A stretch of 39,858 bases of DNA from Fibrobacterota bacterium. GTDB taxonomy: Bacteria; Fibrobacterota; Chitinivibrionia; Chitinivibrionales; FEN-1185. The notes beneath the pieces were generated by a model. It worked only from the letters and a program-made list of their open reading frames with translations, did not search any database and had not been told where the DNA came from. Location of the stretch: NCBI GenBank assembly GCA_003165595.1, contig PLWQ01000024.1, forward strand, positions 1-39,858. Direction: 5' to 3'. Shown in pieces: positions 1 to 39,858 of this stretch. Each line of letters starts with the position of its first letter. The first letter of the stretch is position 1. A program made the position numbers and the translations under genes.

Positions 1-77
1 AATAAACTATGTCAAGCCATAGTACGAAATATTAACGTGGACAATGTACTAGGTAGGGATCGGGCGGCGTGCTCACA

Positions 78-665
78 TCAACAGTCCGCGAATAGTTCGC
101 GAGCCTTGCTAGCATCCTCTTTCGTTATGCCCAACTGAACGTCAATGACGCTAAACAATTCCTGCTGCGGTATCCTTTTTCTCTGGCCAGGATTATCCTT
201 GAAAAAAGACTCGTGCTTCTTCCATTCAGGATATTTGTGGGTATAATCGCGAAGCTCAAAAGGCCCCATGCTTCCAAACCTGGAAACCACGAAATCCAAG
301 GCTTGCTTGTCTGAATCCGAAAGCATTTCAAATTCGCATTTTCGATTCTTGCTTCTGTACGAATTCTCGAATTCGTCCAGATGATTTTTTGCATAAACAA
401 GAATGTCGCCAGACAATTTGTTCGGCCTGTTTTCGTCAATGGATAAGACGTCTTTGGCCGCAGAACCTACCGGCCCCATTCTCATCGCCCAATATTCATC
501 CCCCGTAACGGTGCGGCCATAGTGAACCAAATGCTGTTTGTCGGCGAGGTATAGGAGTTTGATAATCTGTATCTTGTTGAGCACTGGGTGCGACTTCAAC
601 AAATACAGAATCGCCTGGATGACGGTGAGCGCTGTCTTTTGCATACTTTGATCCCGATAGGACAT
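78..665 (-). CDS. Panacea (SocA/DUF4065) domain protein
   Basis: A 195-residue protein with the Panacea (SocA-like, DUF4065) fold signature: an N-terminal helix followed by KIQIIKLLYLADKQHLVHYG (about residues 33-52), TGDEYWAMRMGPVGS, and a C-terminal helical region. Panacea proteins act as antitoxins, or as adaptors, usually encoded next to a toxin; SocA in Caulobacter is a proteolytic adaptor. No partner is visible: the next position downstream on this strand is the window edge, and upstream is about 970 bases without a gene on the same strand. GC is lower than in neighbours (37-48 % in three 60-base lines, against about 60 % elsewhere), suggesting horizontal acquisition. An alternative start is Met8 at 644. 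The family call is firm; the role as a toxin-antitoxin component is inference from the family. Confidence 0.8.
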   Translation of the reverse strand: MSYRDQSMQKTALTVIQAILYLLKSHPVLNKIQIIKLLYLADKQHLVHYGRTVTGDEYWAMRMGPVGSAAKDVLSIDENRPNKLSGDILVYAKNHLDEFENSYRSKNRKCEFEMLSDSDKQALDFVVSRFGSMGPFELRDYTHKYPEWKKHESFFKDNPGQRKRIPQQELFSVIDVQLGITKEDASKARELFADC

Positions 666-1357
666 CGGTGGTAGTCCTTTTAAATATATCCTTTCGTCGA
701 CCTCTTTGCAACCCCAATTACTACTGCCTACTTACTCCCTCTTTGTTGTCTGTTTCCAAGTCATTGCAGAATACACATCAAAATACGGGCCAAGAACAAT
801 GGAAATTTAGTCCCGCTGCCTTTGTTACAGATTATCGGCCCACCGATTGGCGAGGTTCAACGAATTTATGGCCATTCGGCAAGCCTAGGCTCCTTTGGCT
901 GGCCGCTCCCCCCCCTCGAACCATTGCAGAAACAACAAACAGCACCCCACGTGCGCCGGATGCGCGAGCTGGCTTTCCGGTTCCTGCTTTTCATGCGTGC
1001 AACCGATCAAGCTGCCTTTCTTGTCGCCAGGTATCACCGTCACAACACGCCCTTAGGAACCTGCTTGTTGTCTGGTCATTTCCATGACACGCGGAAACGG
1101 CCCTAGAATCGCGCCGGGCTCCGGCACGGCCTAGTTCTCTGGTTAGTCAAATCTACCCATCGTAGTGCCACGCCGCGCGCGTGTGGACGCGGAATGTCCA
1201 TTCTTGAATGTCCGTTGCGGTCGATCCCACGCTTCAAGTTTCGTTTTTGGTAACGTTGCCGTTGCCATATATTGCCAGACCATACCCTTTAATACCCTGT
1301 TTTAAGGTTGTTGAACTGCGAAAATTGAAGGATTTAAGCGGTTTTGACAGATAAGAA
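666..1357. other. Gene-free stretch, probable end of integrated element
   Basis: About 700 bases between the Panacea gene and the tRNA fragment. Open frames of 94-139 codons exist on the plus strand but show no recognisable domain, have unremarkable composition and lack convincing ribosome sites, so I do not call them. No transposase or integrase remnant was recognised. Its position directly upstream of a truncated tRNA suggests it is the non-coding terminal part of an integrated element. Confidence 0.4.
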
Positions 1358-1406
1358 TAGGATTTTCATTCCTGCAACATGGGTTCGATTCCCATAGGGA
1401 CTACCA
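1358..1406 (+). pseudogene. tRNA-Glu(UUC) 3' half only; probable attachment-site remnant
   Basis: The sequence reproduces the 3' half of a tRNA. Anticodon stem TAGGA/TCCTG (1358-1362 with 1370-1374) closes a seven-base loop TTTTCAT whose anticodon is TTC (1365-1367). A four-base variable region follows, then T stem ATGGG/CCCAT around loop TTCGATT (1379-1395), acceptor 3' strand AGGGACT (1396-1402), discriminator A and CCA. The layout matches bacterial tRNA-Glu. An intact gene needs an NGTCCCT acceptor strand and a D arm about 30 bases upstream; neither is present in the preceding 150 bases. The simplest reading is the 3' segment left at the distal junction of an element integrated into tRNA-Glu. 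A second CCA follows at 1407-1409. Confidence 0.75.
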
Positions 1407-1417
1407 CCAAGTATACC

Positions 1418-1449
1418 AAAAGGCCTGCGCTCTGTGCAGGTCTTTTTTT
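1418..1449 (+). terminator. Intrinsic terminator behind the tRNA-Glu 3' half
   Basis: An 11-bp stem (1418-1428 with 1436-1446, one G-T pair) encloses a seven-base loop and runs into seven T residues. The A-run on the 5' side means it could also stop transcription on the minus strand, for example from the large gene ending at 1638. It sits where a terminator of an intact tRNA gene would be. Confidence 0.7.
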
Positions 1450-1575
1450 CGTTCCCGTTCGGCGACATTGACTATTCCCGCAAACGCCGCCTTCTCCGCT
1501 CCTCGTAGCCCACACCGCGAACGTTTGACAAACGGTTTCCCGAACGCCTCCGGCGCCCAAGAGATTCTCCAAAAG

Positions 1576-1609
1576 CCTTCGGCCGCCGGCAGAGGCCGGC
1601 GGCCGAAGG
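1576..1609 (-). terminator. GC-rich perfect 15-bp hairpin, candidate terminator
   Basis: Arms 1576-1590 and 1595-1609 are exact reverse complements of 15 bases around a 4-base loop (AGAG). It lies 29 bases beyond the stop codon of the large fibronectin-III gene. Read on the minus strand the hairpin is followed by CTTTTGG, a short T-run, so termination is plausible but not textbook. Confidence 0.5.
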
Positions 1610-1637
1610 TTCAACATAATGATGCTTCGCGAGCGTG

Positions 1638-4600
1638 CTACCTCTTGAGGATGGGCACCATATGCGACGTTTTGTATCCCGGCGCATCCATAGTGCAGAT
1701 GTACGAAGCGGCGCCCAGCGAAAAGTCCCTGCCATCGCCAAGACGGCAATCCACGCTGTGGTATCCCGCGGCTACCAAGCCGTCCACGGCCGTCGCTATG
1801 TGACGCCCGAGAACATCGTACACCTCAATGCGGACATGCGGCGTCTGCAGCGCCGGCGGTACGGCGAATTTCACGGTCAGCACCGCGGTTGCGGGATTGT
1901 ACCTGGCGTTTTCCAGCGCGTAGACCGTGGGAATCCGGGACTTGAGGCTGTTCAAAACGGCAGTGGCCTGCGTCTTGAAGAAATTGACGGATGACCACGC
2001 GCCCGTGCCGCCGATGTTCGTCGCGCTTACCCGCCAGTAATACGTGGCATTGCCGGACAACCCTGTCACCGTCTGCGACGTTCCCACTATTCCGGCCTGA
2101 TTGTACAGCAGCTTGGCAAAAGCGGAATCGGTTGCCACCTGGAGGGTATACGACGTGGCGGTCGCCACCGAATCCCAGGATAGAATGAGCGTAATCGCGC
2201 TGTGTCCCGAGTCGCCGGCGGTTGCGCCGAGCTTTGGCGCTAGCGGGGCCGCGATTATGGTGACGAACCGGTACTTCGACGACCACACGCTGGTGCCGCC
2301 CGCGTCCGTGGCGTTGACCCGCCAGAAGTAACTCGTGTTGTTGACGAGACCGGTGACTATCTGGGAGGTCTTGCTCAGAGTGAACATCTGGGGATTCATG
2401 AACGTCGAATCGGCCGAGACCTGCACCGAATAGGCGCTTGCCTGGGCCACGGCGTTCCACGACAGCGTGTCGGTGACCGCCATGTTGCTGGCATTGTTGA
2501 CAGGAGCGATCGGCACCGGCGCCGCGCTTATGGTGGTGAACCGGCTGGTGACGGACCAGGCGCCGGTGCCGTTGGTGCTGTTGGTGGCATTAACGCGCCA
2601 GAAATACACGGTGGCACTGGCCAGATTGGAAACCACCTGGGAGATTGCGGCAATGTTGCTCTGGTTGTAGATCATGTTTCCGGCAAAGGTTGAATCCCCC
2701 GAAACCTGCAACGAATACGACGTGCTTCCCGGGACGGAATCCCAGGCAAAGGTTACCGTTTGCGAAACACTGGTGACCGGCGCGATCGGCGTGGGCGCGG
2801 AATTGGTGGTGGAGAACCGGCTCACGGCCGACCAGGCGCTCATGCCGCCGTTTGCATTGACGCCGTTGACACGCCAGTAATAGGTGACGGCATTTGCCAG
2901 CCCGCTCACGGTTTGGGATGATGCGGTTATTCCGCTTTGACTGTACACCACCCCGGTCAGGAACGTGGAATCGACGGAGACCTGCAGGGTGAAGGATGTC
3001 ATGGTTGCCGCCGCGCTCCACGACAACTTGATGGAGACCGGCTGGTTGCTTGCGCCACTCACGGGAGACACGGCAACGGGCGCGGAAAAGACCGTGGTGA
3101 AGCTGCTTCTCGCCGACCAATCGCTGATGCCGCCGGACGCCGACGTCGCCTCCACGCGCCAGAAATACGTCCTGTTGTTCGCCATGCCGTTGACGGCCTG
3201 CGATGTCGACGTCAGTCCGCTCTGGTTGAACACAAAGGACGGCGCCGTGGAAAATGACGAATCGGAAGATACCTGCAGGTAATAACCGGCGGCGGCGGGA
3301 ACTGCGTTCCATGCCACCGCCAGCGCAACGGGCTGGTTGGCCGCGCCGCTCGCGGGAGAAACCAGGGTCGGCGCAGCCATTGTTGTCGTGAAGCGGCTCG
3401 CGGTCGACCAAGCGCTCGTGCCGGCGGCGTTGGTGGCGCTTACACGCCAGTAGTACTGCGTATTGTTAATCAACCCCGCAACGGATTGCGTCACGGCGGT
3501 TAGCCCGCTTTGCGCGTACACAAGTGAACTTGCGAACAGGGAATCGGTGGACATCTGGAGCGAATACGACGTTGCCGATGTCACGGTCGACCACCCGACT
3601 TTCACACTCACCGACTGGTTGATCGCGTTGTTTGCCGGCGTGCTTGGAACCGGTGCGCCGATAAGCGTGGTAAAATACCGTTTGGTCGACCAGGCGCTGG
3701 TGCCGCTCGCGTTTGTCGCATTCACGCACCAGTAATACTGCGTGTTGCTGTTCAGATACGAAACCGATTGTGAGGTAGCGGTGAGCCCGGTCTGGTTGAA
3801 AATCGTCGTCTTGAACGAAGAATCGGCGGCAACCATCACCCCGTACGACCTGGCCGTGGCGACGGAATCCCATTGCAAAAGCACCGTGAGAGCAAGCCCC
3901 GTCGCGCTGTTGCCGGGATTTTCCAGCACCGGCGCGGGAAGGATGGTGGAGAAATGACTTACCAGCGACCATGCGCTGATACCCGCCGAATTGGTCGCAT
4001 TGACGCGCCAGTAATACACCATGTTGTTTGTCAACCCGCTGATGGCCTGCGACGTTGCGGTGAGCCCGCTCTGATTGATGGTGAACGTGGTGCCGAACGT
4101 GGAATCGGTGGAGACCTGGAGCGAATACGAGCTTGCGCTCGACACCGCACTCCACGACACCGTGAGCGAAACGGGCTCGCTCGTCGCGTTGTTTGCCGGC
4201 GAAACCAGGTTCGGTATGCCGGATACCGAGACCGCCGTTGTGAAGTCGGCCTTTACGGACCAGGCGCTCGTGCCGCCGGCGTTGGTGGCATTGGCACGCC
4301 AGTAGTAAACTGTATTGGCGGCCAGCCCGGTCACGGTCTGCGATGTCGCGAGAAGCCCGCCCTGATAGTAGTTGGAGGTCACGAAGTTCGGGTCGGTTGA
4401 CACCTGCAACGAGTACGACGTCGCGCCGACAACGGAATTCCACGAGAAGGAAATGCCGGACGGCTGATTCGTTGCGCCATTGGCAGGAAATGTGAGGGTC
4501 GGTGTCGAGGGCGTCAACTGGATCGTCGCAAAGCGATACGTTGCCGACCAGTCGCTGGTGCCCCCTGCGTTGGTGGCGCTCACATGCCAGTAATAGTTTG

Positions 4601-7600
4601 TGTTATTTGACAATCCGGTGACGGTTTGCGCGGCGTAGACCAGTCCGCTTTGATAATAGATGGAAGGACTCGCGAAGGTCGAGTCGGAAGACACCTGCAG
4701 AGTGTACGACGTGGCGCCGGTCACGGCATTCCACGACATTACCACCGTTACGGCCTGGGAGCTGGCGCCGTTTGTGGGAGAAATGAGAACCGGCAACGCG
4801 GGAGAGGCTATGGCCGTTGTAAAATTGGATTTTGTCGCCCAGGTGCTGGTGCCGCCCGGGTTCGTGGCGTTAACGCGCCAGTAGTACGTCGTGCTGCTGG
4901 CAAGTCCGGTCACGGTCTGCGACGTCGCCGTGAGCCCGCACTGGTTGTAACTCGATGTGGCGAACGCGGGATCGGTAGAGACCTGCAGAGCGTACGACGT
5001 AGCCGACGCAACCGCGCTCCACGACAATACCAGCGTCGTCATCTGGCTCACCGCGCCGGTGGCAGGCGCGATGAGCGTGGGTGCGATGAGCGTGGTTGTA
5101 AAGGAGTTATACGACGACCACACGCTCGTGCCGCCGGTATTGGTTGCACACACGCGCCAGTAATAGGCGGTGTTGTTGGCCAGCCCGCTTACGGTTTGTG
5201 AAGTTGTGGTGAGGCCGTTCTGGTTAAAAGCGAGCGAGCTCGAAAAAGTCGAATCGGTTGATACCTGCAGCGTATAGGAGGCCCCGGTGGTCACCGCGCC
5301 CCAGGAGAGCGTCAGGGAAACCGGCTGATTGGTCGCGTTGTTGGTGGGGGACACAAGGGTCGGCCCCGCAAGAACGGTGGTCAGTTTGTATACCGACGAC
5401 CACACGCTGGTGCCGCCCGTGTTGGCGGCATTCACGCGCCAGTAGTACGCGGTGTTGTTGGCCAGCGTTCCCACAACCTGTGACGTGGTTTGCAGGCCGT
5501 TTTGATTGTAGAAAAGACCGGCGGACGTGAAATTTGAATCCGTTGCCACCTGAAGAGTGTAGTTGGTTGCCGTTGCGACGGCATTCCACTGGAACGTGAG
5601 CGACAGCGGTTGGGCGGTCGCGCCGGTTGCCGGCGACACCAGAGTCGGCGCAGCAATCACGGTTGTAAAGCAACTGACCGAAGACCACGCGCCGGTGCCC
5701 GCCGCATTGATCGCATTGACCCGCCAGAAGTACTTGGTGTTGTTCGACAGGCCGTTCACGACCTGGGATGTCGATGTGAGGCCGGTCTGGCTGAAGATCG
5801 TCGCCGTTGCAAACGTGGAATCGGTGGAGATCTGGAGAGAATACGACGTCACCGGAGACACCGCGGTCCATGCGAGCGTTAGGGAAACGGGCTGGTTGGC
5901 CGCCTGGTTGAGCGGCAGGACCAGCGTGGGGCTGGACGGAGTCGCGACGATGGTCGCAAAGGAGTTCTTTACCGACCATCCGCCCGTGCCCCCCGCGTTT
6001 GTCGAGTTGACGCGCCAATAGTACGTCGTGTTATTTGACAAGCCCGAAACCGCTTGCGACGCCGCGGTCAAACCGCCCTGGCTCAAAAAGAGATTGTTGA
6101 AGTTGGAATCGGTGGCCACTTGGAGCGCGTAGGACGTTGCGGCGGTCACCGCGCTCCACGAGAGCGTTAGTGTTGTCTGCTGGTTGATGCTTGCGGTTGC
6201 CGGCAGCAGCGATGTCGGCGTGCCCAGAATTGTTGAGAATCGATCGACCGCCGACCATGCTCCGGTCCCCGCCATGTTTGTTGCGTTGACCCGCCAATAA
6301 TAGGTGGTGCTGTTGGTGAGCCCGGTCACCGACTGCGAAGTTGCAGTCAGGTTGTTCTGGCTGTACACCACCGAATTTGCAAAAGTGGAATCGGTCGAGA
6401 CCTGCAGTGAATACGAACTTGCCGACGTTGCCGAATTCCACGAGAGGGAAAACGAGACCGGCTGTCCCACGGCAGCATTCGCGGGCAACCCCAGAATCGG
6501 CTGGGACGGAACGGCGACAATGGTCGTGAATCTGCACACCGCCGACCACGCGCTGGTTCCGCCCGCGTTGGTGGCGCTCACATGCCAGTAGTACAGCGTA
6601 TTGTTCGACAATCCCGTCACGGTCTGCGCGGTGGCGGCGAGGTTGGTCTGGCTAAAAATGACCGAGGTGGCGAACGTTGAGTCCGTGCCAACCTGCAATG
6701 CGTAGGAGGTTGCCGACGCAACAGCGTTCCACGAGAGGGAAAGCGACGTCGGCTGGTTGGTCGACTTGTCGGCGGGCAGCGCGGCTGTGGGCGCCAGAAG
6801 CGTCGTGGCAAACCTGTTGGGCGCACACCAGGCGCTCGTTCCGCCGACGTTGCTCGCATCGACCCGCCAGTAATAGGTAGTATTATTTGTCAGCCCCTTT
6901 ACCGTTTGCGAATTCGTGATGAGCCCGCCCGCGTTATAGGTGGTTGAGGCAAATGTCGAATCTGTGGAAATCTGGAACGCGTATACCGTTGCGCTGGCGA
7001 GGCTGTTCCAGGAAAACGTCAGCGAATCCGGTTGGTTCGTGGCAAAATTGGCCGGGACAAAAGAAGAAGGCGCAAGCGGCGGCATTACGCTTTTCCACAC
7101 GCCGCTGCCGGTACCCGCGAACAGGGTGGTCCCGATCACGGCCAACGGGAGGGTTGTGGTGATGGAAGTGAGGCCGGTATTGACGGCCGCCCAGCCGGAT
7201 CCCGGATTATGGAACACTCCGCCGGCCGTGCCGGCGAAAACATCGTACCCGTTGGCCGCGAGGGAAAGAATTGTGGTGTTGTTTGACAGTCCGGAGTTGA
7301 AGGCGTTCCACGTGGCGCCGTTGTCGACGGAATAGTAGACGCCGTTGCCGTTTGTTCCCGCGTAGAGGCTGGTGCCGTTGGCGACAACAGTATTGACCGC
7401 CGCACTGGTCCCCGGAATGCCGCTGTTTGCCGGGGTCCAGGTCGATCCGCTGTTGGTGGACTTGTAGATTCCGCCGGAAGTGGCAACAAAGATGCTTCCG
7501 CCGCCCACCGCAAAAGCGTTTACTGTCAAATTGCCCGGCAGCCCTGAGTTGGACGCCACCCAGCCGGATGTACCGGTTGAATAAAGATATACCCCGTTGC

Positions 7601-8045
7601 CGCTGGTTCCGGCAAAGAGTTGAGAGCCGCTTGCCAGAAATGCGTTGATCGTGGCATTTGCCGGGAGTCCGGTGCTCACGGCCGACCAGCCGCTGGCGTC
7701 GGAAGCGAGAACATAAACGCCGCTGCCGTAGGTCCCGGCAAGAATCCCGTAGTTCGACGAGACAAGCGCCGTAACGCTGGCGTTGGCGGGCATGCCGGTG
7801 GTGATCTGCGTCCACGTTGCGCCGTTGTCGGCCGTGTAATAGACATATCCGCCGTTAATGCCTGCCAGGAGCGTGGACCCGCTGGCGGCAAAGCTCAGTA
7901 CGTTGCCTGCCGCAGGGCAATTGGTCTGCGTCCATTGGCCGGCCGCGATGCCCGGTAGACAAAGGGCAACTATTGCCAGCAATCGGCTCGCATAACTCAT
8001 CACGTGCTTCCGCTGTTCTTGCCGAGACGACCTACGTTGCAGCAT
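1638..8045 (-). CDS. Giant secreted protein: beta-propeller-like N-terminus, 18 FN3 repeats, type IX-like sorting tail
   Basis: A 2135-residue secreted protein. A basic n-region and hydrophobic core ending near AAGQW (about residue 37) form a signal peptide. Residues about 38-335 hold roughly seven units of the TWTPANSGI / LYAGTNGNGVYYS type, as in BNR/sortilin-like beta-propellers. Residues about 338-2015 are 18 fibronectin-III repeats of about 93 residues, each with the pattern NQPVSLTLSW, YSLQVSTDSTF, GLTNNTTYYWRVNATN and GTSAWS. The last 90 residues (VRIEVYDVLGRHIATAVDGL and a beta-rich end at ILKR) resemble Por/type IX C-terminal sorting domains. It is probably surface-attached or released; adhesion or carbohydrate contact is inference only, and no catalytic domain is seen. 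I kept the 8045 start for its well-spaced AGAGG; Met16 at 8000 is an alternative with a more typical signal peptide. Confidence 0.9.
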   Translation of the reverse strand: MLQRRSSRQEQRKHVMSYASRLLAIVALCLPGIAAGQWTQTNCPAAGNVLSFAASGSTLLAGINGGYVYYTADNGATWTQITTGMPANASVTALVSSNYGILAGTYGSGVYVLASDASGWSAVSTGLPANATINAFLASGSQLFAGTSGNGVYLYSTGTSGWVASNSGLPGNLTVNAFAVGGGSIFVATSGGIYKSTNSGSTWTPANSGIPGTSAAVNTVVANGTSLYAGTNGNGVYYSVDNGATWNAFNSGLSNNTTILSLAANGYDVFAGTAGGVFHNPGSGWAAVNTGLTSITTTLPLAVIGTTLFAGTGSGVWKSVMPPLAPSSFVPANFATNQPDSLTFSWNSLASATVYAFQISTDSTFASTTYNAGGLITNSQTVKGLTNNTTYYWRVDASNVGGTSAWCAPNRFATTLLAPTAALPADKSTNQPTSLSLSWNAVASATSYALQVGTDSTFATSVIFSQTNLAATAQTVTGLSNNTLYYWHVSATNAGGTSAWSAVCRFTTIVAVPSQPILGLPANAAVGQPVSFSLSWNSATSASSYSLQVSTDSTFANSVVYSQNNLTATSQSVTGLTNSTTYYWRVNATNMAGTGAWSAVDRFSTILGTPTSLLPATASINQQTTLTLSWSAVTAATSYALQVATDSNFNNLFLSQGGLTAASQAVSGLSNNTTYYWRVNSTNAGGTGGWSVKNSFATIVATPSSPTLVLPLNQAANQPVSLTLAWTAVSPVTSYSLQISTDSTFATATIFSQTGLTSTSQVVNGLSNNTKYFWRVNAINAAGTGAWSSVSCFTTVIAAPTLVSPATGATAQPLSLTFQWNAVATATNYTLQVATDSNFTSAGLFYNQNGLQTTSQVVGTLANNTAYYWRVNAANTGGTSVWSSVYKLTTVLAGPTLVSPTNNATNQPVSLTLSWGAVTTGASYTLQVSTDSTFSSSLAFNQNGLTTTSQTVSGLANNTAYYWRVCATNTGGTSVWSSYNSFTTTLIAPTLIAPATGAVSQMTTLVLSWSAVASATSYALQVSTDPAFATSSYNQCGLTATSQTVTGLASSTTYYWRVNATNPGGTSTWATKSNFTTAIASPALPVLISPTNGASSQAVTVVMSWNAVTGATSYTLQVSSDSTFASPSIYYQSGLVYAAQTVTGLSNNTNYYWHVSATNAGGTSDWSATYRFATIQLTPSTPTLTFPANGATNQPSGISFSWNSVVGATSYSLQVSTDPNFVTSNYYQGGLLATSQTVTGLAANTVYYWRANATNAGGTSAWSVKADFTTAVSVSGIPNLVSPANNATSEPVSLTVSWSAVSSASSYSLQVSTDSTFGTTFTINQSGLTATSQAISGLTNNMVYYWRVNATNSAGISAWSLVSHFSTILPAPVLENPGNSATGLALTVLLQWDSVATARSYGVMVAADSSFKTTIFNQTGLTATSQSVSYLNSNTQYYWCVNATNASGTSAWSTKRYFTTLIGAPVPSTPANNAINQSVSVKVGWSTVTSATSYSLQMSTDSLFASSLVYAQSGLTAVTQSVAGLINNTQYYWRVSATNAAGTSAWSTASRFTTTMAAPTLVSPASGAANQPVALAVAWNAVPAAAGYYLQVSSDSSFSTAPSFVFNQSGLTSTSQAVNGMANNRTYFWRVEATSASGGISDWSARSSFTTVFSAPVAVSPVSGASNQPVSIKLSWSAAATMTSFTLQVSVDSTFLTGVVYSQSGITASSQTVSGLANAVTYYWRVNGVNANGGMSAWSAVSRFSTTNSAPTPIAPVTSVSQTVTFAWDSVPGSTSYSLQVSGDSTFAGNMIYNQSNIAAISQVVSNLASATVYFWRVNATNSTNGTGAWSVTSRFTTISAAPVPIAPVNNASNMAVTDTLSWNAVAQASAYSVQVSADSTFMNPQMFTLSKTSQIVTGLVNNTSYFWRVNATDAGGTSVWSSKYRFVTIIAAPLAPKLGATAGDSGHSAITLILSWDSVATATSYTLQVATDSAFAKLLYNQAGIVGTSQTVTGLSGNATYYWRVSATNIGGTGAWSSVNFFKTQATAVLNSLKSRIPTVYALENARYNPATAVLTVKFAVPPALQTPHVRIEVYDVLGRHIATAVDGLVAAGYHSVDCRLGDGRDFSLGAASYICTMDAPGYKTSHMVPILKR
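1985..7034 (-). repeat. Coding tandem array of 18 fibronectin-III units (about 280 bp each)
   Basis: Within the giant gene, 18 consecutive units of about 93 codons repeat with similar but not identical DNA. Recurrent plus-strand blocks include GTTGACCCGCCAGTAATA-like and GAATCGGTGGAGACCTG-like stretches. Boundaries are estimated from the protein, not from DNA alignment. Such arrays change copy number by recombination and can be collapsed in assembly. Confidence 0.75.
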
Positions 8046-8569
8046 ACCTCACCTCTTTGATTGATTTTGTGTCACTGCGCCGGGCCGTACACCACGAATT
8101 GTGGAACGGGAAATGCCGGGCCCAACAATATATGAAACAGTGTCCTGCAAGCCACTTCGGACGCACTTGGCAAAAACGATTGCGAAAGCAGGGATTTTGA
8201 ATAACCGCAAGTGGTGCAATACCGGATCGAATCGTCTTGATATGGGGAAAACGGGTACCGTTGCGATACGCGGTTCGGCAGTTCGTAAATAGATGGTGCA
8301 AGGAAGACCACGGAAAATCCTTCTCAGAGCTTTTTGCCCGGGACATCCGTGTCCTTGTATCCGTCCTCGTGTCTTGAGTATCGGACGCGACACCGCGTTG
8401 CTTAAGTTTGCTTAGTGCCGGGAAACCGACAATTTGCCATTGTCAATGCATGAGTACGGAACGTGGAAACCGGCGGCCGGGGATTCTTAAGTAACAACGG
8501 CGAAGCGCATGTGGTCAAATATCTCGACAAAAGACGGGCAGGCCGTGTTCAAAGGAGAGGGCGTATCTT
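8046..8569. other. Intergenic region between divergent genes, no recognised gene
   Basis: About 520 bases upstream of both the giant FN3 gene (minus) and the DUF2934 gene (plus). Overlapping minus-strand open frames of 79-114 codons have no recognisable domain and no good ribosome site. Promoters for both neighbours must lie here, but I cannot point to convincing -35/-10 pairs. Confidence 0.4.
8052..8056 (-). promoter_or_regulatory. Ribosome binding site of the giant FN3 gene
   Basis: Minus-strand AGAGG followed by a 6-base spacer (TGAGGT) and the ATG at 8045. This favours the longer start over Met16 at 8000, whose upstream GGAAG is weaker. Confidence 0.5.
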
Positions 8570-9007
8570 GTGACAAGGGAAAAGAGGCGAAATGCCTCAG
8601 CGGCGTTGTGGGAATGTGACGCTGCAGGCGGGTTCGAAAGCGTTGAAGCGCATGCTGAGGTACTTGCCGCCGGGATGCTCTTGATGGACGAAATCAGAAG
8701 ACGGGCACACGAAATCTTCTGCGAGCGTGGTTGCATGCCCGGCAAAGAACTCAACGACTGGCTGAGAGCCGAGGTGGAGATCAGGGCCAGGTACAAGACG
8801 GGAATGAGAGCGCCGCACATTCCGGCGGGTTGGAGCACGCACGACAGATTTTCGGACAGGCTCTTAACCGACCTTCCCAGCCCTGCGGTACAGCACAAAA
8901 GCATGCACATACGGAAACGTGGCCAGCGCCTTCACCAGCGGCAGGAACAGCCGGGCACCCGATGTCGCGATTACGGCTTCGCCATCCGCATCGAACGTCG
9001 CCCCTGA
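8570..9007 (+). CDS. DUF2934 domain protein with unusual C-terminal extension
   Basis: A 145-codon frame starting at GTG. Residues about 38-66 carry the DUF2934 signature: MDEIRRRAHEIFCERGCMPG followed by KELNDWLRAEVEIRARY. DUF2934 is a short helical module of unknown function, often at the C-terminus of small soluble proteins. AAGGAG lies upstream of the GTG with a rather long spacer. The last 48 codons overlap the 3' end of the DUF2953 gene on the other strand, and the tail (basic, HQRQEQPG-like) does not look like a folded domain. Either the tail is a read-through extension after loss of an earlier stop, or a frameshift removed the native end near 8860. The domain call is good; the C-terminal boundary is uncertain. 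Confidence 0.6.
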   Translation: MTREKRRNASAALWECDAAGGFESVEAHAEVLAAGMLLMDEIRRRAHEIFCERGCMPGKELNDWLRAEVEIRARYKTGMRAPHIPAGWSTHDRFSDRLLTDLPSPAVQHKSMHIRKRGQRLHQRQEQPGTRCRDYGFAIRIERRP

Positions 9008-9706
9008 AAATTCCGGTTCGTAAACAACCTCCAGACGCCTGCTGCCGGGCAAGTTCAGCATGTGCGAAATTCCCTGATACCACCCGTAGAAAACGCCTGT
9101 CTGCGCAGGGTCGGAAAATCCGGCCTTTACGCGAACGCGAATTCGCGCAACCCTGCACATTCGCAGCAGCGAGCGCACGAGCCTTCGCAGCCAGCGCAGG
9201 ATCTTTCGCCGAAAAGACTCGTTTCCGAGAAATACCCACAGACGCTTGACGATCGTTAACCGCGACCGCGGCCCGGATTTCTTTCCCGGCGCAGGGGGCG
9301 ACGTTGCACCTGCCGCTTCTTTTTCGGCGGCCGGCGGCTCGCGCTTGTCTATGGGGGGCCGGTCTGCCGGGATCCGCGGGGCTTCGGGCTGTTTGGCAGC
9401 GGCAGCCGCGGTCTTCGTTGCTTCATTGGCCGCGGTGTACGGCGCGGCCGGCTGCTCTCCGGCCTCCGGTTGCATGCCGCCGGCATACAGCCGGTACTTG
9501 CCGAACGCGACGACCACGAACCGCCCGTTGCGCATGTCCAGGACGGCCTTGAGCGCTCGGGGGTGCAGCCAGGAGCAGCGAAGGATGCCCTTGTTCTCGC
9601 CCTCGCCCGTGGTTCCGGAACATGCGAGGGTGATGGGCGCGCACAGCACGACGGCGGCGAACGCGAGAAGGAAAAGAAGAATCGCGAGAAAAATTGACAG
9701 AAGCAT
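8864..9706 (-). CDS. DUF2953 family membrane-anchored protein
   Basis: A 280-residue protein with one N-terminal membrane segment (MLLSIFLAILLFLLAFAAVV), a long Ala/Pro/Glu-rich linker (about residues 85-145) and a C-terminal DUF2953-type domain. That domain holds an amphipathic basic stretch and the features FSDPAQTGVFYGWYQGI and LEVVYEPEFSGATFDADGE. DUF2953 proteins are conserved membrane proteins of unknown function. The ATG at 9706 has GGGAG five bases upstream and puts the hydrophobic segment at the very N-terminus, so I prefer it to the in-frame ATG at 9730. It is last in the tat operon, 51 bases after the fusion gene. Its 3' end overlaps the convergent DUF2934 frame. Confidence 0.75.
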   Translation of the reverse strand: MLLSIFLAILLFLLAFAAVVLCAPITLACSGTTGEGENKGILRCSWLHPRALKAVLDMRNGRFVVVAFGKYRLYAGGMQPEAGEQPAAPYTAANEATKTAAAAAKQPEAPRIPADRPPIDKREPPAAEKEAAGATSPPAPGKKSGPRSRLTIVKRLWVFLGNESFRRKILRWLRRLVRSLLRMCRVARIRVRVKAGFSDPAQTGVFYGWYQGISHMLNLPGSRRLEVVYEPEFSGATFDADGEAVIATSGARLFLPLVKALATFPYVHAFVLYRRAGKVG

Positions 9707-9757
9707 AGTGGCTCCCGCCGGAGGCTGCATCAGGAACGCAGGCGCTTGCGGATGATC

Positions 9758-10591
9758 CTACCCTGCCGGTTGCATGGGCGGAACCACCTGAGGCGCACTC
9801 TCCTGCGGCGGCGCGATCAGAACGCCTTTTTCTGTAATGACCTGATCCATCACGATGTCGTGGTAGGCAAACGGCAGCCTTTCGTCCGGCCCCAGGATCT
9901 GGCAGTCGAAGGCGATGCCGTACAGTGGAACTCGGCCCTTGAGCTCCTTGCAGAACCTGTCGTAGCATCCTCTACCCCTGCCAAGACGGCCGCCGAAGAT
10001 ATCGAAGGCGACGGCCGGGCAAATGATGAACTGAAGGTCGGACTTGAAAAAGTTGTTCCGCTTCGCCATAACCGGCTCATACACGCCCATCCCGTTGATC
10101 TGGATGTCTTTTTCCAGGTCGGTTATTTCACCCAGACCCATGGAAGAATCTTCGTTGGTATAAGGCAGAACCACACGTTTGCCCAAGGCAAGCATCTCCA
10201 CTATTGCGGGTCGCGTTGCGACTTCGGCGCCCGCTTCAACGTAGACCAACACCGATTTCGCCTTTGCAAAGTCTGGTTCCTTCTTCAGGTTCTCCCATAT
10301 CGCAGCGGATTTTGCCGCATGGTCCCGGGGGGAAAGCTCCTTGCGTTTGGCAATAAACCGCTGGCGCAGATCTTCCTTCTTCCGTATCACTTCCTGATCG
10401 TAGGAAGGCATGGGCTCGTTGAGGTTGCCAATTTCGTTGAGTTCCTTGCGCACCTTCTCGGTGTACATGCGGACTTTGCCCATAAAGCGAGCCGCCTGCC
10501 TCACGATGTTGGGGATCTCCTTTGACCCGAAAAAGATGAGGATGAGAACGAGGATGACGGCAATTTCCGAAAAATCAAGTCCCATGTTCAT
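9758..10591 (-). CDS. TatB-like subunit fused to 5-formyltetrahydrofolate cyclo-ligase
   Basis: A 277-residue two-domain protein in one uninterrupted frame. Residues 1-55 are TatA/B-like: a short periplasmic start (MNMGLDFSEI), one membrane helix (AVILVLILIFF), the hinge GSKEIPNIV and an amphipathic helix RQAARFMGKVRMYTEKV. Residues about 64-262 are 5-formyltetrahydrofolate cyclo-ligase (5-FCL, ATP-dependent conversion of 5-formyl-THF to 5,10-methenyl-THF). They show DLRQRFIAKRKELSP, the glycine-rich nucleotide/folate motif FGGRLGRGRGCYDRF (199-213) and the closing YHDIVMDQVITEKG. The ATG overlaps the tatC stop as ATGA, so translation is probably coupled. An internal ATG at 10411 could start a free 5-FCL but has no clear ribosome site. 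The enzyme would be tethered at the cytoplasmic face of the membrane. A sequencing indel joining two genes cannot be excluded. Confidence 0.8.
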   Translation of the reverse strand: MNMGLDFSEIAVILVLILIFFGSKEIPNIVRQAARFMGKVRMYTEKVRKELNEIGNLNEPMPSYDQEVIRKKEDLRQRFIAKRKELSPRDHAAKSAAIWENLKKEPDFAKAKSVLVYVEAGAEVATRPAIVEMLALGKRVVLPYTNEDSSMGLGEITDLEKDIQINGMGVYEPVMAKRNNFFKSDLQFIICPAVAFDIFGGRLGRGRGCYDRFCKELKGRVPLYGIAFDCQILGPDERLPFAYHDIVMDQVITEKGVLIAPPQESAPQVVPPMQPAG

Positions 10592-11355
10592 GCGGTGCGC
10601 CCCCGGGCGAGAAACGATACCAGAATGCTCACGCCGTAGATAAACAGCAACGGTATTGACATAAACAGCATGGAAGCCAGGTCGGGCGGACTGATGACGG
10701 CTGCGACGATCGCGATAATGACGATGGCGTGCCGCAGCTTGCTCACCAGAAATTTCGGGGACAAAATTCCCATTCGCGTGAGCACCCACGAGACCACGGG
10801 AAGTTCGAAAATAAGGCCGCAGGCCAGGCCCAGCTTTATCATGAAGGAAATATATTCGCTGGCCTTGAAATACGGTTCTATCACGCCGCCGCCGAACGTG
10901 GCGAGCACTTTGATCATGAAAGGAAGCATGAAATAGGCAAACGTGATTCCCGTGAAAAATGAGAAGGACGAAGAAATCACGATGGGCAGCACCATCTTCT
11001 TTTCTTTGCCGTACAGGCCGGGCGAAACAAACGCCCATATCTGGTAGAATATGAAGGGAATCGATACGATGAGGCCGCCTACCAAGGCTATCTTCATGCT
11101 GAGCATGATCGCTTCTGCGGGCGCGGTAAAAATGAGGTGCGGCTTTGGATTGGTATACCGCAGCGGAATCACCAGCAGGACATGAAATATCTTTTTCCAG
11201 AAGACGAAACAAGGTATGGAGCAGACGAAAACCGCCACGATGCTCTTGATAAGCCGGCCCCGGAGCTCTTCAAGGTGGTCAAGGAAATTCATGCCCTCGC
11301 GGGCATCGTCTCCCTTACCCTTCTTTCTTAGCTTCCGCAGCAGGTTTGGTATCAT
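10588..11355 (-). CDS. tatC: Sec-independent protein translocase TatC
   Basis: A 255-residue polytopic membrane protein, the core of the twin-arginine translocase that receives folded substrates with RR signal peptides. Family features include NFLDHLEELRGRLIKS at the cytoplasmic N-terminus, TAPAEAIMLSMKIALVGG, IPFIFYQIWAFVSPGLY, the membrane Glu in GLIFELPVVSW and RHAIVIIAIVAAVISPPD, spread over six hydrophobic segments. It overlaps the 3' end of tatA by 41 bases and the next gene by four (ATGA), so the genes are co-translated. A shorter start at Met22 (11292) would remove the tatA overlap; I kept the longer frame because its N-terminal lysine-rich stretch looks coding. Confidence 0.95.
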   Translation of the reverse strand: MIPNLLRKLRKKGKGDDAREGMNFLDHLEELRGRLIKSIVAVFVCSIPCFVFWKKIFHVLLVIPLRYTNPKPHLIFTAPAEAIMLSMKIALVGGLIVSIPFIFYQIWAFVSPGLYGKEKKMVLPIVISSSFSFFTGITFAYFMLPFMIKVLATFGGGVIEPYFKASEYISFMIKLGLACGLIFELPVVSWVLTRMGILSPKFLVSKLRHAIVIIAIVAAVISPPDLASMLFMSIPLLFIYGVSILVSFLARGRTA

Positions 11356-11524
11356 TCGGCTTTTCCGCCTCGTTGAGTTCTTTGGTGGCTTGGCTTGACG
11401 CTTTCTTGAATTCTCTTATTCCCTCTCCCAGGCCTTTTGCAAGCTCGGGTATCTTCTTTGCTCCGAAGAGCAGCACTATCACAAGAATTACTATTGCCCA
11501 GTGAAGCGGGCTCATGGTACCCAT
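11315..11524 (-). CDS. tatA: Twin-arginine translocase subunit TatA
   Basis: A 69-residue protein with the standard TatA layout. A short N-terminus and one membrane helix (LHWAIVILVIVLLFG) are followed by the hinge with FG, an amphipathic helix (KKIPELAKGLGEGIREFKKA) and a charged low-complexity tail. TatA forms the oligomeric pore element with TatC. It is the first gene of the minus-strand operon tatA-tatC-tatB::5-FCL-DUF2953 and is divergent from rlmB across about 108 bases. AGGGG stands eight bases before the ATG at 11524; Met4 is an alternative start. The TatB function is presumably supplied by the fusion protein two genes on. Confidence 0.95.
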   Translation of the reverse strand: MGTMSPLHWAIVILVIVLLFGAKKIPELAKGLGEGIREFKKASSQATKELNEAEKPNDTKPAAEAKKEG

Positions 11525-11632
11525 AATGTACCCCTTTCATTTGATTTGACACGCCAGCGCCGGCGCCAACGCGCAGGCCAGAACCATTTAGATACGCACA
11601 AAACCAGTCATAAAATATATTAAGAGCCAACC

Positions 11633-12469
11633 ATGGATACCAATTTACCTTCCTCTCACCGCTCGGCACCCCCTCCTCTGAATGCCGGCACCATAGTCTA
11701 TGGCATACATCCGGTTGAAGAACTCATCGCAACCAGACTACGTCAGATTGACCGCCTTTATTTTGATGGCGAGCGTTCGAGCGGCCCGTTGTTCGAACTG
11801 GTAAAACTGGCCAGAAAAGAACGCCTGCCGTACCAGATGGTGCCAACGCAAAAGCTGGACTTTACCGCAGGAAGCCGGAACCATCAGGGAGCCGTGGCAC
11901 TGTGCAGCGCCAAGGAATACCTGAGTCCGGAGACGCTGCTCGAACAGCTGTTGAAGAAACCGTCTGCCCCGCTGCTGTTTCTTCCCGCATCGGTGGAAGA
12001 TCCGCGCAACCTGGGCGCGCTCGTGCGCACCTGCGTGGCGTTCGGCGTTGACGCGATGCTGCTGGAGCGGAAAAATACCGCGCCCGTAGGCGCAACGGTT
12101 GCCAAGGCCTCGGCAGGCATGCTGGAAAGAATTTCACTTGTAAAGCCAAAGAACCTTGAGGGGCTTGTCGAAACGCTAGCCGCAAAGGGATTTGCAGTGG
12201 TGGGAGCCATACAGGGTGCGGAAAAGAAACCTCCGGATGTCGATTTCACGGTGCCGGCGATACTTATTACAGGCGGCGAAAACCGCGGAATCCCTCCGTA
12301 CCTTGCCAAGAAGTGCACGCACTTCGCGGGAATTCCTATTGCCGCCGAGACCGAATCGCTTAATGTTTCCGCCGCCGCCGCCATCCTCCTGTACGAATGC
12401 GCACGGCAGCGCGGGTTCCCTTTTGCAAATGAGCACGCCGGGTCAAGATCGGTTGTTGACAAAAAATAG
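11633..12469 (+). CDS. rlmB: TrmH/SpoU-family 23S rRNA (guanosine-2'-O)-methyltransferase, RlmB-like
   Basis: A 278-residue SPOUT-class RNA 2'-O-ribose methyltransferase. The N-terminal substrate-binding domain (IVYGIHPVEELIA, about 21-33; NHQGAVAL at 83-90) precedes the knotted catalytic domain. The three SpoU motifs are DPRNLGALVRT (123-133, catalytic Asn/Arg), ITGGENRGIPP (212-222) and IPIAAETESLNVSAAAAILL (234-253). RlmB methylates a guanosine in the 23S peptidyl-transferase loop region; a tRNA target cannot be excluded for this family. The gene stands alone on the plus strand, divergent from tatA. A perfect 9-bp inverted repeat follows from the stop codon. Confidence 0.9.
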   Translation: MDTNLPSSHRSAPPPLNAGTIVYGIHPVEELIATRLRQIDRLYFDGERSSGPLFELVKLARKERLPYQMVPTQKLDFTAGSRNHQGAVALCSAKEYLSPETLLEQLLKKPSAPLLFLPASVEDPRNLGALVRTCVAFGVDAMLLERKNTAPVGATVAKASAGMLERISLVKPKNLEGLVETLAAKGFAVVGAIQGAEKKPPDVDFTVPAILITGGENRGIPPYLAKKCTHFAGIPIAAETESLNVSAAAAILLYECARQRGFPFANEHAGSRSVVDKK

Positions 12470-12512
12470 CCGTTCACGCTGACCCCTTCGACGTGTCGAC
12501 GCATGAACGGCT
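12468..12512 (+). repeat. Inverted repeat at the rlmB stop codon
   Basis: AGCCGTTCA (12468-12476, including the last two bases of the rlmB stop) is exactly complementary to TGAACGGCT (12504-12512), enclosing 27 bases. There is no T-run, so it is at best a weak or processed 3' end structure for the rlmB transcript. Confidence 0.4.
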
Positions 12513-12536
12513 GGCTGGCCTTCCTGTTCCTCTTAT

Positions 12537-12572
12537 ATCCTGGTCATCCTGATTATCCTGCCCATCCTGATC
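12537..12572. repeat. Four copies of a 9-base tandem repeat ATCCTGNNN
   Basis: Four consecutive 9-base units (ATCCTGGTC, ATCCTGATT, ATCCTGCCC, ATCCTGATC) fill the gap immediately before the stop codon of the minus-strand gene at 12573. Only the last three bases vary. The array stays between two convergent genes and does not enter either coding sequence. Confidence 0.7.
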
Positions 12573-13703
12573 CTATTTTCCGCCCAGACCGAAGAACGAA
12601 TCCATCGTATTCTCTATGTCTTCCCCGCTGATGATGGGTTCTTCCCCGTCCGGATCTTGCGTCGCGGGTTGAGCACTCTTGGCAGCCTGCTGATGTTTCT
12701 GCGCAATTTCGGCGCCCTCCACGACAATGGCTTCGGGAGGAGTTGTAGCCGCACCCATAAGCTGGTTCCTGTCCCACTGGAGGGTCTTCTCGATTCGCTC
12801 CGCGTGAAGAGCCTGCGTATCCACCGGCGCCACGATTTCTTCCGCGGCAATCTTCTTTGGCGCAGTGTCCATCGCCTTTTCGAGGTCGAACGCTTCTTCC
12901 GCATCCAGTCCAGGGGGCCGCATTTCCTCGGGCTGTGCCGTTCTGGGCGCGGCAGAGGGTTTCTTCTCTTTTGCCTGAGGCTTGGAGGCGGGTGCGGCGT
13001 GCCAAACCTCTTCCGCAGGCTGCTTGCGCTTCGGCCTTTCCTCGCGTACGTCGTCGGCTACGGTAATGATGCCGGTGCGAAGGTCCAGTGCCGGCGGCTC
13101 GGCAATCGGGGGCGCCGGAAACGCGGCCGCGGGAGGAGGAACCGACACGGTCTTCCGCTCCGTAAATGACGGGGCGGCCACAATGGTTTCTTCGCTGCTT
13201 TCCGTGGGGGCCGCGGGCATTGCCTCGGACTGGGCAGCAGGCCCGAGCGATTCGATGCGCGCCTTGATCTCCTGAACAATGGCGGCCGACGTGTCGGTTT
13301 GCTTCGGTTTTGCGTCGCTCAGGTACTTGTCCACGGCAAGTGCGCCCTGGCCCGCGTCGCCGCCTGCAAAGGCGGCGCGGTACGCCGCGATCCGCGATTC
13401 CATGTACTTCACAAAGTAGATATCGAGCTGGTGCATGTTTTCGGTGAGGATCTTCTGCATCTTGTCTATCCTGGGAGACAGCGCGGAGCGGAGCGCATGC
13501 GCGTTCATCGCCTTCGACACCGCCGACGAAGTCACCTTGTCGGCTTCCGCCGATTCCTCGGCAATTGCCTTCATCACCAGACTCTTTTCGCGCGCGAGCT
13601 GGCGCTGGGCTTTTCCCACCACGACAAGAACCAGCCACACGGCCGAGCTTGCCAGGGCGCCGATGATGAAGCCGATGCAGATAAGAAGTGCCGTGTCGTT
13701 CAT
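12573..13703 (-). CDS. Membrane-anchored, Ala/Pro/Glu-rich protein of unknown function
   Basis: I do not recognise this 376-residue protein. It has one N-terminal membrane segment (TALLICIGFIIGALASSAVWLVLVVVG, about residues 4-30) with no signal peptidase site, so the rest is probably cytoplasmic. A predicted helical, possibly coiled-coil region (about 31-110) is followed by some 220 residues rich in Ala, Pro, Glu and Lys that look disordered. The last 16 residues (EDIENTMDSFFGLGGK) form a distinct acidic/aromatic end that could be a short docking peptide. AAGGA lies seven bases before the ATG. It lies downstream of the glycogen-synthase-like gene on the same strand, 178 bases apart, so it may have its own promoter. 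Confidence 0.7.
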   Translation of the reverse strand: MNDTALLICIGFIIGALASSAVWLVLVVVGKAQRQLAREKSLVMKAIAEESAEADKVTSSAVSKAMNAHALRSALSPRIDKMQKILTENMHQLDIYFVKYMESRIAAYRAAFAGGDAGQGALAVDKYLSDAKPKQTDTSAAIVQEIKARIESLGPAAQSEAMPAAPTESSEETIVAAPSFTERKTVSVPPPAAAFPAPPIAEPPALDLRTGIITVADDVREERPKRKQPAEEVWHAAPASKPQAKEKKPSAAPRTAQPEEMRPPGLDAEEAFDLEKAMDTAPKKIAAEEIVAPVDTQALHAERIEKTLQWDRNQLMGAATTPPEAIVVEGAEIAQKHQQAAKSAQPATQDPDGEEPIISGEDIENTMDSFFGLGGK

Positions 13704-13881
13704 ACGGAGTTCCTTTCCCCCAAGCGCTTGTGAGAGCGTTCCTTGTTACAATTACCTTACAATGATACACCGCGCAGACGGAAAAATCAACCTATTATTG
13801 GACTGCGGTTGCAAGGAACCTATGGCGATCATGCGCCTGTCAACCTGCAAGCGCCCGGAGATGCAGCCAGCGTTCCGTCCC

Positions 13882-15681
13882 CTACACAACGCTCCGCGAT
13901 GCGCTGTCGTAGACCTGCCGGTATTTTGCCACCGCGCCCGACCACTGAAACGAATCGAGCGACCGGACACCGTTTGCGACAAGCCCTGCATAGGCGCGCT
14001 CCTCGGCATACAGCCGGACAGCGGTTTCCAGGGCGCCGTAGGCGGCCTCAACCATGGCTTCGAACAAGGGCGACCTGCTCCGCTCGGCGAGCGGAAACGA
14101 GAAGATGCGCTGCCATTCCTTTTCGGAAAGCGCGTCGGGATACTTTTCCCTGTAGAGAATCCCCGTGGCGGACGCGCCGTCGAAAGCCGCTACCCGCTGC
14201 AGCAGTGAACCGTAGAACGGCGGCACGTACACCGCCGACGTGGGCGCCACTTGAATCCACAGGCCGCCGGTGGCGCGCGCAACAACGGGCGTGCCTGCGC
14301 CAAAACCTTCCGTAGCGGCCCCGAAAGGTTCATACAGCGACGGCATCGCAAGAAAGCTCGCGCCCCTCAGAAGCACTTTGTATTCCTGGTGCGGCACGAA
14401 GAACGGCCATATGGTGATATCGCCGTTACAGCGCAGTGCAATGTCTTTGAAGAAATCCAGGTCGGCATTCTGTGCGCCTGAAGCATCGGTGAGCCCGCCC
14501 ACATTGGGAGAAAAGAACAGCTTTGCGCTTCCGCGCTTGAGCCTCTGGAAAGCGGAAAAAATCACATCGAATCCCTTTTGCAGGAAATCGAGCCGGCCGC
14601 TCAGGAAGAACACCGGGACCCGCTCGCCCCTGCCGGGCGGCGCAAGCGTGCCGATCACCCTGCCGTCGCCGCAGGCCGTCACGCGCGACCAGAACGAGTC
14701 GTACCGCCGCTGCTTCTCGGAAAGCAGTGGCGCGGCGTCGCCCGATTCGCATTTGGCAATTACCGTGCGGGAAAACGCGGCGTCCCGATCGCCGAATGCG
14801 CCGTTTTCGATGCCGATGGGAGGGTTTCGGGAAAACACATCCTGCAGATGCGCGGCGAAACAACCCTGCTGCAGCGGGTCGGCGCGCAATTCGTGCGCAA
14901 AAGGAGTGCTCACCGTGGTAAGCGGTCCGTTGAGGAGCGGAATGAAAGCCGACAGGACGGTGGCGGCGGGGATCAGCCGGGAAAAATACCGGCTGGTCAC
15001 CTGCTTCGGGAGCTGCGCGTCGTACGAGTTGTGCAGGGTGAGAACGGTCTTGGCCGATTCCAGCACGTGGTTGACAATTGACATTTTTGACGACAGTGCG
15101 ATCGCCGCGGTTTCCCAATCGTTGGCGTGGAACAGGACGTTTCTGGTGATCCCGAGCCTGGCGAGCGCAAACGGGACGGCGATGCAGAACACCAGGCTGT
15201 CCTCAAGAAGGTTGGTCGGGTCCGAATAACTGTACGGGTTCTCCTCGGCGACAAACTGCTTTTCGACGGACAGGAAATAGCTTGGAATTTCCGCGGTAGT
15301 GTCCCGGAAGCAGGTGAGCCGGCGAAAATCGTTGCCGCACTCGAACGGCACGCTGAGTTCTTCGGAAAACTTCCCTTTGTGCCGCGCGGCCTTTATTGCC
15401 GCATGGTTCGTGTGATAGGGTGTCACGAACACCACCTTCTCGTTTGCCTGCCGCAGAAACGCCGGCAGGAAGCGCGTCACCACCGAAAGCCCGCCGAGCG
15501 ACGCGTATTCGTTTTCGAACGCGAGTAGTACAATGGTGCGGGACCCGGCGTCGAACGACCGCTCGCTCTGGCTCAAAAGGTCGATTTCCCGCGGTGTGAA
15601 GAAATCCTCGTAGCCGGAGCGGAACTGCGTCCAACTGTACAGCTTTGTGCGGAAAATGTGGTCGAACTGCTGTGGGATCAT
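13882..15681 (-). CDS. GT5-family glycogen/starch synthase-like glycosyltransferase
   Basis: A 599-residue GT-B glycosyltransferase of the glycogen/starch synthase type, which transfers glucose from ADP- or UDP-glucose to alpha-1,4-glucan ends. N-terminal Rossmann half: LAFENEYASLGGLSVVTRFLP (donor-site GGL loop), FHANDWETAAI and LTLHNSYDAQ. C-terminal half: VFFLSGRLDFLQKGFDV and the nucleotide-sugar site SLYEPFGAATEGFGAGTPVV followed by ARATGG. It is longer than bacterial GlgA (about 480), owing to an N-terminal segment and extra insertions, so its exact acceptor is unsure. The frame opens at a TTG at 15732; I chose the ATG at 15681, 72 bases after the priA stop. It follows priA on the same strand and may be co-transcribed. 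Confidence 0.85.
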   Translation of the reverse strand: MIPQQFDHIFRTKLYSWTQFRSGYEDFFTPREIDLLSQSERSFDAGSRTIVLLAFENEYASLGGLSVVTRFLPAFLRQANEKVVFVTPYHTNHAAIKAARHKGKFSEELSVPFECGNDFRRLTCFRDTTAEIPSYFLSVEKQFVAEENPYSYSDPTNLLEDSLVFCIAVPFALARLGITRNVLFHANDWETAAIALSSKMSIVNHVLESAKTVLTLHNSYDAQLPKQVTSRYFSRLIPAATVLSAFIPLLNGPLTTVSTPFAHELRADPLQQGCFAAHLQDVFSRNPPIGIENGAFGDRDAAFSRTVIAKCESGDAAPLLSEKQRRYDSFWSRVTACGDGRVIGTLAPPGRGERVPVFFLSGRLDFLQKGFDVIFSAFQRLKRGSAKLFFSPNVGGLTDASGAQNADLDFFKDIALRCNGDITIWPFFVPHQEYKVLLRGASFLAMPSLYEPFGAATEGFGAGTPVVARATGGLWIQVAPTSAVYVPPFYGSLLQRVAAFDGASATGILYREKYPDALSEKEWQRIFSFPLAERSRSPLFEAMVEAAYGALETAVRLYAEERAYAGLVANGVRSLDSFQWSGAVAKYRQVYDSASRSVV

Positions 15682-15753
15682 CGTACGGTAAGCTTCCGGC
15701 CGATAGTTGTGACACGTGAAGGAATGCAACAAAATACATCACCCGCGCCGCGA

Positions 15754-17955
15754 TCACATCATGTTCACCGGGTCCACGTCGATAACCATGCGGATTGCCG
15801 GGGGAACCTTGAGCCCGCTTCGCACCGCGGCCACCGCCTCGTGAAGCGGGGCGGCTGAGCGCGCCTTTAACAGAAGCGAGTACCGGTACTCGTTCTTGAG
15901 CTTTGCAAATGCCGCAGGAGACGGCCCGAGCGCCGTTACCAAGGCGCCCCACCGGTCGCTCACTACGCGCGCGGCCGCAGACAAAAGCGACGCCACGGCT
16001 GCCTCGTGCGTGCCCGAGGCAACGATCCGGACCAACTTGCCAAGCGGCGGGTATCCCAGCTCCTGCCGCTGGGAAATTTCCCGGTTGTAAAACTCCTGAT
16101 AGTCGTGATTGCCCGCCGCGCGAACCGCGGGCTCGTCAGGGAAATACGTTTGCACCACTACCTCCCCAAGGCTGTCGGCGCGACCGGCCCTGCCCGCCAC
16201 CTGCGAGAGGAGCTGAAAGGTCTTTTCGGCCGCGCGAAAATCGGGAAAATGCAACCCGATGTCGGCCTGCAGCACGCCCACGAGCGCGACACCCGGAAAA
16301 TTGAGCCCTTTTGCCACCATCTGCGTGCCCACAAGGATGTCGGCCTCGCGCCGCTCGAATCTCCCGATGATGTCGCCGTGGCCACCTTTTCCTCGCGTGG
16401 TGTCCTGGTCCATGCGTATGATGCGGGCCGACGGAAACCGTGACGCGACGTACTCCTCGGCCTTCTGGATGCCGGTGCCCTTGAACTTGATCTGCTCTCC
16501 TTTGCAGGCAGGACAGAGGGTGGGCGCGTCTTCCTCGTACCCGCACTGGTGGCACTTGAGCCGCAGCTCCGGTTTGTGATAAATGAGGTTCACCGAGCAG
16601 TGCGGGCAGGTATAAGAATGGCCGCAGTCCTTGCAAATGAGGAACGTGGAAAACCCTCGGCGGTTGAGCAGCAGGATGACCTGCCGCCCGCCCGAAAGCG
16701 CCCATTCGATGCGCTCGCTCAGGTGCCGCGACAGGAACGTCCAGTTGTTTTCCCGGTGTTCTTCCTTCATGTCAACAATGGTGACTCGCGGAAGAACCGC
16801 CTCGCCGTGGCGACGCGTGAGCAACAGCAGCCGGTACTTTCCCGTGCTCGCGTTCCGATAGCTTTCGAGGCTCGGCGTGGCGCTGCCGAGCACAACGGTC
16901 GCGTGCTGCAAACGGCCGCGCATTACGGCCACGTCGCGGGCGTTGTACCGGGGGTCAAGGTCGCTCTGCTTGTAGCTATGGTCGTGTTCTTCGTCCACGA
17001 TGATGAGGCCCAGGTTTACAACCGGCACCAGGATGGCGCTTCGCACGCCGATCACCAGACGCTTGCGGCCGGTAACCAGCTCGGCAAGGCTGTCGCGGCG
17101 CTCTCCTTCGCTCATCCTGCTGTGGATCACCGCGATCACGTCGCCGAGGGCGCGCCTGAACCGAGCAATAGTCTGCGGGGTGAGCGAGATTTCGGGCACC
17201 AGGATGATAACGCCCTTGCCCGCGTCAAGCGCGCGCCGGGCAGCTTCTATGTAGACATGCGTCTTGCCGCTCCCGGTGATGCCATGCAGGAGAAACGGGG
17301 AGCCTGCATCTTCCATGCCCTTGAGCACGGCGTCCAGCGCCGCCTGCTGTTCGTCAAAAAGGGTCACGCGCTCCTCACCCTCCCCGCACGCGGCAAGCTC
17401 CCCGGCCTCCCGCAGCACCGTCCGCGTGGTCTTGACAAGAGCGCCTTTATCGCACAATGCGGCGAGCATATGCGCACTCACCCCCAGGCGATTGCACGCT
17501 TCGCGGGTGAGGTCGCCGTCGTGCGCCGAAAGCGCGGCAAGCGTTTCGGCCTGTTTTGCGGTGAGGGCCGGGGGGGTGGCCGGCAGGCCGACCCGGAAGA
17601 CCGCGATCGTCTTCTCACGCGCCTCGACGAAACTCTTGCGGACAAACGGCCTGAACACGCGGCCAAGGTCGCACTGATAGTATGAGGCGATCCATTCGTA
17701 CAGCTTGATGAGCGAGGCGTCGGCGTCGGACCACCGGTCTTTTCGCACGTCGAGGATCGGTTTGAGGCAGGCTATGGGGGAGGAATCTTTGAGCCGTACC
17801 GCCACGCCCCACAGCTTCCGCTTACGAAGTTCAACCTGTACCGGCACACCACAGGCGATCGCAGCGGCGAGCGATGGCGGGATCTCATAGTCGTACACGC
17901 CGGAAATGGCCATGGGAAACGCCACACTCGCCACTTTCGGCACGGTTTGTCCCAT
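15754..17955 (-). CDS. priA: Primosomal protein N' (PriA helicase)
   Basis: A 733-residue 3'-5' DNA helicase that restarts stalled replication forks; the length equals the usual PriA. It has an N-terminal DNA-binding domain, Walker A GITGSGKT (225-232), Walker B/DEAH-type DEEHDHSYKQ (from 321) and motif LGSATPSLESY (356-366). Eight zinc-binding cysteines lie at about 441, 444, 450, 453, 468, 471, 481 and 484, followed by the C-terminal helicase lobe with VGTQMVAKGLNFPGVALV. The ATG at 17955 has AAGGGA eight bases upstream and gives the family N-terminus (VPKVASVAFPMAISGVYDY); the frame is open 80 codons further up but that part is non-coding. It is divergent from the FapA/DUF342 gene across about 100 bases. 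Confidence 0.95.
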   Translation of the reverse strand: MGQTVPKVASVAFPMAISGVYDYEIPPSLAAAIACGVPVQVELRKRKLWGVAVRLKDSSPIACLKPILDVRKDRWSDADASLIKLYEWIASYYQCDLGRVFRPFVRKSFVEAREKTIAVFRVGLPATPPALTAKQAETLAALSAHDGDLTREACNRLGVSAHMLAALCDKGALVKTTRTVLREAGELAACGEGEERVTLFDEQQAALDAVLKGMEDAGSPFLLHGITGSGKTHVYIEAARRALDAGKGVIILVPEISLTPQTIARFRRALGDVIAVIHSRMSEGERRDSLAELVTGRKRLVIGVRSAILVPVVNLGLIIVDEEHDHSYKQSDLDPRYNARDVAVMRGRLQHATVVLGSATPSLESYRNASTGKYRLLLLTRRHGEAVLPRVTIVDMKEEHRENNWTFLSRHLSERIEWALSGGRQVILLLNRRGFSTFLICKDCGHSYTCPHCSVNLIYHKPELRLKCHQCGYEEDAPTLCPACKGEQIKFKGTGIQKAEEYVASRFPSARIIRMDQDTTRGKGGHGDIIGRFERREADILVGTQMVAKGLNFPGVALVGVLQADIGLHFPDFRAAEKTFQLLSQVAGRAGRADSLGEVVVQTYFPDEPAVRAAGNHDYQEFYNREISQRQELGYPPLGKLVRIVASGTHEAAVASLLSAAARVVSDRWGALVTALGPSPAAFAKLKNEYRYSLLLKARSAAPLHEAVAAVRSGLKVPPAIRMVIDVDPVNMM

Positions 17956-18058
17956 AAAGAAATCCCTTGCAGCAATTGCCAGCCGTGCGTAATTTATTAC
18001 AGAGATACAGGCGGCAACCGGCATCGGCGCCGCAGTGTGACCTCGACAAGGATCCATT

Positions 18059-20299
18059 GTGGTTATCGAAATCGACGCCGCCAAACCCGGCATGGCACTT
18101 CTGGAAGACGTGCTGCTGCCCAACGGCGCTATTCTCGTCAACGCATCAACACAGCTCACCAAGCCCCTCATCGACACGCTCCGGAGACGGGGCATCCAGA
18201 AAATACAAATTGTTTCCGAGCACGACGCACAACAATCGCTGGGTGAGTCGCCCGTTCAAAGCGCGCAAACCCGGGAACCGGAACCGGAGGTGGCCCGGGC
18301 GCCTGTCGTCGAAAAGGAAATTCCCCCGACGCCTCCCGGCCTGCGGCTTGTCGTGCGCGAAGACCTCATGTCGGTAAAGCTGTGCGTGGAACCTACCGAC
18401 AGCCCCAACCAGATACTCACCCGCGAACACATCGTGAGCGTGCTCCTGGACAACGGCATAGAGTACGGCATGAGCGACGCAGCCATAGACGGCCTCATCG
18501 AAAAGTGGAAAAAATTCAAGCGGTATTACGAAGTCGACGAGATCGCGAAGGGAACGCCTCCCATGCCGGGCCGAGAGGGCGCCTACGAATTCCGGGTAAA
18601 ACACCTTGCCACGGGGTCGGAAATCGAGACCGTCAAGCATTCGCGCTATTTTTCCGAACTTCCCAAGGAATACGCCCTTCAGCGCATCGACGCGGGAACG
18701 GTTGTCGCCAGGCGGCAGCAGGACACGCCCCCCGTTCCCGGGCGCAACGTTAAAGGCGGTCTGGTCCCCACCACCGACATGATAAAGGCCGAGATAATCT
18801 GTGACGCCAATGTGGTGTTTGCAGACGAGAACCGGCAGATCGCGTCGAAGGTGAGCGGGTTCGCGTATTTCCTCGATGGGAAAATGGCCGGCGCGGTCCC
18901 CTTCAATTTCGACGGCGGCGCCGACGTGGCGGTATCCGGCGACCGCATGAATGCGGAGATTGTTGTCCGCGCTCCGGGGCCGGGCGGAAAGGCGCCGGGG
19001 AAAGCCGAGATCAATGCCTTGCTTAATGAGAAGAAGATCTTCTTCGGCGTCAAGAATGACGTCCTCGAAAGCGTTATCGCCGGCGCGCTCAAGGGAGTTT
19101 TCTCCGAGACTCCCGTGATCGTAGCCCAGGGAATTCCGCCCAAAAACGGCGACAATGGAACCGTGAAGTTCCTTTTCAATACCGAATCGTCGCTCAAGCC
19201 GAAAGTCAATCAGGACGGTTCGGTGGACTACAAGAACGTGGAGATCGTCTCCTCCGTGGTAAAGGGTCAGGAACTCGCGGTGCTCGTCGCGCCCACCAAA
19301 GGCACAGCCGGGCGCGATGTGTTCGGGCAGGAGATTCCCGCAACCGACGGCTCCCCTGCCAAACTGCCGGCCGGCCCCAACACCCTGGTGAACCCGGACA
19401 AGCCGACCGTGCTCATTGCAGGGACCGACGGCAACGCCAAGTTCAACGGCATGAACGTTGAGATCAGTGAAGGATTTGTGGTAAACGGCAATGTCGATTT
19501 CTCCACCGGGAATATCAAGTACGCGAAATCGGTGGTGGTGTCGGGCGACGTGAAATCCGGCTTCCGCGTCGAATGCGGCGGCGACCTCCAGGTGTCCGGC
19601 ACCATCGAAGACGCGGAAATCAATGTCAACGGCAGCGTCCTGTGCAAGCTGGGGTTCGTGGGTCAGGGCAAGGGCATCATCAATGCAAAAGGCGACGTGA
19701 ACCTCACGTTCATGAAGAACCAGACCGTCAAAAGCAGGCAGAACATCGTGGTGGCCAAGGAGGCGCTCAACTGCAACCTTTTCGCGCGGAAAACCATCAC
19801 CATCCACGGCAATCCCCTGTCGTTGGCAGGCGGGAGGGTCATGGCCCGCGACTCGGTCACGGCGTTCACCATCGGGAACATGAGCGGCGTCAAGACACTT
19901 GTCGAAATAGGAACCGACTTCACGCTTATCGAAGAACTCGAAAAAACGGAGGCGCAGATCGCCGAGCTCGTGGGAAACCGGGGAAAACTGCACTCGACCC
20001 TCCAGAAATACGAGCGTGCGCGCGACGCGAAGATAAAACTGGGCCCCAAGGAGGAATTTCTCCTTACAAAGCTGAAGGCCACCTTCGCCAAGTACGACAC
20101 GCAGATAAAAACCCTCGAAGAACGCAAGAACATCATCAACTCCAAGATGTTCAACCTCAAATCCTCATTTATCAAAATCGAACACTCCGCCAAGCCCGGC
20201 ACCATGTTCAAGATCGGCGCCCGCCATTTCGTGGTGAAGGACGAGATCATCGGGCCCAAGACGGCAAGGTTGATAAACGAGGAGATTCGGGTTATATAG
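18059..20299 (+). CDS. FapA / DUF342 family polymerization-type protein
   Basis: A 746-residue protein of the DUF342/FapA family (flagellar assembly protein A-like; similar proteins occur in non-flagellated bacteria). Residues 1-55 form a small domain (DAAKPGMALLEDVLLPNGAI) like that found ahead of HD-GYP or FapA modules. A degenerate N-terminal FapA region follows, then the beta-helical core with repeats such as GNVDFSTGNIKYAKSVVVSG, VECGGDLQVSGTIEDAEINV and ARKTITIHGNPLSLAGGRV. Residues about 620-700 are a long coiled coil (EELEKTEAQIAELV to KTLEERKNIINSKM). The GTG start has AAGGA about six bases upstream. No flagellar genes are in the window, so a membrane-associated or polar role is only inferred. 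Confidence 0.85.
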   Translation: MVIEIDAAKPGMALLEDVLLPNGAILVNASTQLTKPLIDTLRRRGIQKIQIVSEHDAQQSLGESPVQSAQTREPEPEVARAPVVEKEIPPTPPGLRLVVREDLMSVKLCVEPTDSPNQILTREHIVSVLLDNGIEYGMSDAAIDGLIEKWKKFKRYYEVDEIAKGTPPMPGREGAYEFRVKHLATGSEIETVKHSRYFSELPKEYALQRIDAGTVVARRQQDTPPVPGRNVKGGLVPTTDMIKAEIICDANVVFADENRQIASKVSGFAYFLDGKMAGAVPFNFDGGADVAVSGDRMNAEIVVRAPGPGGKAPGKAEINALLNEKKIFFGVKNDVLESVIAGALKGVFSETPVIVAQGIPPKNGDNGTVKFLFNTESSLKPKVNQDGSVDYKNVEIVSSVVKGQELAVLVAPTKGTAGRDVFGQEIPATDGSPAKLPAGPNTLVNPDKPTVLIAGTDGNAKFNGMNVEISEGFVVNGNVDFSTGNIKYAKSVVVSGDVKSGFRVECGGDLQVSGTIEDAEINVNGSVLCKLGFVGQGKGIINAKGDVNLTFMKNQTVKSRQNIVVAKEALNCNLFARKTITIHGNPLSLAGGRVMARDSVTAFTIGNMSGVKTLVEIGTDFTLIEELEKTEAQIAELVGNRGKLHSTLQKYERARDAKIKLGPKEEFLLTKLKATFAKYDTQIKTLEERKNIINSKMFNLKSSFIKIEHSAKPGTMFKIGARHFVVKDEIIGPKTARLINEEIRVI

Positions 20300-20991
20300 T
20301 CACTCTTAAGAAAGCATTCTGGTGGGGGAAGTGCAGCCCGTCTCAAGTCTTGAGATAAGGCTTGGGCGTTCCCCTCGCTACGCTCGGGTCGGCCCTCCCT
20401 CCGGGCTCGGCCCTTGGCCTCGGTGCCGCACCGCCACTATGGCCCTACGGGCCGTGGTCGGGCGGCCCTGCGCTCCAGCGCACCCTGCGGTCCGTCCTAA
20501 CGCATTCGTGCGAATGACAGTTGCAGATAGTTGCTTTTGAGGTTTGCCAGGAACGTCCTTGAAGAAAAGGCTGCAGTTATTGGCAAATAGTAATCAACGG
20601 AAGACCTGAAGGTACACAACAAGACTGTTACCGCCTGCCTAGGAGACGCGGAGAGGGGTTTCTTGCGCCAGGGGCGACGGAAGGTGTGCCGGAGCACAGT
20701 GCCGGCCGACCCGGTAGAGACGCAGCGTGCTGCGTTTCTACCGGCATAGGGCGGACCGGCACCGAGGCGAATAGCCGAGCCTGGAGAAGAACCGGTGCCA
20801 CAAGGCAGGCGCCCAGGCTTAAGGAGGTTACGAGACAACCTCTATTTTCCCGCCAAGACCTCGCGCCTTCCTGTCTTCCACATCATCAATCGTAATTTGT
20901 ATTGACAACCCTCCTGAGAAAAAACCATCTTCTATACAGTAATTCCAAACCTGTCCGTGGCGCACACCCATCGACTTTGAGGAGGATGGCA
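20300..20991. other. Gene-free, hairpin-dense intergenic region
   Basis: About 690 bases without a credible gene. 20340-20500 is GC-rich and packed with short self-complementary words (CGCTACGCTCG, GGCCCTACGGGCC, GCGCTCCAGCGC, CATTCGTGCGAATG). A 34-base near-perfect palindrome lies at 20711-20744, and GAGGTT/AACCTC forms a further small hairpin at 20824-20842. A minus-strand frame of 113 codons crosses it but has no recognisable features. TTGACA at 20902 and TATACA at 20933 precede the lipoprotein gene but are 25 bases apart, too far for a standard promoter. Confidence 0.5.
20711..20744. repeat. Near-perfect palindromic hairpin, 16-bp arms
   Basis: Arms 20711-20726 and 20729-20744 are complementary over 16 bases with one G-T position (core CGCAGCGTGCTGCG flanked by CCGGTAGAGA and its complement). 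Similar GTAGAGACGC-type palindromes occur as dispersed intergenic repeats in many bacterial genomes (general knowledge). There is no T-run on either side, so it is not a typical terminator. Confidence 0.65.
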
Positions 20992-22011
20992 ATGAAAAAG
21001 GTACTAGTTGGACTGGTGTACTTAAACGTTTTTCTTCTGCTCGCGTCCTGTTCCTCCCTTACTTCGGATGAAGCAAAAGGCAACAAGGCCTACAACCAGG
21101 CCAAGCATTCCCAGGGGATCAACAAACGGACCCTGGAAAAACGGGCCTACATCTTCTACCAGAAGTGGTTCATCGCCCATCCCGATAAGGCGAAGCTGAG
21201 CCAGACCTTCAAGCAGAAATTCATAGAAATGACGCTGTTGCGCGCCAACATGGTTCTGTCCGAAGGAACCTACGATATGGACCCGATCAAGCTGTTCATG
21301 AAAGATATCGACACGCTCTTGACAAAAGACATAAGCCCGGACCTCCGACAGCAGTATGCCAACTTCATCCTCATGATGGCCGATTCCAGCATTTCGCGCA
21401 ACAGGCTCGACGATGCGCTCGACTGGATCACGAAAGCCTCCGGCATCGTTGACAACCCGGCGCCCATGGAAGCCAAGAAGAAATCCATTATCGCGGATTT
21501 CACGAAACAGTTCTACGAGATGGCGTCCCAGGCGTATACCGAGGGCAAGGACAGCAAGGACGCGAACGCCCTTCTCAAGGCCGAATACTACGTGCAGCTC
21601 GTGATCGTGTACGATTCCCTGTATCCCGGCGCAAAGGACCTGCTCAGCAACTGCCGTAAGGCAAATGTAAACACCTATTCTGGCTACGCGCAGGTGATTG
21701 ATGGAAAGCTTGACCCGCGCGTCAACAGGTTCGACATTTATCTCGCCGTCGTGAGCGGCACCACCAACATGACATTATCCATGTTCAACTATTCCTACAA
21801 CCCGCAGCGCCTCAAGCCCGAATGTTTCTACCTTGTGGATGTCAATGGCGAGAAATATAAAGCGCTGCCCTCATCGAAGATCGACCCGGAAATCCTGGAC
21901 ACCCAGCACGAAACAAAAAAACTCAAGCTGGTGTTCCCCAAGCCCAGGGCTGCGCTCAAGAAAGTGGTATACGAAAATGGAGAGCATTATTCGGAGAAGA
22001 TGTTCTTCTAG
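20992..22011 (+). CDS. Putative lipoprotein of unknown function
   Basis: A 339-residue exported protein. The ATG at 20992 has GGAGG six bases upstream; an ATG at 20986 would abut the ribosome site and the frame further up lacks one. The N-terminus (MKKVLVGLVYLNVFLLLASC) is a lipoprotein signal with lipobox LASC. The mature part begins with about 200 residues of predicted helices that could be TPR-like (YIFYQKWFIAHPDKAKLSQTF; ADSSISRNRLDDALDWITKA). The C-terminal 130 residues look beta-rich (DIYLAVVSGTTNMTLSMFNY; FYLVDVNGEKYKAL). I recognise no family. A strong terminator follows 30 bases after the stop, so it is probably a single-gene transcript. Confidence 0.8.
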   Translation: MKKVLVGLVYLNVFLLLASCSSLTSDEAKGNKAYNQAKHSQGINKRTLEKRAYIFYQKWFIAHPDKAKLSQTFKQKFIEMTLLRANMVLSEGTYDMDPIKLFMKDIDTLLTKDISPDLRQQYANFILMMADSSISRNRLDDALDWITKASGIVDNPAPMEAKKKSIIADFTKQFYEMASQAYTEGKDSKDANALLKAEYYVQLVIVYDSLYPGAKDLLSNCRKANVNTYSGYAQVIDGKLDPRVNRFDIYLAVVSGTTNMTLSMFNYSYNPQRLKPECFYLVDVNGEKYKALPSSKIDPEILDTQHETKKLKLVFPKPRAALKKVVYENGEHYSEKMFF

Positions 22012-22041
22012 TCGTGGGCGCCGAAAAGATTGTATAATAAG

Positions 22042-22073
22042 GAGCGAAGGTCGATGCCTTCGCTCTTTTTTTT
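22042..22073 (+). terminator. Strong intrinsic terminator
   Basis: GAGCGAAGG (22042-22050) and CCTTCGCTC (22057-22065) form a perfect 9-bp stem around the loop TCGATG, followed by eight T residues. It ends the lipoprotein transcript and separates it from the next gene, whose ribosome site begins two to three bases after the T-run. Confidence 0.9.
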
Positions 22074-22087
22074 GCGAGGAATCACGC

Positions 22088-22621
22088 GTGATCAACCGTT
22101 TCCCAGCCTTCACCGCCGTCGCTGCAGCTCTTGTATTTGCCTTTTGCAACAACGCGGGTAAATTGGAAGTGCTGCCATACGTGCCGGTGGTGGTCTTCTC
22201 AGGTACCATCAACAGCGACCAGATTTCCTGGCCCGGCAACATCGACTATCCCAACAGGTGCTATCTAAGCAACGACACCATGATGATGTATTTTTATTCG
22301 CAGGACTATCAGGAGCATCCATGGCAGGGAGACCAGTTGCGGCTGGAAATCTTTCATCCGGACAGCGTGTTCATCATCACCCACAGCGTGATCTTTCATC
22401 TCTCCCGGTACGGCACGGGTTCCACAAACCTTACCTACGACGTATCCCCCTCGGACACGGAAAGCGGAAGCTTCGGCATAAGCATGAAAATAGGCAGCTT
22501 TGCCATGCAAAACGGTGCTGCGGTGTCGCTCACCAACATCGGGGTTACGCCGCAGTCATCGGGCATGGGCACGCTTCCGGCGGTAATTACGAACGGGACC
22601 ATAACCGGGAAAGTTGAATAG
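22088..22621 (+). CDS. Small exported protein of unknown function
   Basis: A 177-residue protein. GAGGA seven bases before the GTG at 22088 sets the start; the open frame continues upstream through the terminator but that part is not coding. The N-terminus (VINRFPAFTAVAAALVFAF, then Cys) is a signal peptide. The Cys after AF does not fit a standard lipobox, so lipidation is doubtful. The mature part is beta-rich with many Ser, Thr, Gly and Asn (SGSFGISMKIGSFAMQNGAA) and shows no family I know. It lies immediately behind a terminator, which leaves little room for an independent promoter; partial read-through may drive it. Confidence 0.7.
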   Translation: MINRFPAFTAVAAALVFAFCNNAGKLEVLPYVPVVVFSGTINSDQISWPGNIDYPNRCYLSNDTMMMYFYSQDYQEHPWQGDQLRLEIFHPDSVFIITHSVIFHLSRYGTGSTNLTYDVSPSDTESGSFGISMKIGSFAMQNGAAVSLTNIGVTPQSSGMGTLPAVITNGTITGKVE

Positions 22622-22717
22622 TTGAGAAGTTGAATAGTTGAAAAGGCGAAGAGAAAGCGCTTTCGTACTAAGCTGATATTCTTGCGAACCGTTCAATCAC
22701 CATTGTAGAATGTAGCC

Positions 22718-23416
22718 ATGATCTTCCTTCGCGCGCACATCCTTTTCGTGATAGCAGCGGCTTTGTCCGCGTCCGCATTTGACGGTTTCCAAAACGCAAC
22801 CTGGGGGTCGTCGTCCGAAACCGTCAAGAAAACCAATGCAATCCCGGCCTGGACGGCCCAGCCCGTTGGCGCGGATTTCCCGAAGGAACTGGGCGTTACC
22901 GTTTTTGTGGCCCCGCAGAACATTGCCGGAAAAAGCGCATCTGTAAAATATTATTTCTACAACGACAAATTCTTCCAGGCGACGGTCCGGTTCAATTTCG
23001 ACGAGCTCAAGAACTACGACTTCAATTATAATGTCTACCGCAGCGTCGACGAATACTACAAAGCCATCCGGGACCGCACCACCACCTTCGTCTACGACAT
23101 CTACGATCTGCTCCAGAAGAAATACGGGAAGAAACAGCCCATCTTCGAACGCCTCGATCCGCGCTTCATGTTCAGCACCCTTGACGATTACCTCAAGAAG
23201 GAAATCTGGAACCTGCGGTACTACCCTTACGATTACTACAAGAAAATAGAGACCTCCGCCTACGCGCGGTGGGATCACCCGCAAACCAGGATTATTTTCT
23301 CCGTTGCCATCTGCGCCAGGGAGAAACGCTTCGATTACACCCTCTCGCTCACCTCGCTCGATCTCGAAAACGAGATCTCCAAGAAAAAGGACCAGATAAG
23401 GATGCAAAATCTTTAG
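22718..23416 (+). CDS. Exported protein of unknown function
   Basis: A 232-residue protein with a signal peptide (MIFLRAHILFVIAAALSASA, likely cleaved before FDGF). The mature start GFQNATWGSSSETVKK resembles a short theme seen in several unrelated exported bacterial proteins (WG followed by a helix with V-K-K), but that is not enough to assign a family. The body is rich in Tyr, Lys and Asp (NFDELKNYDFNYNVYRSVDE; YYPYDYYKKIE). There is no clear ribosome site before the ATG. Upstream, 22613-22645 carries short GTTGAATAGTTGA-type tandem repeats. Confidence 0.7.
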   Translation: MIFLRAHILFVIAAALSASAFDGFQNATWGSSSETVKKTNAIPAWTAQPVGADFPKELGVTVFVAPQNIAGKSASVKYYFYNDKFFQATVRFNFDELKNYDFNYNVYRSVDEYYKAIRDRTTTFVYDIYDLLQKKYGKKQPIFERLDPRFMFSTLDDYLKKEIWNLRYYPYDYYKKIETSAYARWDHPQTRIIFSVAICAREKRFDYTLSLTSLDLENEISKKKDQIRMQNL

Positions 23417-23569
23417 TTGCGGCGCATCGGGAAAGTATATTTAGCCTGTTATTTGAGACTCGGCGGAATGCGGGCAGGCCAACGGTTGGTTGCTCCGCAA
23501 GAGGCGCGGATCTCGGTTGACGCCGCAACCCGCAGAAATGCTTGAGTCCGCTCTCGTCTTCCGGCTACC

Positions 23570-23573
23570 AGGA
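23570..23573 (+). promoter_or_regulatory. Ribosome binding site fixing the purL start
   Basis: AGGA six bases before the ATG at 23580. The frame is open further up, with an ATG at 23538, but that start has no ribosome site. The 23580 start gives the expected N-terminus MPERIYVGAKSQ. Confidence 0.6.
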
Positions 23574-23579
23574 CAATCT

Positions 23580-26567
23580 ATGCCAGAACGAATCTACGTG
23601 GGAGCCAAGTCCCAGGTGCGGGACGCGCTTGGCGAAAAAATCCGGGCGAAAATCATCCAGGACCTCGAAATCGGCACCATCAATTCGGTGAGGACCGCCG
23701 CAGTCTACATCCTAAACGGATCGGTGTACCCGGCAGACATTGTCGCGCTCGCCGAGGGCCCGCTGTCCGATCCCATTGTCCAGGACTACACCATCAACAA
23801 GACGTTCTGCGATTCATTCGACTGGATGGTGGAGGTTGGATTCTTGCCTGGCGTCACCGACAACGCCGGCAGGACTGCAAAGGAAGCGGTCATTATCGCT
23901 CTCGGCAGGACATTCCCCGAGTCTTTCTCGGTGCATACAGGCACGCAGTATTTCTTTTTTGGCAATATCTCCCGGAAAAGCATCGAGCGGATCGCCGTGG
24001 AAATCCTGGCCAATACGCTGATCCAATCCATAAAGATCTATTCCAGGGACGAATGGCTCAGGGTGCATGCGAAAGATTTCCCGGCGCCGGTGGTGATCGA
24101 CACGCACACGGCGCCGCTGTTCTCCGAGGTCAACCTGCATGTGTCAGACGACGCTCTCCTTGCCATAAGTAAGAACGGTATGCTTGCGTTGTCGCTTGAC
24201 GAAATGAAATGTATCAAGGACCATTTTACGAGTCCGGCAACGATTTCCGAGCGCAAGGCAAACGGCATGCCTGCCAACATCACCAATGTCGAGCTCGAAG
24301 TGCTGGCGCAGACATGGTCGGAGCATTGCAAACACAAGATTTTCAACGCCGATATCGTCTACCTCGAAAACGGCAAAGAACCGCGGCACATCAAGAGCCT
24401 TTTCAAAAGCTACATCCAGAAAACCACGGCGTTGGTCCGCGAGGCAAAAGGCAGCGGTGATTTTTGCCTTTCGGTGTTCAAGGACAATGCGGGCGTGGTG
24501 CGGTTCAACGACACAGCGGCCATTGTTTTCAAAGTGGAAACGCACAACAGCCCGTCGGCGCTCGACCCGTACGGCGGCGCGCTCACCGGCATCGTGGGCG
24601 TCAACCGCGACCCGTTCGGCACAGGCCTGGGCTGCCGCCTTATCGCCAATACCGACGTGTTCTGCTTCGCCTCGCCGTTTTATGCCGGCAAGGTGCCGCC
24701 GCGCATTTTCCATCCCAAGCGCGTGCTCGAAGGCGTGCGCGAAGGCGTTGAACACGGCGGCAACAAGAGCGGAATACCGACGGTCAACGGCACCATCGTG
24801 TTCGACGACAGGTTCCTGGGCAAGCCGCTGGTCTACTGCGGAACGCTCGGCCTCATGCCACTCGACGTCGGCGGCCGCAAAGGCTGGGAAAAGAAGGCCC
24901 TGCCGGGCGACCATATCATCATGGTCGGGGGCAGGATCGGCAAGGACGGCATCCACGGTGCAACGTTTTCCTCCGAGCCTCTGCACGAGGGATCGCCGGC
25001 GACCGCGGTGCAGATCGGCGACCCGATCACGCAGAAACGCATGACCGACTTCCTGCTTGTCGCGCGCGACCGGGGCCTGTATAACTCGATTACCGACAAC
25101 GGCGCGGGCGGGCTGTCGTCGTCCATTGGCGAAATGGCGTCCGACACCGGCGGCGCAATCGTGCATCTCGAAAAGGCTCCGCTCAAATATCACGGCCTCG
25201 AACCGTGGGAAATTTACGTGTCCGAGGCGCAGGAGCGCATGAACGCGGCCGTCCCGGAAAACAAAGTGCCCGCGTTTCTGGCCCTGGCGCAGGAGTGGAA
25301 CGTTGAGGCGACCGATCTGGGCGAATTCACGGGCACAGGCTTCCTCGACATCAGATACGGCGATACCGTTGTGGCGCGGCTCAACATGGATTTTATGCAT
25401 AACGGACTTCCGGAAATGAGTTTGGTTGCCAAATGGGAGGACCGCGGCGCCGGGACCAAAGGGACCTATGCCCCGGCCGACGTCAAGGCCGACACGCTCG
25501 CCCTTCTGCGGCGGCTCAACATCTGCAGCAAGGAATATGTGGTGCGGCAGTACGATCACGAAGTGCAGGGCGGCAGCGTGGTAAAGCCTCTGTGCGGCGC
25601 AAAGAACGACGGCCCCTCGGACGCCGCCGTTATCCGCCCCATCCTCGAATCTTTTCAAGGCATCGCGGTGAGCAACGGCATTGTTCCCCGCTACAGCGAC
25701 ATCGACACCTATGCGATGACCGCCTGCGCCGTCGACGAAGCGGTGCGCAACGCCTGCTGCGTGGGCGCCGATCCCGCCACCATGGCCGGCCTCGACAATT
25801 TCTGCTGGTGCGATCCGGTTCAAAGCGCGGGCAACCCCGACGGCGAATACAAGCTCGCCCAGCTCGTGCGCGCGAACATGGCGCTTCTTGACATATGCGT
25901 TGCCTACGGCATTCCGCTCATTTCCGGCAAAGACAGCATGAAGAACGACTACCGCATCGGCGATGTCGCCATCGCCATCCCGCCCACCCTGCTGTTTAGC
26001 CTGGTAGCCACGGTGCCCGACGTCCGGAAAGCCGTCACCATGGATTTCAAGGAGAACGGGAACGTCATTTACCTGATGGGCACCACATTCCCGGACCTTG
26101 GCGCATCGGAATACGCGCTCATGAAGGGCGTCCGCGACGCCTCGGTGCCCACGCTCCGCAACCCGAAACGCACGTTCGACTGTTACACCACGCTGTTCTC
26201 GGCGGTGTCGGAGGGACTGGTTCGCGCATGCCACGATTGCTCAGACGGCGGCCTGGCGGTGGCGCTTACCGAAATGTGCTTTGCGGGCGACATGGGCGCG
26301 CAGGTGGAGTGCCAGGCCATAGAACACTCGGGATGCGCTTCCGACATCGAGATCCTGTTTTCCGAGTCGCCGGGACGGATTCTGCTTGAAGTGGAGCCGC
26401 AGAAGGCCAGGCGGCTGGAAACGTTGTTTTCCCGTTTGCCGCTGCGTCGGATCGGGGCCGTTGTCAAAGGCGACACCATTCAATTCAAAGGACTGCGGCA
26501 GGCGCCGGTGGTGACCCTGTCCCGGATCGACGCCAAAGCCGCGTGGAAGAGCACGCTGCAGTTTTGA
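23580..26567 (+). CDS. purL: Phosphoribosylformylglycinamidine (FGAM) synthase, synthetase subunit with PurS-like N-terminus
   Basis: A 995-residue ATP-dependent enzyme of purine synthesis (FGAR to FGAM). Residues 1-155 form a PurS-like region with two halves (IYVGAKSQVRDALGEKI; VEVGFLPGVTDNAGRTAKEA). Then come the linker and AIRS/PurM-like lobes: TWSEHCKHKIF (245-255) with the active-site His, FKVETHNSPSALDPYGGALT, GVNRDPFGTGLGC, SDNGAGGLSSSIGEM-like and HDCSDGGLAVALTEMCFAGD. It lacks the C-terminal glutaminase domain of the about 1300-residue single-chain enzyme; that activity is the separate purQ 171 bases downstream. This is therefore a PurS-L fusion with detached PurQ, intermediate between the three-gene and one-gene forms. 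Confidence 0.95.
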   Translation: MPERIYVGAKSQVRDALGEKIRAKIIQDLEIGTINSVRTAAVYILNGSVYPADIVALAEGPLSDPIVQDYTINKTFCDSFDWMVEVGFLPGVTDNAGRTAKEAVIIALGRTFPESFSVHTGTQYFFFGNISRKSIERIAVEILANTLIQSIKIYSRDEWLRVHAKDFPAPVVIDTHTAPLFSEVNLHVSDDALLAISKNGMLALSLDEMKCIKDHFTSPATISERKANGMPANITNVELEVLAQTWSEHCKHKIFNADIVYLENGKEPRHIKSLFKSYIQKTTALVREAKGSGDFCLSVFKDNAGVVRFNDTAAIVFKVETHNSPSALDPYGGALTGIVGVNRDPFGTGLGCRLIANTDVFCFASPFYAGKVPPRIFHPKRVLEGVREGVEHGGNKSGIPTVNGTIVFDDRFLGKPLVYCGTLGLMPLDVGGRKGWEKKALPGDHIIMVGGRIGKDGIHGATFSSEPLHEGSPATAVQIGDPITQKRMTDFLLVARDRGLYNSITDNGAGGLSSSIGEMASDTGGAIVHLEKAPLKYHGLEPWEIYVSEAQERMNAAVPENKVPAFLALAQEWNVEATDLGEFTGTGFLDIRYGDTVVARLNMDFMHNGLPEMSLVAKWEDRGAGTKGTYAPADVKADTLALLRRLNICSKEYVVRQYDHEVQGGSVVKPLCGAKNDGPSDAAVIRPILESFQGIAVSNGIVPRYSDIDTYAMTACAVDEAVRNACCVGADPATMAGLDNFCWCDPVQSAGNPDGEYKLAQLVRANMALLDICVAYGIPLISGKDSMKNDYRIGDVAIAIPPTLLFSLVATVPDVRKAVTMDFKENGNVIYLMGTTFPDLGASEYALMKGVRDASVPTLRNPKRTFDCYTTLFSAVSEGLVRACHDCSDGGLAVALTEMCFAGDMGAQVECQAIEHSGCASDIEILFSESPGRILLEVEPQKARRLETLFSRLPLRRIGAVVKGDTIQFKGLRQAPVVTLSRIDAKAAWKSTLQF

Positions 26568-26583
26568 AAAAGACGGGAATGAT

Positions 26584-26683
26584 TCACCACAGAGACACAG
26601 AGCAATACAAGAGAATCGAAGGTTCAATTCTGAATTTGCAAATTACAATCCCTTTCTCTGTGTTCTCTTTGTCTCTGTGGTGA
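26584..26683. repeat. 100-bp imperfect palindrome between purL and purQ
   Basis: TCACCACAGAGACACAGAG (26584-26602) and its complement at 26665-26683 match at 18 of 19 positions. A second partial copy CTCTGTG lies at 26656, and the centre contains AATTTGCAAATT. Elements of this CACCACAGAGACACAGAG type are seen as dispersed intergenic repeats in diverse bacteria (general knowledge). It fills most of the gap in what should be a purL-purQ operon and could form a large hairpin in the transcript. Confidence 0.7.
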
Positions 26684-26738
26684 GTCTTCTTCCTGTCTTA
26701 CAGCAGCATGAGAATCTAAGCACAAGGAGAGTTCCGGC

Positions 26739-27560
26739 GTGAGCAGAGACATTGCGGCCATCGTTCTGGCGGGAAACGGCACGAATTGCGAAATGGAAAC
26801 GGCGCACGCCTGCCGGCTCGGCGGGTTCGACACCGTGGACATCATCACCGTATGGGAACTCGTGAGCGGCGACGCGTCGCTCGACCCGTACGATTTCCTT
26901 TGCCTGCCGGGCGGCTTTCTCGACGGCGACGACCTCGGATCGGCCAAGGCCCAGGCGAACCGACTTCTTCACACCGTAGTCAAGAAAACGGGCGCACCGC
27001 TGTTTCCCCAGTTCACCTCGTTTATCCAGAACGGCAAGCTGATCCTGGGCATATGCAACGGGTTCCAGCTCATGGTAAAGCTCGGGCTGCTGCCCGCGCT
27101 TTCCGGCGCGTTCACCCAGCAGGTAACGCTCACCAACAACGATTCCGGACGGTTCGAAGACCGCTGGGTGTGGCTCAAGGCCAACCCGTCATCACCATGC
27201 GTGTTCACAAAAGGGATCGGCACCATATACCTTCCGGTGCGCCACGGCGAGGGCAAATTTGTCGCCCGCGACAGCGAGGTACTCGATACGCTCCGCAAAC
27301 AGAACCAGATCGTATTCTCCTACATAGATCCCGAAACCCAGGCGCCGACCATGAAATACCCGGAAAACCCAAACGGTTCTCAGCTGTCAATTGCCGGCGT
27401 CTGCGACGCCACGGGCCGCCTGTTCGGCCTCATGCCGCATCCGGAGGCATATTCCCACGGCACCAACCACCCACGCTGGTCGCGCGAAGATGTGCCCGAG
27501 GAGGGAATGGGTCCGCAGTTATTCAGAAACGCACGCGAGTATATTGCGAAAAATTCCTGA
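26739..27560 (+). CDS. purQ: FGAM synthase glutaminase subunit PurQ
   Basis: A 273-residue class I glutamine amidotransferase that supplies ammonia to PurL. Signatures are LAGNGTNCEMETAHACRLGG at the N-terminus, LPGGFLDGDDL (56-66), the nucleophile Cys106 in LGICNGFQLM, and the His234/Glu236 pair in LMPHPEAYSHG. It is longer than stand-alone PurQ of Gram-positives (about 227), resembling the glutaminase domain of large PurL. The GTG start has AGGAGA about seven bases upstream. Co-transcription with purL is expected but a palindromic repeat lies between them. The STAS gene begins 13 bases after the stop. Confidence 0.95.
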   Translation: MSRDIAAIVLAGNGTNCEMETAHACRLGGFDTVDIITVWELVSGDASLDPYDFLCLPGGFLDGDDLGSAKAQANRLLHTVVKKTGAPLFPQFTSFIQNGKLILGICNGFQLMVKLGLLPALSGAFTQQVTLTNNDSGRFEDRWVWLKANPSSPCVFTKGIGTIYLPVRHGEGKFVARDSEVLDTLRKQNQIVFSYIDPETQAPTMKYPENPNGSQLSIAGVCDATGRLFGLMPHPEAYSHGTNHPRWSREDVPEEGMGPQLFRNAREYIAKNS

Positions 27561-27573
27561 TCTGGATCGTTTC

Positions 27574-27921
27574 ATGAAGATCGTGAGCTATACCAAGGGC
27601 GACCATCTGGTGCTCAGGATACACCCGCACGGCCAGGATTTTCCAGATCTGTCGGAGCTCGAACGGCTCATTGTGGAGTACCTCGACGGGGGCGTTCGCA
27701 ACATCGCGGTGAATTTCGTCAACAAGTCGTACATTTACAGCGGCGAATTACGCGTGCTGCTCCACTGCTACAAGCTCGTGCTTGCGCGCGGCGGTTCACT
27801 GTGCATTATCGAGCCGAACAAGCAACTGTTCGACGTGCTTGTGGTGCTCAACATCGACAAGCTCATCAGGATTTACGAATCGGAAGACTGCCTGCTTCCC
27901 GAAGTAGATTCTCCCGCCTGA
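27574..27921 (+). CDS. STAS-domain protein (anti-sigma factor antagonist-like)
   Basis: A 115-residue single STAS domain, the fold of SpoIIAA/RsbV-type anti-anti-sigma factors. The pattern is recognisable: DLSELERLIVEYLDGGVRNI, NFVNKSYIYSGELRVLLHC, LARGGSLCIIEPNKQLFDVL and VLNIDKLIRIYES. The usual phosphorylation motif (Asp-Ser-Ser-Gly) is replaced by Tyr-Ser-Gly-Glu: one Ser remains but the Asp is Tyr. Regulation by a partner kinase is therefore uncertain and no anti-sigma kinase lies nearby. It starts 13 bases after purQ, so it is probably co-transcribed, and converges with the transglycosylase gene, whose end is seven bases away. Confidence 0.8.
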   Translation: MKIVSYTKGDHLVLRIHPHGQDFPDLSELERLIVEYLDGGVRNIAVNFVNKSYIYSGELRVLLHCYKLVLARGGSLCIIEPNKQLFDVLVVLNIDKLIRIYESEDCLLPEVDSPA

Positions 27922-27927
27922 CGTCCG

Positions 27928-30102
27928 TTACGGCAGCCGCTGGATCTGAGGCGACGCGCCCTTCTTCGCCGGTTCCTGAAACGGCGGGTACACGCCGATG
28001 GCCTGTCCCGATTCCAGCGCAATTTCCCGCTCGGTTTTTTCCTCGATCACGGGAATCCCCACGCGCATGCCGGGCATAAGCGTTGAGAGATCGGCGTTCT
28101 TGTTGTACTTTGCAAACAGCCACAATGGAATCTGGTCCTGGTCGTTGCACATGCTCCAGAGCGCCTCGCCGCGCTTGATGATTCTCGGACGCACGTCGGT
28201 AACCCTGTACCTGGTGTAGAAATCCTCTTCAAGCGCCATGTGATATTCGAGCCGCGCCTTTACAAAACGGGCAAGCCCCTCCGCATCGCCCGGGATGGCA
28301 AGCGGGCCGCCGATGCGAATCTCGGAGCGCGGGCCAAGCCGGTTGAGCGCGCGGATGCGGTACGTGGGCACGCCGAGCCAGTCGGCATAGTGACCGATGG
28401 TCTCATCGACCGAAACCCTGATCTTGGCAGTGTTCCCCGACGGCGAAAGCGTAGTTTCCAGGTTGTAAACCGACACGTCGAAGGCGGGCGCCGTGGACAG
28501 CATTTCTCCCTTCGAGAATGCCGGCAGCGTGTCGGCCTTGGCCATCGCCACATCCTTCAGGGAATCCGAAATGACCTCCTGCGGCGCGGGCGGCTGCGCC
28601 TTGGACGCCACCGGCGCCTCAGTCGCGGCGGGTAGTGGCTTGGACCCCCTGGTTGTACCGGCCTTCTTGACGAAAGGGAGCGGCAAGGGCGTCGACTCCG
28701 CCGGCGGCGGCACGGGCGCCCCTTGGATCGTACTTTCTGCCGATGCGGCCGTATCGGATTGCGCGACGGCGATTTCGGCGGGCGCCACGGCCGACGGAAT
28801 TCTGAGCACCTGGCCCGCATAGATCCTGTTGCCGCGGGTGATGTTGTTTTCAAGCGCGAGCCGGTCCACGGCCACGCCCATGCGCGAAGCGATGGTATAC
28901 AGGTTGTCGCCTTTCTGGACCGTGTAGTACTGCAACCGTTCCGGCGCGTCGCTCTTGAGCGAATCAGGCACCGAAGCCAGCACTTTCTCAGCGTCCGGCT
29001 GGCGCAGCCCCGGAGGAATCCTTATTGCAAAGCCGGAGGGAATCTGCTTCTGCTGGTAGAACACCACGGGGCGAAGGGCGGGATTGTAGTCCATGAGGGT
29101 TTTCTGCGAAATGTTGAGGTATGAGCATACCACCGAGGGTTTCATGAACGACGGCAGCACGACGGTCTTGAATTCGTACTTCGGCGCGAAATGCAGGTCG
29201 GTAAAATACGCATCGGGATGCTTTGCGATGTCGCTTGCGGCAAGAAAGCATGCATAGAAGTTCTTTGACGCAAATTGGAAACTGGGACTGCAGTAGTTTG
29301 TGATGACCGCCGAAATGTCGCGCGAACCCACCACCTCCACGGCGTGCTTCATCCCGTTTACCCCGTGATTGTAGGCCGTGATGGCAAGCGGCCACGACTG
29401 CAGTTGGTCGTAGTTCTGTTTGAGCAGCTTCGCGGCGGCGGCCGTTGCCGTGACAGGATCGCGCCGCTCGTCGATGAGGTAATTGATTTTAAGGAATAGC
29501 TTTCCCGTTCCCCGCATAAACTGCCACAGGCCGGCGGCGCCCACTTTGGAATAGGCCTCGGTGTTAAAAGACGATTCCACGTGCGGCAGGTAGGCAAGAT
29601 CCCCGGGAATCCCGTGTAGCGCGAAGATTGCGCGTATGGTGTCGGTAAAGGCCGTTGACCGCTGCAGCCCCTCCCTGAACCGCTCCTTCTGTCCTTGCTG
29701 GAAGCGAATCCGTTCGGATGCGCCCGCAAGCGCGCCGGCAGGCGCGTGCTGCGTGAGGACCAGCGCGATTTCTTTTTCCTCCTGCGTCCAGGTGGACTCG
29801 GGCTGGGCCTTTATGGCGTCAAGCTTCTTGACAAGAGCAACCTTCTCGCCCTCCAGGAACCTCGACTGGGAAAACGTGCCGCGCTGGGGGAGATTAAGTT
29901 TCTTGTAGATGACGAGCGGGTATTCTCTGTCGTGCAGCACGCCTTCGGCAAGCGACCATTCGGTATAGGTTTTCTTCCAGAATGCAACATTATCCCTGAG
30001 CAGGTCGGGTGTGGAAAAAATCGTTGAATCGCCGGCCTGGGGAAATGCGGCGACAGCAAACAATGCAGCAAGAAGAAGGGAAATAGCAATCTTTCTCTTC
30101 AT
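27928..30102 (-). CDS. MltD-like membrane-bound lytic murein transglycosylase with LysM domains
   Basis: A 724-residue exported peptidoglycan lyase. The signal peptide (KIAISLLLAALFAVAAFPQA) has no lipobox. The SLT/transglycosylase domain spans about residues 150-300: LAYLPHVESSFNTEAYSKVG with catalytic Glu176, AAGLWQFMRGTGK and ITAYNHGVNGMKHAV. A LysM domain follows (YYTVQKGDNLYTIASRMGVA, about 392-436). After an Ala/Pro-rich linker (440-545) come two further LysM-like units, the last being IIKRGEALWSMCNDQDQIPL with LWLFAKYNKN. It cleaves glycan strands to 1,6-anhydro-muropeptides; LysM modules hold it to peptidoglycan. The order SLT then LysM is as in MltD. It lies 170 bases after HU with a palindromic repeat in between. 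Confidence 0.9.
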   Translation of the reverse strand: MKRKIAISLLLAALFAVAAFPQAGDSTIFSTPDLLRDNVAFWKKTYTEWSLAEGVLHDREYPLVIYKKLNLPQRGTFSQSRFLEGEKVALVKKLDAIKAQPESTWTQEEKEIALVLTQHAPAGALAGASERIRFQQGQKERFREGLQRSTAFTDTIRAIFALHGIPGDLAYLPHVESSFNTEAYSKVGAAGLWQFMRGTGKLFLKINYLIDERRDPVTATAAAAKLLKQNYDQLQSWPLAITAYNHGVNGMKHAVEVVGSRDISAVITNYCSPSFQFASKNFYACFLAASDIAKHPDAYFTDLHFAPKYEFKTVVLPSFMKPSVVCSYLNISQKTLMDYNPALRPVVFYQQKQIPSGFAIRIPPGLRQPDAEKVLASVPDSLKSDAPERLQYYTVQKGDNLYTIASRMGVAVDRLALENNITRGNRIYAGQVLRIPSAVAPAEIAVAQSDTAASAESTIQGAPVPPPAESTPLPLPFVKKAGTTRGSKPLPAATEAPVASKAQPPAPQEVISDSLKDVAMAKADTLPAFSKGEMLSTAPAFDVSVYNLETTLSPSGNTAKIRVSVDETIGHYADWLGVPTYRIRALNRLGPRSEIRIGGPLAIPGDAEGLARFVKARLEYHMALEEDFYTRYRVTDVRPRIIKRGEALWSMCNDQDQIPLWLFAKYNKNADLSTLMPGMRVGIPVIEEKTEREIALESGQAIGVYPPFQEPAKKGASPQIQRLP

Positions 30103-30206
30103 TGAAATCGCTCTGCGCGTCTAAGGTGGGTGGTGAAATCCGCGACCTAAAATACAACAGCGCGTCGCGGAATGTCGCGGGGAATGATTGAGGGGCAGGA
30201 CTTAAA

Positions 30207-30266
30207 AGTTCCAGGTTCCAGGTTACAGGGCCGTTGTGTCCAACTTGGAACTTGCAACCTGGAACT
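30207..30266. repeat. Imperfect inverted repeat between HU and mltD-like genes
   Basis: AGTTCCAGGTT (30207-30217, with a second TCCAGGTT straight after) is complementary to AACCTGGAACT (30256-30266), and AACTTGGAACTTG at 30242 is a diverged extra copy. The GTTCCAGGTTCC theme is a common dispersed intergenic repeat type. It abuts the HU stop codon region and may form the 3' end of the HU message. Confidence 0.6.
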
Positions 30267-30272
30267 CCACTC

Positions 30273-30539
30273 TTAGTTTACCTGCTTCTTGAACTGAGTT
30301 CCCGGCCTGAACTTGATAACGTTGCACGCCTTTGCCGTAAACGAAGCGCCGGTCTGGGGGTTGCGTCCGTGTCTCGCCTTTCTCTTCACAACGCAGAAAC
30401 TGCCGAACCCGACAAGCCGGACTCCTTTTCTCGCATTTCTGCGAATTGCGTGCAACACTGAATCCACTGCTTTCTCGGCCATCGTTTTCCGGATGCCTGT
30501 GTCCCTGGCAACGGCATCCACCAGGTCTCGTTTGTTCAT
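30273..30539 (-). CDS. HU/IHF-family DNA-binding protein
   Basis: An 88-residue nucleoid protein of standard HU length. Family features are NKRDLVDAVARDTGIRKTMA at the N-terminus, LVGFGSFCVVKRKARHGRNP with the GFG.F turn, and the DNA-clamping arm RNPQTGASFTAKACNVIKFR. It bends DNA as a dimer. GGGGGGA lies three to four bases before the ATG, a strong ribosome site suited to an abundant protein. HU and IHF subunits cannot be separated confidently on sequence alone here. Confidence 0.95.
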   Translation of the reverse strand: MNKRDLVDAVARDTGIRKTMAEKAVDSVLHAIRRNARKGVRLVGFGSFCVVKRKARHGRNPQTGASFTAKACNVIKFRPGTQFKKQVN

Positions 30540-30589
30540 TGTCCCCCCTAGCGTGAAAAACGATTTTCAGCCGAGCGTGAACCATTCCG

Positions 30590-31210
30590 TCAGTAGCCGG
30601 AATAATCTTCCTGCATTCTGGCAAGCTCGGGCTTGGCCTTTGCCCAGAATTCGTATGCCGCAATGTGTGCCTTCTTCGCCATGGGATCCATGCTCTTGAG
30701 CGGTTTGGACTGCGCAAACTTTGCAGACCGGATTCCTCCGGTTTTCATGATCGCGGCATATTGGTCGGGACCGATGGCGGACAGCGTCGTTTGCACCCGG
30801 GTGAGGCCTCCCGACGGCGCGCCGGCCCCGGGAGTGGGGGCAGTGACCCGTACCGAAGAATTCGTCTGCTCGAGGTAATAGATCCTGCCGGGGAGAAAAT
30901 TGAGACGCACCGTGGCGACGTTGTCGATGCGGGCCATAATGTAGTGCACTCCCGTGTCGACGGGAAACTGTACGACAGTGTTGTTGGCAGTGACGGCGCC
31001 GAAAACGCCATCCACAAATATGGTGCTCAATTTTTCGGCATTATACGCGGTAGTCGCCTTGGGCATGGGCCGCACAACCACCATGAGCGCCGTGGCTGGG
31101 TGTGCCTTTGCTTCCGGGATGCTTGTCGAATAGAGAAGAACAACCGGCGAGCATGAGGCAATAAAGAACACCGCTCCCACGGGTAGGGCGCGCCAGAGTA
31201 TCGATTTCAC
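30590..31210 (-). CDS. Putative lipoprotein, DUF2846-like
   Basis: A 206-residue lipoprotein. The GTG at 31210 has AGGAGGA four bases upstream, clearly better than the ATG at 31231 seven codons earlier. The signal VKSILWRALPVGAVFFIASC ends in lipobox IASC. The mature domain (MVVVRPMPKATTAYNAEKLS, FVDGVFGAVTANNTVVQFPV, VHYIMARIDN, LPGRIYYLEQ) follows the DUF2846 pattern of a short beta domain where a small-molecule-like 'G.YY' motif ends the core. The C-terminus is helical and basic. Function is unknown. It lies 50 bases upstream of HU on the same strand. Confidence 0.7.
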   Translation of the reverse strand: MKSILWRALPVGAVFFIASCSPVVLLYSTSIPEAKAHPATALMVVVRPMPKATTAYNAEKLSTIFVDGVFGAVTANNTVVQFPVDTGVHYIMARIDNVATVRLNFLPGRIYYLEQTNSSVRVTAPTPGAGAPSGGLTRVQTTLSAIGPDQYAAIMKTGGIRSAKFAQSKPLKSMDPMAKKAHIAAYEFWAKAKPELARMQEDYSGY

Positions 31211-31214
31211 ACTG

Positions 31215-31221
31215 TCCTCCT
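31215..31221 (-). promoter_or_regulatory. Ribosome binding site of the DUF2846-like lipoprotein
   Basis: Minus-strand AGGAGGA followed by CAGT and the GTG at 31210. It decides the start in favour of GTG and puts the hydrophobic signal right after a single Lys. Confidence 0.65.
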
Positions 31222-31270
31222 GGTTTAGCATTTCGGTTCCGGCACGGTCGGGCGCGTGTCCCGGCCGCGG

Positions 31271-32110
31271 CTACAGACTTATCTCAAACGAATTCCCCAC
31301 CGCAAAGCATTTCATGGACGAATTGCTTTTTGCGACCATTCTCCTCGATGTCGCCACCATGGCATCCACCTGGGTGTCGGTTCTCTCACGGTTGAGATGA
31401 AACATGCCGAAGCGCTTGACGCCGGCCCGTAGCCCCAGCTGGACGGCATCGGTGAATTGCGAATGACCAAAGGAGCGGTTTGCCGGGTAGTCCCGCCCGG
31501 AAAATTCGGCGTCGTGGATGAGCAAATCGGCCCCGCGCGAGAATTCGGCATATTCCTGCGACGTCCGGCCGCCCGAATGGTGAAATGCCAGCTCGTTGTC
31601 GGTGAGAAACACGAAGCTCGACCCGGCTTCCTCGAACCTGAACCCGAGCCCGCCGTTGGGATGGGAAAGAAAGATCGGGCGCACGGTGATGCTGCCGATG
31701 GAAAAGGGATCGACTCCCAGGTTGTCGAATTGCAGGTCTGCCGCAACCGATTCAAGGCCGACCGGAAAAAACGGCGAGCACATGACGCCCTGGAGAATCT
31801 CCCGGTAGGATGGAAAATTAAAGCTGCATCCGTGAATGGTGATGGCGGTGCCTTTCCGGTATACCGGCTGGAAAAACGGGAACCCCATGATGTGGTCGAG
31901 GTGGGCATGCGTAAACAGCATGTGAAACCTCTTTACTTTCGAGCGCACCAGCTTGGTCCCCAGGGACCTGATGCCGGTTCCCGCGTCAACCACAATGACA
32001 TCGCCTTTTTTCGATCTGATCTCGAGGCTGGTGGTGTCGCCGCCATAGCGGTTAAATTGTTTTCCGCTTACCGGCAACGATCCACGGGATCCCCAGCAAC
32101 GAATGTACAT
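31271..32110 (-). CDS. Metallo-beta-lactamase-fold hydrolase
   Basis: A 279-residue metallo-beta-lactamase superfamily protein of the group beginning RCWGSRGSLPVSG and RYGGDTTSLEI, related to class II cyclic-nucleotide phosphodiesterases and RNase Z-like enzymes. The metal motif THAHLDH lies at 67-73 (His68, His70, Asp72, His73). Further metal ligands are expected in LSHPNGGLGFRFEEAG, LTDNE (Asp) and the C-terminal MFHLNRERTD. The protein is soluble with no signal peptide. The substrate is unknown; proteins of this group are often annotated only as MBL-fold hydrolases, and some carry response-regulator domains, absent here. It lies about 60 bases upstream of the lipoprotein gene on the same strand. 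Confidence 0.85.
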   Translation of the reverse strand: MYIRCWGSRGSLPVSGKQFNRYGGDTTSLEIRSKKGDVIVVDAGTGIRSLGTKLVRSKVKRFHMLFTHAHLDHIMGFPFFQPVYRKGTAITIHGCSFNFPSYREILQGVMCSPFFPVGLESVAADLQFDNLGVDPFSIGSITVRPIFLSHPNGGLGFRFEEAGSSFVFLTDNELAFHHSGGRTSQEYAEFSRGADLLIHDAEFSGRDYPANRSFGHSQFTDAVQLGLRAGVKRFGMFHLNRERTDTQVDAMVATSRRMVAKSNSSMKCFAVGNSFEISL

Positions 32111-32271
32111 AACCTCTCCGGGTATTGGTTCCCGCTACGCAGGGAGGGAACTGCTTGCAACAAAAGTGCGAATGCGAATAGTAATTATAACAATTTGCGA
32201 AAGACAATGCGAGTAAAAAATAATCGCCGCCGCGCGCGCAATCGGCGCGCCGCATTCTCTTCAAGGCGGTT

Positions 32272-33087
32272 TTACGACTCGGGCGAAGACCCGGCCACGC
32301 CTCCAACCACATCTTGAATCACCAGGCCGGCAAGGTAGAAACCGAACGTGCCGGTAACATGGACGGCTGATCCGTTGATCTGCTTCTTGGTACTGCACCA
32401 TTCATGCGCGGCCGTCGGGCCAGCGCCCGTTTGTTGCGCCGTCTTCGGGCACACGCAGTCGTCGGTGCCGCACGCATTTCCCGCGGGCCGCAACGGAAGA
32501 TTCTCTTCACTGTAAACGCAGGTCACGTCACCGTCAAACCCCTTTCTCCTCAGCCGCTTGCGGATGTACCTGCCCAGCGGACATCCTTGCGACTTCCAAA
32601 GCGAGTCAACCCTTATTTGCAGAGGATCAAGCTTGTTTGAGGCGCCCAGCGCCGAAAAGACTTTTGCCCCTGCTTTACACGCAGCAATGATGAGGTCCAC
32701 CTTGTTGCTGAGACTGTCGATGGCGTCGACAACGTACGCGTAGCCGCCAAGGTCGAACTCGTGGGCAGTCGTCCTCGAAAAAACGGTCTGGAGCGGAATG
32801 ATCTCCGCTTTCGGATTGACAAGCCGCATGCGGTCGGCCAGCTCGGTCACTTTGGGTTTGCCGACGCTTGCGGTGGTGGCCTGGACCTGACGATTGACAT
32901 TGGTGATGCACACTACGTCGGAGTCGACCAGCGCGATGGTACCGACGCCGGAGCGGACAAGCGCTTCCGCGCACCAGCTTCCCACACCGCCGATGCCGAA
33001 GACGATCACCCGCGTGGAAGCGAGAGCGCGAATTCCCTCGCCGCCCGCGATGATCTCCAGCCGTTGGAAAATCGGATTGTGCGACAC
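32272..33087 (-). CDS. tcdA: tRNA threonylcarbamoyladenosine dehydratase TcdA-like (ThiF/E1 fold)
   Basis: A 271-residue ThiF/MoeB-type ATP-dependent enzyme. The best match is TcdA (CsdL/YgdL), which cyclises t6A37 of tRNA to ct6A. Motifs are RVIVFGIGGVGSWCAEALVR (ATP-binding P-loop-like), LVDSDVVCITNVNRQVQAT, GKPKVTELADRMRLVNP, YVVDAIDSLSNKVDLI and GASNKLDPLQIRV. C-terminal cysteines (GNACGTDDCVC) are an unusual addition. The GTG at 33087 with GGAAGG eight bases upstream gives the family N-terminus (VSHNPIFQRLEIIAGGEGIR); the ATG at 33189 would add 34 residues unlike the family. It is divergent from the PLP-enzyme gene. Confidence 0.85.
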   Translation of the reverse strand: MSHNPIFQRLEIIAGGEGIRALASTRVIVFGIGGVGSWCAEALVRSGVGTIALVDSDVVCITNVNRQVQATTASVGKPKVTELADRMRLVNPKAEIIPLQTVFSRTTAHEFDLGGYAYVVDAIDSLSNKVDLIIAACKAGAKVFSALGASNKLDPLQIRVDSLWKSQGCPLGRYIRKRLRRKGFDGDVTCVYSEENLPLRPAGNACGTDDCVCPKTAQQTGAGPTAAHEWCSTKKQINGSAVHVTGTFGFYLAGLVIQDVVGGVAGSSPES

Positions 33088-33242
33088 CTGCGGGACCTTC
33101 CGAATATATTTTTTGCTTTGCGCGCCGCGACGGACCAACAAATATACACCTTCCACAGCGTTTGCGCGCAGCCCGCAGGTGAATCCCATAGCGAGCGCCA
33201 GCCTTGAAGCTCTGCTCCGGGTTAGCGAGCGGCTATTTTAGT

Positions 33243-33321
33243 ACGTTTTCAATCCCCGGGCGTCGACGGCGGGGCACGAAACAACGGCCCCGCGGCCAGG
33301 GCTCGTTGTTTGTGAAAACGT
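33243..33321 (+). ncRNA. Candidate structured 5' leader (three-way fold) upstream of the PLP enzyme
   Basis: Nested complementarity. Outer helix ACGTTTTC (33243-33250) pairs with GAAAACGT (33314-33321). Inside it are a first arm CCCCG/CGGGG (33254-33258 with 33270-33274) and a second arm of 12 bp, 33279-33290 with 33299-33302 and 33304-33311, with one bulged base. It ends 59 bases before the PLP-enzyme ATG. It matches no riboswitch class whose consensus I recall; minus-strand transcription toward tcdA would carry the complement. Confidence 0.4.
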
Positions 33322-33380
33322 CCAAGGCCTATCACGAATTCCCTGTCGGGTCGCGCAAGATCAACCTCCGGGAGCAACTC

Positions 33381-34538
33381 ATGAACCAGCGCCAGCCATT
33401 GCACTACGACTCATTGGTCCTGCATGGCGCCGCAGCCTACGACGAGGCCACCGGCGCGCTCAGCATTCCAATTTACCCTGCGTCAACCTATCGCCAGAAG
33501 GACGTTTCCAAGCGCCAGGAATTCGACTACGGGCGTTCGGGAAACCCAACGCGCAAGGCGCTGGAAGCCACGCTTGCGATGCTTGAAGGCGGAAACGCCG
33601 GCTTCGCGTTCGCCTCTGGCATGGCCTCTGTTCACGCGGCAATTACCGCACTTGTCAAAACTGGCGACCATATCGTCGCAACGCGGGACTGTTACGGCGG
33701 CACCTACCGTTTCCTCACCGATTTTCTCCCGAGGTTCGGCGTGGCCTGCACCTTTGCAGACACAACAAATCCCGCCGACACCCGGGCCGCGCTAAGACCC
33801 GAAACCCGCGTCCTGTTTCTGGAGAGTCCTTCCAATCCGATGCTCAAGATCACCGATCTTTCGGCGCACGCACAGATCGCGCACGAGCACGGCATCGTCA
33901 CCATGATCGACAACACGTTCCTGTCGCCGTACTATCTGCGGCCGATCTCCCACGGCATCGACATCAGCATTCACAGCGCCACAAAATTCCTTGGTGGCCA
34001 CAGCGATCTCATCGCCGGCGCCGTGATCACCCGGACCGAAGAACATGCAAACGCGGTCCGGTTCGTTCAGAACACCTGCGGCGGCGTGCTAAGCCCGGAA
34101 AACTCGTGGCTCCTCCTGCGCGGAATAAAGACGCTGGGTGCGCGCATGAGATGTCAGCAGGAAACGGCGGTGAAGGTCGCCGAATGGCTCGCGCGGCAGG
34201 CATGGGTCACAAACACCTACTATCCCGGCCTCACAAACCACCCGGGGCGGGACGTTCTTTTGCGTCAAGCTACGGGCACGGGGTGCGTTGTGTCGTTTAC
34301 CGTTGACACGCCGCAGCGGCTGGGCCGCCTGCTGTCGTCTGTGCGCCTGCTTTCGGTTGCCGTAAGCCTCGGCGGCGTGGAAAGCATTCTCTCGTATCCC
34401 GCGCGGATGTCGCATGCCGCAATGCCGGCCGCGGTGAGGGCGGAACTCGGCATTACCGATACGCTGCTGAGGCTTTCCGTAGGGCTGGAGGCGGTAGAGG
34501 ACATCGTTGACGATCTGGCGCAGGGAGCGGCGCAGTAA
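33381..34538 (+). CDS. Cys/Met-metabolism PLP enzyme (cystathionine gamma-synthase/lyase family)
   Basis: A 385-residue fold-type I PLP enzyme of trans-sulfuration. Motifs are DYGRSGNPTRKALEATLAML (49-68, Tyr and Arg contacting the neighbouring subunit's PLP phosphate), FASGMASVHAAI, TRDCYGGTYRF with the stacking Tyr105, MIDNTFLSPY with Asp177, and SIHSATKFLGGHSD with the PLP lysine Lys202. The C-terminus has SLGGVESILSYPARMSHA and LRLSVGLE. The family covers cystathionine gamma-synthase, beta- and gamma-lyase and homocysteine-forming enzymes; sequence alone does not choose among them. The ATG at 33381 has GGGAG seven bases upstream; the frame is open 59 codons further but that covers the leader. 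No other methionine gene lies nearby. Confidence 0.9.
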   Translation: MNQRQPLHYDSLVLHGAAAYDEATGALSIPIYPASTYRQKDVSKRQEFDYGRSGNPTRKALEATLAMLEGGNAGFAFASGMASVHAAITALVKTGDHIVATRDCYGGTYRFLTDFLPRFGVACTFADTTNPADTRAALRPETRVLFLESPSNPMLKITDLSAHAQIAHEHGIVTMIDNTFLSPYYLRPISHGIDISIHSATKFLGGHSDLIAGAVITRTEEHANAVRFVQNTCGGVLSPENSWLLLRGIKTLGARMRCQQETAVKVAEWLARQAWVTNTYYPGLTNHPGRDVLLRQATGTGCVVSFTVDTPQRLGRLLSSVRLLSVAVSLGGVESILSYPARMSHAAMPAAVRAELGITDTLLRLSVGLEAVEDIVDDLAQGAAQ

Positions 34539-34717
34539 CAGGCCCCGCTTCCGCAAGAGCGCGCCACGGCCATAGTCCGCGGACATTGAAAAAAAGCGTA
34601 CAATACCATATACTTGGTTTTAACGGCCGTTGTTTCCTTGCGATCCTTGCTCTTGATGGTCCGAAGGCCTTTCTGTTCTTCCCGGAACAAACCACTACAA
34701 CGTCAAAGAGGTGAAAC

Positions 34718-36199
34718 ATGATCCGTACATCGCTTGTTATGCTTCTGCTGGTCGGGACGACGGTCTTTTCTCAGACATTCGTCGTTGTTTCTCCCAACGG
34801 CGGCGGAACGTACAGCGCGGGCCAGAGCGTTCCCATTACCTGGACGCCAAGCAGCGATTTCAGCACCGTTGCCGTCCAGTACTCTCTAGACAATGGCGCA
34901 TCATGGATTGCCATTACAAGCTGGGCTTCGGCGTCGGCAGGAACCTGCGCGTGGAATGTACCGTTTATCAAGAAGCAGACAACGCAGGCTCTTGTGCGCG
35001 CGGTTGCAAACGGCGTCAGCAATCCGCCGAGCGATGTTTCCGACGCGCCGTTCACCATCCTGGCCGCCCCGCCCGACGCCTACGAGCCCGACAACGATAC
35101 GAGCCATGCATATGCGATAACCCTCGGCGACTCGGTGGTAAGAAATGCCGTGGTCATCGGCGGCGACTCGTCTATGACGGACACGTCAACCAGCGACGTC
35201 GACTATTACAAAGTGAGCTTGGCAGCAGGTAAACTCGTGACCGCCTCTTTGTTCCCCTGTTTCAGCAGCGACTCCGGACCAAGCTACGGCGTCCAAACGC
35301 CGTATGTTGAGTTGCACAACTCCTGGGGCACGGTTGTGGCGTCGGGCTATGTCTCGTTTGCCTACAACGTTTCCCAGACCGGCACCTACTACCTCAAGGT
35401 ATGGACCATTCCGGGATCGTGGGCAAAATACGGTCTCTCGGCGAGAACCGTCGCCATTCTTTCAACGCAAACGACAAGCGTGGATTCCTCGAATGTCGCA
35501 AAAGTGACGGATTCTTCAGGCACGAAATACACGGTTGGGATCACCAATGACACTACCAAGCTCTCGCTCGCCCTCACGCTCTCGGCGAAGGTGAGCGGAT
35601 CGGTGACAACCTCGGTACTTGCCCCAAGCGATTTTGCTTCGGCGCCCGGCACGAACGCTCCGGTGGTGGCAATTTCGATAAACGCGGATCCGACTATCAC
35701 TGCGTCAATCAAGGCTGCAGACATAACGATTCCCTTTTCCGTTTCGGACCTGAACGGAGCACCGGAATCGTCGCTCGTGGTCCTGTGGCTCAACGATTCC
35801 ACAAATCAGTGGACGCCCATTAGTTTCACAATTGACACGATCAATCACGACATTGTCGCTCACACCACGCATTTCAGTGTGTATGGGGTCTTTGTTCGGT
35901 CACAGGCCACGCGCGCGGCGCTCCGCCCGGTCGCCTCATTGACCTACGGGATGAAGGCAACATTCCTGCGCAACAGACAAAGCCTGTTCATTCGCTATTC
36001 GCTGCCGGAGCCGGCTCATGTCGCCGTCCGCCTGTACAATGCCCGGGGCATGTGCCTGAAAAGGACAACCATACCCCGGGCGGCTGCGGGATTCGCGACC
36101 CTGTCGTGGAGCTGCGCCGATCTCGGATCCGGCGTTTACATTGTGGATTTCGAAGCGGGCAAATATCGGACAAGGGCGGGATTTGCTGTGATGAGATAA
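34718..36199 (+). CDS. Secreted protein with Kre9/KNH-like and pre-peptidase-like domains and type IX-like sorting tail
   Basis: A 493-residue exported protein. The signal peptide is MIRTSLVMLLLVGTTVFSQ. Residues about 20-115 follow the Kre9/KNH-like domain theme (VVSPNGGGTYSAGQSVPITW, VQYSLDNGASWIAI). Residues about 120-245 resemble bacterial pre-peptidase C-terminal domains (DAYEPDNDTSHAYAI, DVDYYKVSLAAGKLVTASLF, SQTGTYYLKVW). A beta-rich middle contains TLSAKVSGSVTTSV and WLNDSTNQWTPISF. The last 80 residues (SLFIRYSLPEPAHVAVRLYN, LGSGVYIVDFEAGKYRTRAG) are a type IX-like sorting domain. GAGGTG five bases before the ATG fits. No catalytic domain is seen; it is a second cell-surface cargo besides the giant FN3 protein. 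Confidence 0.8.
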   Translation: MIRTSLVMLLLVGTTVFSQTFVVVSPNGGGTYSAGQSVPITWTPSSDFSTVAVQYSLDNGASWIAITSWASASAGTCAWNVPFIKKQTTQALVRAVANGVSNPPSDVSDAPFTILAAPPDAYEPDNDTSHAYAITLGDSVVRNAVVIGGDSSMTDTSTSDVDYYKVSLAAGKLVTASLFPCFSSDSGPSYGVQTPYVELHNSWGTVVASGYVSFAYNVSQTGTYYLKVWTIPGSWAKYGLSARTVAILSTQTTSVDSSNVAKVTDSSGTKYTVGITNDTTKLSLALTLSAKVSGSVTTSVLAPSDFASAPGTNAPVVAISINADPTITASIKAADITIPFSVSDLNGAPESSLVVLWLNDSTNQWTPISFTIDTINHDIVAHTTHFSVYGVFVRSQATRAALRPVASLTYGMKATFLRNRQSLFIRYSLPEPAHVAVRLYNARGMCLKRTTIPRAAAGFATLSWSCADLGSGVYIVDFEAGKYRTRAGFAVMR

Positions 36200-36211
36200 T
36201 GGAGCCCGGGC

Positions 36212-37198
36212 CTATTTCGAACGGGCAGTCGTGTCGGTCGAGGATGGCTTGGTTCCCTCCGATATCCCGGACTGTGCGGAATCCGGAGCAGCCGGCACCC
36301 TGCCTTCGATTACCCCTTGCGGCGCAGGAGCCACGGGCCGTTTGGGAACGGCTTCATTGTATCTGTCTACCCCTTTGTTCCTCACTATCGAGGAGACGAT
36401 CGCGCAGGCGATGCTGCTTGCGGCAAGACTCGCGCCTATCGTCAGGTTCAGGCGTTGCGCATTCTTGTCAATTGCAAATGCGGGATTCCCCTGCATCTCC
36501 TGCAGGTAGGAGACAAGAGCGAGTCCCAGATACATGCCGGCCCATTCACCCAGTTCGTTGCCGACCTGCTTTGCTATCCACGACCAGACGGAATGGCTCG
36601 CCGACGCACGGTTGTCCAGGAGCATGCCGTACAGCGCCGGCTCTGTGAGAAGCAGGCCGCCCTGTTTGTACTCTCCCGCATCTAACTTGTCGATGTGGAG
36701 GTCAAAAAAGTCGTCGCGAGAGGCTCTCCGGGCGACTGAGGCATTGAACGCAAGAGCGCCTTTGTGCAGGAGATAGTCCGACCGGCCGTACAAGCGCTGC
36801 TGGACAAACGACGCGATCTCCGTGCCGATAGTGAGAGGGATAGTGAATTTGTAAAGGTTGTTCGAGAACGGCTCGCTCTTTCCGGAGGAATCGAGCCTGC
36901 TTTCGTTCTTGATCGCGTCAAGGAGCCCCTCGACCTCATACACTGCGATACCGATATCGACGCACCACAATAACGCTCCCACGGCGTGGCCGCTCCATTT
37001 GTAACCGAGGGACCTGTCGGCATAATCGGCGCTGGAATCTTGCGTGAGCAGGAATCGCTCGAGCCTGAACCGGCTTACGGATCTGGTGCCCTGCGAGTAG
37101 TGGTCTTTGATGGGAAGCGAGTCGGACAGGGGCGAGGCGGCGGCAACAGCCGCAAGAATCAGGGAGCAGATCATTATTTTGCGGCATGGTGTCTTCAC
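36212..37198 (-). CDS. Membrane-associated exported protein of unknown function
   Basis: A 328-residue protein that I do not recognise. The GTG at 37198 overlaps the stop of the upstream oxidoreductase as GTGA, so translational coupling is likely; ATG 37174 is an alternative without a ribosome site. A signal peptide (MICSLILAAVAAASPLSDS) is followed by hydrophobic stretches that could be membrane helices (HAVGALLWCVDIGIAVYEVE; KFTIPLTIGTEIASFV; AGMYLGLALVSYL; LTIGASLAASSIACAIVSSI). The C-terminal 60 residues are Pro/Ala/Ser-rich. The middle contains YGRSDYLLHKGALAFNASVA and LLLTEPALYGMLLDNRASAS. It converges with the sorting-tail gene, 12 bases apart. Confidence 0.65.
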   Translation of the reverse strand: MKTPCRKIMICSLILAAVAAASPLSDSLPIKDHYSQGTRSVSRFRLERFLLTQDSSADYADRSLGYKWSGHAVGALLWCVDIGIAVYEVEGLLDAIKNESRLDSSGKSEPFSNNLYKFTIPLTIGTEIASFVQQRLYGRSDYLLHKGALAFNASVARRASRDDFFDLHIDKLDAGEYKQGGLLLTEPALYGMLLDNRASASHSVWSWIAKQVGNELGEWAGMYLGLALVSYLQEMQGNPAFAIDKNAQRLNLTIGASLAASSIACAIVSSIVRNKGVDRYNEAVPKRPVAPAPQGVIEGRVPAAPDSAQSGISEGTKPSSTDTTARSK

Positions 37199-38247
37199 GC
37201 GTCCAACCCCACGGTTAGACCATCCCTGCTGCTTTGCAGGGCACGTTCGATGATTCGTATCACCGCTCTTCCCTGTTCGGGCTTGACGCAAAGCCCGGCG
37301 CCATTGACAATCGCATCATACACGTTCTCGTAGAACGCGCTATAGCGCCCGGGCGCAGTCTCCACCGTTTCGCGCCGCAGGCGCATCCCTTCGCCGGTGG
37401 TGAGCGTGCCCCATCGGCCCGCTCCTTCTCTTCCCCAATCCGCGCCGGCAGGCGATGCGCCCTCCCTCAGGGCTTCTTCCTGCGGATCAAGACCGCACTT
37501 GACGAATGAGCCATTTGTGCCGTTGAGCCGGAACCGGGGGCGAGGCTCGCACGCGAGCATGCCTGCTTCCAGCGTCACCTTGAGACCCGGGTAGTGGAGC
37601 ACGATTTCGAACTGATCGTCGGTTTCCGCTTTGTCACGCTCGATCCTGATGTCGGCGGCAAGAGACGTGGGCGAGCCGAAGAGCGCGAGGGCCTGGTCGA
37701 CGAGGTGCGGGCCGATGTCGTACAAAAGGCCGCTGCCCGGGCCCGGCTGCTCTTTCCACGCCCCGGGTTTGCGCCGGACCCTGAACCGGTCGAAATTCGA
37801 CTCAAATTCAACGAGATGTCCCAGTCTCCCGGCCCGGACGATTTCGGATACGGTGAGAAAGTCGCCGTCCCAGCGCCTGTTTTGGAAGACAGTGAGGATC
37901 CTGCCCGCCTTTTTTGCCAGATCGACCAGTTCCTGCGCGTCGCTTGACGCAACTGTAAACGGCTTGTCGACAACGACGTGCTTGCCGGCCAATAGCGCCG
38001 CGCGGGCCAAATCGAAATGTGTGGCATTTGGTGTGGCAATTACCGCAAGCTCGATATCCTTGTTGCCGAAAATCTCGGACGCATCTTTCACCACAGCGAC
38101 GCCCGGATACCGCTGGCGCGACGCGTCGCCGTGACGCTCCACTATTGCAGCGAGCCGCAACTGAGGAACCGCGGAAATCACCGGTGCATGGAACACGCGT
38201 CCGGCCATGCCGTACCCCACAAGGCCTACATTTACGCTTCTGGACAT
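37195..38247 (-). CDS. Gfo/Idh/MocA-family NAD(P)-dependent oxidoreductase
   Basis: A 350-residue sugar or inositol-type dehydrogenase. The N-terminal Rossmann fold has VGLVGYGMAGRVFHAPVI (GxGxxG), LAVIATPNATHFDLARAALL and the catalytic-site motif HVVVDKPFTV (Asp in place of the more usual Glu of EKP). The C-terminal alpha/beta domain has TVFQNRRWDGDFLTV and LLYDIGPHLVDQALALFG with the catalytic His region, then FRLNGTNGSFVKCGLDPQEE. The mid-to-end pattern is that of the YdgJ/YvaA (scyllo-inositol dehydrogenase) branch, but the substrate is not determined. GGGAG six bases before the ATG at 38247 sets the start. Its stop overlaps the following gene as GTGA. Confidence 0.9.
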   Translation of the reverse strand: MSRSVNVGLVGYGMAGRVFHAPVISAVPQLRLAAIVERHGDASRQRYPGVAVVKDASEIFGNKDIELAVIATPNATHFDLARAALLAGKHVVVDKPFTVASSDAQELVDLAKKAGRILTVFQNRRWDGDFLTVSEIVRAGRLGHLVEFESNFDRFRVRRKPGAWKEQPGPGSGLLYDIGPHLVDQALALFGSPTSLAADIRIERDKAETDDQFEIVLHYPGLKVTLEAGMLACEPRPRFRLNGTNGSFVKCGLDPQEEALREGASPAGADWGREGAGRWGTLTTGEGMRLRRETVETAPGRYSAFYENVYDAIVNGAGLCVKPEQGRAVIRIIERALQSSRDGLTVGLDA

Positions 38248-38463
38248 ACCGTTCTCCCGGTCGCAGGGTACTGGGGTTTGCACATTGGCTCGATTATTGC
38301 AAAATATAATGTGGAAAGGTCGTATGCGTTCCGGCGCGTTCACCGTGAGAATTGTAATTGATGTGATGCCGGGTAAAGCCTGTTTTGGAGGACAATGCGG
38401 CCCTGGGTGGATTTCCACGGGTCCGTCACTATGCAACGAAAATATACTCAAAGTCGCTCGCTA

Positions 38464-38486
38464 CCCCCGAAGCAAAGCTTCGAGGG
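38464..38486 (+). repeat. Small hairpin upstream of thioredoxin
   Basis: CCCCCGAAGC (38464-38473) pairs with GCTTCGAGGG (38477-38486), nine of ten positions, around loop AAA. It has no T-run. The CGCTCGCTACC word before it recalls the CTCGCTACGCTCG words at 20.37 kb, so it may be a member of the same hairpin-rich repeat class. Confidence 0.45.
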
Positions 38487-38512
38487 AACGCGCTCGCCAT
38501 GGGATTCATCCA

Positions 38513-38824
38513 ATGGACAACGTGCCCACAAGTCTTGACGAATTTGTTCGCACCCACAGCAGGCCTATTCTGGCCGATTTCTGGGCCGAGTGGTGCGGGC
38601 CATGCAAAATGATGGCGCCGGTTCTGCAGGAACTGGCAAAGGAGTGGAAGGACCGGATCACGGTGATAAAAATAGACACCGAACGGAAGCAGAGCCTTGC
38701 GCAACAATTCAACATTACCGGTATTCCAACGCTTATTCTTTTCATGAACGGCGCAGAGGCGCACCGGATTACCGGCGCGATGCCTTTGGCGCAGCTTAAG
38801 CAGGTGCTGAGCGAGTTTGTATGA
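38513..38824 (+). CDS. trxA: Thioredoxin
   Basis: A 103-residue cytoplasmic thioredoxin reducing protein disulfides. The active site is WCGPC (Cys28, Cys31) in DFWAEWCGPCKMMAPVLQEL, cis-Pro72 lies in TGIPTLILFMNG, and KIDTERKQSLAQQFNI is the usual middle. Length and fold are canonical. GGGA about eight bases before the ATG is a modest ribosome site; in-frame upstream codons are not part of the family. A TATAAT-like box at 38305-38310 could be its -10, but no matching -35 is clear. The next gene begins about 13 bases after the stop. Confidence 0.9.
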   Translation: MDNVPTSLDEFVRTHSRPILADFWAEWCGPCKMMAPVLQELAKEWKDRITVIKIDTERKQSLAQQFNITGIPTLILFMNGAEAHRITGAMPLAQLKQVLSEFV

Positions 38825-38837
38825 TCGGCATGCCGTG

Positions 38838-39794
38838 ATGACAATTTCTCAACTTCGATCCATGGCATCATGCTTAAACCCCATGGCAGTGGGGGGCTTG
38901 TTCCTATTTGCGTCATGCAAATCCCCCAACGACACTCCGCCATGGGAGGTGAACACCCTCACCAGCCAACTCCGGGCCCGGGCCGGCGGCAGCTATGCGG
39001 TCCTGGGCAGCGGCATCACGCACTACGAGCTCCAGGGACCGGACACCGGCCGGGTCGTCGTGCTTGTGCACGGATCTTTCTTGCCTATGTGGACATGGGA
39101 CAGGCAAATAAGCGTGCTCGCGGATGCGGGCTTTCGCGTGTTGCGATATGATGAGTTCGGCCGCGGCTATTCCGACAGGCCGCAGACCGACTACAATATT
39201 GGGCTCTATTGCGACCAGCTGGGCCAGATCATCGACGCTTTGAAGCTGAGAAAACCGGTTTCGCTCGTCGGCATTTCATTCGGCTGCGCAGTCATTGCAA
39301 CGTATGCTTCTCTGCACCCGGAAGACATTGACAGAATGGTATTCTCGGCGCCCTTGGTTGATCCCTTGAACGCCTTTGCCAGAATCTTGACGAAATCGGG
39401 CATCGGAACGGCAACCATCAAAAATCAGCTCCGGCGGCAACTGCGTGAGGGCATCCACTCCACGCTGCTGGCGCGCGGAATGCCCGACCGCTATGCAGAC
39501 CTGTTCATTGAGCAGGCGTCAATCAAGGGATTCCAGCGTTCGGCGATCTCATTCTTCCACAATGCGGCACTCGCCGATTACCGCCCCTTCTACCGCAACA
39601 CCGGCATACACGTTCACAATATTATGCTGATATGGGGCAGCCTCGATAAAACCGTTCGCAAAAATAATGTGGAAACCTTCGAGAGGGTCATTCCGCGGGC
39701 GCGCGTGGAGATCCTCGATGGCATCGGCCATTTGGCGCCCTTTGAAGCCACGGAAAAATTCAATGCCCTGCTCCTTGACTTTTTGACAAAATAG
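38838..39794 (+). CDS. Alpha/beta-hydrolase, putative lipoprotein
   Basis: A 318-residue hydrolase. The N-terminus (MTISQLRSMASCLNPMAVGG then LFLFASC) resembles a lipoprotein signal with Cys27, although Phe at -3 is atypical. The alpha/beta-hydrolase domain starts near residue 60: VVLVHGSFLPMWTWDRQI (oxyanion HGS), RYDEFGRGYSDRP, nucleophile Ser147 in LVGISFGCAV, the acid Asp in LIWGSLDKTV and the base His in LDGIGHLAPFE. The triad is complete, so an active esterase or lipase-like enzyme is likely; the substrate is unknown. The start is uncertain: TTG 38817 overlaps the thioredoxin stop, and ATGs at 38862 and 38883 are also in frame. It is probably co-transcribed with thioredoxin. Confidence 0.8.
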   Translation: MTISQLRSMASCLNPMAVGGLFLFASCKSPNDTPPWEVNTLTSQLRARAGGSYAVLGSGITHYELQGPDTGRVVVLVHGSFLPMWTWDRQISVLADAGFRVLRYDEFGRGYSDRPQTDYNIGLYCDQLGQIIDALKLRKPVSLVGISFGCAVIATYASLHPEDIDRMVFSAPLVDPLNAFARILTKSGIGTATIKNQLRRQLREGIHSTLLARGMPDRYADLFIEQASIKGFQRSAISFFHNAALADYRPFYRNTGIHVHNIMLIWGSLDKTVRKNNVETFERVIPRARVEILDGIGHLAPFEATEKFNALLLDFLTK

Positions 39795-39858
39795 ACTGGC
39801 GGCATGCCGCAAGCCCTGTTTGCGTTTGCAATCCAAAAGTTTGCGCATTCCCCGAAGC

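What the first reader, a model, noticed from the sequence alone, without database searches (positions are those of the whole stretch)
1..1410. Distal boundary of an element integrated into tRNA-Glu
Seen: only the 3' half of tRNA-Glu(UUC) is present at 1358-1406, complete with CCA and terminator, while everything upstream is unrelated, low in GC and carries a Panacea gene. Known: tyrosine integrases commonly use tRNA 3' ends, leaving a 3' copy at the far end of the element. Inference: the window begins inside a genomic island whose other end carries the intact tRNA-Glu and probably the integrase, to the left of position 1.
Basis: partly seen in the sequence, partly recalled or inferred. Interest (0 to 1): 0.6.

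Follow-up and report, generated by a model that had tools for sequence, protein, structure and literature searches.

The report
Right end of tRNA-Glu-integrated island

Summary
Confirmed. The window is the left end of contig C22 of a Chitinivibrionales (Fibrobacterota) draft genome. Window 1359-1406 is the 3' 48 bases of tRNA-Glu(UUC), with no 5' half. The only other copy in the genome lies in an intact tRNA-Glu at C42:11682-11756(-). Next to it, on the side where the island should lie, are a tyrosine integrase, an excisionase-like protein, a small-terminase homologue, a primase/polymerase and a serine recombinase, at 48% GC against 58% for the host. Both ends carry the same presumptive integrase arm site, 49 bp from the core on one side and 81 bp on the other. 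A relative with a 50% identical integrase in the same order is complete on one contig: tRNA-Phe, a 54-bp repeat, 7.6 kb, and arm sites at 46 and 76 bp. C22 and C42 both break inside copies of one insertion sequence. The other two ends of that sequence in the assembly split a single gene, so C42 and C22 pair by elimination. The island is about 13.0 kb plus the insertion sequence. A same-genus genome has the intact tRNA-Glu without the island. This is a new member of a known kind.

The parts
1..52 (.). One end of an insertion sequence (terminal repeat 5'-CTAGTACATTGTCCA... reading inward), at the contig break
   Evidence: Matches C34:1-52 at 98%. The terminal-repeat pattern occurs exactly four times without mismatch in the genome, always at contig ends: C22, C34, C42 and C23.
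53..76 (-). First 8 codons (GTG start, directly after the Panacea stop codon) of a gene that the insertion sequence interrupts; presumptive Panacea partner
   Evidence: Sequence of window 53-80. An open frame in the same phase starts at the insertion-sequence edge on C42 and runs to C42:478. Pieces searched apart, no homologue found.
78..665 (-). Panacea-domain gene (195 aa), island cargo, presumptive antitoxin
   Evidence: PF13274 SocA_Panacea E=1.2e-21 and phrog_1281
1259..1277 (+). Presumptive integrase arm-type site, right end (CCGTTGCCATATATTGCCA)
   Evidence: 18/19 identical, same orientation, to C42:11632-11614 at the other end; best of 300 shuffles 16. The relative in G039 has equivalent sites at both ends at similar spacing.
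1359..1406 (+). attR core: displaced 3' fragment of tRNA-Glu(UUC)
   Evidence: 48/48 identical to C42:11729-11682, inside the intact tRNA-Glu
1363..1369 (+). Anticodon loop TTTTCAT, likely crossover region (inferred)
   Evidence: The shared block begins in the anticodon stem. The relative in G039 has the same sub-location in tRNA-Phe.
1407..1637 (+). Original chromosomal sequence downstream of tRNA-Glu, including its terminator-like hairpin at 1418-1446
   Evidence: Terminator scan and fold; GC rises to host level

Best explanation
Window 1-1406 is the right end of an integrative island in the only tRNA-Glu(UUC) gene found in this genome. Shown: the 48-bp direct repeat, the intact tRNA with the integrase beside it, the composition shift, matching presumptive arm sites at both ends, an unoccupied site in a same-genus genome, and a complete homologous island in tRNA-Phe of a related family. 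Inferred mechanism: a circular form carried an attP holding the 3' 48 bases of tRNA-Glu. The island's tyrosine integrase bound the arm sites and recombined attP with the tRNA gene, most likely in the 7-base anticodon loop flanked by the anticodon stem. The island thereby supplied a new 3' half, so the tRNA stayed intact on the left, and pushed the original 3' half with its terminator to the right (window 1359-1449). The excisionase-like protein probably steers excision. Later an insertion sequence landed in the gene after the Panacea gene, which is why the assembly breaks at window position 1. The order is tRNA-Glu, integrase and the rest of C42:11681-24, insertion sequence, window 53-1358, attR.
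For: 48-bp repeat and intact tRNA-Glu. Gene content of C42:1-11681: tyrosine integrase, 143 bits to phrog_1 and PF00589 E=3e-18, with R208, H301, R304, H327 and Y336 present; excisionase/MerR-like winged helix, 57% identical to the G039 copy; Terminase_2 small terminase, Prim-Pol, replication-type HTH and serine recombinase. GC 0.479/0.483 inside against 0.575-0.585 outside. Arm sites at 49 and 81 bp from the core here and 46 and 76 bp in G039, whose element is complete on one contig with a 54-bp tRNA-Phe repeat. Contig pairing: only four exact insertion-sequence ends exist, and homologues show C23 and C34 to be two halves of one gene, leaving C42 with C22. Unoccupied site in G001.
Against: The C42-C22 join is by elimination; the insertion sequence itself is not in the assembly, so no contig spans the island. 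The G001 comparison supports only the downstream side, because its upstream flank differs. The repeat does not by itself say where within the 48 bp the strands crossed. Excision and transfer were not observed.
Confidence: 0.94

Rival explanations
1. A narrower reading of the same island: it is a phage satellite of the phage-inducible chromosomal island type, which excises and replicates itself and uses its own small terminase to be packaged by a helper phage.
For: Size about 13 kb; order integrase, excisionase/AlpA-like, small terminase, Prim-Pol, replication HTH; no capsid, portal or tail gene found among the ORFs scanned; the phage-collection matches to the integrase are mostly streptococcal records, some labelled satellite phages (weak, 22-24% identity).
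Against: The homologous G039 element shows no small terminase; no helper phage is known; the phrog_2 search of this genome found nothing; induction, interference and packaging cannot be tested; cargo includes a second (serine) recombinase.
Confidence: 0.3
2. The tRNA fragment is a chance or rearranged partial duplication of tRNA-Glu (recombination or misassembly), not an attachment site.
For: C22 and C42 are separate contigs of a draft genome.
Against: The fragment is a 3' one, continues into its own terminator, and is bounded by a composition shift. An integrase and matching arm sites sit where an island requires them, and an independent homologous element has the same layout.
Confidence: 0.03
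3. The tRNA-Glu at this place is a split gene, for example interrupted by an intron.
For: The break falls near the anticodon, where tRNA introns lie.
Against: No Rfam match in the window, group I introns included; the 5' half is not upstream; the only intact copy is elsewhere and adjoins an integrase.
Confidence: 0.01

Closest known systems
Genomic islands in tRNA genes as mapped by Islander (PMC4383910), anticodon-loop class
   Same: Intact tRNA at one end, displaced 3' fragment at the other, tyrosine integrase inside next to the intact tRNA, crossover in the anticodon region (Islander counts 2083 islands with anticodon-centred sites, and 3760 of 3919 with a 3' fragment)
   Different: Split over two contigs by an insertion sequence; host group Chitinivibrionales; target tRNA-Glu
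Element in tRNA-Phe of Chitinivibrionales bacterium RBin_290 (WJMI01000336.1 = G039:C277 = L094/L105)
   Same: Integrase 50%, excisionase-like protein 57%, Prim-Pol 34% and serine recombinase 58% identical; same gene order; same sub-location and similar arm-site spacing
   Different: 7.6 kb rather than about 13 kb; tRNA-Phe rather than tRNA-Glu; a PDDEXK nuclease gene and no small terminase seen
Phage-inducible chromosomal islands of Gram-negative bacteria (PMC6092414)
   Same: Small island with integrase, AlpA/MerR-like regulator, primase-type replication gene and, as in some of them, a small terminase
   Different: No known helper, no induction or packaging evidence; no close sequence relation found

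Membership tests
tRNA-targeted integrative island (Islander definition) | Intact tRNA gene plus displaced fragment of it, same orientation, correct configuration | tested here: met
   configuration depends on the C42-C22 order, supported
tRNA-targeted integrative island (Islander definition) | Tyrosine integrase gene inside the island | tested here: met
   C42:10424-11599, PF00589 E=3e-18, phrog_1 E=3.8e-41, catalytic residues present
tRNA-targeted integrative island (Islander definition) | Length 2-200 kb | tested here: met
   12,964 bp plus one unassembled insertion sequence
tRNA-targeted integrative island (Islander definition) | Unoccupied site in a relative (supporting, not required by Islander) | tested here: met
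   G001:C29:55291-55365 intact tRNA-Glu, downstream genes orthologous to window 8870-17937, no integrase; upstream flank not conserved
Phage-inducible chromosomal island / phage satellite | Integrase, AlpA/MerR-like regulator, replication gene, no structural genes | tested here: met
   the regulator is assigned by weak profile hits and a moderate-confidence model (VIA-align Z up to 6.5)
Phage-inducible chromosomal island / phage satellite | Small terminase or helper packaging site | tested here: inconclusive
   Terminase_2 at C42:9101-9544, but none seen in the relative; such genes occur in only some of these islands (PMC6092414)
Phage-inducible chromosomal island / phage satellite | Induction by and packaging into a helper phage | not testable with these tools
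   Sequence only; phrog_2 search of the genome empty
PanAT toxin-antitoxin pair (PMC8832971) | Panacea protein next to a small partner gene, neutralising it | tested here: inconclusive
   Panacea domain met; adjacent gene is interrupted by the insertion sequence and has no homologue found

The most novel reading that the evidence does not exclude
The island and its tRNA-Phe relative are the first seen members of a phage-satellite lineage of Fibrobacterota, whose integrases switch tRNA targets while keeping the same arm-site layout.
Probability: 0.25. Interest if true: 0.45.

Novelty: new member of a known kind. Interest (0 to 1): 0.25.

Why it matters
It gives exact ends, integrase and presumptive arm sites for a small mobile element in a little-studied phylum, and shows that one integrase lineage uses different tRNA genes at the same sub-location. 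It also explains why the window starts where it does and lets two contigs be ordered. It does not change the known picture of tRNA-targeted islands.

Tried and rejected
Rfam scan of the window: nothing, so no intron or other RNA. ARAGORN on the window: no tRNA. Integrase scans of viral contigs and, as a single protein, of genome contigs: nothing; the two-sequence alignment found only the known relative and a distant proteobacterial match. Insertion-sequence ends elsewhere in the phylum: no exact copies, so its family was not identified; the CTAG/TA flanks suggest an IS630-like element from memory only. Defence library: nothing. Homologues of the Panacea partner piece: none, and no useful similarity to the gene after a Bacteroidales Panacea gene. 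The closest match in G001 to a thioredoxin-like gene upstream of tRNA-Glu lies on another contig, so the unoccupied site is supported on one side only. phrog_2 gave nothing in the own genome; I recall it as the large terminase, but the output does not say so, so it is weak evidence against a resident helper.

Full report
Observation. The window is bases 1-39858 of contig C22 of a 5.39-Mb, 42-contig genome. The host's order is named through a relative in the same order, G039, whose contig is WJMI01000336.1, a Chitinivibrionales bacterium; so the host is Chitinivibrionales (phylum Fibrobacterota, from my own knowledge). Window 1359-1406 equals the last 48 bases of an intact tRNA-Glu(UUC) at C42:11682-11756 on the minus strand. 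A 28-base probe from the T arm and acceptor, with three mismatches allowed, finds these two places only. ARAGORN finds no tRNA in the window. Of the 45 tRNA matches in the genome, 30 loci were scanned and 8 further stretches; the only tRNA-Glu seen was the C42 one, with a few long, Leu/Ser-like matches left unscanned. The tRNA fragment continues into a terminator-like hairpin. Left of it the GC content is 0.483, right of it 0.584.

The other end. On C42 the island lies on the 3' side of the tRNA, at 1-11681 (GC 0.479; the other side 0.575). Reading away from the tRNA it holds: a tyrosine integrase ending 82 bases from the tRNA (10424-11599); a small protein (10077-10346) modelled as a winged helix resembling the RdfS, GIsul2 and Pukovnik excisionases and BldC (the model is moderate, mean pLDDT 72, and Z at most 6.5); a Terminase_2 small terminase (9101-9544); a Prim-Pol protein (8191-8994); a replication-type HTH protein (7568-8011); a serine recombinase (5175-5894); a possible secreted protein with a weak T9SS-like tail (3024-4298); and an SRAP protein (1932-2597). 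The integrase has R208, H301, R304, H327 and Y336, all conserved in its relative.

Arm sites. The 300 bases next to the core on each side share one site in the same orientation, CCGTTGCCATATTTTGCCA (C42) and CCGTTGCCATATATTGCCA (window 1259-1277). They match at 18 of 19 positions; 300 shuffled pairs never exceeded 16. This links the two contig ends independently of the tRNA repeat. That these are integrase arm sites is inferred from position and from the relative.

A complete relative. Among 168 genomes of the phylum, one other (G039, another family of the order) has a close integrase, 50% identical. Its contig carries tRNA-Phe(GAA) at 3271-3346 and an exact 54-bp repeat of the tRNA's 3' part at 10887-10940. 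Between them lie the same integrase, excisionase-like protein (57%), Prim-Pol (34%) and serine recombinase (58%) in the same order. Its ends share AGTGCCCAAAAATGCCCAA, 46 and 76 bases from the core, against 49 and 81 here. In both elements the repeat begins in or just before the anticodon stem, so the crossover most likely falls in the anticodon loop, one of the known sub-sites (PMC4383910). That last step is inferred.

Joining the contigs. C22 and C42 both begin inside ends of one insertion sequence. Its terminal pattern occurs without mismatch four times in the genome, at the ends of C22, C34, C42 and C23. In several homologous loci the gene at the C23 end continues into the frame at the C34 start and then into the next C34 gene, so C23 and C34 flank one copy. 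The other copy must lie between C42 and C22. A small further sign is that the gene following the Panacea gene starts in the window at 76 and reaches the insertion sequence in the phase in which an open frame leaves it on C42. The two parts of that gene were not joined. The island without the insertion sequence is 11,658 + 1,306 = 12,964 bp.

Unoccupied site. Only two other genomes of the family are held. In the same-genus genome G001 an identical, intact tRNA-Glu is followed by orthologues of window 8870-17937, with a single copy of the 48-mer on that contig and no integrase nearby. Its upstream flank differs, so it supports the downstream side only.

Interpretation. The mechanism is the classical one (PMC4383910): the island brings a 3' half of the tRNA, integrase recombines it into the gene, the tRNA stays whole, and the old 3' half marks the far end. 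Whether the island is a phage satellite is open: the small terminase, size and regulator-primase layout fit (PMC6092414), but the relative shows no small terminase and no helper is known. Interest is low to moderate; it is a new member of a known kind.

Noticed in passing
C23:174904-176307 and C34:1-440 (L062, L038): A WecA-like sugar-phosphate transferase gene of an exopolysaccharide cluster is split by the second copy of the same insertion sequence.
   Followed up: yes
window 53-76 and C42:24-478: The gene directly after the Panacea gene is interrupted by the insertion sequence, so the presumptive toxin-antitoxin partner is probably broken while the antitoxin gene is intact.
   Followed up: partly
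window 1638-8045: A 2135-aa protein of many similar repeats (fibronectin-type look) lies right after the attachment site; no counterpart was found between tRNA-Glu and the orthologous genes in the same-genus genome G001.
   Followed up: no
window 20322-20503; C42:17361-17468; C42:23319-23512: A dispersed GC-rich repeat of about 110-190 bp, 76-80% identical between copies, meaning unknown.
   Followed up: no
C42:11682-11756, G001:C29:55291-55365, G002:C185:6200-6274: tRNA-Glu in all three family genomes pairs G1 with U72 at the top of the acceptor stem, so this is native and not brought by the island.
   Followed up: partly
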